Of a stretch of 42,414 bases of DNA, positions 1 through 42,414 are shown one piece after another (positions within the stretch are counted from its first letter, which is position 1; each line of letters starts with the position of its first letter). A program made the translations under genes and the position numbers. The stretch comes from a virus. The notes below the pieces were generated by a model. It ran no database searches, was not told the DNA's origin, and saw only the letters and a program-made list of their open reading frames with translations. Location: IMG/VR virus record IMGVR_UViG_3300020202_000136, positions 1 through 42,414 of that record, one strand, 5' to 3'.

Positions 1-1
1 A

Positions 2-400
2 CTGCGCCGCGTGGTTCATTTGCAACATGGGGAGGGGGGCGGACAAACCAAAAGCGCGTCGCTCTTAAAACTTGATCGAACCTCGCAAGGGTTTATCGCG
101 GATGCCTATATCCGGGCGCATGACTGTCAGATCGTGGCGGCCAAGTTCGATCAGCTTTACCCAAAAGAAGTCCATACCGGGTCCGAACCTGACCTTTTGG
201 CAAAGACCATCGCGCTCTTAAACCTTGGGTCCGCGACTAGGGGGTATGACTTCAATAAGAACCCGCCTTCCTATATAGAGGCTAAAATGATGCGGCCTAC
301 AACGATGGGGTGGGGTCACCTCGAATTTCACGTGCGGAAAGCCCGAATCTACGAAGATCCGAACCAAAACTATCGAATCGATATCCGGGTAACAATATAA
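2..400 (+). CDS. C-terminal part of a possible calcineurin-like metallophosphoesterase (partial)
   Basis: The frame is open to the left edge, so the N-terminus lies outside the window; an internal GTG at 11 is not needed as a start. The visible part begins with an HGEGGG motif, followed by an ADAYIRAHD stretch and a SYIEAKMMRPTTMG stretch near the C-terminus. This order resembles the C-terminal half of phage-type metallophosphoesterases, in which a histidine-glycine motif and a later AHxH-type motif bind metals. Here the second histidine of that motif seems to be a cysteine (AHDC), so activity is doubtful. It lies in the 952-base branch that joins the genome at the 127-bp repeat, and it points towards the minus-strand nuclease gene at 478-810. 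The family call is recall of a pattern, not a search. Confidence 0.4.
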   Translation: MRRVVHLQHGEGGGQTKSASLLKLDRTSQGFIADAYIRAHDCQIVAAKFDQLYPKEVHTGSEPDLLAKTIALLNLGSATRGYDFNKNPPSYIEAKMMRPTTMGWGHLEFHVRKARIYEDPNQNYRIDIRVTI

Positions 401-477
401 GGTTAAAGGGATAAAAAACATGTCTTTTTATCTGTTTAAGGAAATTTTGTCGTCGGAAGACCGCCAAATTTGCGATT

Positions 478-810
478 CTAGGGCCTAATCTCGCGTTTTA
501 GGAGTGTCCATACCTTCCGTTGACCCCGTGGGCCCCGCTTAGCCCATCCCCACACTTCCAGGCGATTCCCTGACCCTAGCCACGCTTGTAAATGCGGACA
601 TTCCAGGGACTTTTTGATCCTGGCAAAGATGTTTGATGCCGATGTCGCCTGGACCCCTAGTACGCCGGGCACCTTATCTTTGACCGCGACAATATCAATA
701 ATCCCAAACAGGTCTTGTCGGATCTTGGCGTACGGGTTCCATCGCTCAACCACTTGCGCGGTATACCCGTTATCGCGCAGGTATTTCAGGGAGCGGGCGG
801 TAGGGCTCAT
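478..810 (-). CDS. Small PD-(D/E)XK-like phage protein
   Basis: A 110-residue protein. The N-terminus (MSPTARSLKYLRDNGY) is followed by VVERWNPYAKIRQDLFGIIDIVAV and then GVQATSASN. This arrangement, with an acidic residue in the GIID stretch and a short beta strand ending in GVQATS, is typical of small nuclease-like phage proteins related to the Holliday-junction-resolvase/VRR-NUC fold. The usual D...ExK signature is degenerate here because Q stands where E is expected, so catalysis is uncertain. The ATG at 810 fits the family start. The first codons overlap the end of the small zinc-protein frame at 770-925. It belongs to the branch segment at the left edge rather than to the inferred circular genome. 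Confidence 0.65.
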   Translation of the reverse strand: MSPTARSLKYLRDNGYTAQVVERWNPYAKIRQDLFGIIDIVAVKDKVPGVLGVQATSASNIFARIKKSLECPHLQAWLGSGNRLEVWGWAKRGPRGQRKVWTLLKREIRP

Positions 811-925
811 TAGTAAACCGTAAGCAGCTGCAACAGGGGTCTAGGCACGGCGCCACCTCAATCCCGTCTCGCTTGCTGAACTGATGCAGGGTACGTTCAT
901 GCCCACATTCGCATATGTCATCCAT
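770..925 (-). CDS. Small CxCGH-type zinc-binding protein (51 aa)
   Basis: A 51-codon frame starting at the ATG at 923-925 and ending with TAA at 770-772. The N-terminus reads DDICECGHERTLHQF and a later stretch reads APCLDPCCSCLRF. The spacing CxCGHxxxxH...C...CxC..F is a recognisable zinc-binding pattern in small phage proteins. A GAGAGG Shine-Dalgarno-like sequence lies about 10 nt before the ATG. It overlaps the start of the next gene (810) by 41 bases, so both may be translated from one message. The function is unknown; a regulator or nuclease partner is possible. Confidence rests on the cysteine pattern and ribosome-binding site rather than on length. Confidence 0.55.
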   Translation of the reverse strand: MDDICECGHERTLHQFSKRDGIEVAPCLDPCCSCLRFTNEPYRPLPEIPAR

Positions 926-952
926 GATCGTTCATCCTCTCAAATCACTGGG

Positions 953-1079
953 TGCGGCCAGATGCCTGTGGTTCCAGCCTTTAATCAGCGCCCACGCCGC
1001 ACAGCCCAAATCGGCACGAAAGCTATTTGTCTCAAATCGCCATTTTTAACTGCGCCAATTCTGTAACAATACGCCGCTG
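953..1079. repeat. 127-bp exact direct repeat, left copy
   Basis: Bases 953-1079 are identical to the last 127 bases of the window (42288-42414). Identity stops at 952/42287, where the bases differ (g against c). The repeat contains the last codons of the methyltransferase at 1032-2054 and about 80 bases after its stop. A 127-base overlap ending exactly at the contig end is what a k=127 assembly graph produces, so this is most likely a circularisation junction and not a biological repeat. Confidence 0.9.
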
Positions 1080-2054
1080 AGCGATTTCCAGATACGCCGG
1101 GTTTAATTCGGTTCCCAAGAACTGTCTGCCGTACTGAGCAGCGACGAGTGCTGTTGTCCCTGCGCCCATGAAGGGATCAAAAACGATGTCTTTTGTCCGG
1201 GAGCCGGCAACAATGCACGGTCGGATCAGTTCAGCTGGGAACGTAGCGAAATGGGCTGTTGAAAATGACACAGTGGGCACTATCCAAACCGAACGCTTAT
1301 TACGCATCCCAAAACATTGTTCTTCGCGCTCCATCTGGTTTGATCGATCATTGAAGCCAGCATGTCGACGACTGTGTCCGCGCTGCTTATCGGAACGCCG
1401 ACCGTCTTCATGGAAACTTCCATTCTGAGAACCATAAGTTAATAGCGTATCCGTCATGTTTGGTCCTGGAAGTTTTGTGCAAATTCCTGGCTCCTTGATT
1501 GCATCTGCGTCATAAAAATACCGCTCGGATTTGCTCAGGAGAAACAAGTATTCATGCGCTTTCGTCGGCCTGTCAGTGACGCTCTCCGGCATCCCGTTTG
1601 TTTTGGCCCAAATGATGTCCGAGCGCAAATACCAGCCGTCAGATTGGAGTGCGAAGGCTACGCGCCATGGTATTCCGACCAAGTCTTTAGGTTTGAGACC
1701 CGCTGGAAGATTTGGGCGAGCGTATTGCATCTGTATAGATCCGGCATTGGATTCTTGCTTGTAACCCTTACGTGTGCCGTGCGTACTACTGCCACCGCTC
1801 GTATAGCAATCGCCCAAGTTAAGCCACAGTGTTCCGTCATCGCGCAAAATGCGCCGGACCTCGCGGAACACATTAACCATTTTGGAAACATATTCCACAG
1901 GGGTCGGCTCTAATCCGAGCTGTCCGGGCACACCATAATCACGGAGGCCCCAATACGGCGGTGAAGTTACGACCGTTTGCACAAAGGCATCTGGCCAAGA
2001 ACGCATTATTTCCAAACAGTCACCGACGTAGATCTTGTTTAACTCAAAACTCAC
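1032..2054 (-). CDS. Beta-class DNA (N4-cytosine or N6-adenine) methyltransferase
   Basis: A 340-residue DNA methyltransferase of the N6_N4_Mtase family. Catalytic motif IV (TSPPYWG, about residues 31-37) comes before the AdoMet-binding motif I (FDPFMGAGTT, about residues 294-303), which is the beta-class order. The SPPYW form is common in N4-cytosine enzymes, but specificity cannot be read directly. The C-terminal GTELNPAYLEIAQRRI stretch matches the family. The length is usual for a stand-alone phage enzyme, and no endonuclease is adjacent, so it probably protects the genome or regulates transcription. It is the last clear gene of the leftward early operon. Its final codons lie in the 127-bp repeat, so the same C-terminus reappears at the right edge of the window. 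Confidence 0.93.
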   Translation of the reverse strand: MSFELNKIYVGDCLEIMRSWPDAFVQTVVTSPPYWGLRDYGVPGQLGLEPTPVEYVSKMVNVFREVRRILRDDGTLWLNLGDCYTSGGSSTHGTRKGYKQESNAGSIQMQYARPNLPAGLKPKDLVGIPWRVAFALQSDGWYLRSDIIWAKTNGMPESVTDRPTKAHEYLFLLSKSERYFYDADAIKEPGICTKLPGPNMTDTLLTYGSQNGSFHEDGRRSDKQRGHSRRHAGFNDRSNQMEREEQCFGMRNKRSVWIVPTVSFSTAHFATFPAELIRPCIVAGSRTKDIVFDPFMGAGTTALVAAQYGRQFLGTELNPAYLEIAQRRIVTELAQLKMAI

Positions 2055-2153
2055 CTACTCCCCCTTGTCCAGGTCGGCGATTCAGCGCATGGCTCCCTGT
2101 TCTTGCCCTGCTACAATAAAAAGATTCATCAAAGAGTGATTCGGGGTTAATTG

Positions 2154-2372
2154 TCATTTAGCCAACTCGGCTTCTGCTCCTGCTCCAGCTACAGCCGCTC
2201 CTGCTCGCCGCTCCTGCTCCCGCTCCAGCTCCTGCTCCTGCTCCTGCTCCTGCTCCATCTCCCGCTCCAGCTCACGCTCCATCTCCTGCTCCAGCTCACG
2301 CTCCTGCTCCCGCTCCTGCTCCAGCTCCTGCTCCCGCTCCAGCTCCTGCTCAAGCCGCCGACCGCCAACCAA
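2154..2372 (-). CDS. Possible Glu/Gln/Arg-rich coiled-coil protein encoded by a hexamer repeat (doubtful)
   Basis: A 72-codon frame whose first two thirds are almost entirely E, Q, R and L in a six-base repeat, ending in an [16 protein letters not shown] tail. If translated it would be a highly charged helix. Three frames stay open through this simple repeat. One competing minus-strand frame (2189-2404, Trp/Ser/Arg-rich) has the better start, because its ATG overlaps the TGA of the gene at 2401-2730 as ATGA. The plus-strand frames read Leu-rich or Ala-Pro-rich. Open frames are expected by chance in such a repeat, so I give low confidence. It fills the gap between two real minus-strand genes. 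Confidence 0.2.
2171..2352. repeat. Degenerate hexamer microsatellite (GCTCCN)n
   Basis: About 180 bases made of GCTCCT, GCTCCC, GCTCCA and close variants. It runs in an almost unbroken 6-base register from about 2210 to 2352, with a one-base phase change near 2203-2210. It sits between two genes of the early operon (2401-2730 and 1032-2054). It may be coding, a protein-binding array, or simply a slippage product. Confidence 0.9.
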
Positions 2373-2400
2373 AGCGTAGTGCTATTCCCGATAATCGGTG

Positions 2401-2730
2401 TCATTTCGTTAGTTGCGGGATTTTGTGTAGCCAGGGGAAAGCATCGACAATAGCCGTCAAGGACACTATCGCGTCCCCCACATGCTCGACTTCGTCTAAT
2501 TCGCCTTTTGCAATCGCATTTGAAAAGCGCCCGCTATCAGCCACCCAGGACGCATCCGAAAGCACCAGGAAATTCCCCGATACTCTCTCGATTCGCCCAA
2601 CCATGTGATAAGTGACGGTGCGGAAGAAATACGCTTTGCCGATAACAAAGGGCAATGCGTCACCGTTCGATGTTGCGCCTTTCTCGTTTAGTAATTGCTC
2701 CAACAATTTTTCAATCAACTGCGTTTTCAT
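2401..2730 (-). CDS. Conserved-looking phage protein of unknown function (109 aa)
   Basis: The protein starts [14 protein letters not shown], then has a beta-rich core ([33 protein letters not shown]) and ends [18 protein letters not shown] recognise the type only as a small hypothetical protein of phages and mobile elements; the core looks like a compact beta barrel. An AAGGAGATAAAAA ribosome-binding site precedes the ATG. Directly upstream on the same strand is an array with GG every 5 nt (2746-2777), which may control it. Its stop overlaps a downstream ATG as ATGA, the coupling style used across this genome. No enzymatic motif is visible. Confidence 0.8.
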
Positions 2731-2745
2731 TTTTTATCTCCTTTA

Positions 2746-2777
2746 CCAAGCCACACCTTGCCACACCGCGCCATACC
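2746..2777 (-). promoter_or_regulatory. Leader array with GG every 5 nt (CC on plus strand), copy 1
   Basis: On the plus strand CC dinucleotides fall at 2746, 2751, 2756, 2761, 2766, 2771 and 2776, seven in a row in exact 5-base phase. On the minus (message) strand this reads as repeats such as TATGG, TGTGG and CAAGG. It lies directly upstream of the ribosome-binding site of the gene at 2401-2730. A longer array of the same type lies before the VRR-NUC gene at 38541-38897. It could bind DNA or RNA; its role is inferred from position only. Confidence 0.6.
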
Positions 2778-2842
2778 CAAAAAACCTAACCTGCCCGCAA
2801 CATTTCGCGTTTTACCGTCGATGAAACCCTGCCCAGCCGTCA

Positions 2843-3157
2843 TCAGTTTTGTATGGGAGGATCGACGGGAGTAATCACCAAACGCACAGAATTGCGATTT
2901 GACGGCCTAATCTCAGGTTTGTGGCTACAAACCACGTAGAGGGGGAGAAACCCCACTAAAATCGAAAATGCGGCCCCTAGGATTTGATTTACAATTGGCT
3001 TGTGAAGTCCAAAAACCCATAATCCCGCCCAAGCCAGCAACCAAAGCGTGGCCGTGGCGTATTCCCGCCGTCGGTAGCTATTCGAGATAGACGCTTGCTG
3101 GCGTTTTGACGTCGGGTGGCTGAATGTAGTGTTCTGCGGCATATCGTACCCACGCAT
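2843..3157 (-). CDS. Small two-segment membrane protein
   Basis: A 104-residue protein. A polar N-terminal half ending in YRRREYATAT precedes two hydrophobic stretches (about LWLLAWAGLWVF and ILGAAFSILVGFLPLYVV), so it is probably an inner-membrane protein with two spans and a positive loop. I chose the ATG at 3155-3157 because GGAGG lies 6 nt before it; a TTG at 3175 also keeps the frame open. The first 80 bases overlap the end of the gene at 3078-3467 in another frame. The family is unknown; in an early operon such proteins may act in superinfection exclusion, which is inference. Confidence 0.6.
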   Translation of the reverse strand: MRGYDMPQNTTFSHPTSKRQQASISNSYRRREYATATLWLLAWAGLWVFGLHKPIVNQILGAAFSILVGFLPLYVVCSHKPEIRPSNRNSVRLVITPVDPPIQN

Positions 3158-3467
3158 GGCAGTCCTCCAGTTCAATTTTTGAGTCGACGTATTGCCCGAT
3201 CTCTTCGGGCGAGATGTCGGGCCGTTCGGCTCGCATTGTCAGACACCGTTGTTTCCAAAGGATCCTCCCGAATTCAGCCGCCACGCGGTTCATTTCCGCG
3301 AGTTCCGCGTCCTTGATCGGCTTCGGACTCAGACGGCACAGGTGGCAGATTTCGAATCCGGTCAAGTACCTCCGCGGCGGCAATTTGCTCTCGATCTCGT
3401 CGATTAGCGTCCGTTGCGTCGGGGTCAGCATCCGCCACAGGAACGCTCTGGCGATTAACGGGTCCAT
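3078..3467 (-). CDS. Unknown early protein, C-terminal partner of the replication gene (129 aa)
   Basis: The start is the ATG at 3465-3467 (MDPLIARAFLWRMLTPTQ), preceded by GGAGGAGG at ideal spacing; the longer frame upstream of it is arginine-rich and unconvincing. The sequence is helical, with a CHLCRL pair of cysteines near residue 40 that has no second pair. The first 194 bases overlap the 3' end of the replication-like gene (3274-4290) in a different frame on the same strand, and both translations look protein-like. It may work with the replication protein (a helicase-loader-like role is possible), but no diagnostic motif is visible. Confidence 0.65.
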   Translation of the reverse strand: MDPLIARAFLWRMLTPTQRTLIDEIESKLPPRRYLTGFEICHLCRLSPKPIKDAELAEMNRVAAEFGRILWKQRCLTMRAERPDISPEEIGQYVDSKIELEDCHAWVRYAAEHYIQPPDVKTPASVYLE

Positions 3468-4290
3468 CGTCCTCCTCCGGCGGGTGATTCGCCGCCCATT
3501 CGTAGGCGTTGCGGACCACGCCGCGTATCGTCCATCCCGTGAAGTTTTTTTGTTTCCAATGGGCGGAGTAATATTCCAAGCACGCCCCCGCCCGTTTAAG
3601 CGTGCCGCAAATCTCAATGAGTTTCTGCGCGTCTATGACAAAGGCTGGCAGGTTGTCCCGGTCCCATTCCCGCCACATCTCGCGCGGGATACCCTTCAGG
3701 GCGCGGTAGACACAAGCAAGAGCGCGCTCCGGTTCCCGCTTAGGATCGGGCTTCGGGTAGGCCGGTGGCGCTAACCCTGGACCCATGCCGCGGTGTGCCG
3801 TTGACTCCGGTTCTGACCCCCCCTCCCCCCCTGTCTCTCGCGCACGCGAGGAATCAGAGAAGAGGGAATCAGAGAATGGGGAATCAGAGAAGAGGGAATC
3901 AGCCCGGCTGGTCATGTCCTTGGCATTGCCTTGGTCATGCCTAGGCATTGCCTTTTTTCTGCACGGTGGAATGGAACTAGCCGCCTCTCGCGGGTGAGGG
4001 TTTTGATGTCGTAAAAAGTTTACGATTTGGATATATTTGGCCCCGTTGGCCTCGTAACGGACAATGAAGGGATCATCCCCCCCTGCTAGAGCATCAAGCA
4101 ATGCCAAGGTATTGACTCGCTGAAACTTGAAAGGAAAGATCTCCGCTTCGATCCTTCCCGGCTCATCTTTGAGCCGTCCCATCCGGTCGGCCATACACCA
4201 TAACCCGGTAAATAAACGGTACGCGGTGTCCCCCAACTGGGCCAGTGCTTCGTTCTTGAAAACCGCTGGTTTAAGGTTACGGGATCGCAT
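3274..4290 (-). CDS. Phage replication-organiser-like protein with N-terminal winged-helix region
   Basis: A 338-residue protein. The N-terminal 120 residues (RSRNLKPAVFKNEALAQLG, LFTGLWCMADRMGRLKDEP, FIVRYEANGAKYIQIVNF, RHQNPHPRE) match a common phage type with a helix-turn-helix domain, usually annotated as a replication or DnaD-like organiser. A low-complexity Ser/Asp/Phe linker (SLFSDSPFSDS) and a charged region follow, then a helical C-terminal domain around FTGWTIRGVVRNAYEW. Such proteins are thought to recognise the origin and recruit a host helicase loader. The ATG at 4290 overlaps the end of the previous gene by 14 bases. The repetitive linker DNA (gaatcagaga repeats near 3850-3900) could be part of an origin, which I cannot confirm. 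Confidence 0.7.
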   Translation of the reverse strand: MRSRNLKPAVFKNEALAQLGDTAYRLFTGLWCMADRMGRLKDEPGRIEAEIFPFKFQRVNTLALLDALAGGDDPFIVRYEANGAKYIQIVNFLRHQNPHPREAASSIPPCRKKAMPRHDQGNAKDMTSRADSLFSDSPFSDSLFSDSSRARETGGEGGSEPESTAHRGMGPGLAPPAYPKPDPKREPERALACVYRALKGIPREMWREWDRDNLPAFVIDAQKLIEICGTLKRAGACLEYYSAHWKQKNFTGWTIRGVVRNAYEWAANHPPEEDDGPVNRQSVPVADADPDATDANRRDREQIAAAEVLDRIRNLPPVPSESEADQGRGTRGNEPRGG

Positions 4291-4483
4291 GGTATTTCTT
4301 GGGTTTCTTACGGGGAACCCGCGCCTCCATGATCATCCGATGCACCAAACGCACCGCGCCCGCATAGCCTTTGGCGACGTGAAAGGCGGCTTCCCGGTTG
4401 CCCGGTGTGTCGCCATAAATCGCCTCGCGGCGAAAAAAGGCTAATTCGGCGCGGAGCGCCCGTAAGATCGTCTGTCCGTTCAT
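4277..4483 (-). CDS. Small basic helical protein (68 aa)
   Basis: I chose the ATG at 4481-4483 (MNGQTILRALRAELAFFRREA) because it overlaps the TGA of the upstream gene as ATGA; the frame could extend further upstream but has no better start. The protein is helical and basic, and ends VPRKKPKKYHAIP. It overlaps the start of the replication-like gene by 14 bases, so the two are probably translated together. No family is recognised. Confidence 0.65.
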   Translation of the reverse strand: MNGQTILRALRAELAFFRREAIYGDTPGNREAAFHVAKGYAGAVRLVHRMIMEARVPRKKPKKYHAIP

Positions 4484-4686
4484 AAGGTCGAGCCCGCCCC
4501 AGCGTCGCAAGGAGGCGAGAGAGGGGACGGGCTCATAGCTGATTCGGCCTTGATTTTCGCCAGCAAGTCGCGACTCCAGGTCGCAAACGAGGCGTCCGTC
4601 GCTTCATGACATACTCGGCAAAACCAAGGCCCGCCTAAATCCACGATCGGATGCCAGCGGCGAACGCAGGCGTCGTAATCCGTCAT
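4480..4686 (-). CDS. Small protein with CxxCH motif (68 aa)
   Basis: The protein starts MTDYDACVRRWHPIVDLGGPWFCRVCHEA. The single CxxCH and a preceding histidine could bind one metal ion. The ATG at 4686 overlaps the stop of the 58-codon gene upstream as ATGA, and a TGAGGA ribosome-binding site precedes it. Its own stop overlaps the next ATG in the same manner. The function is unknown. Confidence 0.65.
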   Translation of the reverse strand: MTDYDACVRRWHPIVDLGGPWFCRVCHEATDASFATWSRDLLAKIKAESAMSPSPLSPPCDAGAGSTL

Positions 4687-4859
4687 TGATTCCTCACATG
4701 GGGACCCTGCGTCGCGATCGAGACTACCATCGCGCCGAAGGTTAAGGCGTGCCGAATCAGAATATCGTTTACCCGGTCGGTCAACGGGCCGGTGCCGTCA
4801 ACCCAGGCCTTTAATTCCTGAGCAGTCAAGTCGTCTTTCTCGACGAATAACAGCGTCAT
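4683..4859 (-). CDS. Small acidic protein in the coupled chain (58 aa)
   Basis: A 58-codon gene below the usual length cut-off. It starts at the ATG at 4857-4859 (MTLLFVEKDDLTAQELKAW) and ends at TGA 4683-4685. Both ends show four-base ATGA overlaps with neighbouring genes, which is strong evidence that it is translated. The middle (GTGPLTDRVNDILIRHALTFGAMV) is predicted helical. No family is recognised. It exactly fills what would otherwise be a 170-base gap. Confidence 0.7.
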   Translation of the reverse strand: MTLLFVEKDDLTAQELKAWVDGTGPLTDRVNDILIRHALTFGAMVVSIATQGPHVRNQ

Positions 4860-5551
4860 GACGCCGCCCGCGATCCGATACGCAATCCCGCCACCTTCAC
4901 CACCCGGACGCCCGGAATATTCATCACGCCTTTTTGGGCGCGCGCCATGGCGTCTAAGACGGATTGATCAGGGCGAAGACACGCCATCAAATCCGGTCGC
5001 TGAACGGCGGCTACCACCAAGGCGCGAAAATCCGTCACCTCGGCTTTCCACCGCTCCACATGCGCCACACCCGCCACCCGCTCAGGCCGCGGCAACACAA
5101 TAGGCGTCGCCACCATCGACTGGTTTAAGATCGCCTCCGCGGTAACCGAATCACCCGCGCGTTCTGCCGCTTCCGCTTGCGCGAGGAGGGACTCTTCACG
5201 ACGCTTCGCTTCCTCCGCTTCCAGGCGTTTTTGTTGCTCCTGGCGTTTAGCTTCTGCCGCTTCTAGCCACGCCGCCGCCTTCGGTTCGACGATCTCGCGT
5301 TTTTGTTTGAGCGGGTCCAACCAGAACGAGCGCATCGCCACCATTTTTTTCCACGTGTCGTAACTGCTGTTGACAAACGGATCCAGCAGCCGCTTGACAA
5401 GGTGAATAGCCAGCGCATTCTTCTTCAGGTATTCAACCGCCGCCTGATAGCCCGCCTCGTCGACCACGCCCGCCGCGACGGATTCCGCTTCGGCAAGGAT
5501 CGGCGCGACTTCCTCCTCGCACGTCTTCAATGCGACATTAAGGGTGTCCAT
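4856..5551 (-). CDS. Recombination-module coiled-coil protein of unknown function
   Basis: The start is the ATG at 5549-5551 (MDTLNVALKTCEEEVAP), preceded by GGAGG; the arginine-rich extension upstream is not coding-like. The protein is 231 residues long. Residues about 90-150 form a charged coiled coil rich in E, A, K and R (LEAAEAKRQEQQKRLEAEE). The C-terminal part (WKAEVTDFRALVVAAVQRP, LDAMARAQKG, IPGVRVVKVAGL) resembles proteins often found beside phage recT and exonuclease genes. A role with the single-strand annealing system is likely from position, but the mechanism is unknown. It overlaps the exonuclease gene by 14 bases. Confidence 0.7.
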   Translation of the reverse strand: MDTLNVALKTCEEEVAPILAEAESVAAGVVDEAGYQAAVEYLKKNALAIHLVKRLLDPFVNSSYDTWKKMVAMRSFWLDPLKQKREIVEPKAAAWLEAAEAKRQEQQKRLEAEEAKRREESLLAQAEAAERAGDSVTAEAILNQSMVATPIVLPRPERVAGVAHVERWKAEVTDFRALVVAAVQRPDLMACLRPDQSVLDAMARAQKGVMNIPGVRVVKVAGLRIGSRAAS

Positions 5552-6146
5552 TTTTGGCCTCCATGTATCCGTTATTGACCTTCCACCACCACACCGACGC
5601 CAGCCCGACCGCGCAAAAATCCGACTGGTCCGTCTTGGGATCGAGCGTGTACGTCCCATCCGCGTGCAGGTAAAGCACGTACCGTTGCCATGGACGATCC
5701 GGCAAAGTCCGCGCCTGCATCGCTAGTTGCATGCCATGCCAAGCCTCTTTTTGGCCGCATTTGATTTCGATCAAGGCGTGCTCTGTCACCCCCGGCAGAC
5801 GACCGCCCGCGTCAGGCGTCGCCGCATACAGCCCGCCGGGGTAGTAGGAGGGTTTCTCCCGCCACTCCGGCGCGAACCCGGTATCGGCCTTAAACCGCAG
5901 ATAGGCTCTCAGCCGACCGGCGATTTCGTCCTGCCGTACCGACTCCCATCGCAAAGTCCCCTTGTCGATGTAATGGGTCGCCAGATGCACCGCTTCGCCG
6001 ATCATGCGGCCACGGGCCGTGTATTTTGTCTCGTCGATGAGCCCGAAATGCTTCAGGATCTGCGTACAGCTTGGGATCACGTGCCCGTTGTATCGGTAGG
6101 TATGCGTCAGCTTGTCAAACGTGAATTCGGCTTGATCAGTGAGCAT
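5538..6146 (-). CDS. PD-(D/E)XK exonuclease (RecB/Cas4-like), partner of RecT
   Basis: The start is the ATG at 6144-6146 (MLTDQAEFTFDKLTHTYRYNG), giving about 202 residues; the arginine-rich extension is a shadow. Visible features are GEAVHLATHYIDKG (the histidine-containing helix), YAATPDAGG with the P-D of the motif, then ALIEIKCG carrying the E-x-K, and WHGMQLAMQA, a QxxxY-like helix. This is the order of lambda-exonuclease/RecB-type phage nucleases that degrade one strand at double-strand ends so that RecT can anneal the remaining one. Its start overlaps the RecT stop by 11 bases, fitting joint translation. The C-terminus is tryptophan-rich (SVWWWKV). Confidence 0.82.
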   Translation of the reverse strand: MLTDQAEFTFDKLTHTYRYNGHVIPSCTQILKHFGLIDETKYTARGRMIGEAVHLATHYIDKGTLRWESVRQDEIAGRLRAYLRFKADTGFAPEWREKPSYYPGGLYAATPDAGGRLPGVTEHALIEIKCGQKEAWHGMQLAMQARTLPDRPWQRYVLYLHADGTYTLDPKTDQSDFCAVGLASVWWWKVNNGYMEAKNGHP

Positions 6147-7002
6147 GGCTCGGCTTTGCGGGCACCATCCCCGGCAGTTCGCTTGACGTTGTGCCCACTT
6201 CTTGCGGCATGTCGACCGGGTCGACCGCCTGCTCCACCGGTGTGCCCGTCTCCGCGGGATCAATTAAGGTGCCAAGATCCTGCGGGATCCCGATATCGGC
6301 CCGCTCGTCTAAACTGACGGCCCGGAGAAATTCAGCACTCGCGGGAAGCAATTTCGCCAGTCGTCGAACGACCGTTTTTTTCCCCATCTCCTCGTAATCG
6401 GACACCCATGGCCCCGCCTGTCCAGCCTTCGAGCGTTTGCGAATGGTGTCGACCTCCGATTTCGTCATGACGTCGAATTGTGTGTCCCCCGTGCGAAATC
6501 GCGCGATCGCGTAAAAGTAGATCGGTTCGCCGGGTTCGCTGTCGGTCGAAGGCCGATGATCGAGCGCGGGCTGAAGGCCGAAGGCATACTCGAAGTAATC
6601 CTTTTTATGGACCACCCGCGCCTCGACGGCGCTCACTTGTCCGGACCGACGGGCCAAGTCGATCAGCCCGCGGTATCCGACGATAAACTGCACCTCGCTG
6701 CGATTCTTTTTCGAGTTAAAAAACGGCACGAGGTACGCCTTGCCCGTACCATCGTCCGGCTCCAGCCCTAACTGGGCGCATTGCACGACCGCGCCGACTA
6801 GCGTAATGGGGTGACATTCCAGCAAGGCCGGATTTTTTTGAACAGAGGTTAATGCGACGCGGATTAAGCGATCGGGTTTGAGGTGGCGCGGGAGGGCCAT
6901 CTCTAATTGTGGCCGATAGCGCGTCAGCAGGCCGCGTACCGAGTCGAACTTCTCCGACGTCGATAGGGCTCTCGTAGCATCTTGCGATGTTTGCGTTTTC
7001 AT
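6136..7002 (-). CDS. recT: RecT-family single-strand annealing protein
   Basis: A 288-residue protein starting at the ATG at 7000-7002 after AAAGGAG. The RecT signature is clear: LIRVALTSVQKNPALLECHP, TLVGAVVQCAQLGLEPDDGTG, AYLVPFFNSKK, QFIVGYRGLIDLARRSG, and the later WVSDYEEMGKKTVVRRLAKLLP. RecT binds single-stranded DNA and promotes annealing and strand invasion during phage recombination and replication. The exonuclease gene follows directly with an 11-base overlap, so the two form the usual two-component recombinase. The C-terminal 60 residues (IDPAETGTPVEQAVDPVD) are acidic and disordered-looking, as is common in the family. Confidence 0.96.
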   Translation of the reverse strand: MKTQTSQDATRALSTSEKFDSVRGLLTRYRPQLEMALPRHLKPDRLIRVALTSVQKNPALLECHPITLVGAVVQCAQLGLEPDDGTGKAYLVPFFNSKKNRSEVQFIVGYRGLIDLARRSGQVSAVEARVVHKKDYFEYAFGLQPALDHRPSTDSEPGEPIYFYAIARFRTGDTQFDVMTKSEVDTIRKRSKAGQAGPWVSDYEEMGKKTVVRRLAKLLPASAEFLRAVSLDERADIGIPQDLGTLIDPAETGTPVEQAVDPVDMPQEVGTTSSELPGMVPAKPSHAH

Positions 7003-7013
7003 GGGTTTCTCCT

Positions 7014-7220
7014 TTAGGTTCCTAGCTCGAGGCGTCCGCATTGTTCGCCGCTACGCTGGTACGCTCTCACCATACGGAGGAGCGTTGAGTCGCTCCACCG
7101 CATCTTGGTGGCGATTTCCAGCAGTTCGACGAATGTCGGATCCTCCATACTGGTCACTCGTTGCCATGCATGTGTCTCTGGATTTTCCATCCATAGGCGT
7201 TTTTGGTATCGCCGTTTCAT
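7014..7220 (-). CDS. Small basic early protein (68 aa)
   Basis: The protein begins MKRRYQKRLWMENPETHAW and has a helical second half (FVELLEIATKMRWSDSTLLRMVRAYQ). Its ATG at 7220 overlaps the TGA of the 29-codon membrane peptide upstream as ATGA, which fixes the start. It lies 11 bases before the RecT start region. No family is recognised; the basic composition suggests nucleic-acid contact. Confidence 0.6.
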   Translation of the reverse strand: MKRRYQKRLWMENPETHAWQRVTSMEDPTFVELLEIATKMRWSDSTLLRMVRAYQRSGEQCGRLELGT

Positions 7221-7306
7221 CGAAAATATCCCGCTACGTAATCGAGCAAGAAAACGCCATTGACCCCGGCGAATAAAGCCGCAATTCCCCAGACGATCTC
7301 TCTCAT
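7217..7306 (-). CDS. Tiny single-span membrane peptide (29 aa)
   Basis: A 29-codon frame starting at the ATG at 7304-7306 (MREIVWGIAALFAGVNGVF). It is a nearly continuous hydrophobic helix. Both ends show ATGA overlaps with neighbouring small genes, which argues for real translation despite the length. A longer in-frame extension exists upstream, but it would overlap two coupled genes and is glycine/arginine-rich. The function is unknown. Confidence 0.55.
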   Translation of the reverse strand: MREIVWGIAALFAGVNGVFLLDYVAGYFR

Positions 7307-7407
7307 GCGGCTTCCCAATAGATCGGCTCGTACCGTTCCGCGTCCTCTTCCACCGCCAGCACCTCGCACCAATAGGCCCAAATCACCTCTACAGGACGTA
7401 AGGTCAT
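7303..7407 (-). CDS. Tiny acidic protein (34 aa)
   Basis: A 34-codon frame from the ATG at 7405-7407 (MTLRPVEVIWAYWCEVLAVEE) to TGA 7303-7305. It is joined at both ends by ATGA overlaps to the zinc-ribbon gene upstream and the membrane peptide downstream. It is rich in Trp, Tyr and Glu. No family is known; the coupling is the main evidence. Confidence 0.5.
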   Translation of the reverse strand: MTLRPVEVIWAYWCEVLAVEEDAERYEPIYWEAA

Positions 7408-7559
7408 AACGAGCCCCAGGTATGCTCAATGTCGAGTCTTTTACGTTCGGCATAAACCGCCTCGCAATCAGCACTGCAAAACCGTTTCTTCTGCGCTTTC
7501 ACGTCAGCCGAACGACCGCCCGGCACAATGTCAAAGCCGCACTCTCGGCAATACTCCAT
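7404..7559 (-). CDS. Small zinc-ribbon protein heading the early chain (51 aa)
   Basis: A 51-codon gene starting at the ATG at 7557-7559, with AAGGAGG at ideal spacing. It has a CRECG pair near the N-terminus and FCSADC near residue 32, giving a four-cysteine zinc ribbon, followed by EAVYAERKRLD. Such small ribbon proteins are frequent in phage early regions and may bind DNA or RNA polymerase. Its stop overlaps the next ATG as ATGA. It is the first well-supported gene of the leftward early operon. Confidence 0.72.
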   Translation of the reverse strand: MEYCRECGFDIVPGGRSADVKAQKKRFCSADCEAVYAERKRLDIEHTWGSL

Positions 7560-7830
7560 CGCACACCTCCTTGATTAGGTCTTTCGGGGTAGGCCGTTTA
7601 GACGCCCTCCTACCCTTCTTGAGCGTGGGTCCGGCCCAACACATTTGGGCAGACGCCCAGAGAAAAAGGGTCTCGACATCCGACGGTGGATAAGAAAGAA
7701 TGGTCTTTTTAAAAAAAGGCCCCGCCGACTTTGTTTCCCTGCGGGTTAGGGCAGGGCGGAGCAAAGGCGCGGCGGGGGCCAAAATGGAAAAACCCGCGTC
7801 AATAGCGGGTTTGGTCTTGAGAATGCTCAT
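7531..7830 (-). CDS. Doubtful leader ORF crossing two terminators
   Basis: A 99-codon frame beginning at an ATG at 7828-7830 with an excellent AAGGAG site. It runs straight through two terminator-like hairpins (7788-7812 and 7711-7780) and overlaps the start of the zinc-ribbon gene. The predicted protein (starting MSILKTKPAIDAGFSILAP) has terminator-derived composition. I think only the start region may be used, as a leader peptide or attenuator, and that the full product is unlikely. Confidence 0.2.
   Translation of the reverse strand: MSILKTKPAIDAGFSILAPAAPLLRPALTRRETKSAGPFFKKTILSYPPSDVETLFLWASAQMCWAGPTLKKGRRASKRPTPKDLIKEVCDGVLPRVRL
7711..7780 (-). terminator. Strong intrinsic terminator (minus strand)
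   Basis: The plus-strand segment 7718-7733 (GGCCCCGCCGACTTTG) pairs imperfectly with 7762-7780. Read on the minus strand, the long GC-rich stem ends in CGGCGGGGCC followed directly by seven Ts (7717-7711). This is the classic form of a rho-independent terminator for leftward transcription. It lies upstream of the early gene chain that starts at 7559. Confidence 0.65.
7788..7812 (-). terminator. Intrinsic terminator or attenuator hairpin (minus strand)
   Basis: AAACCCGC (7790-7797) and GCGGGTTT (7805-7812) form an 8-bp stem with a 7-base loop. On the minus strand the stem runs into five Ts. It is only about 18 bases inside a leader start codon at 7830, which has a good ribosome-binding site; that layout suggests attenuation or antitermination control. 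Confidence 0.6.
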
Positions 7831-7880
7831 GGCCCTGCTCCTTTTTATATTGCATCGTGCCCTAACCCTTTCTAAAATGT

Positions 7881-7928
7881 GCCCCTCTGGGCTATTGGCT
7901 TTCGGCTTGTCGCCGAAAGGTGAGGGGC
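7881..7928. promoter_or_regulatory. Two-part hairpin in the divergent control region
   Basis: GCCCCTC (7881-7887) pairs with GAGGGGC (7922-7928), enclosing a perfect inner stem CTTTCGGC (7899-7906) / GCCGAAAG (7912-7919). On the plus strand it is followed by TTCTATTTTT. It could terminate transcription or shape a leader RNA between the divergent early units. No plus-strand gene precedes it. Confidence 0.55.
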
Positions 7929-7936
7929 TTCTATTT

Positions 7937-7969
7937 TTGTGGCCACCTAATCTTAATTTGTGGCCACAA
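7937..7969. promoter_or_regulatory. Paired operator-like palindromes TTGTGGCCAC(AA)
   Basis: TTGTGGCCAC occurs at 7937-7946 and again at 7958-7967, with starts 21 bases apart, which is two helical turns. The second copy extends to TTGTGGCCACAA. They lie just upstream of the ribbon-helix-helix-like gene at 8004, where an autoregulator would be expected to bind. Related sites occur at 37474-37485, 2918-2931 and 39161-39172. Confidence 0.6.
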
Positions 7970-8003
7970 TCATGTCAAGTCTTTTTTTTGGGGTCAAAAA
8001 CAT

Positions 8004-8351
8004 ATGGGTAGGAAAGCGCTCAGCAGTAAAGGGTTAGGGGTGAGCTTTCGGATCCGCTGTAGTGAGGAGGATATGCTTGCGCTTGAGCGGAATGCCCACG
8101 CGGCAGGCTTTAAGAGTAAAAGCGATTATCTCCGGTGCTTGTGGTTAGGAAAGATCGATCTAAGCGGGAAGGTACTAGGGGAATTGCCTATAGTACCATC
8201 AGTGGAGATTCTGCTTCAGCGGTATCTACGGGATCCGGCCTCTTTGACTCCCGCGGAACAATTGCGGGTGGCGGCACACTTCGAGGAATTAAAGCGTCGA
8301 TCTGCAAGCGCAACAAAACAAGATCGGATTCGTCGACGGAAGTATGGATGA
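8004..8351 (+). CDS. Ribbon-helix-helix-like DNA-binding protein (MobC/Arc-like N-terminus)
   Basis: I chose the ATG at 8004 (MGRKALSSKGLG), giving 115 residues. The N-terminal segment VSFRIRCSEEDMLALERN followed by AAGFKSKSDYLRCLW has a short beta strand, helix, turn and helix in the register of ribbon-helix-helix domains, as in Arc or mobilisation accessory proteins. The rest (VEILLQRYLRDPASLTPAEQLRVAAHFEELKRR) is helical and basic. It is transcribed away from the early leftward genes, and two palindromes lie 35-65 bases upstream, so it may be the switch repressor and self-regulated; that is inference. No CI/Cro-type repressor is visible elsewhere. The ribosome-binding site (TTGGGG) is weak. 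Confidence 0.62.
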   Translation: MGRKALSSKGLGVSFRIRCSEEDMLALERNAHAAGFKSKSDYLRCLWLGKIDLSGKVLGELPIVPSVEILLQRYLRDPASLTPAEQLRVAAHFEELKRRSASATKQDRIRRRKYG

Positions 8352-8451
8352 TAACGCCTTGTTGAAACATCGTGAACGCAAAACCTTCACTAGATTTTTT
8401 TATTAAGATGGACATACCACGGACCCCCGCTCCTTTAATGCTGACACCCAA

Positions 8452-8973
8452 ATGACCCCTAATGGAAAGGTAGAATCTAATAAATTTTTGTGGATACTTA
8501 AAGGCCGCCGAATTTATTCGGCCTTTCTGCTGCTCTTGCTTTCGTGCATGACCGCATGTTGTGCGCCCAAAACATTTTTGGCTTCCAATTGGTGGAATTC
8601 GCGCCTCAGTTGGTGCGCCGCTCCTCCGGCTCCCGCCGCGCCTGTCGCGCCCGCGGCGTCGGACATTACCCCGAGCGATCCTCCCCCGAAACAAACGCGC
8701 GTCAAAACGAAATCTGCCGAAGAACGGCGACGCGAGGCTTTCGTGAAAGCCTATCCTCACTTATCTCCCAAAACGAAAGAGGCCATTTTAAAAGGCTACA
8801 TCCACCTCGGAATGACGAGGGACCAAGTCCTCGCCAGTTGGGGAAAGCCTTATGATAAAAGCGAGTCGGTCGGATCGTGGGGAACCCACGAGCAATGGAT
8901 CTATGGCTGTAACGACTGCAAAAACACTTACGTGTATATCGATAATGGCGTGCTCAGCAGTTGGAGCGACTAA
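8452..8973 (+). CDS. BamE/SmpA-like lipoprotein
   Basis: A 173-residue protein. The N-terminus has basic residues, a hydrophobic stretch (SAFLLLLLSCMTAC) and a lipobox-like MTAC, as expected for export and lipid anchoring. An Ala/Pro-rich linker and a basic segment (KTKSAEERRREAF) follow. The C-terminal domain (KGYIHLGMTRDQVLASWGKP, GTHEQWIYG, YVYIDNGVLSSW) matches the BamE/SmpA/OmlA-like fold found in outer-membrane assembly factors and many small lipoproteins. As a plus-strand gene beside the switch region it looks like a cargo gene expressed by the lysogen, perhaps altering the host envelope. A hairpin (GCCGAATTTATTCGGC) lies inside its 5' end, so the start is not certain. Confidence 0.7.
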   Translation: MTPNGKVESNKFLWILKGRRIYSAFLLLLLSCMTACCAPKTFLASNWWNSRLSWCAAPPAPAAPVAPAASDITPSDPPPKQTRVKTKSAEERRREAFVKAYPHLSPKTKEAILKGYIHLGMTRDQVLASWGKPYDKSESVGSWGTHEQWIYGCNDCKNTYVYIDNGVLSSWSD

Positions 8974-9293
8974 TGGTCGTCCGTATCGAGTTTGTTAAAG
9001 GCCCGTCCCGGCAGTTCGCCCTCGTCCTCCGCGCGTGCCAGCGGTTCCCGACCTTTAAAGAGATCGACGGACTCTACAGCGTCGAATTCGCAGGCCCGAC
9101 GCTAAAATCCTTCGAAGCGATTTACGAATTGATCTGTCAGTGGCGCGGTGTGCTGTTTTATATCGACGATGTGCTCGTCTCGCGCTGGCAGGCCATGGAC
9201 ACGGTGCGCCAAGTCCTCTATGCCCGTCGCCGAGCGCACGAGAATCGCGCCACGCTGACGCTTAAGGTCGACGATTTCCTCGGACGGAATTAG
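8973..9293 (+). CDS. Unknown plus-strand protein following the lipoprotein (106 aa)
   Basis: The ATG at 8973-8975 shares its first base with the TAA of the lipoprotein gene (TAATG), and GGAG lies upstream, so the two are coupled. The sequence (MVVRIEFVKGPSRQFALVLR, GLYSVEFAGPTLKSFEAIYEL, VLFYIDDVLVSRWQAMDTVRQVL) is mixed alpha/beta. No family is recognised. Its last 32 bases overlap the 3' end of the convergent exonuclease gene. Confidence 0.65.
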   Translation: MVVRIEFVKGPSRQFALVLRACQRFPTFKEIDGLYSVEFAGPTLKSFEAIYELICQWRGVLFYIDDVLVSRWQAMDTVRQVLYARRRAHENRATLTLKVDDFLGRN

Positions 9294-10029
9294 GCTGTCC
9301 GGCATTAATCGCGGGCGGCGATAAAAAGGCGATATTCGATTTTCCCAACACCCACGCGCCACACCCGAGCAATCCGTCGCACTTAAACCGAAACACTTTC
9401 CGCATCCGCGCCGTATACGTTCCTCGCCGTGTCAACGTCCCCTCGGCCCCGCAGGTCGGACAGGAGTCCGGTCGGTCATCCATCATCCCGACGTTCGGAT
9501 GATCGGCGATATAGGGACGCAGCCGGTCATAGGCTTCCTCCAACACGTCGACATCCTTGTAGCAATGGTCCTCAATGTAACGGATCGAAGGGATATGCCC
9601 TGCGTTCGCGCGCCGCCAGATTTCGGGAGTGATGCTCGTTTTATGGGTCGGTAGAGAGAGGAAGGCCTGAACACTCGCGAGGCGGTTCGAATGGAGTTTC
9701 AGCCGATACTTGGCGACGCGCCAGCCATCGACATGCGCGACCGGCGGGAGATCGCCGAAGTTGTATAGGAGCGACCGCGTTCGCACAAACGGCACGTCAT
9801 GACGCATCCCGTACCATGTAACCCACATATCCGCACTGCCCAGGATCTTGAGCGATTCCTTGACGAGATGTTTATCGTCCCACGGTCGATCACTAAAATG
9901 CGGCGAATGACGAATTGTCAGGATATGAGGCCGGGGTTCGCCTAAAACCTTCCACCCCATGCAAACCATGCCGCCGAAATCGGCGACCAGGTCGGTAGAT
10001 TCAGTATCCCACAGGATAATACGGGCCAA
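9262..10029 (-). CDS. DnaQ/RNase H-like 3'-5' exonuclease with C-terminal zinc ribbon
   Basis: A 255-residue protein. Exo I is LWDTEST (D-x-E, residues 7-9). Exo II is in the WYGMRHDVPFVRTR stretch, and Exo III is YKDVDVLEEAYDRL; HCYKDVD gives the expected final acidic residues. A four-cysteine ribbon (CPTCG about residue 191, CDGLLGC about residue 217) follows, which may bind DNA. The start is a TTG at 10027-10029 with GAGG four bases upstream; no ATG gives a full Exo I. It would trim or proofread DNA, or act on recombination intermediates. It is the last gene of the late leftward operon and converges with the plus-strand genes. Confidence 0.78.
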   Translation of the reverse strand: MARIILWDTESTDLVADFGGMVCMGWKVLGEPRPHILTIRHSPHFSDRPWDDKHLVKESLKILGSADMWVTWYGMRHDVPFVRTRSLLYNFGDLPPVAHVDGWRVAKYRLKLHSNRLASVQAFLSLPTHKTSITPEIWRRANAGHIPSIRYIEDHCYKDVDVLEEAYDRLRPYIADHPNVGMMDDRPDSCPTCGAEGTLTRRGTYTARMRKVFRFKCDGLLGCGAWVLGKSNIAFLSPPAINAGQPNSVRGNRRP

Positions 10030-10035
10030 GTGGCC

Positions 10036-10278
10036 TCAGAGCCACTTTACGCCCAGCCGGACCTTCAGCCAATTTAGCAGGATCGTTAGCCCGCCAATGG
10101 CAAGGCCCGTTACGGCCACTTCGAATTTGGACCAATCAATCGAGAGTCCAAACCGGGAAATGATGTCGTCCCCGTTTTGAGCGGCGAGCCACGCGATGGC
10201 GGCGGCGACAATCGCCTTGACACCTTTCGCTAATGCCTTACTTAACAACCATTCTTTGGCTTTTTCTACGATGCTCAT
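10036..10278 (-). CDS. Holin-like small membrane protein
   Basis: An 80-residue protein starting at the ATG at 10276-10278, with GGGGGA upstream. It has a charged N-terminus (MSIVEKAKEWLLSK), a hydrophobic stretch (GVKAIVAAAIAWLAA), an acidic loop, and a second stretch (VAVTGLAIGGLTILLNWL). Size, two segments and position after the tail genes fit a class II-type phage holin, which forms lesions in the inner membrane. Its ATG overlaps the stop of the zinc-ribbon gene as ATGA. The candidate endolysin lies far away at 33777-34100, so the lysis genes are split. Confidence 0.6.
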   Translation of the reverse strand: MSIVEKAKEWLLSKALAKGVKAIVAAAIAWLAAQNGDDIISRFGLSIDWSKFEVAVTGLAIGGLTILLNWLKVRLGVKWL

Positions 10279-10430
10279 GTTTCCCCCTTTTTCTCGATCC
10301 GTTCCATCGAAACCGGAGAGCGAGAGAAATCCTGCGAATACCAATGTGCGCCAGGACACGCCAAAAGTCGGCCCATGGATTCATCCATGTATACCGTGAG
10401 TGACTGCCCGCATGTCGGGCACGGAACCAT
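10275..10430 (-). CDS. Small zinc-ribbon protein in the lysis region (51 aa)
   Basis: A 51-codon gene from the ATG at 10428-10430 (MVPCPTCGQSLTVYMDES), directly after the TGA of the upstream gene, to TGA 10275-10277, which overlaps the holin ATG. CPTC and a later CPGAHW supply three cysteines and a histidine for one zinc. No function is known, but the exact junctions at both ends support translation. Confidence 0.65.
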   Translation of the reverse strand: MVPCPTCGQSLTVYMDESMGRLLACPGAHWYSQDFSRSPVSMERIEKKGET

Positions 10431-10688
10431 TCACCGCTTAACCTCGCGGAGGATCGCTTTGATATCTTTTTTCATTTCTGGGATCTCCTGCGCGATGGTT
10501 TCCAATTTCACAACCCGTTCCCGCAAGTCGCTGATTTTGTTTGTATTCTCCCGCAGGGAAAGCGAATGCGCGTCGACGGTACGAATGGAATAGACGGCGG
10601 TAACGATACTGCCGAGAATGACGGTCCACACGACCCAGTATTTCAAGATAAACCCGAGAAGCGTATCCTCAAACCGTCGGGCCTGCAT
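10431..10688 (-). CDS. Single-span membrane protein with coiled coil (lysis region)
   Basis: An 85-residue protein. An N-terminal hydrophobic helix (ILKYWVVWTVILGSIVTAVY) is followed by a heptad-rich helix (LRENTNKISDLRERVVKLETIAQEI). This resembles Rz-type inner-membrane spanins or haemolysin-XhlA-like accessory proteins placed next to holins. GGGGAT lies about 10 bases before the ATG at 10688, which overlaps the previous gene by 20 bases. The assignment to lysis is from architecture and position. Confidence 0.6.
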   Translation of the reverse strand: MQARRFEDTLLGFILKYWVVWTVILGSIVTAVYSIRTVDAHSLSLRENTNKISDLRERVVKLETIAQEIPEMKKDIKAILREVKR

Positions 10689-10986
10689 GTTTAAAAAATC
10701 CCCGGCATTTCAGTGTGAGGAACCAATCGCCTGTGCGGTCATCGACCGTATGGAGCATTTCATCCTCATAGGTCTGCGCGGCCAGAAGCGCTTGCGGGAT
10801 CCGCAGGGAGCCGCCCTGCTGGCTCAAGATCGCCATTAACGCCTTCAACAACATCCGGTTTTCCGAGCGGAGCCGTTTAATTTTGTTCCCGACGCGGATC
10901 GCCGCATGGGCGCGTTCCTGCCAGATAGGCCGATGGTCCAGCGCGGCCTCTAACGGGATATCGGCGATTTTCGGTCGCACAATCAT
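10669..10986 (-). CDS. Unknown late protein (105 aa)
   Basis: The protein begins MIVRPKIADIPLEAALDHRP. It has a basic helix (VGNKIKRLRSENRMLLKALMAIL) and a beta-rich C-terminus. The ATG at 10986 overlaps the TGA of the 53-codon gene upstream as ATGA. No family is recognised; it sits between the tail-fibre-like genes and the lysis genes and may be a chaperone or minor tail component. Confidence 0.6.
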   Translation of the reverse strand: MIVRPKIADIPLEAALDHRPIWQERAHAAIRVGNKIKRLRSENRMLLKALMAILSQQGGSLRIPQALLAAQTYEDEMLHTVDDRTGDWFLTLKCRGFFKHAGPTV

Positions 10987-11144
10987 TGTTTGCCAATCAT
11001 CAAACTGTCGTTTTTCACTTGTTCAATGACGAGCGCAACGAGTAAATCCTTGGCCGCCCCCGCCGGAATTTTCGCCGCCGCTTCGGCTTGCATGAGCGGA
11101 GTCGCCAAGGCTTCAATCATCGTGCGGAGTCCAGCGGCAGTCAT
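10983..11144 (-). CDS. Small helical late protein (53 aa)
   Basis: A 53-codon gene from the ATG at 11142-11144 (MTAAGLRTMIEALATPLMQ) to TGA 10983-10985. Both ends are ATGA overlaps with larger neighbours, so the region between 10986 and 11141 is not empty. It is alanine-rich and helical. The function is unknown. Confidence 0.65.
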   Translation of the reverse strand: MTAAGLRTMIEALATPLMQAEAAAKIPAGAAKDLLVALVIEQVKNDSLMIGKQ

Positions 11145-11539
11145 AGCTCAACCCCCTCGATGTTAAACCAGTGATTGGCCGAGTTTTGCCATGTAAAGGG
11201 ATAGCTCCCCGCCGTGGAAGGTACCGCGAGCGTGATGCTGTAATGCGTGTCCGCCGTCGTGGCGACGTAGTAGCCGGTCGTCGTTATCGGCGAGGCCAGC
11301 GAGGTCGTGGCCGAGGCGACGTTCGTGGAATACCCCAGATGCATACTTCCCGCCGCCGCCGAGGATCGCCATTGCACTAGCGTGATCCAGAACACTTTGC
11401 TCGCGGCAACCTGGAAATTCGCGCCGGTCGAATGCATCGTGTTATAGACCGAGGACGTGGTCCCCGGAATAGAATAGAGATGATGAATACTTCCTACCGT
11501 GTCTGAGATGTACGAGCCGAGCCGAAATCCGTACGACAT
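11141..11539 (-). CDS. Minor tail or fibre-tip protein
   Basis: A 132-residue beta-rich protein with many Ser, Thr, Ala and Gly residues (SVYNTMHSTGANFQVAAS, STNVASATTSLASPITTTGYYVATT). AAGGAGGG precedes the ATG at 11539. The composition and place after the tail tip genes suggest a fibre-tip or receptor-binding piece with a jelly-roll-like fold. No specific family can be named. Confidence 0.6.
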   Translation of the reverse strand: MSYGFRLGSYISDTVGSIHHLYSIPGTTSSVYNTMHSTGANFQVAASKVFWITLVQWRSSAAAGSMHLGYSTNVASATTSLASPITTTGYYVATTADTHYSITLAVPSTAGSYPFTWQNSANHWFNIEGVEL

Positions 11540-11552
11540 ACAAGAGCCCTCC

Positions 11553-11792
11553 TTACCAGAGATGCGCCGACAGTGCTAAGAATTTCACATCCGTGTTCCC
11601 GACGTAACAAAAATCGCTGATCCACGCATTACGCCATTGCGCCGTGGAGGTTCCCAAATCATAAACCGAGGTCGTCATGTTCCCGCCCGTCATCGGCACG
11701 AGATGCCCTTCGATCCAGTCAAATTTCAGTTCCACTTCGCTAGCTTTCGCTTTACGTCCTGCGGCTAATGTCGGCCATGATGTCCCTGCCAT
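11553..11792 (-). CDS. Short tail fibre-like protein
   Basis: A 79-residue protein. The N-terminus (MAGTSWPTLAAGRKAKASEVELKFDWIEGHLVPM) is followed by SVYDLGTSTAQWRNAWISD, a motif common in phage tail fibres and needle proteins, where repeats of the LGTSSAxWxxxY type occur. AGGGGGG precedes the ATG. It is probably a trimeric fibre segment; the receptor is unknown. Confidence 0.65.
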   Translation of the reverse strand: MAGTSWPTLAAGRKAKASEVELKFDWIEGHLVPMTGGNMTTSVYDLGTSTAQWRNAWISDFCYVGNTDVKFLALSAHLW

Positions 11793-11801
11793 AAATCCCC
11801 C

Positions 11802-13112
11802 CTAAATCGCCCGCAAGGCGAGCGTCGTTGTAAATTGCTCCAAGTCCGTGCGCCGGGAAAGAATCTTAAAAGGCGTATTCACGAAATCGAAATTCTCTCC
11901 CAGTTCCGGATCCCATGAAAGACCGTCGTTACGACTCGCATCTAACGCCCCATCACTTGCCCAGTCTTCGGTATCCCACAGGCGCGATTGGTTCAGGTCA
12001 ATCTGCGTATAAAATAAATGGACGCGATCGCTTATATCGAGGTGCGGCATGAATCGGCAGGTTACCTCGACTTCAAGTTTGATGTCGGAAAGCTCGTTAT
12101 AGAGCGCGGCGGTAATCGTCTGGGCGGTGGCGGTATTGTGAATAAACGAGTTTTCAAAGGTATAGGTCTTTGATCCGTACTTCCAGGCGACATTGGTCGG
12201 ACTCACCGCCGTTTCGGTGCCCGTCGATACGTAGCTGGTGCTCGTTTCCGGTGCCAAGTATTTGAGGCGCACCCGGTCGTAGAATTTATCAATCGCCTCT
12301 TTGTGCCAATTCAGGCTGATAATGGTCGGGTATGCATACCCTTCCCCCTTCAGGTCGAACTGCGATGTCGTCGTATTGGCCGCGCGGCTTTTAAAAATAA
12401 TCCCGCCCGTGCGCGTCACCGTCAGAAGAAAATTCTCCGCTTCAGCCAGTTTTTCCATTAAATCCCAGACGGTCATCGATTCAATGGCCGTGGCCGTTTG
12501 CAGGTGGTAATAATAGGTCGTCGTCGTGATGGCCCACGCGGTCGAGGTGATCAGTTCTCGAAACACGAAATTCGAGGATCCGTCCGTGTGATCGCGGATC
12601 TTGGCGAGGATGTCGGAGGCCGTCATCGTGGTGTAAATGCCATCGACTTCGTTCGCCTGCACCTCTTCAAAAATGGAGGAGATCGGTCGGCATTCGAGCG
12701 TCGCTTCGTTGGTCAGCGAGTCGATAATGATTTCGCCGTCGAGTAAAAAAATGCCTTGGCTGGGGTCGGTCGGCACTTCCGTGCCGTTATCTTGTTCGTA
12801 GCCCGCTTCGATTTTCAGCAACGTGCGATAGCGGGAGAGGTAGCCATTCCAGAGGCTATTAGCGTTTGTCTCGGGATTGAATTTTCCAGCGTCGTTGCGC
12901 GCGACGATGGTCAGGCCGGAAAAGGTAAAGCGATTCACCCGCACGTCATCGACGGAGACTTCGAACTGGCCCCAGTTCTTGATATAAGGCGTGATGTCCT
13001 GCCAGGAGGATTCATATTTTCCGTCGGACGATTGGCGACGCTTAATATAAGCGCGGCGAAAAACGGTAGAGACGGGCCGTTCAATTTCCCAGGTGATCGT
13101 TTCGTCCGCCAT
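11802..13112 (-). CDS. Tail tip/baseplate hub-type protein
   Basis: A 436-residue protein. The N-terminus is beta-rich (FRRAYIKRR, WQDITPYIKNWGQFEVSVDDVR), then FTFSGLTIVARNDAGKFNPET, GIFLLDGEIIIDSLTNEATLECRP and a helical region (MTVWDLMEKLAEAENFLLTV). This order resembles hub or tail-associated proteins downstream of the tape measure in siphophages. Its position, third after the tape measure side, supports a central tail-tip component. The start overlaps the preceding stop by one base. No lysozyme or peptidase motif is seen. Confidence 0.68.
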   Translation of the reverse strand: MADETITWEIERPVSTVFRRAYIKRRQSSDGKYESSWQDITPYIKNWGQFEVSVDDVRVNRFTFSGLTIVARNDAGKFNPETNANSLWNGYLSRYRTLLKIEAGYEQDNGTEVPTDPSQGIFLLDGEIIIDSLTNEATLECRPISSIFEEVQANEVDGIYTTMTASDILAKIRDHTDGSSNFVFRELITSTAWAITTTTYYYHLQTATAIESMTVWDLMEKLAEAENFLLTVTRTGGIIFKSRAANTTTSQFDLKGEGYAYPTIISLNWHKEAIDKFYDRVRLKYLAPETSTSYVSTGTETAVSPTNVAWKYGSKTYTFENSFIHNTATAQTITAALYNELSDIKLEVEVTCRFMPHLDISDRVHLFYTQIDLNQSRLWDTEDWASDGALDASRNDGLSWDPELGENFDFVNTPFKILSRRTDLEQFTTTLALRAI

Positions 13113-13867
13113 TAGCCGCTCGGGGTCTGTTCCAAATCCAGCCCCCCGCTCCTTCCTTGCGTTTTATCATTGGTTGAATGTTTGAAATCAAATTCCCCCG
13201 ACATCACCACTTCGTAGGCTTCCCCGTTCCATGCCGTCGTGGTAGGCTCGGGCAGAAAATAAAGCGGCTGAGCATTCCGGTAGAGGGTCAAGAGGCTGGT
13301 GTGAAACCCGTCCGTAATAAATTCCCATCGCAGATTCGTGCGGTACTTATCCCGCACGTTATAAAGCACGACGCCACCGTCCGGCATTTCATGCCGAATC
13401 TGCTTTCGGAAAATGCGCGGTTCGAAGTTTTCAATCGCGGGATTTCGTTCAAACTGGAGTTGCCGGTATCCGATGTAAAGTTCCCCGAGTTCCTTCTCTT
13501 CGCTGGCGTTGATCGTGTCGGTCATTTGGATATCGACACTATTAACCGTTACGCTGGAAAAGGCGATATAGGTCGATGTCGCGCTGTTGGTCGTCGTGTT
13601 ATGCAGGCTGTTGGCCGTGACCGAGTTGTAATAGATCCGAAAACTTTTCAAGTTATGGTTTTGAATAAACACATGGCTAATAACCGTATTGGACGGCAAT
13701 TTAATGGAAATAACGGCGCTCGTTCCCGCCGTGTTGAGACCGGACGACGAATAACCGATCGAGACGTTTCGGTCGAAAAGGTATTGCGCCGTGTCGGTGT
13801 TGGAATTGACCACGGTCATGCTCGTGGTATTCACCAGATTCGGATTCAAAAATTCCATGCGTGCCAT
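13112..13867 (-). CDS. Distal-tail-like structural protein
   Basis: A 251-residue protein, directly following the tape measure gene as Dit-type proteins do. Beta-rich N-terminal half (SVTVNSVDIQMTDTINASEEKELGELYIGYR) and a C-terminal half with YRTNLRWEFITDGFHTSLLTLYRNAQPLYFLPEP. It probably forms the ring joining the tail tube to the tip complex. Assignment is by gene order and composition; sequence families of Dit proteins diverge too far to recognise by eye. Confidence 0.65.
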   Translation of the reverse strand: MARMEFLNPNLVNTTSMTVVNSNTDTAQYLFDRNVSIGYSSSGLNTAGTSAVISIKLPSNTVISHVFIQNHNLKSFRIYYNSVTANSLHNTTTNSATSTYIAFSSVTVNSVDIQMTDTINASEEKELGELYIGYRQLQFERNPAIENFEPRIFRKQIRHEMPDGGVVLYNVRDKYRTNLRWEFITDGFHTSLLTLYRNAQPLYFLPEPTTTAWNGEAYEVVMSGEFDFKHSTNDKTQGRSGGLDLEQTPSG

Positions 13868-13869
13868 AG

Positions 13870-15993
13870 TTAATCCGATACCGAGGTTCCCCGTCGCTGG
13901 AGACGGTAGAGTTCCTCGTCAATTTTTTTTGCCAATTCCCGTACGCTCATGCGGTCGGCAACCAGGGTACCCGCGTTAATGACAATGGTCGGCCCCCCTA
14001 TGAGCCGACCGAGTTTCTTTTGAGTGCGTGGATCGTCCAGCGGAATGACCGCCTCGGCGCGGCCCCCTTCCCCGATGCGAGCCAAGGTGCCGCCCATGCG
14101 CGGCATGATCACCCCGCCCTGCGCCAGTTGAAGGCGGCCCGCCATGTATTCCCGCACCGACTGAATGCCCCGCTCAAAACCGCCCTCGCCAGCCGCGTAT
14201 TCGCGCAATCGGTCTAATTCGTGCTGGCTCGGTTCCCGACCGAATTGATCGCGAAAGGTACGGTAAATCACATTCGCCTGAAACCCCGTGCCTCGTAAAT
14301 CGACCGTCTCCCCGCGGTTCTGCCGTTCATAAATCCCGCGCTGTCCCTCGATCGATGTTTCCCCGATGTCCTGCGGACTCTTCCCAAAAATTTTGCCGAT
14401 CGCTTTGTCGAGTTTCGTCAGCTTGAGCACGTCCTTGGTGACAGTCAGGGGAAACATCGCCAAATCTTCCAGCGTCACCGGCGGTTTCCCTTCTTGTGCG
14501 TTTAAGTTGGCATGTATCGCACCTAACCCCGCAATCCCGGCCAAGCCTGCCAACGCCGAGAACCCCGCCGCCGCTCCCGCCGCACCGCCTACGGCTCCCG
14601 CCGCTCCCGCTCCGGGTACAGCTACCGCCGCCGAAGCCGCATTCATAATCGCCATGCCAGCGATCCACCGAGCGATCATCTGCTTGATCACTTCCTCGAT
14701 AAAGAATTTCAGGATGTTTTTCCCCAGTTGTTCCATTGACATCCGGAAATTTTCGCCTTCGACAATCATGTCGGCAAATGCTGAAGCGAATCCATCTCGT
14801 ATTTTGAAGATCGCATCGACGGAAAGCTGTTCCCAGCGTTTATCCTCACGAATCATCCGGGCCCGCATTAACTGGTGAAAATTAGCCTGTTGCTCAAAAC
14901 TCTTTTTGTGCGCCCTTTCCATTTCCGCAAGCTGGCCTACGGCCGATTCGTCATATCCCCGCTTCCGGGCGGCTTCCATCGACTTTCTGGCAGCCGCCTC
15001 GTTATCAGCCCTGGACTTAGCCTCTTTTCGTAGCGCTTCCGTCGTTTTCCGAGACCGATCAAGGATATCTTGATTTAACTTTTCATCCGCCTTATCGACC
15101 GCGCCGATTTTCTCTTCCATGGCGTCCATGGCGGCGTTAAACGCGGTTTTGGCTAACCCAATTTCTTTCGATAGCATTGGGATGCGTTCTAAGAGACTCA
15201 GCCACGCGTTGACCCAGTGGCGAGTGATTTCAATCAGAGACGTTAGGATTCCTTTGGCAAAGCCTAAGCGATCGAAGGCGGTAGAGACCTTCTCAAGACC
15301 AGTAACGACGCGGTCTAAATAGCCGAGCATCAGTTCGAGCAACGGAATGACGGCCTTCCCGAGCGTCTCCTTCAAATCTTGGAACCGGTTACTGAGGTTA
15401 GTGATGCGTCCCGCGTATGTGTTTAGTTCGCTCTGCGCCGATCCCCCGAACCGCGCATTGATTTGTTGCAGGACGGCCGCGAGTTTTCCACCGGAGGAGG
15501 CCGTTTCGTCAATCTTAATTCCATAGCGTGCCAACGTCGCCGTTTCACCGGCCGCCGCTTTGCCCATGAGCAAGGTCGCAGTCCGCAGGTCGATTTCAAG
15601 CCCTTTGGAAAGATCCAGCGCCGCCCGAGTCACGGCTTTCATCTGCTCGCCCGCCAGCCCAAAGGTCGTGAGCATCGTTTGCGTTTCAAGGATCGCCTCG
15701 TCTGTAAACGTGGTCGCGCGAGAAAGATCCTTGGCGTAATCCTGCAAATGCTTCGACATCTCTTGCGAGAAAATGCCCTGGTTTTTTAGCGCGACGTTGA
15801 GGCGATTGACCGCCCGTTCGCTCTCTAAATATTCTTTGACCGAGGACACGACGACGGCGGTCATCGCCGTGGCGGCGGCTGTGACGGCCAGCCAATTGCC
15901 GCGGAGCGCGTTCAATCGGGTGCTCAGGCCTTGGAGCTTATCGGACGCCAAGTCCTTGAGCTTTAGAATGAGTTCGGCGACGTTATTCCCCAC
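13870..15993 (-). CDS. Tail tape measure protein
   Basis: A 707-residue protein. The N-terminal half is a long helical region (VAELILKLKDLASDKLQGLSTRL, then AILETQTMLTTFGLAGEQMK and LRTATLLMGKAAAGETATLARYG), a stretch typical of tape measure proteins. A coiled-coil segment with KEAKSRADNEAAARK precedes a hydrophobic Ala/Gly stretch (SAAVAVPGAGAAGAVGGAAG), which often inserts into the membrane. The C-terminal GGVIMPRMGGTLARIGEGGRAEAVIPL is also common in this family. The protein sets tail length and is ejected with the DNA. Its start overlaps the frameshifted chaperone end by 11 bases. Confidence 0.92.
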   Translation of the reverse strand: MGNNVAELILKLKDLASDKLQGLSTRLNALRGNWLAVTAAATAMTAVVVSSVKEYLESERAVNRLNVALKNQGIFSQEMSKHLQDYAKDLSRATTFTDEAILETQTMLTTFGLAGEQMKAVTRAALDLSKGLEIDLRTATLLMGKAAAGETATLARYGIKIDETASSGGKLAAVLQQINARFGGSAQSELNTYAGRITNLSNRFQDLKETLGKAVIPLLELMLGYLDRVVTGLEKVSTAFDRLGFAKGILTSLIEITRHWVNAWLSLLERIPMLSKEIGLAKTAFNAAMDAMEEKIGAVDKADEKLNQDILDRSRKTTEALRKEAKSRADNEAAARKSMEAARKRGYDESAVGQLAEMERAHKKSFEQQANFHQLMRARMIREDKRWEQLSVDAIFKIRDGFASAFADMIVEGENFRMSMEQLGKNILKFFIEEVIKQMIARWIAGMAIMNAASAAVAVPGAGAAGAVGGAAGAAAGFSALAGLAGIAGLGAIHANLNAQEGKPPVTLEDLAMFPLTVTKDVLKLTKLDKAIGKIFGKSPQDIGETSIEGQRGIYERQNRGETVDLRGTGFQANVIYRTFRDQFGREPSQHELDRLREYAAGEGGFERGIQSVREYMAGRLQLAQGGVIMPRMGGTLARIGEGGRAEAVIPLDDPRTQKKLGRLIGGPTIVINAGTLVADRMSVRELAKKIDEELYRLQRRGTSVSD

Positions 15994-16548
15994 TCTGTTT
16001 CTCCTGGGTCATGCCGACGTGCGTAATAAACAGATTGAATACCTGGGATTCCATCACGCTGAAATCTCCTTCTGGGTCGACGAGTTCCGCGGGAGTCCGC
16101 CCATACTTCTGAGCCATAAAATAGATGGCAACAGCTTTACTACGATCGAAAAAAAAAGCCCTTTCAGCCCGCGTAGGCGGCGCGTGGAATGGTCCCAAAT
16201 CGCATAGTAGAGTTGAACGGCGACGTCCAAATCCCTGAATAAATCATCCATCGTCAAAGATCCCCCGCCTGCCGTGTCCCCAAGGCGCGGAGCAACCAGA
16301 CCGGCCTGGATCACGAGCCTCATGTCCTCGGTCATTTTTTCGATCGTTTGCTTTGCGTTGTCTTGGGGAGGCGGCGGGGTTCCGCGCTTTGACTGAAAAT
16401 CAGTAAAAAGCGACGGGATCTTGTCCGACGGAAAATCGAGCAACGGATTAATTTGGCGTATGGTGAACGTTACGCCTTTAATCGTTACTCGTGTATGGCG
16501 GTGCAACCGAGCTTTGATGCGCTCGGGTCCATCAGACCGAAACCACAT
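15983..16548 (-). CDS. Frameshifted tail assembly chaperone (G-T type fusion)
   Basis: This is the product expected if ribosomes slip by -1 in the T9 run at 16149-16157 while reading the gene at 16054-16548. They then continue in the frame FFFDRSKAVAIYFMAQKYGRTPAELVDPEGD to the stop at 15983, for about 188 residues. Long-tailed phages nearly always make a short and a frameshifted long chaperone from the gene just before the tape measure, as in lambda G and GT. The second frame has no good start of its own and ends 11 bases inside the tape measure gene. Confidence 0.78.
16054..16548 (-). CDS. Tail assembly chaperone, short form
   Basis: A 164-residue unshifted product (MWFRSDGPERIKARLHRH, VTFTIRQINPLLDFPSDKIP, MTEDMRLVIQAGLVAP, DDLFRDLDVAVQLYYAIWDHS). 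It lies between the tail tube and the tape measure genes, which is the place of the G-type chaperone that coats the tape measure during tail assembly. After the slip site the frame reads SIVVKLLPSILWLRSMGG, which looks less natural than the shifted frame. Its start is adjacent to the tail tube stop. Confidence 0.75.
   Translation of the reverse strand: MWFRSDGPERIKARLHRHTRVTIKGVTFTIRQINPLLDFPSDKIPSLFTDFQSKRGTPPPPQDNAKQTIEKMTEDMRLVIQAGLVAPRLGDTAGGGSLTMDDLFRDLDVAVQLYYAIWDHSTRRLRGLKGLFFSIVVKLLPSILWLRSMGGLPRNSSTQKEISA
16149..16157 (-). promoter_or_regulatory. Programmed -1 ribosomal frameshift site (T9 run)
   Basis: On the minus strand the zero-frame codons are GGG CTT TTT TTT TCG. The T TTT TTT heptamer is a canonical X XXY YYZ slippery sequence, and a -1 slip enters the frame GCT TTT TTT TTC GAT. 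The place just upstream of the tape measure gene matches that of known tail-chaperone frameshifts. Confidence 0.78.
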
Positions 16549-17579
16549 TAGTAAGACGCAATCTCGTTTTGAAACGTAATGCCGATGTCTTTTCCGGTCG
16601 TGGTGTCCGGATCGTCGACAACCACGTCGAACGGGATCTCTGAAACCAGGATCTCGTTCGGGCTGTTCATGATCGGGTCGGATCCCACGTAAAACACCTT
16701 CGGCAGCCGGACGGTCATTTCGTAATTCTTGGCGACGGAAGAACTGCTCGTAATTTGAGCGCCCTGAAAGAACAATTCGACCGCGCCTTGCGTGGCTTGA
16801 ATGAAGCGGTTATAGGTGGTCGATGTATCGAACCGCTGTCGAACGGAGAAACTAATGTCTCGTTTCGTCGCCGGAATGACGGAATAAACCGCCGATCCCA
16901 ATTCGCGGGATTCCGGGCCGGTAGCGAAGTTGTTATTCACGGTTAATTCGAATCCGAGAATCGGCTCCTCCGCGGTCGACGTGCCAGCGTTCGTCTCATT
17001 CGCCGCATAGCGGTATTTTCCTTGGACAAAGGTAAACGGCAACACCGTGGAGATGCTCAGGTTGCCCGAAATGTCGTCCGACTGGAGCGTCGAATCCTTG
17101 AAGACCATTTCAGCCGTTAGCCGGACCGGTTCGTTGACCGCCGCGGCAATCCGGAGGCTGTTCACGCGGCCGCCCGAATACCGCCAGGTGAGCGTATCGC
17201 CTTTGCGAACGTTGAAGGAGAGTGACGCGGGCGCGGTGTTGAAGTTCCCCGCCGTCACGCTATGCGTATAGGTGCCCCCGACGCTTGTTACTGACGAGGC
17301 CACGCCCCCACCCATCGCCGCAGCCACTAACAAGACCGACTCCTGCGGATGGAGGTACGTTTCGAGCGTTCCTCCCGCCGTTTTTTCCAGCGTCACGCGG
17401 CGGTTGTAGCCACGATTGCTACCGATGGCGTTGATCTTCATGCTCCGCACATCCGTGCGGAATGAGCAGGACAGGGCCTCTACGGCAGTGGTAGCACTGG
17501 CGTAGGTGCCAAAACTCGACTCTTTCCCCAAAGCAACGTATGACGGTACGACCGGTGAAGCGCTTCCTCCTACTGCCAT
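16548..17579 (-). CDS. Major tail tube protein
   Basis: A 343-residue protein. The beginning (VPSYVALGKESSFGTYASATTAVEALS) matches the phage tail tube family, in which a G-x-E-S-x-x-G-T motif opens the beta barrel. Later beta-rich segments (RVTLEKTAGGTLETYLHP, GTYTHSVTAGNFNTAPASLSF, PILGFELTVNNNFATGPESREL) fit. It polymerises into the tail tube around the tape measure. GGGAGG precedes the ATG at 17579, which overlaps the DUF115-like gene by 10 bases. No sheath gene accompanies it, hence a non-contractile tail. Confidence 0.85.
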   Translation of the reverse strand: MAVGGSASPVVPSYVALGKESSFGTYASATTAVEALSCSFRTDVRSMKINAIGSNRGYNRRVTLEKTAGGTLETYLHPQESVLLVAAAMGGGVASSVTSVGGTYTHSVTAGNFNTAPASLSFNVRKGDTLTWRYSGGRVNSLRIAAAVNEPVRLTAEMVFKDSTLQSDDISGNLSISTVLPFTFVQGKYRYAANETNAGTSTAEEPILGFELTVNNNFATGPESRELGSAVYSVIPATKRDISFSVRQRFDTSTTYNRFIQATQGAVELFFQGAQITSSSSVAKNYEMTVRLPKVFYVGSDPIMNSPNEILVSEIPFDVVVDDPDTTTGKDIGITFQNEIASY

Positions 17580-18553
17580 AAGAATTCCTCCCTTGCTTTA
17601 TCGAAGGCGGCTTTCGCGGCCACATAGGACGCATAACCGCTTCGCGTAATTTCGTACAGATTTTTGATTTGGTCCCGCGACTCCTTGCGCGGACAGATGG
17701 CCGCTAATTCCCGCTCCAGCGACGCTTTGCGCGGCACGTCCAGCAGTCCACGTCCCGAACAATTAAAGACCGGCAATCCTCGAAAAGCGGTGAGGTACTG
17801 AAGCAACCAGCGAGCCGAAAACATGAGGTTGTGGCTGGTAAAGACATAGTCGCCATTCATGTCGAGATTTGTGATCTGCTTCATGTAATGGCACTTCGGT
17901 TTTGGGTTCATCCATGCGTAATAGTTGCCTTCCGGCCGCCAGGAATAATCGAACCCGACAAGCAGATATTTTTCATAGCCGCCCCAATTTCGTTGTTGTG
18001 TCTCATCCGAGCGGGTCCAAAAAACCACCATGGCATTAGAGACATTCGAACTGGCCGGAATCATCGTCGTACCCGGCCCCATGATCGGCTTGAATACCTC
18101 TTCCGATTCGATGGCGTCGCGGTTGATAAAAAAGTATTTGTCCCCCAGCCAGGTCTTTGTCCAGAACAAATTGGCATAACACGATGCGATCAATTTCACG
18201 TCGCGCGTCTCGAGAACATAGGGTTCGAGATAGTGCGCGGGAATGTTGGTGTCGCAAATCATCACGTAATCCGCTTTCAGGCCCTTGTCGAGCAATGGCC
18301 CGAATCCCTTGTCACAGGTCATAAGGTCGTAACGATCCCGATATTTCTTAAGGATATCGATCTGGCCCTCGAGAGACGCCCCCATCGCGGCAATGACAAG
18401 AACTTTTCCTATCCCAGAATTTTGCAGGTCTTCCGCGTTGAGGCGCGGCGTTTTCGCGTTCTCTCGGCTGAACGGGATCCAGCGTTTTTCTCCAAATTGG
18501 CTAAACACGCTTAGACTTTGTTTTTTAACGTCGGTGTAGGTAAGTTGTCCCAT
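17570..18553 (-). CDS. DUF115/MptE-like Rossmann protein inside the tail gene cluster
   Basis: A 327-residue protein. Residues about 49-110 (KVLVIAAMGASLEGQIDILKK, then MTCDKGFGPLLDKGLKADYVMICDTN) match the core of the DUF115 family (6-hydroxymethylpterin diphosphokinase MptE-like), in which a glycine-serine-leucine turn and a final aspartate line the active site. Later PASSNVSNAMVVFW and YLLVGFDYSW also fit. The family includes Maf-type enzymes that attach nonulosonic acid sugars to flagellin, and pterin kinases. Here it lies between the tail terminator-like and tail tube genes, an odd place for an enzyme, and it has overlapping junctions, so it is expressed with the tail. A role in glycosylating virion proteins is my inference. 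Confidence 0.62.
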   Translation of the reverse strand: MGQLTYTDVKKQSLSVFSQFGEKRWIPFSRENAKTPRLNAEDLQNSGIGKVLVIAAMGASLEGQIDILKKYRDRYDLMTCDKGFGPLLDKGLKADYVMICDTNIPAHYLEPYVLETRDVKLIASCYANLFWTKTWLGDKYFFINRDAIESEEVFKPIMGPGTTMIPASSNVSNAMVVFWTRSDETQQRNWGGYEKYLLVGFDYSWRPEGNYYAWMNPKPKCHYMKQITNLDMNGDYVFTSHNLMFSARWLLQYLTAFRGLPVFNCSGRGLLDVPRKASLERELAAICPRKESRDQIKNLYEITRSGYASYVAAKAAFDKAREEFLWQ

Positions 18554-18555
18554 AA

Positions 18556-19050
18556 TTAACGGAATAGATATTCCGCCTCCAATTCAATCATGACGCCCTT
18601 TATCCATACGCCATCTCGAGAGATCACACCAAAATCGGTGGCCGCCGGATTGACCCATAAGGCGGTGTCCGATAGGTTATGCTTTGCCTGAAACACGCCC
18701 TCAATATTTTCCGCAAAGCGGTAGAGATCGGTCAGCGCGGTGGAGTGCTGAGCGGTTGCTCCTTCTTTCCGGTGCAGGCCGAGGAGGCCGTAAGTAACCG
18801 TGGCTCGTTTCAATTGACCCGATGGCCCCGGTTCGCCGAGCGATTCGTATCGCTCCGATTTGTTCATCACCCACACGTAAACGCATGGATACGCATCCCC
18901 TCGGGCCGGAGTAAAACTCGGATCGTTTTGGTAGATGTTCTGTACCCGAGTGGTGAGGCTTTGCGATAAGTCGGGACTGGCTGTCGTGGTGTTATGGTCT
19001 TCCAGCAACCCGGCGACCGTAGCGAGACGGGCCTCATAATCAAACGGCAT
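18556..19050 (-). CDS. Tail terminator-like protein
   Basis: A 164-residue protein (MPFDYEARLATVAGLLEDHN, VWVMNKSERYESLGEPG, ALWVNPAATDFGVISRDGVWIKGVMIELEAEYLFR). The ending ELEAEYLFR resembles tail terminator or tail-completion proteins, which often close with a short strand of this kind. The place between the gpG-like gene and the tail tube agrees. GGAGGG precedes the ATG at 19050. Assignment is mainly from gene order. Confidence 0.6.
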   Translation of the reverse strand: MPFDYEARLATVAGLLEDHNTTTASPDLSQSLTTRVQNIYQNDPSFTPARGDAYPCVYVWVMNKSERYESLGEPGPSGQLKRATVTYGLLGLHRKEGATAQHSTALTDLYRFAENIEGVFQAKHNLSDTALWVNPAATDFGVISRDGVWIKGVMIELEAEYLFR

Positions 19051-19554
19051 TTATAGGCCCTCCGTGATGATCTTCGTTAATGCTTTTGTGATGGCGTCTT
19101 TCGCTCCCGAACTGATCCACATAAACGGACGGGCCGGGAGATGTTTCAACGGATTGCCATATTGATGTGCTCCGCTGTAGGCCACGTTGCTAAAGAGCCG
19201 AACCGCATTCGAGGAAACAATTTGCGAGTGTGCGCGACCGGGGAGCAAGGATTGCCGTAAATGCCCGGTCATTTGCAAGATCTTCCCGCCGGTCGGCGGG
19301 ATCCCGGCGGCAATTTGTCGCCGTCGCCGCGCCCCGCTGCGCCCTTGCTTGTTGCGTTGCATGGCATATAGGGGACTCCAAGGCACCCATTTTCCTTGAG
19401 GCCCTTCTTCCTGCTCGAAGTGGTCGATAATGTCGGCAAAGCCGATCGTGTCAGCCAAGCGTTTCAGGTAAGCCGCTGGCTGGCGCGCACGGTGTTTAAG
19501 GTTCGCTATGACCTTTTGCCAGCCGCTATCATCAAAGACCACTTCAGTGGCCAT
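19051..19554 (-). CDS. Mu gpG-like virion morphogenesis protein
   Basis: A 167-residue protein. The motif order FADIIDHFEQEEGPQGKWVPWSP, RSGARRRRQ, GKILQMTGHLRQSL, and SGAHQYGNPLKHLPARPFMWIS is characteristic of the Phage_tail_S / Mu gpG family, which completes the head-to-tail joint. The ATG shares a base with the previous TAA (TAATG), with GAGGA upstream. The length is normal for the family. Confidence 0.85.
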   Translation of the reverse strand: MATEVVFDDSGWQKVIANLKHRARQPAAYLKRLADTIGFADIIDHFEQEEGPQGKWVPWSPLYAMQRNKQGRSGARRRRQIAAGIPPTGGKILQMTGHLRQSLLPGRAHSQIVSSNAVRLFSNVAYSGAHQYGNPLKHLPARPFMWISSGAKDAITKALTKIITEGL

Positions 19555-20048
19555 TATGTCCTCGCATTCCCCAGGTCATTTACTTGGTCGGGATCCACTT
19601 TCCAAGCGGTGGCGGTATCCAGTCCGAACACCGGACTATAGTTCTCTGAGGTCGAGAGGAACCGATTCCCAGACCGCGTTGGAACGAGCGACCCATCCGT
19701 ATAGGTCAATTTAATGTCGCCCTCTTCAAGCTTTTTCAAGGTGTCGAGCGCCGACTTGAAGTCGTCCAGGTAATCGTTCCGGCTTTGCCCGTCCTGCGTA
19801 TAGGCCGCGCGAATGGCGTAATAGCACGCTAGCTCTTCGGATAACGCCAGGATAAGCGGCGGGATCGCCCCGGACGTCCACGACGAGGCGTCGTACCGGG
19901 CCGTGACCGCGGAGTTGACCTTTGCCTCCGCTTGAGTAATCGCTTTCGAAAACACGGATGTCCCGCGCGCGTCCGAGGTGGTCGTATTGCTCGCCAGGAA
20001 GAACGGAAGAATGTCCGCAATGGCTGTTGTCGTCGCGTATCGGCCCAT
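19554..20048 (-). CDS. Mu gp36-like (DUF1320) head-tail connector protein
   Basis: A 164-residue protein (MGRYATTTAIADILPFFLASN, ITQAEAKVNSAVTARYD, LILALSEELACYYAIRAAY, DDFKSALDTLKKLEEGDIKL). The pattern of an adaptor helix bundle with Y-x-x-x near the end of a helix is typical of DUF1320/gp36 connectors. It would attach to the portal ring. Gene order (capsid, gp36, gpG) is the Mu order. Confidence 0.8.
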   Translation of the reverse strand: MGRYATTTAIADILPFFLASNTTTSDARGTSVFSKAITQAEAKVNSAVTARYDASSWTSGAIPPLILALSEELACYYAIRAAYTQDGQSRNDYLDDFKSALDTLKKLEEGDIKLTYTDGSLVPTRSGNRFLSTSENYSPVFGLDTATAWKVDPDQVNDLGNART

Positions 20049-20408
20049 TTAGAGGTAAGCTCCGAGAATCTTTCGCTTTTTCAGCGCCTCTAAGATCGGT
20101 TTATGCGTGTCCTTGGTCGGGGTGAGCGTCTTCCAGTGCACCCGTTTTACGCTAGTCGACCGATAGACTCCAATCAGTTCATATTTTCCGTTTTGATAAT
20201 TCGTGAAGAATCGCGGTTCCCCAGGAATAATCACGCGCCCTTCCGCATCCTTGACCGGGGCTGGCAGGCTGTCTTTGCCTTCGTATGGCTTCATCTCATG
20301 CCAAGCAATCTGTCTCCGCCGCCAATCCTTGATTGTCTGGGGCTCCGGGCCGTCCCCTAAAAATTCCTCCGTCGATACATGCTCTTCGCCGCGTAGTGGT
20401 CTAGTCAT
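20049..20408 (-). CDS. Unknown head-region protein (119 aa)
   Basis: The start is the ATG at 20406-20408 (MTRPLRGEEHVSTEEFLGDG), with AAAGGA upstream; the longer frame is arginine-rich. The middle (RFFTNYQNGKYELIGVYRSTS) is beta-rich and the end (ALKKRKILGAYL) basic. It lies between the capsid and gp36-like genes, and may be a head-closure or decoration component. No family is recognised. Confidence 0.65.
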   Translation of the reverse strand: MTRPLRGEEHVSTEEFLGDGPEPQTIKDWRRRQIAWHEMKPYEGKDSLPAPVKDAEGRVIIPGEPRFFTNYQNGKYELIGVYRSTSVKRVHWKTLTPTKDTHKPILEALKKRKILGAYL

Positions 20409-20479
20409 AGTTCCTTTCTGCCGGACAGCAGGGCGACGGGCTGACGCCCGCCGCCCCACCACCGACGACTGATCAGATG

Positions 20480-21400
20480 CTATTGGATCGCATCTTCGAT
20501 CAGGTATCCGCAGGCTGTCGCAGGAGCGTTGAGGCTGTACATCGTGGACACTTCCACGAAATCACCGCCGCGTTCCTCGTCAGGCCATTTCCTAACAACA
20601 CGATCAGCGCCGGATTTGGCGAACCGATAGAGGGCCGACGGCTTTCGCAAGCTCGGCGACCGTTCCACGTAGCCTATGAAGACGCTATCCGGGAAGATAA
20701 AGCCCATGCTGTCCGCGAGGCCTTCTTTGGCCGTATTGCGAACCGCCGAGCCCACCAACACGTCACTGACGCCCCATAGCTTCGCCAACACACTCGGAGC
20801 GATCGAATCGGACGAGGTATATTTCACGCGATCAACCGTCGCCGAATTTTCCTTTGCCGTCCGAAACACCGCGTCGTTTAACACCACGACATTCGGTTTC
20901 TTGCCCGAGTTCTGCACGATCACGGAAGCCGCCGAGTCCATCTGCGTGATCACGTTGGTTGTGTTGGTATTCCAGGCTAACGTCGTCGTTAGAGACGTCG
21001 AGTTGGCCCAGGTCGTCGACGTCATGACGAGCGCCGCCGCATCCACTTCCATCCGGATCATGATTTTCTCGGTCAGGATCTCCGTAACGTCTGCATCCAG
21101 TCGGATCGCCGCATCCGCGTTTTCGCGGTCACGATACGTCACGAGTTGTTTTAAGGCGTGCTCTTCCAGCCGGTAAGAACTGGTCGAGACATTCCAGTCG
21201 GCCTCATTTGACGCTGCTCCGTTGGCACGGAGTGTCTGCGGCAACGACATGGTGTCGCGGCTGTAGACGTAATACGTGTCGCTTTCCTTGGCAACCGGTA
21301 CAACCGGGAATAACTGGCCAGCGATAAACGAGTCATTCTTGTAGGCAATGGAGATATTCTCCAATGGCCTATCACGATGAATTTGTCCGCGTAAAGGCAT
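20480..21400 (-). CDS. Major capsid protein
   Basis: A 306-residue protein. The features fit an HK97-fold capsid of the Mu/T-like type: LENISIAYKNDSFIAGQLFP at the N-terminus, EEHALKQLVTYRDRENADAAIRLDADVTEILTEKI (spine helix), NVVVLNDAVFRTAKENSATVDRVKY, LAKLWGVSDVLVGSAVRNTAKEG, and a C-terminal ALYRFAKSGADRVVRKW. It follows the protease/scaffold and decoration genes as expected. GGGGGAA precedes the ATG. A GC-rich hairpin without a T run lies after the stop, near 20425-20450. Confidence 0.9.
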   Translation of the reverse strand: MPLRGQIHRDRPLENISIAYKNDSFIAGQLFPVVPVAKESDTYYVYSRDTMSLPQTLRANGAASNEADWNVSTSSYRLEEHALKQLVTYRDRENADAAIRLDADVTEILTEKIMIRMEVDAAALVMTSTTWANSTSLTTTLAWNTNTTNVITQMDSAASVIVQNSGKKPNVVVLNDAVFRTAKENSATVDRVKYTSSDSIAPSVLAKLWGVSDVLVGSAVRNTAKEGLADSMGFIFPDSVFIGYVERSPSLRKPSALYRFAKSGADRVVRKWPDEERGGDFVEVSTMYSLNAPATACGYLIEDAIQ

Positions 21401-21415
21401 ATTAGAGTTCCCCCA

Positions 21416-21811
21416 TTATCCAGCTTGTCCATCGACAAGGTTATTGATGTTGATTAGCACTTCGCACACGGAATTTGTGTCCGCGTTGTCGAGGGCCACA
21501 CCAAATGTCTTTGTCGTGGTGCTTGCGTTCACGGACCGCTCGAGCACATAGCCCGCCGTAGAGGCGGTTGCCGGTCCGACGACTGATCCCGCTGAGACTG
21601 AAGCCGCCGCGAGAAGTTTGCACGTCCCGCCGATCACGATTTCAATCGATTGTCCTGTTGATGCCGCATCCCGCGATGCCCCGATCTGATTTGACGTCAG
21701 GGTGTCCCATACTTCGACAGTCCCGTTCGTCAAAAGAGAGACGATGACATACGCAGGGATGCTCTCGTTCGCAATGAACGATTTAGTGATTTGATTGCTC
21801 ACTTGAGCCAT
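21416..21811 (-). CDS. Capsid decoration protein (DUF2190-like)
   Basis: A 131-residue beta-rich protein (FIANESIPAYVIVSLLTNGTVEVWDT, IGASRDAASTGQSIEIVIGGTCKLLAAASVSAGS, YVLERSVNASTTTKTFGVALD). This is the pattern of DUF2190-type decoration proteins that bind capsid vertices or threefold sites. It sits directly before the capsid gene in transcription order, and AGGAGAG precedes the ATG at 21811. Confidence 0.78.
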   Translation of the reverse strand: MAQVSNQITKSFIANESIPAYVIVSLLTNGTVEVWDTLTSNQIGASRDAASTGQSIEIVIGGTCKLLAAASVSAGSVVGPATASTAGYVLERSVNASTTTKTFGVALDNADTNSVCEVLININNLVDGQAG

Positions 21812-21905
21812 TGATTTCTCTCCTGCTTTTTCGCTGTTTGCGTTATACGGCTATGGGTCACATAACCGCTTTCGGCCCAGTCTTTCGGGAATTAAGCGAC
21901 GCGCC

Positions 21906-22433
21906 CTAATTCCGGACGGAGACGGCGATAAGGGCTTCCTTATAAGAGACCTTATGCTTCTCCTGGTACTCCTTAGCGGCCCGATCGAGTTGATCTTGCT
22001 CTTCCAGGCCCCTGGTGTCGCCAAGTTCCGACTCTTCATCCGTCGAAAGTTTGACTTTACCAGCGTCGACAAAGGCTTCGACGATGCCGGTCAGGCTGTC
22101 GACTTCCTTGTCGCCGAGTTTAAATTTCTTCTCTCCGGTGAGTTGCGCGTTCAGCATGAAATGCTCAAGCATCGGCACCTGCGACGGATTGATTTTCTTT
22201 TCGGAAACCCATTTATCTAATGTTGCCTTGACGTCTGCCGCTCGCTTCTCCTCGGCCAGTTTCTTGAGTTCCGCCATATGAGCATCGCGCTCTTCGGCCA
22301 GTTTTTGAACCTGCGCGTCTTTCTCGGCGAGTACCGCGTCCCTCGCCTTCAAGGCGTCCTGCACGTCCGAAAGCTGTTTGCACGCTTCGGAGAGTTTGAC
22401 TTCGGTTTCTTTGAGCTTTGCTTCTAGGTCCAT
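21906..22433 (-). CDS. Nested in-frame scaffold product (Mu gpZ-like)
   Basis: Inside the protease gene, the ATG at 22431-22433 (MDLEAKLKETEVKLSE) is preceded at about 9 bases by GGGAGGA, an excellent ribosome-binding site that would be unexplained within a reading frame. Starting here gives 175 residues, beginning exactly where the coiled-coil scaffold starts. Phage Mu and lambda both make a free scaffold in this way from inside the protease gene. Confidence 0.7.
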   Translation of the reverse strand: MDLEAKLKETEVKLSEACKQLSDVQDALKARDAVLAEKDAQVQKLAEERDAHMAELKKLAEEKRAADVKATLDKWVSEKKINPSQVPMLEHFMLNAQLTGEKKFKLGDKEVDSLTGIVEAFVDAGKVKLSTDEESELGDTRGLEEQDQLDRAAKEYQEKHKVSYKEALIAVSVRN

Positions 22434-22997
22434 CGAATGATCCTCCCTTATGAGTTCTGCCGCAGACATTTGATAGGTTTTCGTCTCGGCGTTGTTAGCT
22501 TCGTAAACCCGGACTGTGTCTCCGAGCGCATATAAAGCGATGATGTCGTTCAAATCGTGCACCGCCGGAGTTTCACCGCCCAGGAGCGAGACGGCTTTTA
22601 AGACCCATTTATAGACTTTCCCCGCGATCGGAATATTGACGAAAATCTCCGACGATACTCGGCGGTACGCGCCGGAGCGCATCAGCTCATAAATCTTCTT
22701 CGGCACTTTCGTAAAGTCGGCGAGGAGACGATCGCCTTTCCGGTAAATGTTTTTAATCCAGCCAGCCGCCGGTAATTCATCGGAGCGAAGCAAGTTCTGA
22801 TCGTCCCCGTGTCCGAGCTTTAGGTAAGGTTTCATTTTGTCGCCGATTTCGTGGAACGCCTGAACCATCGCGTCCAAGTCTTCCACCGTGTAGGCGTCGC
22901 CGTTCCATTTGCCCGCCATAAAGATTTCGACTCCGTCGATGTCGAAGGTTTCCCCGAGCGCGAAACGGACCTTAATTTCTTTGTCGTTGACGTCCAT
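21906..22997 (-). CDS. Mu gpI-like head maturation protease with scaffold domain
   Basis: A 363-residue protein. The N-terminal 140 residues carry the Mu I-type protease: DIDGVEIFMAGKWNGDAYT, KLGHGDDQ with the probable catalytic histidine, and GAYRRVSSEIFVNI with the probable serine. Residues 190-270 form a strong coiled coil (KLKETEVKLSEACKQLSDVQDAL), which is the scaffold; the C-terminus (YQEKHKVSYKEALIAVSVRN) is the usual capsid-contact tail. The enzyme cleaves the scaffold and often the portal during prohead maturation. GGGGGAG precedes the ATG. A separate scaffold start at 22433 lies inside (see that entry). Confidence 0.87.
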   Translation of the reverse strand: MDVNDKEIKVRFALGETFDIDGVEIFMAGKWNGDAYTVEDLDAMVQAFHEIGDKMKPYLKLGHGDDQNLLRSDELPAAGWIKNIYRKGDRLLADFTKVPKKIYELMRSGAYRRVSSEIFVNIPIAGKVYKWVLKAVSLLGGETPAVHDLNDIIALYALGDTVRVYEANNAETKTYQMSAAELIREDHSMDLEAKLKETEVKLSEACKQLSDVQDALKARDAVLAEKDAQVQKLAEERDAHMAELKKLAEEKRAADVKATLDKWVSEKKINPSQVPMLEHFMLNAQLTGEKKFKLGDKEVDSLTGIVEAFVDAGKVKLSTDEESELGDTRGLEEQDQLDRAAKEYQEKHKVSYKEALIAVSVRN

Positions 22998-23005
22998 GTC
23001 TCCCC

Positions 23006-23329
23006 CTAAGTCAGATTCGGATAGACCGTAAAGACCAAGTAATCGGTATGAAACGATCCTCCGCTCCCTAAATTGATGTAGGCCTGCAATCGCCAGTCGC
23101 CCGCCGTATCCAGAAACCCGGAAGGAGCCGTGAAATCCAAAACGCCCGCAGTGCCCGACCCGGATTGAAACGAGGTCGTTTGCGTGGTCAGGGTTCCATC
23201 GGGTTTTCGAAACACGAAAAGCCGGGATGAGGTCGTATTGGCCGCTGAAAGATCCAGCGCGGCCCCGCTGTTTGAAATGGTCATGCGAAAGATCGTCCCG
23301 ACATCGTTTACATGAATTTCATCAGGCAT
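23006..23329 (-). CDS. BppU N-terminal-like beta-sandwich protein
   Basis: A 107-residue protein. IHVNDVGTIFRMTISNSGAALDLSAAN, RLFVFRKPDGTLTT, GDWRLQAYINLG and DYLVFTVYPNLT form the repeated strand pattern of the BppU N-terminal-like domain, found in receptor-binding or fibre-attachment proteins. It directly follows the preceding TAA. In this head region it may be a head-fibre base or capsid accessory rather than a tail protein. Confidence 0.68.
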   Translation of the reverse strand: MPDEIHVNDVGTIFRMTISNSGAALDLSAANTTSSRLFVFRKPDGTLTTQTTSFQSGSGTAGVLDFTAPSGFLDTAGDWRLQAYINLGSGGSFHTDYLVFTVYPNLT

Positions 23330-23536
23330 TTATTGCTCCAGCACATAAGATTGCACGCGCTTGGTCCGTAAGGTCGCGCCGAGCGCCCGTTTGTTCCTGA
23401 GCGTGCCGCGAAAGACGTCGGCGTCCCCCGAAGGCTGAGAGACAAGCGTCGTAAAGGCAACCAGACGCGCCTCGATTGGATTTCCCCAGTATCGATGGCC
23501 GGGCCGGTAGGTTCCATAATTCCATCGCGCAATCAC
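23330..23536 (-). CDS. Small basic head-region protein (68 aa)
   Basis: The start is a GTG at 23534-23536 (MIARWNYGTYRPGHRYWGN), with GAGG 8 bases upstream. Three frames are open in this segment; I prefer this one because it begins just after the previous stop and ends (SYVLEQ) immediately before the next ATG, leaving no gap. It is basic and aromatic-rich. No family is known. Confidence 0.6.
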   Translation of the reverse strand: MIARWNYGTYRPGHRYWGNPIEARLVAFTTLVSQPSGDADVFRGTLRNKRALGATLRTKRVQSYVLEQ

Positions 23537-23539
23537 TCA

Positions 23540-25084
23540 TCAAGCCTCAGTTTTCAGCGTGATATACGTCGCATCGGCTCCCGTCGCCGTAAATTTAAAC
23601 GTAATCACGTCGCCATTTAGATCTGCCGCCGCCAGATTGATCTTGTAAATGCCGTTCGAGACTTCCGAGACGGAATTCGCGCAGGCGGCAAACGCGGCTC
23701 CGTCAATGCTCCGCTGGGCCGTCACGGTCAACCCCGTTTTCGGGGTGATATGGTCCGACGAATCAACCATTAAAAACTCAAAATTGCTGAGGGCCGTATT
23801 CTTCTGAATACCTTCTGGCAGGTTGTCCGTCTTGGCCTTAATCGCCGTAATGTCCGAATTCGAATTGATGCTCACCGCATTGGTGACATTCGTTACCGTA
23901 GCAACCGTCACGCCCGTCTGGGCCGCCGTGAGCGACGCTTTGACCGTGTTGGTGACGTCCGTCACGGTCGCAATGGTGACACCTGTCTGGGCGGCGGTGA
24001 GCGACGCTTTGACGGTGGTTGTCGACGGATCAAACGCGGACAAGGTCGAAGAGCCCGGCAATTGGTTGTCGATGGCCGTAACCCGTTGGCCGACGGTGTC
24101 CGTGTTGAAGGAGGAACTTGTGACAGTCGCCGCAAGAATGGCATTGGCCGCATCGGTCGGAGCGGTCGTTACTTTGCTTGAAATCGAATGGATCACCCCG
24201 CCGGATCCCGCCGTCGTGGTGCCAGGGACGCCTAGCGCATGACGAATATAGGCGCGTTCCGCGTCGGTCCAGTCCGCGCTCCCGCCCCCCACCGAGATGC
24301 CTGAAACGGTCGCGTCGAGGTAGGCCCCAAATCGTCCGGCGGTGTCGTATGCCGACTGTGTAGCCAACCATACCGCCCCGGCCGCGTCCGTCGCTGAATG
24401 CGAGGATCGTGAGGATACGGTCGCATCCAAGTGCGTCATAATCCGATTCATCGGATTGGCGGTCACGCTCGCGTTGGAAAGTGCCGTTGAAGCAGCGGAC
24501 AATGCCTGGTTATAGACCTGCGTCGCCGCCGACGCGCCCAAATTGTCAATTTGCGCTACCGTCACGCCCGTTTGATTCGCGGTCAGCGAGGCTTTGACCG
24601 TATTGGTGATATCGGTCACGGTGGCAACCGTCACCCCGGTTTGATTGGCTGTGAGAGACGCTTTCACGGTATTCGTGATATCGGTCACGGTAGCGATTGT
24701 GACGCCTGTTTGATTGGCCGTGAGCGAGGCTTGGACTGTCGCCGCATGGCGGTTAAAGGCATGCTGAGCCGAGGCGTTCCCGTAAGTTTCAATCAGAACC
24801 GCCTGATCCTCCCACACCTTCGAGGCCGTCTGATCAACCACATAAATTTGGATATGTTTCCCGGTCAGTTCGGTGGCGGTGAGAGATAGGATCGCCATTT
24901 TGTTGCTGGCGTCCGCGGTCGGCAAGGTGGCGGTGTTTGTAAACCCGCCGTAATCAATGGATATCTTGACGTCCCCGGAGGCAAACATCGACGAGGTGAC
25001 GCTCGTATGAAAACTCGTGGAACTGAAAGCGATTAGGGGAAACGCCACGGTCCCCGCCGTGCCATAGAGTCGTTCAAAGATCAT
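23540..25084 (-). CDS. Fibre protein with 23-residue repeats
   Basis: A 514-residue protein. After an N-terminal beta domain it has three tandem copies of a 23-residue unit (ASLTANQTGVTVATVTDIT...) at residues about 117-180 and two further copies at about 358-403, suggesting a trimeric fibre shaft. The C-terminal domain (DNLPEGIQKNTALSNFEFLMVDSSDHITP, FAACANSVSEVSNGIYKINLAAADLNGDVITFKF) is common in phage fibre and neck proteins. It sits among head genes, so it is probably a head fibre or neck whisker. The function of attachment to a host or surface is inference. Confidence 0.75.
   Translation of the reverse strand: MIFERLYGTAGTVAFPLIAFSSTSFHTSVTSSMFASGDVKISIDYGGFTNTATLPTADASNKMAILSLTATELTGKHIQIYVVDQTASKVWEDQAVLIETYGNASAQHAFNRHAATVQASLTANQTGVTIATVTDITNTVKASLTANQTGVTVATVTDITNTVKASLTANQTGVTVAQIDNLGASAATQVYNQALSAASTALSNASVTANPMNRIMTHLDATVSSRSSHSATDAAGAVWLATQSAYDTAGRFGAYLDATVSGISVGGGSADWTDAERAYIRHALGVPGTTTAGSGGVIHSISSKVTTAPTDAANAILAATVTSSSFNTDTVGQRVTAIDNQLPGSSTLSAFDPSTTTVKASLTAAQTGVTIATVTDVTNTVKASLTAAQTGVTVATVTNVTNAVSINSNSDITAIKAKTDNLPEGIQKNTALSNFEFLMVDSSDHITPKTGLTVTAQRSIDGAAFAACANSVSEVSNGIYKINLAAADLNGDVITFKFTATGADATYITLKTEA
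23876..24013 (-). repeat. Two 69-bp coding repeats of the fibre shaft
   Basis: These bases encode two copies of the 23-residue unit (form ASLTAAQTGVTIATVTDVT). Copies share most bases, so recombination or expansion between them and the second cluster at 24545-24736 is possible. Confidence 0.75.
24545..24736 (-). repeat. Three 69-bp coding repeats of the fibre shaft
   Basis: These bases encode three consecutive 23-residue units (form ASLTANQTGVTVATVTDIT). Together with the cluster at 23876-24013 they suggest a modular shaft whose length may vary between strains. Confidence 0.8.
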
Positions 25085-25788
25085 GCTGTTCCTCTCAAAA
25101 TTCCGCGCAGGATACCGCGCATGTGCTTGCGTTCAATTCGGTTTAACGTCGATGCCGTCGCCCCGCCGCCGCCGCCCGCCGCTTGAAGGTCAACGGCGAT
25201 ATAGGCACCGTTGCGCGACGTTGAAAGGTCAATGGACATCGTTACGCTAGAGGCCCCGTCTTCCCGGCTGCCGACCGCGATAACGTCATTCGCGCCGCCG
25301 ACGTTCAAATTGATCATTTCCGTCTGATTCGCTCCGACCGTCGCCGTGGCGGCCAGCGTAAAATTCAAAGCGTCAACCACGATATTCCCCGACGCGCTTG
25401 ATACGCTGAGCGAAAAGGAGTTCGAGTTACCCGTCGTGGTCTGCGGCGTCCCGCAGGGGCTCGATTGGTTCACGCCTTTATAGGTGGCGACTAAGAGCGC
25501 GATCGTTCCGGGCGGTCCGTTAAAACTAACGACGGCGTTTTGCGTTCCGGTCGTGATCCCGGTCAATTGATAGATCGCGGCGGTCACGGCCCCGATAACC
25601 GTTGCCGAACCGACAGACGACAGATTCGACCCGGCCCAGGTGGCCGACGCGAGGCTACGGCCAGCGTCCGAGAGCCAATAAATACAGAAAATGACGCAGT
25701 CCGCATCCGCCGCGGCGGTATGGGAAACCGTCAGGCTGGTGCCCGCGCCATTACTGCCTGTCGTTCGTGCGTCGAAAGTAACAGCCAT
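25081..25788 (-). CDS. Beta-sandwich decoration or fibre protein
   Basis: A 235-residue protein (MAVTFDARTTGSNGAGTSLTV, DCVIFCIYWLSDAG, GTIALLVATYKGVNQSSP, GNIVVDALNFTLAATATVGANQTE, NGAYIAVDLQAAGGGGG). The pattern, with VTF(D)A-x-S at the start and glycine-rich end, is common in lectin-like beta sandwiches of phage and environmental surface proteins. The basic tail (KHMRGILRGILRG) is unusual. Probably a capsid-surface or fibre component. Confidence 0.6.
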   Translation of the reverse strand: MAVTFDARTTGSNGAGTSLTVSHTAAADADCVIFCIYWLSDAGRSLASATWAGSNLSSVGSATVIGAVTAAIYQLTGITTGTQNAVVSFNGPPGTIALLVATYKGVNQSSPCGTPQTTTGNSNSFSLSVSSASGNIVVDALNFTLAATATVGANQTEMINLNVGGANDVIAVGSREDGASSVTMSIDLSTSRNGAYIAVDLQAAGGGGGATASTLNRIERKHMRGILRGILRGTA

Positions 25789-26246
25789 TAAGCAGAGTAA
25801 TCCCTTGGTTCGTTCACTTGTGAATCATCAACCGTGAAAATGCCGGAGACGATCGACGCGCCTAATGGGAGCGGGACAGTCGCCGTGATGCTGGGCGGCG
25901 TGCCCGTATACTGATCGGCGCGGAGACGCAAAAAGTGCTTTCCTTTAAAGAGGATCACGAGCGTTCCGTTACCGAATTGGAAGAGGTCGCCATTCTCAAG
26001 GTTTCCGCTCGGCGTGTTATAGTCGTGCGTGATGCCGGCAACTCCGCTCGCGGCCCAGGTCGCGGCCCACGCGGCGTCTGTGCCCGTAAACGAGGCGGGT
26101 TTCGCCGGGATCGCGGCGTCTTTTTCCGCGAGGGCGGTGTATTTGGCGGCTGTAATCCCGGCCAGCTTTCGCGCCCCGCCTTCAAGCCATGAGATCGCCG
26201 CACGGAACCCGACCCGCGTCGGTTTCCGAAGCGTCAGCGTTGCCAT
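25788..26246 (-). CDS. Structural protein after the portal gene (152 aa)
   Basis: I chose the ATG at 26244-26246 (MATLTLRKPTRVGFRAAIS); a TTG at 26270 would overlap the portal stop. The C-terminal half (GNLENGDLFQFGNGTLVILFKGKHFLRLRADQYTG) is beta-rich and resembles capsid-surface proteins. The N-terminal half is alanine-rich and helical. No named family. Its stop overlaps the next start. Confidence 0.6.
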   Translation of the reverse strand: MATLTLRKPTRVGFRAAISWLEGGARKLAGITAAKYTALAEKDAAIPAKPASFTGTDAAWAATWAASGVAGITHDYNTPSGNLENGDLFQFGNGTLVILFKGKHFLRLRADQYTGTPPSITATVPLPLGASIVSGIFTVDDSQVNEPRDYSA

Positions 26247-26259
26247 AAGCGCCGCCCAT

Positions 26260-28248
26260 TCATCCAGCAATTAACCCCCCGCCAATGTCCTTAAGCGAAT
26301 CGATATCGACCGGCGCGTCCGGCGTATACGGCTCAAATTTGGTCACGGGAACCAGGAGGCTCCGGCAATTGAAATGAAGCGGCGGTGTCACCTTGTCGGT
26401 GTATTCGCTGATCTCAAAAATTTTCCCATCCAATCGCTCGCACACTTCCGACGTGCGTTCGTCCAAAATGGCCGAAAACTCGTAGGCCTTTACAATCTCT
26501 TTCGCAATCTCATCGGTTTCCCAGTAGATTTTCCGGGCTTGGTTATACACTTCGGTGGTCTTGGTGCGGATCACGGTTGAGAGCCAATGTTCCGAAATGT
26601 CCCCGGCTTCCTCCCGCAGAAGTTTGACGAGTTCCGATTCTGCCAGCCCGTCGCGGATCCCGCGCGAGAGAATATTTCGCATGCGCTTCGTGACTTCCGT
26701 CGCGTAATCGCCGACGATTTTGAAGCTCTCCGCTTCGAGGTAGGTCAGAAACTCTTCTGGGAGCATAGGCTCGTGCTCAAACTTGAGCGTTAATTTGCGG
26801 TTGAGCAGTTCGTGGGCGGCTTCTTGGCTGGCGTCGGCATAGAGATCCTTGAAAAATCGTTTCACCACGACATTCATGTCTTTTAAAAACCGCGGCTTAA
26901 GATCGTTCATTTTCTCCGGCTGGAATCGCCGGATCAGCCCGCTATCGCGCACTTGCTCGATCCAGTCCCGGTAAATCTGGGATCCCGCCGTTTTCAGTTT
27001 CGGCGTAACGCGGTGCTCGTGAATTTCCAGCGTTTCGGCGACTTGGGCGAAATCGACCTTCATCTCATAGGCTGTAACCTCGCGCCGGAGACGGTAGTCT
27101 AAGGTCTTCGAGGCGAGCTTCGGCTTGTCTCCTTGATCGCCATTCGCAGGCCGTTCGGCGCGTCGGGTTCCGTCCCGGTTAGATTCGCCGAATGGCCCTG
27201 CGGGTATTTGCGGTTGAGTCAGATTGACCGGCCCTTGCGGATACCGTAACTGAGCACGGAGGTGATTAATCTCCTCGGGATTAGGTTCAAAGATCCGGCC
27301 TTTAACGGCCTCAATCCATATCCTCTGGAATTCGAGTTCGTTCTCTTCGGAAAACGGCCTAAACTCAAACGCACAGTCGTATTCGCCAAAGTTCACCTTC
27401 ACCAGGGGCTGAACCAAGCGCAGAGTGATTAAGCGTTGGAGGACCGTTTTGTCCTTGTCCAGCATCTTCAAAAAGAGTTTGTAATGGGTATTGCCGAGCG
27501 CGAACGACCCTCCTTCGGTTTCACCGCCGCCGATCCCGAGCAGGTCCGGCACCAAAATAGACCGGGCCATCATCATGTTGCAGAGGTTGATCGCCTTGAT
27601 ATAGGCGTCCGTCGAGTCCCGATTCGTCTGAATAATATCGACCATCGCCTCTTCCGGAATGGTTAAGGTCGTAGAATTCTGCATCGACCGGAGCATGGAA
27701 TGAAATCGGTTGATTTCGTTGGTGTCCATGTTCTTGTCGTACTTTCCGACAACGGTCGGATTGGCAAAACGTTCTAGGTAGGTCGCCATCATGCGGAAAA
27801 TAAACTTCTTTCCGGTCCAGGCTGGATGCGCCGCGCGTAAATCGGACTTCCCGTACGGGTTCCCAAATTCCGGCTGATAGACATGGTGAATGAAAATGTT
27901 CGGGCTGAAGGATTTATCCTCCCGGCTGGTGTGCTGTTTAATCTCCAGCAATTGGCCTTTCGCGTCTATCTCGAAGCGGAAACTATGCGGCGGGCGGGTC
28001 TTGAGACCTTTTGGCTGATAGCGGCCATCAACGATTTGGTAGACCGGTTCGGTGAGGCTGAATCCGTAATCGTAAGAAGACAGCATATCCCGCAAGGCCT
28101 CATCGATTGGGATCTCCATGCCGAGCGTGAGCGCCTTGACGATAAAGTCGCGGATTTCTTCGACTTCACATTTTATTTCCCACCCGGAATTTAGGACGAG
28201 GTCTTTCTTGAGGGACAACGCCACTTTGACCTGATCGTCGTGGCGCAT
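26260..28248 (-). CDS. Portal protein (Mu gp29/DUF935-like) fused to a Mu gpF-like domain; start unresolved
   Basis: From the ATG at 28248 the product is 662 residues. Residues 1-330 are portal-like (DMLSSYDYGFSLTEPVYQ, NPYGKSDLRAAHPAWTGKKFIFR, LVPDLLGIGGGETEGGSFA). Residues about 530-640 are the Mu F-like minor head domain (SEHWLSTVIRTKTTEVYNQAR, YEFSAILDERTSEVCERLDGK, TPPLHFNCRSLLVPV). Fusion of gp29- and gpF-like parts is known in some phages. The reading frame stays open for 88 codons upstream, through a portal-like stretch (LPWNPDPLCSGNDYSVYDEM), but contains no ATG, GTG or TTG before the stop at 28513-28515. The true start is therefore probably upstream of 28248 and non-canonical, or hidden by a base error. 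Confidence 0.82.
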   Translation of the reverse strand: MRHDDQVKVALSLKKDLVLNSGWEIKCEVEEIRDFIVKALTLGMEIPIDEALRDMLSSYDYGFSLTEPVYQIVDGRYQPKGLKTRPPHSFRFEIDAKGQLLEIKQHTSREDKSFSPNIFIHHVYQPEFGNPYGKSDLRAAHPAWTGKKFIFRMMATYLERFANPTVVGKYDKNMDTNEINRFHSMLRSMQNSTTLTIPEEAMVDIIQTNRDSTDAYIKAINLCNMMMARSILVPDLLGIGGGETEGGSFALGNTHYKLFLKMLDKDKTVLQRLITLRLVQPLVKVNFGEYDCAFEFRPFSEENELEFQRIWIEAVKGRIFEPNPEEINHLRAQLRYPQGPVNLTQPQIPAGPFGESNRDGTRRAERPANGDQGDKPKLASKTLDYRLRREVTAYEMKVDFAQVAETLEIHEHRVTPKLKTAGSQIYRDWIEQVRDSGLIRRFQPEKMNDLKPRFLKDMNVVVKRFFKDLYADASQEAAHELLNRKLTLKFEHEPMLPEEFLTYLEAESFKIVGDYATEVTKRMRNILSRGIRDGLAESELVKLLREEAGDISEHWLSTVIRTKTTEVYNQARKIYWETDEIAKEIVKAYEFSAILDERTSEVCERLDGKIFEISEYTDKVTPPLHFNCRSLLVPVTKFEPYTPDAPVDIDSLKDIGGGLIAG

Positions 28249-28411
28249 CTCGTCGTAAACGGAATAATCATTTCCTGAGCATAGCGGATCGGGATTCCAT
28301 GGGAGTTGATAAGAGTCCTGATAGTAGCTGGAAAGATAATCGCTACTGGGCGCGTTGAACGAGCCCGGCAGTTCCGGTAACGGAAAAATTCCAGCGGCTT
28401 CTAACTTTTTA

Positions 28412-30058
28412 TCAGCTAGGAAGAGGGTTTCTTGCTTCTTCGTCTGGGGTGATTCTTGCCTCTCCGTAGAGTAGGCCGAAGGTTTGCGAGGTATGTAATC
28501 TGCCCCGTAACATCAGGTAGCATTGATTCGCTATGGCCGCGGCAATCACGAGGTCATCATGCTTACCGGGCTCTGCTTCAAGTTTGCCATCTGTATTGGT
28601 GAAAATCAAGGCCTCTGTTAAAAATTCTTCGTCAAAACAGGACCATTCGGGTTGAAACGTGTTTTCGTCCTCTTCGGTATTGCCTTCCAAAGCCATTTTT
28701 AAGGCGTCACACATGATCGCCTTTGACGCTTGGGTCGTTTCCCATCCCCATTTACGGATTCTTCGCTGATTCGACTTTTCTAATACTTTCCGCGTTTCGG
28801 TCTTCGTCTCGTAAAGGTTCGGATACTTATGGACTTGCAGAAGCAATTCCAACACGGCCAGCCCGTGATTGTTACGCTCGATCGCCAGTAGGGCCTTATT
28901 AAAATAGCGGCCCCATCGGTCACACACGCGGGCGAATTCGTCGACGGCCACATGGGCTTTATACCGGAAAACGATCCGACGGCAATTCACGCATAGAAAC
29001 ATGAGCGCGGAGTAATCGCCGTCGATTCCTTCCGCGACGTCCCCCCCGGCACAAAAGCGGTGCCCTTTATGCCGGTCGATGTCTTCCCACAAGATGTATG
29101 CGTCCGTAGCGGTCGCGGGCGGGTTCTTATAGTTGTGATCGCGGGCTTCTTCGAGCAGGACGGAGAGTTTCTTCCCGTCGAAAAACGGGTTCCCGCTGGC
29201 GAGAAACGCCTCGCGGTCGTTTTCCGGGTATTCCTGCGGAAAATCGGCTTTCAGTTTAACCTTTGTGAGACGACGCCAGAGAATCTGTTCATCGGTCATC
29301 GTCACGCCATATTCCCGAAGCGCGGCCTCCGCGAGCCGTTGCTCCTCGGCGGTTCTCTGCAACGTCATCCCATTTAGCGGAATGGCGTAATCGTCCTGTA
29401 TGAACCAGGGATAAAAAGCCGCTTTAAACTCGGTCCTGCCGAGTTTGGCGTCCATGTAACTGGCATACCCGTGATTTCCGACCCCATTCGCCGTGGATTC
29501 TATGGTGACATTCGACCCGCGCGACACGGCGGCTAACGTGGCCGCGACGTCTTTCTCGTCGCAGTAGCAATATTCCGACACTAAAAGATTGTGCAATGTC
29601 GCCGAGCGGATGGACAGCGACGCAAAAATCCGGCTCCCGTTTGGGAAAACCAATTCCGTCAGGTTGTCTTTGATCAGCGGCGGGCGATATTGGTCGGGCA
29701 TGTTTTCATACGCGACGCGGATAATAGACATGAGGTGCCCGAGCGATTCCCATTTGTGAGCCAGGACCCCGGTCACGGTGTTTTCGTGAAAGAGGCTTTC
29801 GTCGAGATAATAGATCAGCCAGAACGTGGAGACCCCGCCTTGACGGTATTTCAAGATCCATTCGCGGATCGGACGCTTCTTCCCAATGCCGTCGACAATG
29901 CGCCGCTGAATCGCATTCATCTTCAGCGGTGCCATTCGTTTCGTTTCTTTATGGACGACTTTGTAAAGATTTTCGATGCGCCAGAGTTTATTGCCGAGCG
30001 TCCGCGCCGTCCGGAGAGGGATGTTAGGTAGCTTGAGAGGTGTTGGTTCCTGATTCAA
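28412..30058 (-). CDS. terL: Terminase large subunit
   Basis: A 548-residue protein. The ATPase has a deviant Walker A (KYRQGGVSTFW, about residues 69-79) and a Walker B (LLVSEYCYCDEKD, about residues 158-170). The nuclease has GGDVAEGIDGDYSALMFL near 345 and a final DDLVIAAAIANQCYL near 510, supplying the acidic metal-binding residues of an RNase H-like fold. It cuts and pumps DNA through the portal. Its start overlaps the small-subunit gene by 35 bases, in the usual order. Its 3' end overlaps the extended portal frame. Confidence 0.92.
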   Translation of the reverse strand: MNQEPTPLKLPNIPLRTARTLGNKLWRIENLYKVVHKETKRMAPLKMNAIQRRIVDGIGKKRPIREWILKYRQGGVSTFWLIYYLDESLFHENTVTGVLAHKWESLGHLMSIIRVAYENMPDQYRPPLIKDNLTELVFPNGSRIFASLSIRSATLHNLLVSEYCYCDEKDVAATLAAVSRGSNVTIESTANGVGNHGYASYMDAKLGRTEFKAAFYPWFIQDDYAIPLNGMTLQRTAEEQRLAEAALREYGVTMTDEQILWRRLTKVKLKADFPQEYPENDREAFLASGNPFFDGKKLSVLLEEARDHNYKNPPATATDAYILWEDIDRHKGHRFCAGGDVAEGIDGDYSALMFLCVNCRRIVFRYKAHVAVDEFARVCDRWGRYFNKALLAIERNNHGLAVLELLLQVHKYPNLYETKTETRKVLEKSNQRRIRKWGWETTQASKAIMCDALKMALEGNTEEDENTFQPEWSCFDEEFLTEALIFTNTDGKLEAEPGKHDDLVIAAAIANQCYLMLRGRLHTSQTFGLLYGEARITPDEEARNPLPS

Positions 30059-30455
30059 TTTGGCTGTCCACGACGTGCGAGTTACCGCGTTCCTGTTCTT
30101 CGATTAAGCGCACCAGCATCAGTAACGCTTGATACTGCGACTGGCCGTTGACGTTTTCTTCCGGCATGGCGGCCCGGCCCCATCCACGTTCTGCTAACCA
30201 CATCGCCGCCTCCATCCGGTATTTCAACGCAAATTTGCGTTGTGGCGTCAGTTTCCCCGAAAAGACGTCGTACATGAATTTGACGATCTCCGCGCCATCC
30301 TTGGTTTTCTCGCGGATCAGGGCGTTGAGGCCTTTAGGTCGGCCGCCAGGGTTTCCCGAGGCTCCTTTCGGGAACCAATGGGCCTCTTGGCGAAGTTGCG
30401 CTTCCGTTTTAACCGGCGGCGGCGATTTCGGGTGTTCCGGAAGCGGATTGTCCAT
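30024..30455 (-). CDS. Terminase small subunit-like (DUF5681-type)
   Basis: The start at the ATG at 30453-30455 (MDNPLPEHPKSPPPVK) gives 143 residues; an ATG at 30479 is also possible and neither has a clear ribosome-binding site. FPKGASGNPGGRPKGLNALIREKTKDGA is the DUF5681 signature common in genes just before terL, and the helical middle (KFMYDVFSGKLTPQRKFALKYRMEAAMWLAERGWG) fits a DNA-recognition subunit. It overlaps the methyltransferase end by 47 bases and terL by 35. Confidence 0.75.
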   Translation of the reverse strand: MDNPLPEHPKSPPPVKTEAQLRQEAHWFPKGASGNPGGRPKGLNALIREKTKDGAEIVKFMYDVFSGKLTPQRKFALKYRMEAAMWLAERGWGRAAMPEENVNGQSQYQALLMLVRLIEEQERGNSHVVDSQIESGTNTSQAT

Positions 30456-31770
30456 TAGAGGGTTTGAAAAGAGGATCATTCGGCACGAGTTGTATGCGCC
30501 CTTCGCTTTTGGCTTGGAGGAATAAGTTCTCCTTTAACTGAGCGGTCGCCCGTTCATCCCACGCGGGCATATCGGTGGCGATCGCGCAAAGGTAGCGAAT
30601 GCAATCGCTCCAGAGCATGGGGTTCATCAGATAGGCCTGTTCATACGCCAGCATGGCTTTTTTGGGATCGCCTAAGAGTTTCTGGCAATGCCCGATTTTG
30701 ACGAGAATATCCTCGTTCGGGCGGTTCTCGTGCACCCATTCAAAATGCGTTAAGGCGTCGCGGTATTCGCCCCGCTGGTAGAGCCATTCGGCATAGGCCG
30801 CGCGGGTCCGCGCGTTATTCCCCAGAAGTTTTAAGGCCTCGGGCCAGAGGTCCGCTTGCTTGTCCGGCGATTTGCCGTTTACGCCCATAATTAGGTTAAT
30901 CCACGCCTCCGGAAATGCCGCCCAGGCATTGATCGCTTCCCGAAATTTTCCTTGCCGGTACAGATCAATGGCCGCCTTGATCGCTTTGATTTTCGTCGCT
31001 TGCTCTTCGTATGGTTCGGGCGGGTAAGGTAGCAGCGGTTCCTCGGGTCGTCGCTTCCGGAGGAAGTAGGTTTGACCGTATTGCGTGAAATTCTCTTTCT
31101 CGATCACTAGCCCTACTTTTTGAAGCAGTTTTTTAAGGGACACATCCGTAAAAACGTTGATATGGTCTTTATGAAAATGATGCTCAAAACTGATAATCGG
31201 GCCGCCGCTCGATTCCTCGGCCCAGACGAGCCAGCGGGGGGTCGATACCAGCATGCGCCCATCGTCTTTCAGAAGCGAGACATAATGAGCCAGTTTTTTA
31301 TCCGGTTCAATCATGTGCTCGAGGACATGGTAAATCGTAATCAAGTCGTAGCGGTGTTTTGTTTCGAGTTCTTCAGTGACCGGCACGCCGTAATAATGTT
31401 CCGCGAAGCGCCGATAGGTGACGGTGAATTCGCAGGCAGTCGCCCGCTGGCCGATCGAACGTAACCAGCCCGGGATGTACCCAATCGCACATCCCACATC
31501 GCCGCAGATAAGGCCTTTGCGGTCGCCAATCCAGGGTGCTAGCCATCGTTTCACATAGTGGAGTTTGTGCATGGACGTTACGACGTTCAAGTGGTTCGGC
31601 TTGGGCCGGTATTCAAAGCGGTAGTAATTCCGCATTTTCTCTTCGGCTTGCGGATCGACGCGGTAACAGATGTTCCCGCACGTTTTGCAGACCATCAATT
31701 CGTTTCCATCTTGTCGCAGGTCTTTTAGAGAGTAAAAGTTCTCGTCGGTTTCACAGACGTAGCAGATCAT
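30409..31770 (-). CDS. Class I methyltransferase with N-terminal zinc knuckle and C-terminal TPRs
   Basis: A 453-residue protein. It begins with CYVCETDE and VCKTCGNICY, a four-cysteine zinc site as in sugar C-methyltransferases. Then the SAM-binding core follows (LICGDVGCAIGYIPGWLRSIG, about residues 87-107; DLITIYHVLEHMIEPDKKLAHY; GRMLVSTPRW). The last 170 residues contain TPR-like helical pairs (YRQGKFREAINAWAAFPEAW, QRGEYRDALTHFEWVHENRPN, LGDPKKAMLAYEQAYLMNP). The domain mix is typical of enzymes acting on glycans or glycoproteins. An AAGGAG site precedes the ATG, which follows the previous TAA directly. A role in modifying a sugar added to the virion is inferred from its neighbours. Confidence 0.78.
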   Translation of the reverse strand: MICYVCETDENFYSLKDLRQDGNELMVCKTCGNICYRVDPQAEEKMRNYYRFEYRPKPNHLNVVTSMHKLHYVKRWLAPWIGDRKGLICGDVGCAIGYIPGWLRSIGQRATACEFTVTYRRFAEHYYGVPVTEELETKHRYDLITIYHVLEHMIEPDKKLAHYVSLLKDDGRMLVSTPRWLVWAEESSGGPIISFEHHFHKDHINVFTDVSLKKLLQKVGLVIEKENFTQYGQTYFLRKRRPEEPLLPYPPEPYEEQATKIKAIKAAIDLYRQGKFREAINAWAAFPEAWINLIMGVNGKSPDKQADLWPEALKLLGNNARTRAAYAEWLYQRGEYRDALTHFEWVHENRPNEDILVKIGHCQKLLGDPKKAMLAYEQAYLMNPMLWSDCIRYLCAIATDMPAWDERATAQLKENLFLQAKSEGRIQLVPNDPLFKPSNGQSASGTPEIAAAG

Positions 31771-32169
31771 TTAGCGCATCTCCTTATTGGCGTGGTTTGT
31801 GCTCAGCTGGGCGATGTGATTCACGTAGGCGACCAGCAAGTTGACATATTTCGCCGTCACCGGTTCGCCGAGGTGGAGCGGTCGAAGTGTCGAGGACGGC
31901 TCGAGCGTCTCTGAAATCCAGGGATCTTTCCATGCTTCCAGGCCATGGTTGCGGGCTTCCTCTGCCGATCGGAGCACGGCCCCGCACCAGCATTTCGCGG
32001 TTTCTCCGTCCCACAATGCCACGCCTTTTTTATCCATCGCGCGGACAAAATCGATTAGCCGTTGCGCCCGCCCTTTGAATTCGTCGGTGTAATTCCCGCT
32101 GGCCGAGAGTTCCGCGGCGGACTCTTTAATCAGTCCGGCGAACGTATCGAGATTGATTTTGTTAAGCAC
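31771..32169 (-). CDS. Unknown late protein (132 aa)
   Basis: The GTG at 32167-32169 (MLNKINLDTFAGLIKESAAELS) overlaps the previous TAA by 8 bases and has GGAAA upstream; an ATG at 32196 is the alternative. The protein is helical, with FVRAMDKKGVALWDGETAKCWCGAVLRS in the middle containing CWC but no second pair. It ends VAYVNHIAQLSTNHANKEMR. No family is recognised. Confidence 0.55.
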   Translation of the reverse strand: MLNKINLDTFAGLIKESAAELSASGNYTDEFKGRAQRLIDFVRAMDKKGVALWDGETAKCWCGAVLRSAEEARNHGLEAWKDPWISETLEPSSTLRPLHLGEPVTAKYVNLLVAYVNHIAQLSTNHANKEMR

Positions 32170-32410
32170 GGTATTTTTTCCACATTCGAATGCCATGAAG
32201 GATGCCCTGTTTAATCCGGTCGATATGCTCTTTTTCGTGCAGGGCCGGAATGAGGCCGACACCGGGAATGTTGAGCGGCTGATACTGCAAGCGACTCTGT
32301 ATCCGGAACGTTTCGCCTTCGTAAAGGCAACTAACTTCGACTATGGCGTCGCCGTAGCGGTCATAGACAACGGTTTCCTGCCATGGGAGCGATTCAGCCG
32401 TTAAGGTCAT
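32162..32410 (-). CDS. Small beta-rich late protein (82 aa)
   Basis: The ATG at 32408-32410 (MTLTAESLPWQETVVYDRYG) overlaps the previous TGA as ATGA, which decides between this and an earlier in-frame start at 32518. The sequence has beta-rich VEVSCLYEGETFRIQSRLQY and a helical end (IDRIKQGILHGIRMWKKYR). Its function is unknown; it lies in the modification/head region. Confidence 0.6.
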   Translation of the reverse strand: MTLTAESLPWQETVVYDRYGDAIVEVSCLYEGETFRIQSRLQYQPLNIPGVGLIPALHEKEHIDRIKQGILHGIRMWKKYRA

Positions 32411-32616
32411 TCGTGAATGGACGTCTTCGCATTGGACAGAACCCAGATAAACAGCACCTTGGCCGCCGATTCCCATTCGCTCGAGAAGACGCCTGATTTC
32501 GTGGAGGCCGAGACGCATCGACGGGTCAGCTTGTCAAACATTTCCGCTTTCTTATCGGTAAGCCAGGGGATCGTCGGCAACGGGTCGTTGTAGTCCCATT
32601 TCGCGCGTCTAGGCAT
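32407..32616 (-). CDS. Small unknown late protein (69 aa)
   Basis: It starts at the ATG at 32614-32616 (MPRRAKWDYNDPLPTIPWLTDKKAEMFDKL), overlapping the DAHP-synthase-like TAG by 8 bases. A longer in-frame extension exists within that gene but is cysteine/arginine-rich. The protein is basic at the start and has a hydrophobic segment (AAKVLFIWVL). No family is recognised. Confidence 0.6.
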   Translation of the reverse strand: MPRRAKWDYNDPLPTIPWLTDKKAEMFDKLTRRCVSASTKSGVFSSEWESAAKVLFIWVLSNAKTSIHE

Positions 32617-33451
32617 GCAGGAGCCCCCACAGTCGCCGCGTTTTTTCCACCAGCCGCGGGAGATCGGCGAGCGGAAACGCCTGGTCCGCATCGGACAAGG
32701 ATTGATGCGGTGCCGGGTGTGTTTCGATGATATAGCCGTCGGCTCCCGCCGACAGGCCCGCTAAGGTCATCGGTTCGACGAGATCCCGCCGCCCGGTCCC
32801 ATGGCTGGCGTCGACCAATACCGGAATACCGGTCATTTGTTTAATGGCGGCGATGGTCGATACCGAGAGATCCCACCGCACATGGTTCATGTGTGTGGAG
32901 CTTCCCCGTTCGACGAGAATCGGTTTGCACCGGCCCCGACAGAGGTATTCTGCCGCGCCGAGAAACTCGTCGAGCGTAGATCCCATATGACGCTTGAGCG
33001 TCACGGGTTTTTCGAGGTGCCTTAACTCGGCGAGGAGCGCATAATCTTGCATATGTCGGGCGCCCACTTGAAAAGCGTCCGCATATCGATCGATATATTC
33101 GACATCCCGCACGTCCAGCACTTCCACCACAATGCGGAGGCCATGACTCCGCGCGATTTCCGCCCACCGCTCGAGCAAATGCTTTTGCAACCCGAACACA
33201 TGAGGGGGGTACGTTCCGGCACGAAAGACACCTCCACGCATCCATTGAATAGCAAGCGTTTTGAGTGTCTTCGCGACTTCTTCGATTTGCTCGGGCGATT
33301 CGATAGAACAAGGACCGGCAATGATAAGGGGAACACGAGCGTCCTCCTGTTTAACACCCAGCACGGTAGGGTAGTTTGGTTGCGGACCCCAGACACGCCG
33401 CGCCGTGAAAGGCGGCGAAACATGAATATTCCATCCCGTGGGATTGTCCAT
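32609..33451 (-). CDS. DAHP synthase-like (type I-beta) enzyme, divergent
   Basis: A 280-residue protein starting at the ATG at 33449-33451, sharing a base with the previous TAA. It matches the class I-beta 3-deoxy-heptulosonate-7-phosphate synthase family: IIAGPCSIES (metal cysteine), LKRHMGSTLDEFLGAAEYL (lysine), ILVERGSSTHMN, PVLVDASHGTGRRD (metal histidine) and IIETHPAPHQSLSDADQAF (metal glutamate and aspartate). The usual substrate loop GGAFKPRTSP is instead GGVFRAGTYPP, losing the lysine and arginine that bind phosphate, so the acceptor sugar or the reaction may differ. DAHP and KDO-8-P synthases share this fold; both condense PEP with an aldose phosphate. It lies near a CMP-sugar synthetase-like gene. 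Confidence 0.8.
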   Translation of the reverse strand: MDNPTGWNIHVSPPFTARRVWGPQPNYPTVLGVKQEDARVPLIIAGPCSIESPEQIEEVAKTLKTLAIQWMRGGVFRAGTYPPHVFGLQKHLLERWAEIARSHGLRIVVEVLDVRDVEYIDRYADAFQVGARHMQDYALLAELRHLEKPVTLKRHMGSTLDEFLGAAEYLCRGRCKPILVERGSSTHMNHVRWDLSVSTIAAIKQMTGIPVLVDASHGTGRRDLVEPMTLAGLSAGADGYIIETHPAPHQSLSDADQAFPLADLPRLVEKTRRLWGLLHA

Positions 33452-33780
33452 TAGTAGGCCGTATCCGCGTAGAATCGAGACCACTGCTCTTGAATCAATA
33501 CTTTCTGGCCGACAGGGCTAAGAAACGGATTGTCTTTGCGGATCTTCTCTTTTTGATAGCGCACAAATTCCTTATGGAGAGTACGCTCCAATCGACGGGC
33601 TAACACGACGCCTTCCAGTTGCGAATTGAGATCGTAAGGAAACGCGCGGGCATACGCGGCGGTCGCCTGCTGAATTTCGCGTAGCCAGGTCCGGAGTGCT
33701 TGGATGGATTGGCCGCGCACGGCCCGATAAATTTTCCAGCGCGGGGTTTTTACTAAAGCCAGGAATTCCGCATGCGTCAT
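33451..33780 (-). CDS. Unknown helical protein after the endolysin (109 aa)
   Basis: The ATG at 33778-33780 (MTHAEFLALVKTPRWKIYR) overlaps the endolysin TGA as ATGA. It is strongly helical and basic (IQALRTWLREIQQATAAYARAF, LERTLHKEFVRYQKEKIRKD). It could be a lysis regulator or structural protein; nothing diagnostic is seen. Confidence 0.6.
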   Translation of the reverse strand: MTHAEFLALVKTPRWKIYRAVRGQSIQALRTWLREIQQATAAYARAFPYDLNSQLEGVVLARRLERTLHKEFVRYQKEKIRKDNPFLSPVGQKVLIQEQWSRFYADTAY

Positions 33781-34100
33781 TTCGAGAGGCCCTCCCATTG
33801 CACCTGCGGTAAATGTGACGCGATATCCAGATGAATATGGCGATCATAAAATCCCACCCGGACAAATCCGGCGCGGCCCGCCCCGTAGGCGATCCGTTGC
33901 GCGAGAATAATGTCCCCCTTGTGCCCGACGTCGATCGCCTCGCCGCTATAATGTGCGGACGCTTTCACGTGTTCGCCCTTGGTCGTGCTAGTCAGTCGCC
34001 ACGGCACGCCGGACAACCGCCGTCCAATATCGGCCCGGTCCACGAGCGATTTTTTGAGGCCCTTCACTTCCTCGTCGGTAAAGTACAGCCATTGGCCCAT
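33777..34100 (-). CDS. Peptidase M15-like endolysin
   Basis: A 107-residue protein. STTKGEHVKASAHYSGEAIDVG carries the SxHxxGxAxD zinc motif, and FYDRHIHLDI carries the HxHxD metal-binding end, as in peptidase M15 endolysins that cleave peptide bonds in peptidoglycan. It is short, consisting of a bare catalytic domain with no wall-binding part, as is usual in phages of Gram-negative hosts. GAGGGGGA precedes the ATG at 34100, which shares a base with the upstream TAA. No signal peptide is seen, so it needs a holin. It lies far from the holin candidate at 10036. Confidence 0.75.
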   Translation of the reverse strand: MGQWLYFTDEEVKGLKKSLVDRADIGRRLSGVPWRLTSTTKGEHVKASAHYSGEAIDVGHKGDIILAQRIAYGAGRAGFVRVGFYDRHIHLDIASHLPQVQWEGLSK

Positions 34101-35440
34101 TAATCCCCCTCGATAATACGCCGCCGGATCGCTTCGCGTTCAGCGAGGTGATTCAGGCTCATCGATCCGTGATGGCGGCGATAGAAAAAGGCCGGATGTT
34201 CCCAGTACCCGATTTTGAAGCGGCCTTGTAGGCGTTTGTAGAGTTCCAAGCTGTCGTAATGGCGTAACCCATCGCGGAACCGGATGTCGTTCAGCACCGA
34301 CCGCTTAAAGAGGGTTCCCCCGGCATGGTGATGGACGCTTCCCGCGGTGACGGTCCAATTGCCTGCCGTCATCGTGAAATCGCCAGATTCGTCTGTTTCG
34401 ACGTAGCCGGGATACACCGCGTCGAATCCGTGTTGCTCGGCATAATCGATCATGCGCTCCACGGCTCCATGTAAGAGCTTGTCGTCAGCATCGAGGCGCA
34501 TCACGTATTTTCCGCAAGCTGCGGAGATGGCGACGTTCGAGCTTGCGGCTAACCCGATATTTCGCTCGTTAATAATGACCTTCAGGCGCGGGTCCGTGGC
34601 GAATTTGGCGATTTCGAGAAGCGTGTTATCTGTCGATCCATCGTCGACGACGATATACTCAAAAAACCCTGCGCCATTGTGCAGAACAGTCTGCATAGCT
34701 TCGGAGACAAATGGCTCCGCGTTATAGGCGCAGGTGTATAGGGAGACAGTCGGTAAATGGTTGATGGCTAAGAGCCAGGGACGTTGATCAATGAACCGAC
34801 AAATATCGTCGCACGAGGCGAGAGCGCCCAGCTTTCGAAGGACAACCTCCAAAAACTGGGCGTCAGCAGGGTAGTCTAAGGTCATCCGGTAGGTGCGGCA
34901 TATGGCAGGGCGCGGGCGGTATACAAACTCTTTGGCGGGATTCACGCCTCGAACAAAATAGCTGATAAATTCGGTCGGCTCTTTGTGGTTATTGGCGGCG
35001 CTCAGTAAGGTAGCCAGATCAATCACTTCGACCCCGGCCCCCTCGACAATGTCAGGAGCCCAGACATAGGAGGCATCTTTTTCGTGCGCCATGGCGATCA
35101 TTTCGACCATTGATTGCGCGTCAATGATCGCGTCGTCGTGCGTGATGCGGACGATATAGGTCGGCGGTTGTCGGAGTTTCATCACGGCGGCGGCCATGCG
35201 GTGCAGAGGTGAATCGGCGACGCCTTGAAAAATGGTGACTTCCGGATACCGCGCTTCATAAGGTAGATAGCCGTCTGCTTCGCCTTGCGGCACCGCGACG
35301 ATAATCGGGATCCCATGCCCGGAGACCCGTTTGAGGATATGCTCGAGGACCGAGAGCCCCGCGATCCGCTTAAACACTTTTCCCGGCAGACGCTTGGACT
35401 GCGGACGGGAACAAATGACGATAACCGCGTCTGATCTCAT
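34100..35440 (-). CDS. Bifunctional SpsF-like cytidylyltransferase / GT2 glycosyltransferase
   Basis: A 446-residue protein. Residues 1-225 are a nucleotide-sugar synthetase of the SpsF/KdsB clan (ICSRPQSKRLPGKVFKRIAGLSVLEHIL with the S-R-L-P-G-K motif, IVRITHDDAIID, YRMTLDYPADAQFLE). Residues 230-446 are a GT-A family 2 glycosyltransferase (VSLYTCAYNAEPFVSEAM, EYIVVDDGSTDNTLLE, YVMRLDADD as the DxD metal motif). The pair would activate a sugar acid with CMP and transfer it, or combine two related steps. The ATG at 35440 overlaps the TGA of the preceding gene. Its presence inside the late operon, with a PEP-condensing enzyme and methyltransferase nearby, suggests an envelope- or virion-modification pathway. 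Confidence 0.82.
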   Translation of the reverse strand: MRSDAVIVICSRPQSKRLPGKVFKRIAGLSVLEHILKRVSGHGIPIIVAVPQGEADGYLPYEARYPEVTIFQGVADSPLHRMAAAVMKLRQPPTYIVRITHDDAIIDAQSMVEMIAMAHEKDASYVWAPDIVEGAGVEVIDLATLLSAANNHKEPTEFISYFVRGVNPAKEFVYRPRPAICRTYRMTLDYPADAQFLEVVLRKLGALASCDDICRFIDQRPWLLAINHLPTVSLYTCAYNAEPFVSEAMQTVLHNGAGFFEYIVVDDGSTDNTLLEIAKFATDPRLKVIINERNIGLAASSNVAISAACGKYVMRLDADDKLLHGAVERMIDYAEQHGFDAVYPGYVETDESGDFTMTAGNWTVTAGSVHHHAGGTLFKRSVLNDIRFRDGLRHYDSLELYKRLQGRFKIGYWEHPAFFYRRHHGSMSLNHLAEREAIRRRIIEGD

Positions 35441-35658
35441 CGACTCCGATGATGTTCACATTGCGCGTGCGGGCAGTTGAACGGGTCAGTCTTTCGCACC
35501 GATTCCATCAGGTAGACGAAATTCGCCAAAAGGCCGAGAATCACGCCGATTAAAAGAATTCGATTCCAGAGAAAATCACGATCGTGCTTGATGTCCGTTT
35601 TCTGTAACGCCGTAATCTCCTCCTGTTGTTTGGCGTCTACTTTATCCATTCCTTCCAT
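35437..35658 (-). CDS. Small membrane protein with C-terminal CxxxxC-H tail (73 aa)
   Basis: The start ATG at 35658 has GGAGGA upstream. An N-terminal helix with charged heptads (DAKQQEEITALQKTDIKHDRD) precedes one span (ILLIGVILGLLANFVYLM), then CPHAQCEHH. It may be a membrane-anchored spanin- or holin-accessory-like protein. The function is unknown. Confidence 0.6.
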   Translation of the reverse strand: MEGMDKVDAKQQEEITALQKTDIKHDRDFLWNRILLIGVILGLLANFVYLMESVRKTDPFNCPHAQCEHHRSR

Positions 35659-35842
35659 TGGTTCCTCCTGGTGGTGTGTTTCGGCCTAGTCGGTCCCCGC
35701 GGATCAAATTCATGAGTGTGCGAAAATCTTCGGCGGGTTCGCGGTGCCCGAATTCTTTGACGAAATAGGCTTTGCCGATCACGTCGATGTAGACAACGTG
35801 ATAGCGGTTTGACGTGATCACCCGGATCGTGTAATGGTCCAT
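35642..35842 (-). CDS. Small alpha/beta protein (66 aa)
   Basis: The ATG at 35840-35842 (MDHYTIRVITSNRYHVVYIDV) shares a base with the upstream TAA. The sequence (IGKAYFVKEFGHREPAEDFRTLMNLIRGDRLG) looks like a compact fold with two strands and a helix. The long N-terminal extension of this frame is proline/serine-rich and not coding. No function is known. Confidence 0.6.
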   Translation of the reverse strand: MDHYTIRVITSNRYHVVYIDVIGKAYFVKEFGHREPAEDFRTLMNLIRGDRLGRNTPPGGTNGRNG

Positions 35843-36009
35843 TAGGGCGCGTCCTTGTAGTCCATAATTTGGCGGCGCGCCACCTCGAGCATAAAGAGGG
35901 CATGCGGGGGGCTTCGAAGTGGGCCGCTTACCTCGACGGCTCCCGTCTTGGTATTCCAGGTGATGGTGAGGGTTAGCATCTCGGGGATATCGATAGCCGG
36001 AGAGGTCAT
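35842..36009 (-). CDS. Small coupled protein (55 aa)
   Basis: A 55-codon frame from the ATG at 36007-36009 (MTSPAIDIPEMLTLTITWNTK) to TAA 35842-35844. The start overlaps the TGA of the membrane peptide (ATGA) and the stop overlaps the next ATG (TAATG). The ending HALFMLEVARRQIMDYKDAP is helical. No family is recognised; the junctions at both ends are the evidence. Confidence 0.62.
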   Translation of the reverse strand: MTSPAIDIPEMLTLTITWNTKTGAVEVSGPLRSPPHALFMLEVARRQIMDYKDAP

Positions 36010-36125
36010 TGAAGATCCCCCAAGACGGAGACGACAATATAGAACTGGAGAGTAAACCCGAAAATGATAATGGCGAGGAGGGCGGCGCGGACGATGCGCG
36101 GACCACGACGAAAATAATTTTTCAC
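36006..36125 (-). CDS. Tiny single-span membrane peptide (39 aa)
   Basis: A GTG start at 36123-36125 gives MKNYFRRGPRIVRAALLAIIIFGFTLQFY..., a positively charged tail followed by one span. Its TGA overlaps the next ATG as ATGA. It may be a small holin-type or regulatory membrane peptide, but no test is possible from sequence. Confidence 0.5.
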   Translation of the reverse strand: MKNYFRRGPRIVRAALLAIIIFGFTLQFYIVVSVLGDLQ

Positions 36126-36132
36126 TTAGTTT

Positions 36133-36306
36133 TTAGGCGCTTGGGGGTTCCTCCAGACGGTCGGCCCTGCTCAGTTCCAGCATATGGCAGAGATCGAGCG
36201 CAATCTCCAGATCGGAGATTTCCATCCCCCTTATAAGACGGCCGCTCTCATCCCGACGTAGAATATTCCATCCGGCTTGGCCTTGCTTGACGGCGTAGGC
36301 GCTCAT
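36133..36306 (-). CDS. Small acidic protein (57 aa)
   Basis: A 57-codon gene from the ATG at 36304-36306 (MSAYAVKQGQAGWNILRRDES) to TAA 36133-36135. GGAG lies about 9 bases upstream of the start, and the start overlaps the preceding TGA as ATGA. Its centre (GMEISDLEIALDLCHMLELSRADRL) is an acidic helix. No family is recognised. Confidence 0.65.
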   Translation of the reverse strand: MSAYAVKQGQAGWNILRRDESGRLIRGMEISDLEIALDLCHMLELSRADRLEEPPSA

Positions 36307-36473
36307 GCGACTACTCCGGCCAGCTTATTTAAATTTGCGTTTGGTCCATAGAGAGCACTAGAGACTCGATTATGAGCGGATGCCGCGATTTGTTTAGTCT
36401 CATGCCTTCCACATCGCTGACGGTTCTTCCCTCGTTTTATTGGCGCGCACCATTTGCAACCATGAATCTTCAT
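36303..36473 (-). CDS. Small zinc-binding protein after the radical SAM gene (56 aa)
   Basis: A 56-codon gene from the ATG at 36471-36473 (MKIHGCKWCAPIKRGKNRQ) to TGA 36303-36305. CKWC and RCGRH provide a zinc-binding pattern (C-x2-C...C-x2-H). Its ATG overlaps the radical SAM TGA, and its TGA overlaps the next ATG. It is strongly basic. It could be a partner or substrate of the radical SAM enzyme, or a separate regulator; only position suggests it. Confidence 0.62.
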   Translation of the reverse strand: MKIHGCKWCAPIKRGKNRQRCGRHETKQIAASAHNRVSSALYGPNANLNKLAGVVA

Positions 36474-37483
36474 GCTAGCGACGCCTTCCCCTCACGATCC
36501 TGGACCCAGTCGCGCTCGGGTCGTTTATAAGCCATGTACGACGTGCAGTTTTGGCAAATCTTCGGAGCGGTTCCGAGTCGATTTGCGCGTAAATCTTGTC
36601 GCAAGCGGCGCATCGGCTCACCGTTCCAAATTTGAATAAGCGATTGTTGCGGCCAGCAACCGATCTCTATCTCCTCTGACCAATCGACACAACAGGGCAG
36701 ACAGACGCCGCTAGCCGTCACGACGATGCGTTGCGAGGGATAGCCACAATAAACCCGGTCCCACTTTTCATACGCATTTTCCAAGGCCAGATGTGCGTAA
36801 TGATTTCTGTCAAATGTGAAATGCTCACTGACCTTGATATCAGCGCCAAAGTGCTTTTTGACCTTTTCGATGAACCGCTCATCTTGATTTAACTGCGTGA
36901 TCACCCGTCTTACCCAGAGGTTTGAATGATTCCGGCGACGCATCTCTCCGATCACCTCGAGGGCTCGTTCAAGGTTTCCATTCACGCGAATCTTGGGATA
37001 AATGTCTGGATCCATTGAGTCAAGGGAGACCATGACCTTCGTCGCATACATCAATCCGTCAATCGCGCGATCGGGAGCATTGGCATTGGTGTTGACCAAA
37101 ATTTCATGAAAGGCGGATTTGCTCCGGGCATAATCAAGTATTGTCGAAAACTCTGGATTTAAAGTGCTCTCGCCGCGGAAGTTCATCTTGAGTGCTGGTA
37201 CGCCGAGTGCAGCACATTCGTCGATCAAGCGGATTGCCATTTCGACTGGCATGAATCGCTTTTTGTTCGATCCATCCCAAGCCTTCAAGGTCATGCTCTT
37301 GGCGAAATCCGAATCTCCCCAATAGCACATCTTGCAAGCTAAATTACAGAGCGAACTTAATTCAACGTCGACGTTTAATGGAACGGGAGGATCTTCTTGG
37401 TAGGCTTTCTCCCAAGCATCGCGGTACGCCTGGCGGGTTCCGTAGACCGGCGACACGCACAAGGTGTAACAGATTGTGGCCAC
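36470..37483 (-). CDS. Radical SAM enzyme with SPASM-type C-terminal cluster domain
   Basis: A 337-residue protein. SLCNLACKMCYW carries the CxxxCxxC that binds the AdoMet-coordinating iron-sulphur cluster, and the (beta/alpha) barrel follows (PALKMNFRGESTLNPEF, MVSLDSMDPDIYPKIR). The end has CGYPSQRIVVTASGVCLPCCVDW and KICQNCTSYM, a SPASM-like set of cysteines for auxiliary clusters. Such enzymes modify peptides, alcohols or sugars. The start is a GTG at 37481-37483 inside the palindrome TTGTGGCCACAA, so a repressor bound there would also cover the start. An earlier start in this frame is not visible. It heads the sugar-type gene cluster; the substrate is unknown. Confidence 0.85.
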   Translation of the reverse strand: MATICYTLCVSPVYGTRQAYRDAWEKAYQEDPPVPLNVDVELSSLCNLACKMCYWGDSDFAKSMTLKAWDGSNKKRFMPVEMAIRLIDECAALGVPALKMNFRGESTLNPEFSTILDYARSKSAFHEILVNTNANAPDRAIDGLMYATKVMVSLDSMDPDIYPKIRVNGNLERALEVIGEMRRRNHSNLWVRRVITQLNQDERFIEKVKKHFGADIKVSEHFTFDRNHYAHLALENAYEKWDRVYCGYPSQRIVVTASGVCLPCCVDWSEEIEIGCWPQQSLIQIWNGEPMRRLRQDLRANRLGTAPKICQNCTSYMAYKRPERDWVQDREGKASLA

Positions 37484-37485
37484 AA
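37474..37485. promoter_or_regulatory. Palindrome TTGTGGCCACAA at the radical SAM start
   Basis: A perfect 12-base palindrome identical to the second operator-like site at 7958-7969. It covers the GTG start codon of the radical SAM gene (37481-37483). It may bind the phage repressor and control the late cluster, or block translation through RNA structure. Confidence 0.5.
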
Positions 37486-37503
37486 ATTCAAACTTTTTTT
37501 AAT

Positions 37504-37749
37504 TTAGCGCGCGGTGGAGTCTCCCCGCGGGTGGAAAAAATTCGGTTTGTTCTGGTTATCAATCATCTCTCGCGGCCACCGCTTTTTACAGTCGGGACAT
37601 TCCCATTCGATGGTGCGATCGGCAGCGGTGTCATAGATCCCGATTTTGCGGGTAAAGTGCGATCGCCCGCCAAAGCTAGGCCGGTCCTTCTCCGGTATCG
37701 GTGTGCCGGTGAGTGAGACGCCGCAAAACGGGCATAGGTCAATTTCCAT
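37504..37749 (-). CDS. Zinc-ribbon protein heading the late cluster (81 aa)
   Basis: The start is the ATG at 37747-37749 (MEIDLCPFCGVSLTGTPIP), preceded by AAGGAGG at ideal spacing. CPFCG near the N-terminus and ECPDCKKRWP near residue 52 form a classic four-cysteine zinc ribbon. The middle (FTRKIGIYDTAADRTIEW) is beta-rich. It is the first gene of the long leftward late unit and could bind DNA or RNA polymerase as a late regulator, but the role is inferred. Confidence 0.7.
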   Translation of the reverse strand: MEIDLCPFCGVSLTGTPIPEKDRPSFGGRSHFTRKIGIYDTAADRTIEWECPDCKKRWPREMIDNQNKPNFFHPRGDSTAR

Positions 37750-37783
37750 TGAATCCTCCTTGAGTGTCCGGGGGACGCCCCCC

Positions 37784-37812
37784 TTGAACAAATCCGATAC
37801 ATCTGCTCTACT
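37784..37812 (+). promoter_or_regulatory. Possible promoter of the plus-strand gene at 37858
   Basis: TTGAAC (37784-37789) and TCTACT (37807-37812) are separated by 17 bases, a fair -35/-10 pair in the divergent intergenic region. Four of six bases match the -10 consensus. No other promoter pair stands out before this isolated gene. Confidence 0.35.
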
Positions 37813-37815
37813 GGT

Positions 37816-37830
37816 GGCCTTGTTAAGGCC
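37816..37830. promoter_or_regulatory. Inverted repeat GGCCTT-GTT-AAGGCC
   Basis: A perfect 6-base inverted repeat with a 3-base spacer, just downstream of the possible promoter and 27 bases before the ATG of the plus-strand gene. It is a plausible operator or leader hairpin. Confidence 0.45.
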
Positions 37831-37857
37831 TCAAATCGACGATAAGGACGCCTAACC

Positions 37858-38307
37858 ATGGACACGGACGCGCATTCCCCCAACTGCAAAAAAGCGGCAG
37901 GGAAGCAGACCGCCTTTGATCCCGACTGCAAACGGTGCGAGGACGACTCGGCGAAATGGATCATCGCTCTGCGCCCTTTTAATGCGTCCGACAGTGCGTT
38001 GCGCCGCAAAATCACCATTCGCGCAGGCGATGGCCCCGACCATCAACGGTATTTTGTTTATGGGCGCGGCACGCCAGACGAGTTCGAAATCGAGATTCCC
38101 CCCGGCGACCAAGAATGGTGGCTCAAGATTGTTCGCCTTGTGAAAGGCCGCGACGAGATCGTTCGCCGACTTCGCGCTCTCGTAGTCAATATGGAGGGGA
38201 TGCTTGCGGAGTCCGATAAATTCACTCCCGCCCAACTAAAAAGCGTGGTTGTCTGGACGAATGCGACCATTAACACAATTCTTCAGGACGCCGAGGCGCA
38301 GGAATAA
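37858..38307 (+). CDS. Unknown plus-strand protein (149 aa)
   Basis: The protein begins MDTDAHSPNCKKAAGKQTA and includes DCKRCEDDSAKWIIALRPFN (a CxxC pair with an upstream cysteine), IRAGDGPDHQRYFVYGRGTPDEFEIEIPPGDQEWWLKIVRLV and a helical end. AAGGA lies about 10 bases upstream of the ATG. It is transcribed alone, divergently from the late operon and convergently with the VRR-NUC unit. No family is recognised; its isolated place suggests an accessory gene with its own promoter. Confidence 0.7.
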   Translation: MDTDAHSPNCKKAAGKQTAFDPDCKRCEDDSAKWIIALRPFNASDSALRRKITIRAGDGPDHQRYFVYGRGTPDEFEIEIPPGDQEWWLKIVRLVKGRDEIVRRLRALVVNMEGMLAESDKFTPAQLKSVVVWTNATINTILQDAEAQE

Positions 38308-38310
38308 CGA

Positions 38311-38544
38311 TTATTCGATCAGCCATGGCGCGAGGTGCGTCAACAAAGTACAGGGCGGTGCGGTGGATTGTTTCTCCAACTCCGCCAGGCGGGCCTTGAG
38401 TGCGGCGATCTCCTGGTCTTTGATTTCGAGCAGGCGAAAGAAAAACGTCGCGTCCCAGTGTTGTGTATCGGAGACCGCCGACCACATGAGATGGTTCGCC
38501 CGAAGACGCGACAGGCGATCTTGATCGGCGGCGGTGATACTCAT
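38311..38544 (-). CDS. Small coiled-coil protein (77 aa)
   Basis: The ATG at 38542-38544 (MSITAADQDRLSRLRANHLMWS) overlaps the VRR-NUC TGA as ATGA. The C-terminal half is a coiled coil (FRLLEIKDQEIAALKARLAELEKQ). It probably works with the nuclease or forms oligomers; the function is unknown. Confidence 0.65.
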   Translation of the reverse strand: MSITAADQDRLSRLRANHLMWSAVSDTQHWDATFFFRLLEIKDQEIAALKARLAELEKQSTAPPCTLLTHLAPWLIE

Positions 38545-38897
38545 ATCCGTAACACGACCCCGCGGCTCCGCAGTTCCCGCGAGACGTCGTCCCAGCCGGT
38601 TGCAAAAAGCGCAATGCACCCATCCGCCTTGGCGCGGTCAATAAACGCGACCTGTTCAGGCCTTCGCCGGTGGCGGCCAGGCCGTTTCATTTCGATGTAG
38701 AGCGGCACAGGACACGCGCACTTAAACACAGGCTCAAACTTTCCCCCCGGCACATACCCTTGCAAATCCGGCAGACCGGCCTCACTCATGGATGCGCCCG
38801 GTAACCGTTCTTTCACCTGCCAGACCGGGATTCCGCATAACGCTAAACCGTCACGCACCTGCCGAACCATGTCAGACTCCCGCGGATTAATCCTCAT
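38541..38897 (-). CDS. VRR-NUC domain nuclease
   Basis: The start is the ATG at 38895-38897 (MRINPRESDMVRQVRDGLAL), giving 118 residues. GLPDLQGYVPG supplies the D, PLYIEMKRPG supplies the E-x-K, and RPEQVAFIDRAKADGCIALFA supplies the RxxQ helix, a complete VRR-NUC PD-(D/E)XK core as found in small phage nucleases acting on DNA junctions or ends. The in-frame extension upstream is only the translation of the 5-nt repeat array (38903-38959), which lies directly before the start and may control expression. Confidence 0.82.
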   Translation of the reverse strand: MRINPRESDMVRQVRDGLALCGIPVWQVKERLPGASMSEAGLPDLQGYVPGGKFEPVFKCACPVPLYIEMKRPGRHRRRPEQVAFIDRAKADGCIALFATGWDDVSRELRSRGVVLRI

Positions 38898-38902
38898 GCA
38901 AA

Positions 38903-38959
38903 CCATACCTTGCCATACCTTGTCCCACCGAACCGGGCCGTGCCATACCCGACCTTGCC
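38903..38959 (-). promoter_or_regulatory. Leader array with GG every 5 nt, copy 2
   Basis: On the plus strand CC occurs at 38903, 08, 13, 18, 28, 33, 38, 43, 48, 53 and 58, eleven of twelve positions in exact 5-base phase (the one at 23 is TC). On the message strand this is a run of TATGG, CAAGG and similar pentamers ending close to the VRR-NUC start. A second array of the same register lies at 2746-2777. Confidence 0.65.
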
Positions 38960-39021
38960 ACAACCTAAAGCGTCAAAATGGACCCTATTTTCGGTATCAA
39001 AACTGCTAAAATTTCGCCGTC

Positions 39022-39095
39022 GCCCTCATCGTCTAGAGGCCTAAGACATCGCCCTTTCAAGGCGAAGACCACGGGTTCGAATCCCGTTGAGGGCA
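39022..39095 (+). tRNA. tRNA-Glu (anticodon TTC)
   Basis: A complete cloverleaf. The acceptor is GCCCTCA (39022-39028) pairing perfectly with TGAGGGC (39088-39094), followed by discriminator A (39095). The D arm is GTC...GAC (39031-39047). The anticodon stem is TCGCC/GGCGA, with loop CTTTCAA and anticodon TTC at 39056-39058. The T arm is ACGGG-TTCGAAT-CCCGT (39071-39087). CCA is not encoded. The integrase gene starts its 3' end 185 bases further on, so this is the likely integration target type. Confidence 0.93.
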
Positions 39096-39109
39096 GAATT
39101 TCGTGGGAC

Positions 39110-39127
39110 TGTCCCTATTTTGTCCCA
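39110..39127. repeat. 18-bp repeat (17/18), copy A beside tRNA-Glu
   Basis: TGTCCCTATTTTGTCCCA matches the segment at 39365-39382 at 17 of 18 bases. It lies 14 bases beyond the tRNA 3' end and overlaps an inverted repeat GTGGGAC (39103-39109)/GTCCCAC (39122-39128). It is a candidate arm-type integrase binding site. Confidence 0.55.
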
Positions 39128-39133
39128 CTTCCA

Positions 39134-39153
39134 GGCCGAAAATGGCCGAAAAT
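39134..39153. repeat. Tandem 10-bp repeat GGCCGAAAAT x2
   Basis: GGCCGAAAAT occurs at 39134-39143 and again at 39144-39153, followed by GGC. It lies between tRNA-Glu and the integrase 3' end, where recombination accessory sites are expected. One helical turn spacing suits protein binding. Confidence 0.5.
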
Positions 39154-39241
39154 GGCAGTATGTAGCCACAAACCGCCCGGCCCCCCAGCGGAATTATCGT
39201 CGGAGACGCATTTTTCGACGATTTTCGAACCGTACGTATTT

Positions 39242-39254
39242 GCCCTTTCAAGGC
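39242..39254. repeat. Second copy of the tRNA-Glu anticodon-loop core
   Basis: GCCCTTTCAAGGC (13 bases) is identical to tRNA bases 39051-39063, the anticodon stem-loop that tyrosine integrases often use as crossover site. Soon after, CGCCCTCATC (39265-39274) copies tRNA bases 39021-39030. Together they look like a rearranged fragment of the tRNA, a possible second or vestigial att core. Confidence 0.55.
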
Positions 39255-39279
39255 TGTAGCTTTTCGCCCTCATCAGACC

Positions 39280-40419
39280 TTACCGTAATTCCACATCCGC
39301 CTGTAAATTCGCTTCGATTTGTTCATTTTCCCTTGCCAAATTATTTGTAGCAACAAACGCCGATTGTCCCTTTTTTGTCCCAGTTGTTGGCGACTTACGG
39401 GGGGCAGCAAGCTCCATTGTGGCCCGCATATGGGCCGGGGAGAGGTGGCTATACCGTTGCACCATACGCAAGGTCTTATGGCCTAACGCCTTGGCAATGG
39501 ATTGCGCGTCCGCGCCCCGCATGGCAGCATGGCTAGCCCAGGTATGGCGCAGGTCGTGAAAGCGGAAATCGACCAATCCGGCCAAGCGAACCGCCGCGTG
39601 GAACCGGTGCAGGAAAAACCCGTGCCGATTGAGCGGTCGCCCGTGATGCGTGAAGATCCAGCCGGTCCGCTGGCTCACGGGAGTTTTTTCTAGCAGTTCG
39701 GTGATCTCGGTCGTCAATTGCACAAACCGGCCCTCTTTGTTTTTTGAATGGGCCGAGGTGATGAGCGCCCAGCCGCGGCGAAGGTCGACGTCCTGCCACT
39801 GAAGCTTGAGGATTTCCCCTTGTCGCATACCGGTATGTCGCGCGAAGAGGATCACGCCCTGAATATCGGGATGCGCGGCATTCATGAGGCGGTAGAATTC
39901 GTCGTCTTCAATGTAGCGGATTCGCTCGTCATCGACTTTTTCGAGGCGATACTCGGCCAGCGGATGGTCGTCAATCATGCGCCATTGGAAGGCTTTCCGC
40001 GTCGCCGCTTTCAGGATGGTCAAATCGCGCCGCAGGCTCGACTTAGAGAGCCCTTTGGTCTGGCGGTAGGCATAATAGCGATCGGCCAAATCCCAGAGCT
40101 CGCTTACCTTGCGGCCCCAGAAGAAATGGCGCATGTACTTAATGGCGTGGTATGTCCGTACGATGCTTCCCGGTCGTTTGGGTTTGATATGCAGCCGGTA
40201 GTATCGGGAGAGAATCTTCGACACCGACACCTCGGCGGTTTTCGGCGTGGCGGCCGCCGCACGGAGAGGATCGAGGCGGCCTTCCTGCACGGCCGCTCGG
40301 TAAGAGGTCGCCCACGCTTCCGCAAGGCGCGCATCGGTCTGTCCCGTGCTGACGTAAACCCGCCGCGCCTTATGGGTGAACCGAAGCCAGTATGTCGCGC
40401 CGCGCTTGTAGAGTCCCAT
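39280..40419 (-). CDS. int: Tyrosine recombinase (phage integrase)
   Basis: A 379-residue protein. The N-terminal half has an arm-binding-like strand region (MGLYKRGATYWLRFTHKARR) and a core-binding domain (SILSRYYRL..., GLSKSSLRRDLTILKAATRKAF). The catalytic domain has the first arginine in ARHTGMRQGEIL, the H-x-x-R in FHDLRHTWASHA, the later LGHKT histidine, and the tyrosine in RYSHLSPAHM. It would integrate the phage into the host tRNA-Glu gene. The start (ATG at 40417-40419) overlaps the excisionase-like gene by 50 bases, so the two are coexpressed. Its 3' end runs towards the tRNA on the opposite strand. Confidence 0.95.
   Translation of the reverse strand: MGLYKRGATYWLRFTHKARRVYVSTGQTDARLAEAWATSYRAAVQEGRLDPLRAAAATPKTAEVSVSKILSRYYRLHIKPKRPGSIVRTYHAIKYMRHFFWGRKVSELWDLADRYYAYRQTKGLSKSSLRRDLTILKAATRKAFQWRMIDDHPLAEYRLEKVDDERIRYIEDDEFYRLMNAAHPDIQGVILFARHTGMRQGEILKLQWQDVDLRRGWALITSAHSKNKEGRFVQLTTEITELLEKTPVSQRTGWIFTHHGRPLNRHGFFLHRFHAAVRLAGLVDFRFHDLRHTWASHAAMRGADAQSIAKALGHKTLRMVQRYSHLSPAHMRATMELAAPRKSPTTGTKKGQSAFVATNNLARENEQIEANLQADVELR
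39365..39382. repeat. 18-bp repeat (17/18), copy B inside the integrase 3' end
   Basis: TGTCCCTTTTTTGTCCCA, matching 39110-39127 with one difference. It lies in the coding region for the last residues of the integrase, 255 bases from the first copy. A paired arrangement flanking the att region fits integrase arm sites or a duplicated end. Confidence 0.55.
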
Positions 40420-40618
40420 CGGCCTTTGTCTCCTTTATCGTCTTCACTTTTCGCTTGTCGATCTCTTTATCGAGATCGGCTTTATCGAAGCGTAACCCCT
40501 TCCGTTTACCCCACCGGACAAACGGGATCAGTCGATTTTCCACAAGATGGTAGAGATAGTCAACGCTTAAAGCGGTATAAATGGCGGCTTCGTTAATCGT
40601 GAAAAGGCGTTTATCCAT
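40370..40618 (-). CDS. Excisionase-like helix-turn-helix protein
   Basis: An 82-residue protein. LFTINEAAIYTALSVDYLYHLVENRLIPFVRWGKRKGLRFDKADLDKEI is the MerR-type/HTH_17 winged helix pattern of phage excisionases. It begins 8 bases before the stop of the methyltransferase gene, with GGGAGAG upstream, and overlaps the integrase start by 50 bases. It would direct integrase towards excision, or act as an early regulator. Confidence 0.75.
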   Translation of the reverse strand: MDKRLFTINEAAIYTALSVDYLYHLVENRLIPFVRWGKRKGLRFDKADLDKEIDKRKVKTIKETKADGTLQARRDILASVHP

Positions 40619-41840
40619 TGGCGACGCTCTCCCGTTCGGCTTTCCGACCAGTCAGATTCTCCCATCGCCGGATGACCACGTCGCAATATTTGGGCTCCAA
40701 CTCAATCCCAAAACACCGTCGCCCCAGTTGCTCGGCGGCGATAAACTGGGTTCCACTGCCCGCAAAGGGCTCTAGGACGATATCGCCGCGTTGCGTGTGG
40801 TTCCGAATCGGTATAGAGAAAAGCTCCACAGGCTTTTGCGTGGGATGGATCTTGTCGTTTTCGCGGCCGATCTCCCAGACATTGCTCTGATTTCGTTCGC
40901 CCAGGAAATCCGGCCTTTTCCCTTCAGGCCAACCATGGAAGCATGGCTCGAACCGATGATGATAGTTACTGCGACCAATCACAAATCCCGGCTTTAGCCA
41001 AATAACGATCTGGTGGATAAAGATTTTCATTTGGTCAAGTGCTTCCATGAATTCCCGGCGCCGTGCGTCTGAGTGCCATACGTAGACGCCACACTTCTCG
41101 GCCGCAAAACTGAAAGCATTCCCCAATGTATCGACTAGAAATTGCGTCAATTCTGGCCCCTTCATATCGTCGGCTTCAATGTCGAGATCGGTGGCGGCCT
41201 GACTGTGCCTATAGCCGCGTTTGACCATGGCGCGGGCTTTAGAAACGTAGTCGACACCATACGGCGGATCGGTTGCGATGAGCATCGCTTTCTGGTCGCC
41301 CATTAACCGCTGAAAATCCGTGATCGCCTTGGAGTCCCCGCACAATAAGCGGTGGTCGCCCAGTTTCCACAAATCGCCCTTTTGCGTGATCGGCTCGGCC
41401 GGAGGTGCGAGGAGTGAACTTTCCTCCACCAGAGGGAGAGGGACAGCTAGATCTTGGATCAGTTCCCGTAACAGTAAATCGTCGAACATCACCGGATCCT
41501 TGGTTCGAATCTCATCTAAGAGCCCCTGTAACTCATCGGTGAATTCGCCGACGATAACAGGACTGTTGAGGGCTACATTGAGAGCCTTCTCCTCCGTCTC
41601 GGGAAGATCGACCGCCACGACCGCCGCTTCTTTAGCTCCGAGCGCCTCGAGTACCTTGATTCGCTGATGCCCGCCGATCACATGTCCCGTGCGCCGGTTC
41701 CAGACGATCGGCTGGACAAGGCCGAACCGTTTCACCGATTGCGTCAGGCCCTGGAGGGCTTGCTCTGTGATCTGCCGCGGGTTATACGGTGCGGCCGTAA
41801 GGTCGGCCAAGGACATGGTGCGAATATCGTGATTTATCAT
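40611..41840 (-). CDS. ParB-domain / beta-class DNA N6-adenine methyltransferase fusion
   Basis: A 409-residue protein. The N-terminal 110 residues are a ParB/sulfiredoxin-like domain (MSLADLTAAPYNPRQITEQAL, LVQPIVWNRRTGHVIGGHQRIKVLEALG). A C-terminal methyltransferase follows: ATDPPYGVDY (motif IV, about residue 190), then IVLEPFAGSGTQFIAAEQLG (motif I, about residue 360) and CFGIELEPKYCDVVIRRW. DPPY and this order mark a beta-class N6-adenine enzyme. Such fusions are common in phages and mobile elements. Its ATG overlaps the upstream TGA as ATGA. Specificity is not readable. It is distinct from the enzyme at 1032-2054. Confidence 0.92.
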   Translation of the reverse strand: MINHDIRTMSLADLTAAPYNPRQITEQALQGLTQSVKRFGLVQPIVWNRRTGHVIGGHQRIKVLEALGAKEAAVVAVDLPETEEKALNVALNSPVIVGEFTDELQGLLDEIRTKDPVMFDDLLLRELIQDLAVPLPLVEESSLLAPPAEPITQKGDLWKLGDHRLLCGDSKAITDFQRLMGDQKAMLIATDPPYGVDYVSKARAMVKRGYRHSQAATDLDIEADDMKGPELTQFLVDTLGNAFSFAAEKCGVYVWHSDARRREFMEALDQMKIFIHQIVIWLKPGFVIGRSNYHHRFEPCFHGWPEGKRPDFLGERNQSNVWEIGRENDKIHPTQKPVELFSIPIRNHTQRGDIVLEPFAGSGTQFIAAEQLGRRCFGIELEPKYCDVVIRRWENLTGRKAERESVANG

Positions 41841-42193
41841 TGGGCGATCTCCCTAATCTTCTGCGCGAGTTCGTTTCGAATAATGGCCAGTAACGGCTCA
41901 TAAACCGTGCCGTCCGGGTAAATGAGGGCCAAGCGGCGAAGGAGGTTAAAGGCCCGCTCGGTTTCGTCGGCGTCCTCCCCTGCCAGGAAAGCGAGGGATG
42001 CCCCGTCTAGCTGCACGTTTCTCCACGCCAGATTCACCAAATTCTCTAGGGTGCATGGCGCGACTTCAAAATCCGTAAACGGGCTACTGTAATTTTTCCA
42101 TGCGACCGCCACCTTCTTGGCGACGTGGTCGTCAATAACCAAGGCTAAGGATTCATGCGACGCTGCTGCACGTAAAGCCTGTAAGGCCGTCAT
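41837..42193 (-). CDS. Unknown first gene of the integrase operon (118 aa)
   Basis: The start is the ATG at 42191-42193 (MTALQALRAAASHESLALVIDD), with GGAGGG upstream; a start at 42208 is less well placed. The protein has WKNYSSPFTDFEVAPCTLENLVNLAWRN, SLAFLAGEDADETERAFNLLRRLALIYPDG and a helical end. No family is recognised. Its stop overlaps the methyltransferase start as ATGA. Confidence 0.7.
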   Translation of the reverse strand: MTALQALRAAASHESLALVIDDHVAKKVAVAWKNYSSPFTDFEVAPCTLENLVNLAWRNVQLDGASLAFLAGEDADETERAFNLLRRLALIYPDGTVYEPLLAIIRNELAQKIREIAQ

Positions 42194-42287
42194 GGTCTTT
42201 CCCTCCAATTACTCACCATTCAGCGTAATAGTCGAATCCCGTAACGCACAATCTTTAGGAGCATTTTGTCTGTTCAAATTCGCGGGC

Positions 42288-42414
42288 TGCGGCCAGATGC
42301 CTGTGGTTCCAGCCTTTAATCAGCGCCCACGCCGCACAGCCCAAATCGGCACGAAAGCTATTTGTCTCAAATCGCCATTTTTAACTGCGCCAATTCTGTA
42401 ACAATACGCCGCTG
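42288..42414. repeat. 127-bp exact direct repeat, right (terminal) copy
   Basis: Identical to 953-1079 and ends exactly at the window end. The next base in the left copy (1080) would continue the methyltransferase gene. With its length of 127 bases, this indicates that the true sequence continues at 1080, closing a circle. The C-terminal codons of the methyltransferase (QRRIVTELAQLKMAI) are present again here on the minus strand. Confidence 0.9.

Follow-up and report, generated by a model that had tools for sequence, protein, structure and literature searches.

Which product would be made by the sugar-type enzymes that an uncultured tailed phage encodes beside its packaging genes, and where would it be attached? 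The window, the whole stretch of 42,414 nucleotides analysed here, holds a cassette that may make a CMP-activated, nonulosonate-like ulosonic acid and thereby glycosylate the virion of the phage itself, with the tail tube as the likeliest target. We give this reading a probability of roughly 0.6. It rests on sequence comparison and predicted structures, and the sugar, the acceptor and the activity are inferred.

Organization of the cassette

The sequence-only reading of this DNA had placed a radical SAM/SPASM enzyme, a fused cytidylyltransferase-GT2 glycosyltransferase (CT-GT2), a DAHP synthase (DAHPS)-like enzyme and a methyltransferase with TPRs in this region. Pfam profile matches confirm all four at the coordinates first given, on the minus strand.

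36470..37483, minus strand: radical SAM/SPASM enzyme, BtrN-like with a single auxiliary cluster, cassette gene 1 (PF04055 1e-12, PF13186 4e-11)
34100..35440, minus strand: cytidylyltransferase (SpsF/KdsB-like)-GT2 fusion in a single ORF, cassette gene 2 (PF02348 3e-10, PF00535 1e-27)
33777..34100, minus strand: probable endolysin inside the cassette, context only and outside the pathway (by-eye motif SxHxxGxAxD...HxHxD; no Pfam match)
33451..33798, minus strand: small all-helical protein, cassette gene 3 (homologues in the equivalent slot of most cassettes)
32609..33484, minus strand: DAHPS-like PEP-condensing synthase, proposed ulosonate synthase, cassette gene 4 (PF00793, DAHP_synth_1, 9e-48)
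30409..31770, minus strand: methyltransferase with an N-terminal four-cysteine motif and C-terminal TPRs, cassette gene 5 (PF13489, Methyltransf_23, 3e-15; TPR 1e-7)
28412..30058, minus strand: terminase large subunit, just downstream of the cassette, context (position between cassette and portal; no Pfam match)
17570..18553, minus strand: Maf-like (PF01973/DUF115) glycosyltransferase, proposed CMP-ulosonate transferase (PF01973 2e-12)
16548..17579, minus strand: tail tube protein, proposed acceptor, overlapping the Maf-like gene (PF18906 3e-20)

The cassette is followed directly by the terminase and a Mu-type portal, and most adjacent genes share a few bases at their ends, the pattern of a single operon. 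Since its neighbours serve packaging, lysis and virion structure, synthesis of the sugar would coincide with particle assembly. In contig L002 a GH108-like ORF, recognised by eye, occupies the position matching the probable endolysin of the window.

Recurrence in other phages

The cassette is found, collinear and with its gene order kept, in about 40 further uncultured viral contigs, and this recurrence is beyond chance. The module proposed earlier would have been refuted by related phages having the genes singly and in unrelated places. The opposite was observed: the genes stay grouped and keep their order. In L005 and L007 the cassette stands after the tail genes, not before the terminase, and the set is still together. 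TerL homologues occur in 27 of the 39 cassette/Maf records, and the set is also present in contigs where the terminase is not detectably related.

A search of 50,697 cultured-phage records turned up none with the set, and no description of it was found in the literature, in which only open-access papers were covered. A single-sequence viral scan with the CT-GT2 query gave no matches, whereas alignment-based scans did find relatives. No close DNA relative of the cassette was found on plasmids, and the DAHPS-like query found no relative in cellular genomes behind the two patterns used. In the phylum to which an Azospirillum belongs, 398 genomes contained no CT-GT2 fusion at E 1e-60, a weak result without a positive control. 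Supposed phage matches of the DAHPS-like protein were left out, their identity being below 42% and the better ones lying in records of unclear purity.

Two synthase families share one slot

Among 39 cassettes the synthase slot is filled by a DAHPS-like enzyme in 20 (the type of the window's own cassette), by a NeuB-like enzyme in 17, by both in 2 and by neither in 0. The two types largely replace each other (Fisher 3e-9, kinship ignored). The CT-GT2 tree implies 8 synthase changes, at least 4 of them forced by strongly supported branches, and the sisters L018 and L047 (support 100/100) carry different types; the strongly supported independent swaps are only 4 (sign test p 0.125). The NeuB-like proteins match the NeuB Pfam profile at E down to 1e-24 and keep the NeuB motifs. 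That two different PEP-condensing families occupy a single slot next to a CMP-transferase is a strong argument for the synthesis of a CMP-activated ulosonic acid. Both the ulosonate-synthase and the cytidylyltransferase roles are assigned by family, with activity and substrate inferred.

In the DAHPS-like enzyme the metal ligands C59, H228, E254 and D265 and the PEP residues R143, K164, R165, E192 and R193 are invariant (n=8 sequences). Family, metal ligands and PEP site are common to this enzyme, type Ibeta DAHP synthase (1zco, 4c1k) and KDO8P synthase (1fwn), but among solved structures it is clearly nearer DAHPS (3e-76 vs 3e-22). It reaches 66 bits with TIGR01362 (KDO8P synthase) against a cut-off of 314, and far better with the DAHPS profile TIGR01361, where its score of 244 is still under the curated cut-off of 268. 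Type Ibeta enzymes have KPRTS, the erythrose-4-phosphate motif, whereas RAGTYP replaces it in the phage enzyme and in most of its subfamily. Since the enzyme is DAHPS Ibeta-like and not KDO8P-synthase-like, KDO in the strict sense is an unlikely product. The idea of a "KDO- or nonulosonate-like" sugar, as first suggested, is otherwise strengthened by the slot exchange, by bacterial loci around a radical SAM relative and by a Maf-type fold (see below).

The Maf-like protein and the tail tube

A DUF115/Maf-like enzyme had also been noticed among the tail genes, and its PF01973 match bears this out, beside the tail-tube gene. The Maf-like gene is present in 44 of 49 cassette-bearing records, and almost all of the cassette phages examined have it immediately upstream of the tail-tube gene. 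Of 14 phages whose radical SAM relative is only distant (profile A11), none has it. Because it directly precedes the tail-tube gene, these phages probably sugar-coat their own tails. G064 seemed to be a Maf-positive, cassette-free phage but was rejected as such, since the contig stops close to the point at which the radical SAM gene starts in its relatives. The link between Maf-like gene, tube and cassette could reflect common descent in one phage group, against which the TerL diversity argues only partly.

A profile search matched the Maf-like protein to the 5MU5 Maf at 1.6e-5, and FlagModPseD was also matched. Its AF2 model (pLDDT 91.7) has Maf 5MU5 as best fold match (Z 22.1 over 253 residues), followed by HPPK (Z 16.1 over 201 residues); CMP-using sialyltransferases match at Z 8-10. 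Polar and aromatic residues are conserved. At 327 aa the protein corresponds to the central domain alone (5MU5 residues 234-524 in the alignment) and lacks the three-domain build of 600+ residues; thus we call it Maf-like and not a full Maf. The pterin kinase MptE (fold Z 16) likewise belongs to PF01973, which counts against the Maf reading; the fold ranking, Maf over HPPK, disfavours the pterin-kinase reading of DUF115.

The radical SAM enzyme and the CT-GT2 fusion

The CxxxCxxC motif and the SPASM cysteines of the radical SAM enzyme are invariant in 6 phages, and its best solved relative is BtrN (1e-19). Chromosomal relatives adjoin NeuB+SAF, SpsF-like CT, SDR and PIG-L genes, in nonulosonic-acid loci; at the bacterial locus L119 a PF01973 (Maf-family) gene is also present with the radical SAM relative, CT and NeuB. 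The CT domain is closest to 6oew, a cytidylyltransferase, and to KdsB among solved structures. The nearest solved structure of the GT2 domain is chondroitin synthase, and SpsA was also matched. GT2 enzymes mostly use UDP- or GDP-sugars, so the fusion of one to a cytidylyltransferase is puzzling and counts against the reading proposed here.

Proposed pathway and comparison with known systems

In the proposed pathway the DAHPS-like enzyme, or its NeuB relative in sister phages, would condense PEP with an aldose or aldose phosphate other than erythrose-4-phosphate to give a 3-deoxy-ulosonic acid; the family assignment and the catalytic residues are observed, the substrate is inferred. The SpsF-like half of the fusion, judged by its family, would form the CMP-sugar. 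Tailoring of the sugar, at whatever stage, may be the work of the methyltransferase and of the BtrN-like radical SAM enzyme. The Maf-like enzyme would then move the CMP-ulosonate onto the tail tube, as Maf does to flagellin, the acceptor being suggested by gene pairing only. The GT2 half may add or extend a sugar. No aminotransferase, acetyltransferase, 4,6-dehydratase or NDP-hydrolase was found among the scanned window ORFs. Without the first two the full legionaminate or pseudaminate route is not encoded, and the precursor would be host-derived or simpler; with these upstream NulO steps missing we use the label "ulosonate-like" and not that of a known NulO pathway.

In Maf flagellin glycosylation with CMP-legionaminate or CMP-pseudaminate (Campylobacter, Helicobacter, Magnetospirillum), a PEP-condensing synthase, a CMP-transferase, a Maf-fold transferase and the decorated filament protein are encoded together, as in these phages. 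Maf4 has been put forward as a legionaminyl transferase (PMC9298399). The phage set differs in its single Maf domain paired with a tail tube, its synthase that may be DAHPS-like, its CT fused to GT2 and its lack of aminotransferase and acetyltransferase steps. In Bacillus subtilis, SpsE and SpsF are part of the CMP-legionaminate pathway and the GT2 protein SpsA is a candidate transferase (PMC7439481). This Sps pathway shares the SpsF-like CT, the GT2 and the NeuB-type synthase with the phages, whereas the phages have CT and GT2 as one protein and add the radical SAM, methyltransferase-TPR and Maf-like proteins.

In mycobacteriophages, capsid and tail-tube subunits are reported to be glycosylated by a phage-encoded system (Freeman et al. 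2023, cited in PMC12619734), which is the likeness to the present proposal. Phage glycosyltransferases and host sugar nucleotides are used there, and that system is not known to include a CMP-ulosonate pathway or a Maf-type transferase.

A broader proposal, for which we see even odds, is a self-contained ulosonic-acid system, spread widely through an uncultured group of tailed phages, in which a Maf-type transferase decorates the tail tube in parallel to flagellin glycosylation, with a new DAHPS-derived synthase class repeatedly swapping with NeuB. If true, phages would synthesise acidic, sialic-acid-like sugars themselves as well as attach them, and would have recruited a flagellin-type transfer system for a viral tail. 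An unrecognised ulosonate synthase class would be hidden among annotated aromatic-pathway DAHP synthases, and phage radical SAM/SPASM enzymes and DUF115 ("pterin kinase MptE-like") proteins would gain a testable role. Sugar-coated tails could alter adsorption, decoy shielding or recognition by bacterial defences.

Alternative explanations

The CMP-ulosonate might instead be put on the host surface (lipopolysaccharide, capsule or flagellin), either late in infection or during lysogeny, where it would prevent superinfection or keep progeny from attaching to debris. Transfer would then fall to the GT2 domain, and the Maf-like protein would do another job. The GT2 domain does resemble O-antigen-converting and polysaccharide glycosyltransferases, an integrase gene is present in the window, and phage-borne O-acetyltransferases acting on capsular nonulosonates are a precedent (PMC6586298). 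However, late expression is expected of a cassette interspersed with packaging and probable lysis genes, no flippase gene was found among the scanned window ORFs, and the Maf-like gene is tied to both tail tube and cassette. We hold this explanation to be possible but unlikely. Particles and host surface had both been named as targets at the outset; the sequence does not decide between them, and the constant Maf-like/tail-tube pairing favours the virion, as far as gene order can indicate.

Less probable again is a DUF115 protein that serves the tail as a structural or chaperone-like accessory and is unrelated to the sugar pathway, the association reflecting hitchhiking within one phage group. 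Co-inheritance is common among tail genes, the gene order around DUF115 is constant, and tblastn found no relative of the tube or of the Maf-like protein in cultured phages, all of which would fit. Yet the protein has a well-defined enzyme fold nearest Maf with its conserved residues, the association holds where TerL kinship is unrecognisable and where the cassette is relocated, and the bacterial locus likewise joins PF01973 to the radical SAM relative, CT and NeuB. That the DAHPS-like protein is an ordinary aromatic-pathway enzyme, an auxiliary metabolic gene beside a separate surface-sugar set, we consider very improbable. Its closest solved and curated relatives are indeed DAHPS Ibeta, but KPRTS is lost in most of the subfamily, the TIGR01361 score is below the cut-off, NeuB exchanges with it in the same slot, and no further shikimate gene was found among the scanned ORFs. 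DNA hypermodification was rejected, no hydroxymethylase or base-modification gene being among the scanned ORFs.

Accessory cassette proteins

The zinc knuckle ascribed to the methyltransferase lacks a Pfam match, but its four N-terminal cysteines C3, C6, C28 and C31 are invariant in 8 relatives. The small helical protein is predicted to have five helices (AF2 pLDDT 92), and a fold search gave no match for it. Some cassettes add optional sugar-nucleotide SDR and Ugd-like genes.

Gene content of the cassette

The IMG/VR virus record is 42,414 bp long with a G+C content of 54.9%, and no direct terminal repeats are found in it. The sequence-only reading had placed four enzymes of a candidate glycosylation module before the terminase gene and a DUF115 protein among the tail genes. 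Pfam searches found all five genes there. The features used below are:

1032-2054, second DNA methylase
16548-17579 (-), tail tube (PF18906)
17570-18553 (-), Maf-like protein (DUF115/PF01973)
28412-30058 (-), terminase
30409-31770 (-), methyltransferase-TPR protein
32609-33484 (-), DAHPS-like synthase
33451-33798 (-), small helical protein
33777-34100 (-), probable endolysin inside the cassette, M15-type by motif, no Pfam match
34100-35440 (-), CT-GT2, an SpsF/KdsB-like cytidylyltransferase (CT) domain fused to a GT2 glycosyltransferase
36470-37483 (-), radical SAM/SPASM enzyme
39022-39095, tRNA-Glu, complete gene
39280-40419, phage integrase
40611-41840, ParB-N/N6_N4 methylase fusion

The window also encodes a Mu-type portal (PF06074), a Mu-F head protein (Pfam) and RecT. 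From CT-GT2 through the probable endolysin and the small protein to the synthase, consecutive minus-strand genes overlap, and the methyltransferase gene overlaps a small ORF upstream of terminase. This arrangement resembles one late operon, judged from the overlaps without promoter data.

The tRNA-Glu gene adjoins the integrase gene and may be an attachment site or a host remnant. In one relative, L002, a GH108-like lysozyme (by eye) occupies the place of the probable endolysin, and a QueC-like ATP-pyrophosphatase gene lies near the portal (18180-18836). In L006, an inserted homologue of the ParB-methylase (2390-3619) separates the methyltransferase-TPR gene from terminase.

Conservation of the cassette

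Three cassette proteins (DAHPS-like synthase, radical SAM enzyme, methyltransferase-TPR protein) were used to scan viral contigs by alignment, together with local HMM searches. About 40 further contigs share one gene order: radical SAM, CT-GT2, (small helical protein), synthase, methyltransferase-TPR. In the radical SAM scan, 42 loci matched strongly (at least 190 bits), and 40 of them also show CT-GT2 homology; the contigs of the other two, L019 and L034, stop immediately after the radical SAM gene. About 30 loci whose radical SAM relative is weaker, mostly on short contigs, lack the CT-GT2 fusion and were used as outgroup. L048-L077, a group apart from the cassette carriers, are mostly short viral contigs with a radical SAM/SPASM relative and no fusion; the tested members also lack the Maf-like gene.

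The position of the cassette varies, being before terminase in the window and after the tail genes in L005 and L007. Some cassettes have added SDR or UDP-glucose-dehydrogenase-like genes. The order is broken in L053, where a NeuB-like gene precedes the radical SAM gene. Elsewhere on that contig (L286, 6590-9016), apart from the CT-GT2 gene, lie an extra SDR, a longer NeuB (293 aa) and a weak cytidylyltransferase match.

The synthase slot

In profile searches the DAHPS-like protein groups with DAHPS Ibeta (3e-76), with KDO8P synthase far weaker (3e-22), and it scores under the curated DAHPS cut-offs. The equivalents of the metal ligands (C59, H228, E254, D265) and of the PEP site (R143, K164, R165, E192, R193) are invariant. 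In DAHP synthases the KPRTSP segment binds erythrose-4-phosphate. Here it is replaced by RAGTYP, and [RS]AGT[YF]P is retained across most of the subfamily. Since this segment is replaced, the enzyme most likely condenses PEP with an aldose other than erythrose-4-phosphate, as far as motifs can tell.

Contigs without a DAHPS-like gene were expected to contradict the reading of the cassette as a sugar pathway; in them the identical slot is filled by a NeuB-family protein that is short, about 225-260 aa, and has no SAF domain, with Pfam NeuB E-values of 5e-10 to 1e-24 and matches to NCBIfam NeuB/PseI. Among 39 cassettes, 20 have the DAHPS-like gene, 17 the NeuB-like gene, two both and none neither. 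The CT-GT2 maximum-likelihood tree requires 8 changes of state, at least 4 of them on strongly supported branches; the sisters L018 (NeuB) and L047 (DAHPS-like), with support of 100/100, differ in the slot. Fisher's test on the exchange gives 3e-9 with kinship ignored. Only 4 independent strongly supported contrasts are available, with 3-4 in the predicted direction and 0 opposite.

A PEP-dependent aldol-type condensation is common to both families. Because they exchange beside a cytidylyltransferase, the comparison points to a shared product class for the two kinds of cassette, putatively CMP-activated 3-deoxy-2-ulosonic acids. Most phage NeuB-like ORFs of loci L013-L044 are short, without the SAF domain found in bacterial NeuB.

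Radical SAM and GT2 enzymes

The best solved relative of the radical SAM enzyme is BtrN (1e-19), and the cysteines at the auxiliary-cluster positions match. BtrN oxidises an aminocyclitol alcohol. The loci of its chromosomal relatives also encode full NeuB+SAF, an SpsF-like CT, sugar-nucleotide SDRs and a PIG-L deacetylase, and at L119 a PF01973 gene is in the same cluster. To our knowledge, a role for a radical SAM/SPASM enzyme in nonulosonate chemistry has not been described. The bacterial and archaeal loci L111, L113, L119, L124 and L127 have a radical SAM/SPASM enzyme, most of them also NeuB and a cytidylyltransferase.

The GT2 half resembles chondroitin synthase and also SpsA. In B. subtilis, the CMP-legionaminate step is attributed to SpsF, and SpsA is a candidate legionaminate transferase (PMC7439481).

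Linkage to the Maf-like tail gene

PF01973 is present in 44 of the 49 cassette-bearing records; four of the remaining five are fragments of 11.9-16.1 kb and the fifth (L039) is a divergent locus. In nearly all records examined the Maf-like gene is directly upstream of the tube gene, with the shared order p19051, p18556, Maf-like gene, tail tube. In a reverse search from the Maf-like protein, nearly all Maf-positive contigs of at least 33 kb have the cassette or the radical SAM gene belonging to it; the sole exception ends about where the cassette would start. The Maf-like gene is absent from all 14 contigs whose sole radical SAM relative is a distant one.

Such linkage could reflect merely a shared packaging ancestry. 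A relative of the window terminase is detectable in most records searched, yet 12 of 39 have no detectable one, including records of 43.7, 40.8, 39.8 and 38.4 kb that nevertheless have both cassette genes and the Maf-like gene. Shared packaging ancestry is therefore not a sufficient explanation.

The predicted structure of the Maf-like protein (pLDDT 91.7) best matches the Maf glycosyltransferase 5MU5 (Z 22.1, 253 residues, rmsd 3.5), followed by MptE-type HPPK (Z 16), SteA (Z 11) and CMP-dependent GT29/GT42 sialyltransferases (Z 8-10). Profile searches gave Maf (1.6e-5) and FlagModPseD (1.6e-4). Campylobacter Maf4 is a putative legionaminyl transferase acting on flagellin (PMC9298399).

Proposed pathway

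From the gene content, conservation, catalytic motifs, Maf-like predicted fold, slot exchange and linkage, all shown by the analysis, we infer that the cassette would produce a CMP-ulosonate, whose exact sugar is not identified. The radical SAM enzyme and the methyltransferase would tailor it, and the Maf-like enzyme would transfer it to the tail tube encoded beside it, in parallel with flagellin glycosylation. Aminotransferase and acetyltransferase genes are missing from the window ORFs scanned, so the precursor would be host-derived or the sugar simpler than legionaminate.

Maf glycosylation is known in bacteria; no description of an ulosonate pathway coupled to a Maf-type transferase in a phage was found in the literature searched. 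Glycan-bearing subunits of the capsid and the tail tube are known in mycobacteriophages (Freeman et al. 2023, as cited in PMC12619734). A tblastn search of 50,697 phage records found no relatives of the Maf-like protein, tube or methyltransferase, no CT-GT2 match over 80% of length and one partial radical SAM match; the window portal, by contrast, has relatives in 898 of these records. Uncultured Caudovirales have proteins with folds similar to the Maf-like protein; their annotations go no further than 'MptE-like' or uncharacterised.

Follow-up and report, generated by a model that had tools for sequence, protein, structure and literature searches.

The window analysed here is the whole 42,414-nucleotide stretch of the IMG/VR virus record IMGVR_UViG_3300020202_000136. 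The record ends in 127 bases (42288-42414) that exactly repeat positions 952-1078. Because such an end repeat is the usual mark of a self-closed assembly, the window is probably a complete circular genome of ~41.3 kb; the layout suggests that the first ~951 bases of the record are a side branch. A tyrosine integrase gene (39280..40419, minus strand; Pfam PF00589, E=5.9e-33) adjoins a tRNA-Glu (TTC) gene on the plus strand (39022..39095, found by ARAGORN and Rfam), which from its position is probably the attachment site, and the window is probably a temperate phage. This tRNA-Glu gave matches of only ~88%, spread over several phyla. The window also encodes RecT, a replication initiation protein, two DNA methylases and a long minus-strand block of structural-looking open reading frames, which was annotated in part. 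A protein that is a fusion of a ParB-N domain and an N6/N4 DNA methylase (40611-41840, minus strand) has homologues in four array-bearing loci of the collection described below.

Two arrays of five-nucleotide units lie on the minus strand. The longer one (array 2, 38900..38959) is on the opposite side of the tRNA-Glu gene from the integrase gene. Read from 38959 to 38900, it consists of GGCAA GGTCG GGTAT GGCAC GGCCC GGTTC GGTGG GACAA GGTAT GGCAA GGTAT GGTTT. Eleven of the 12 consecutive units begin with GG, each time followed by a pyrimidine (GGY), and the exception is unit 8, GACAA; 35 of the 36 fixed positions are thus intact. The two remaining letters vary (AA CG AT AC CC TC GG (AA) AT AA AT TT from 5' to 3'). 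A register scan of the window ranked array 2 first among 5-nt GGY registers. Among 200 dinucleotide-preserving shuffles of the same strand the maximum stayed at 4 to 6 of 12; a binomial estimate puts the expectation of 11 of 12 at ~1e-9. The sequence, the scan and the shuffles all bear out the count of eleven GG units in register that had been made from the sequence alone. The spacing rule proposed at that time holds in both arrays and is tighter than was described, namely GGYNN with a variable NN.

Array 1 (2743..2777) has seven perfect units with the NN letters AT GC GT AA GT TT AA from 5' to 3', and its 3' side carries a Shine-Dalgarno sequence and then ATG 2730. Upstream, behind a 4-nt spacer (2781..2778) that breaks the register, stand three extra units, GGGCA GGTTA GGTTT (2782..2796, minus strand, read from 2796 to 2782), and we infer that they belong to array 1. 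The two arrays had been placed 3.5 kb apart across the genome junction; since the last 127 bases repeat positions 952-1078, the distance through the circular junction is ~5.1 kb.

Both arrays lie immediately upstream of minus-strand gene starts, as the sequence-only reading had noticed. The gene 3' of array 2 (38541..38870, minus strand) encodes a small VRR-NUC or Holliday-junction-resolvase-like nuclease, according to its PHROG matches (phrog_824, E=6.8e-10; phrog_5702, E=2e-7); its match to Pfam VRR_NUC was below the cut-off (E=0.031). Its start is probably ATG 38870, preceded by GGGAG, with ATG 38897 as a possible alternative. No relatives of this protein or of the protein encoded at 34100-35440 were found in IMG/VR. 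The gene 3' of array 1 (2401..2730, minus strand) encodes a 109-aa protein with no Pfam or PHROG match. It is conserved in six other viral contigs at 41-74% identity, and none of these has an array in the record or upstream of the gene, or a vipr gene. Array 1 is therefore not an intrinsic or standing leader of this gene. Hexamer arrays occur near the 109-aa gene as well: GGAGCN in the window (2172-2351, minus strand) and in contig L243 (7955-8110), NGGTCT in L247 (8268-8455), and a looser form in L245 (7765-7930). Translated, they give serine alternating with arginine, glycine or tryptophan. These hexamer arrays look coding, because the serine codons differ between phages; the variable base would occupy the first position of an NGG codon.

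We scanned IMG/VR for eight consecutive GGYNN units and obtained at least 120 loci, an unrandomised sample for which alone the following fractions hold. Among the matches listed, 114 of 120 viral loci had arrays with variable NN. Most of the listed loci had arrays with mixed NN letters, some of which ran for hundreds of bases with interruptions of the register. The column frequencies over 391 segments of the listed viral loci were G.975, G.967 and C.75/T.23, followed by two variable bases, the first with a slight purine excess. Array lengths among the viral loci listed ranged from 6 to >20 units, most commonly 9-14. In prokaryotes (one genome per species), (GGYNN)10 was found mostly as uniform tandem repeats, and 9 of the 120 loci listed were varied. 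Some units in the long arrays of L112 (1477-2206) and L058 (2838-2980, minus reading) have GTNN-, TGTNN- or GCTNN-like forms in place of GGY, with the 5-nt register kept; these may represent the "related consensus" found in other types of VIPR. In L007 (11565-11700, plus strand) a long perfect hairpin, possibly a guide tail or a terminator, stands between the array and the start of the gene behind it.

Of the 113 proteins that start within 130 nt downstream of arrays in the listed viral loci, 21 belong to the largest family, whose members are ~190 aa long and have the motif I.G.TPLLMHR in their N-terminal part and a C-terminal GxGDFRPexGxFGxF loop. It corresponds to PHROG 4652 (phrog_4652), which is unannotated in function and has no Pfam family. 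The profile of this family matches PDB 36pp, "SUSP1 Vipr protein", with E=1.6e-43. A literature search with the repeat pattern itself gave no match, and the link to VIPR came through this PDB match. The family was present in 86 of the 114 listed array loci and in 93 when the rest of each record was counted, as compared with 1 of 119 loci lacking a variable-NN array and 0 of 7 viral records collected for other reasons. Array and vipr gene shared a strand 137 times and lay on opposite strands five times, at a median distance of ~120 nt. A search of the host and related phages for further arrays and a small RNA-binding protein had been proposed as a check; the scan turned up GGYNN arrays beside the Vipr family in many phages that are unrelated to one another.

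VIPR was described in 2026 as a virus-encoded, RNA-guided relative of CRISPR, older than CRISPR, that reads two of every five letters and whose guide and protein are encoded together (PMC13142463). Its guide, the Viral Interference Programmable Repeat RNA (vrRNA; PMC13142463, bioRxiv 10.64898/2026.04.26.720920), is phage-borne and contains 9-16 YNNGG repeats with fixed GGY. It is transcribed as an RNA of ~100 nt and bound by Vipr, a RAMP-family RNA-binding protein of solved structure that works with vrRNAs (PMC13142463). Double-stranded DNA is recognised through pairing of the NN letters with a 1-nt skip, usually at the codon wobble base, and the systems of SUSP1 and of Pseudomonas prophages target satellites and competing prophages (PMC13142463). 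Seven Vipr types and six families of accessory (vap) genes are distinguished; the types vary in how the array is laid out, in its tail and in their vap genes, which in some types encode nucleases; type II vrRNAs have an invariable 3' tail, and another type has a hammerhead-interspersed array (PMC13142463). The main text of that description does not treat arrays without vipr, and it mentions that some satellites carry vrRNAs of their own (PMC13142463).

The arrays of the window share with vrRNAs the GGY/NN pentamer register, the variable NN, the phage genome and the non-coding position. The 12 units of array 2 are inside the published range, and array 1 has seven units in register or 10 with the slipped ones. 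The gene behind array 2 encodes a small VRR-NUC-like nuclease, and nuclease vap genes are described for some VIPR types. Unlike published vrRNAs, the two arrays have no adjoining vipr or recognisable vap gene, lie ~5 kb apart beside unrelated genes, and lack a visible conserved 3' tail, their two tails being unlike each other; array 1 is moreover shorter and slipped. No sigma-70-like promoter was found on the array strand in the window, and there was no hammerhead or Rfam match near array 2. VRR-NUC was considered as a constant partner of the arrays and rejected, as one homologue was found among 123 array loci and it was not adjacent to the array. From their sequence we regard the arrays, with high confidence, as vrRNA-like.

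Vipr, the usual partner of such arrays, was not found in the window. No profile HMM match was obtained at an E-value cut-off of 50, the best profile-profile probability over 341 frames was 4.7%, and a six-frame search reading through stop codons revealed neither vipr nor a remnant of it in the window. The six-frame search works on such records, because it recovered vipr in 7 of the 28 listed array loci without a local copy. The window might still encode a Vipr whose type lies beyond the reach of the profiles used. Because these searches did not recover the protein that defines a VIPR system, we rejected the window as such a system. The window is not alone in this respect, for 21 of the 114 listed array-bearing viral records (~18%) are vipr-less, and seven of these are 35 kb or longer. 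The records of at least 35 kb with GGYNN arrays and no Vipr match are L027, L058, L076, L031, L035, L011 and L013. In the vipr-less loci, profile-profile comparison of 538 open reading frames near the arrays gave a best probability of 22% and no convincing divergent Vipr. No other protein family recurred beside these arrays; the recurrent clusters were translations of the arrays themselves.

We also searched for targets. The predicted 1-nt-skip target of array 2 is AANCGNATNACNCCNTCNGGNAANATNAANATNTT. The ten-unit target had no exact match in IMG/VR. The first nine units had one exact match, in a phage gene (L249) that resembles P1 PmgP/PmgO and sialyltransferases, with the skip at the wobble base. 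This match covers nine of the 12 units and fails at units 10-12. Controls with array 2 in reversed order and with its 3' half gave 0 matches each. L249 was rejected as a target; it fails the last three units and, given the controls, is not above chance. Among 398 Pseudomonadota genomes, taxa that may not be the host's, there was one match with two mismatches against ~0.4 expected, and this cellular gene (L250) was likewise rejected as compatible with chance. For self-targeting, no match above shuffled guides was found in the window or in the collected loci. We claim no convincing array target in the sequences searched.

The sequence-only reading had proposed a shared regulator acting on the two downstream genes and had likened the eleven GG units to the subunits of a TRAP ring. 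A 5' leader that acts in cis and is bound by an oligomer like TRAP would account for the position of both arrays, just upstream of gene starts and on the coding strand, and would resemble TRAP leaders in the 5-nt period and the ~11 units. Of 187 viral arrays, 63 also have a same-strand gene start with a Shine-Dalgarno motif no more than 40 nt downstream; the corresponding figures are ~27 for random positions and 6 for the opposite side of the arrays. That arrays often stand just before same-strand gene starts explains the first impression without implying regulation. The genes directly behind arrays in other phages are diverse, which goes in part against a role tied to one kind of gene start; the arrays track Vipr rather than one kind of downstream gene, and the six relatives of the array 1 gene do without an array. 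The window units are GGYNN and those of TRAP are (G/U)AGNN; the spacer letters are free to vary in the window, the linked protein family is a different one, and the widely varying lengths show no preference for 11. No TRAP family match was found among the window proteins scanned, which were part of the window's proteins. We consider such a leader very unlikely. Because the unit equals the published vrRNA consensus and such arrays are linked to Vipr, a reading as vrRNA genes fits the arrays best. What stands of the earlier proposal is that two arrays follow one rule and that an RNA-binding protein working unit by unit is their likely reader; a TRAP-like factor acting on the two genes is unsupported. 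A neutral microsatellite, or a G-quadruplex-forming repeat with no guide role, is scarcely credible. GG pairs with 3-nt gaps can form two-tetrad quadruplexes, and the arrays have this spacing. Against this, no stable fold was seen, the predicted one being no more stable than those of shuffles; the NN letters are variable and not copied, all in-register GG units have a pyrimidine as the third base, and the register is strict. The cellular (GGYNN)10 repeats are mostly uniform, whereas the viral arrays are not.

The remaining alternatives accept the arrays as vrRNA-like and differ in what became of Vipr. The phage may once have possessed a VIPR locus, or have acquired vrRNAs, and later lost vipr, so that the arrays would be decaying passengers. 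The short and slipped array 1, the one broken unit of array 2 and the missing vipr would fit such a relic; yet nearly all fixed positions of array 2 are intact, no remnant appears even with stops read through, and the ~5 kb between the arrays is unlike an ordinary VIPR locus, where array and vipr are separated by a median of ~120 nt. On balance we think decay unlikely. Solitary CRISPR repeats act as RNA anti-CRISPRs, and the arrays might by analogy be decoys that sequester a competitor's or the host's Vipr. Guides without an effector in the window, and a fixed GGY retained although targets were not found, would suit a decoy; however, the target searches covered part of public sequence, in taxa that may not be the host's, and we hold this reading to be doubtful, even more so than decay.

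We therefore favour, with a probability of about 0.8, the reading that the arrays are vrRNA-type guide genes of the VIPR kind, which would act in trans with a Vipr from elsewhere. The arrays would be transcribed, the fixed GGY of each 5-nt unit would be held by one Vipr subunit, and the NN would base-pair with the DNA target, skipping one base from each pair to the next. Vipr would be supplied by another resident or a co-infecting element, which would make the arrays orphan guides; such guides are most likely used with a Vipr encoded elsewhere, and would most likely repress competing phage. Tentatively, and at somewhat less than even odds, orphan vrRNAs may form a class of their own, in which temperate phages carry guides without vipr and borrow or jam the Vipr of a resident prophage, the host or a co-infecting phage.

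The GGY/NN consensus of vrRNA is already published, and what is unusual here is guides in a phage genome without detectable vipr. Arrays can be recognised from DNA alone by their GGYNN register, which makes it possible to count the cases that lack vipr. With mini-CRISPR arrays and RNA anti-CRISPRs, guide and effector are on different elements. Intact-looking guides without their protein, in a probably complete phage genome, would mean that guide and effector of the VIPR kind can live on different elements too, and orphan guides raise the question of cheating, cooperation or jamming between phages.
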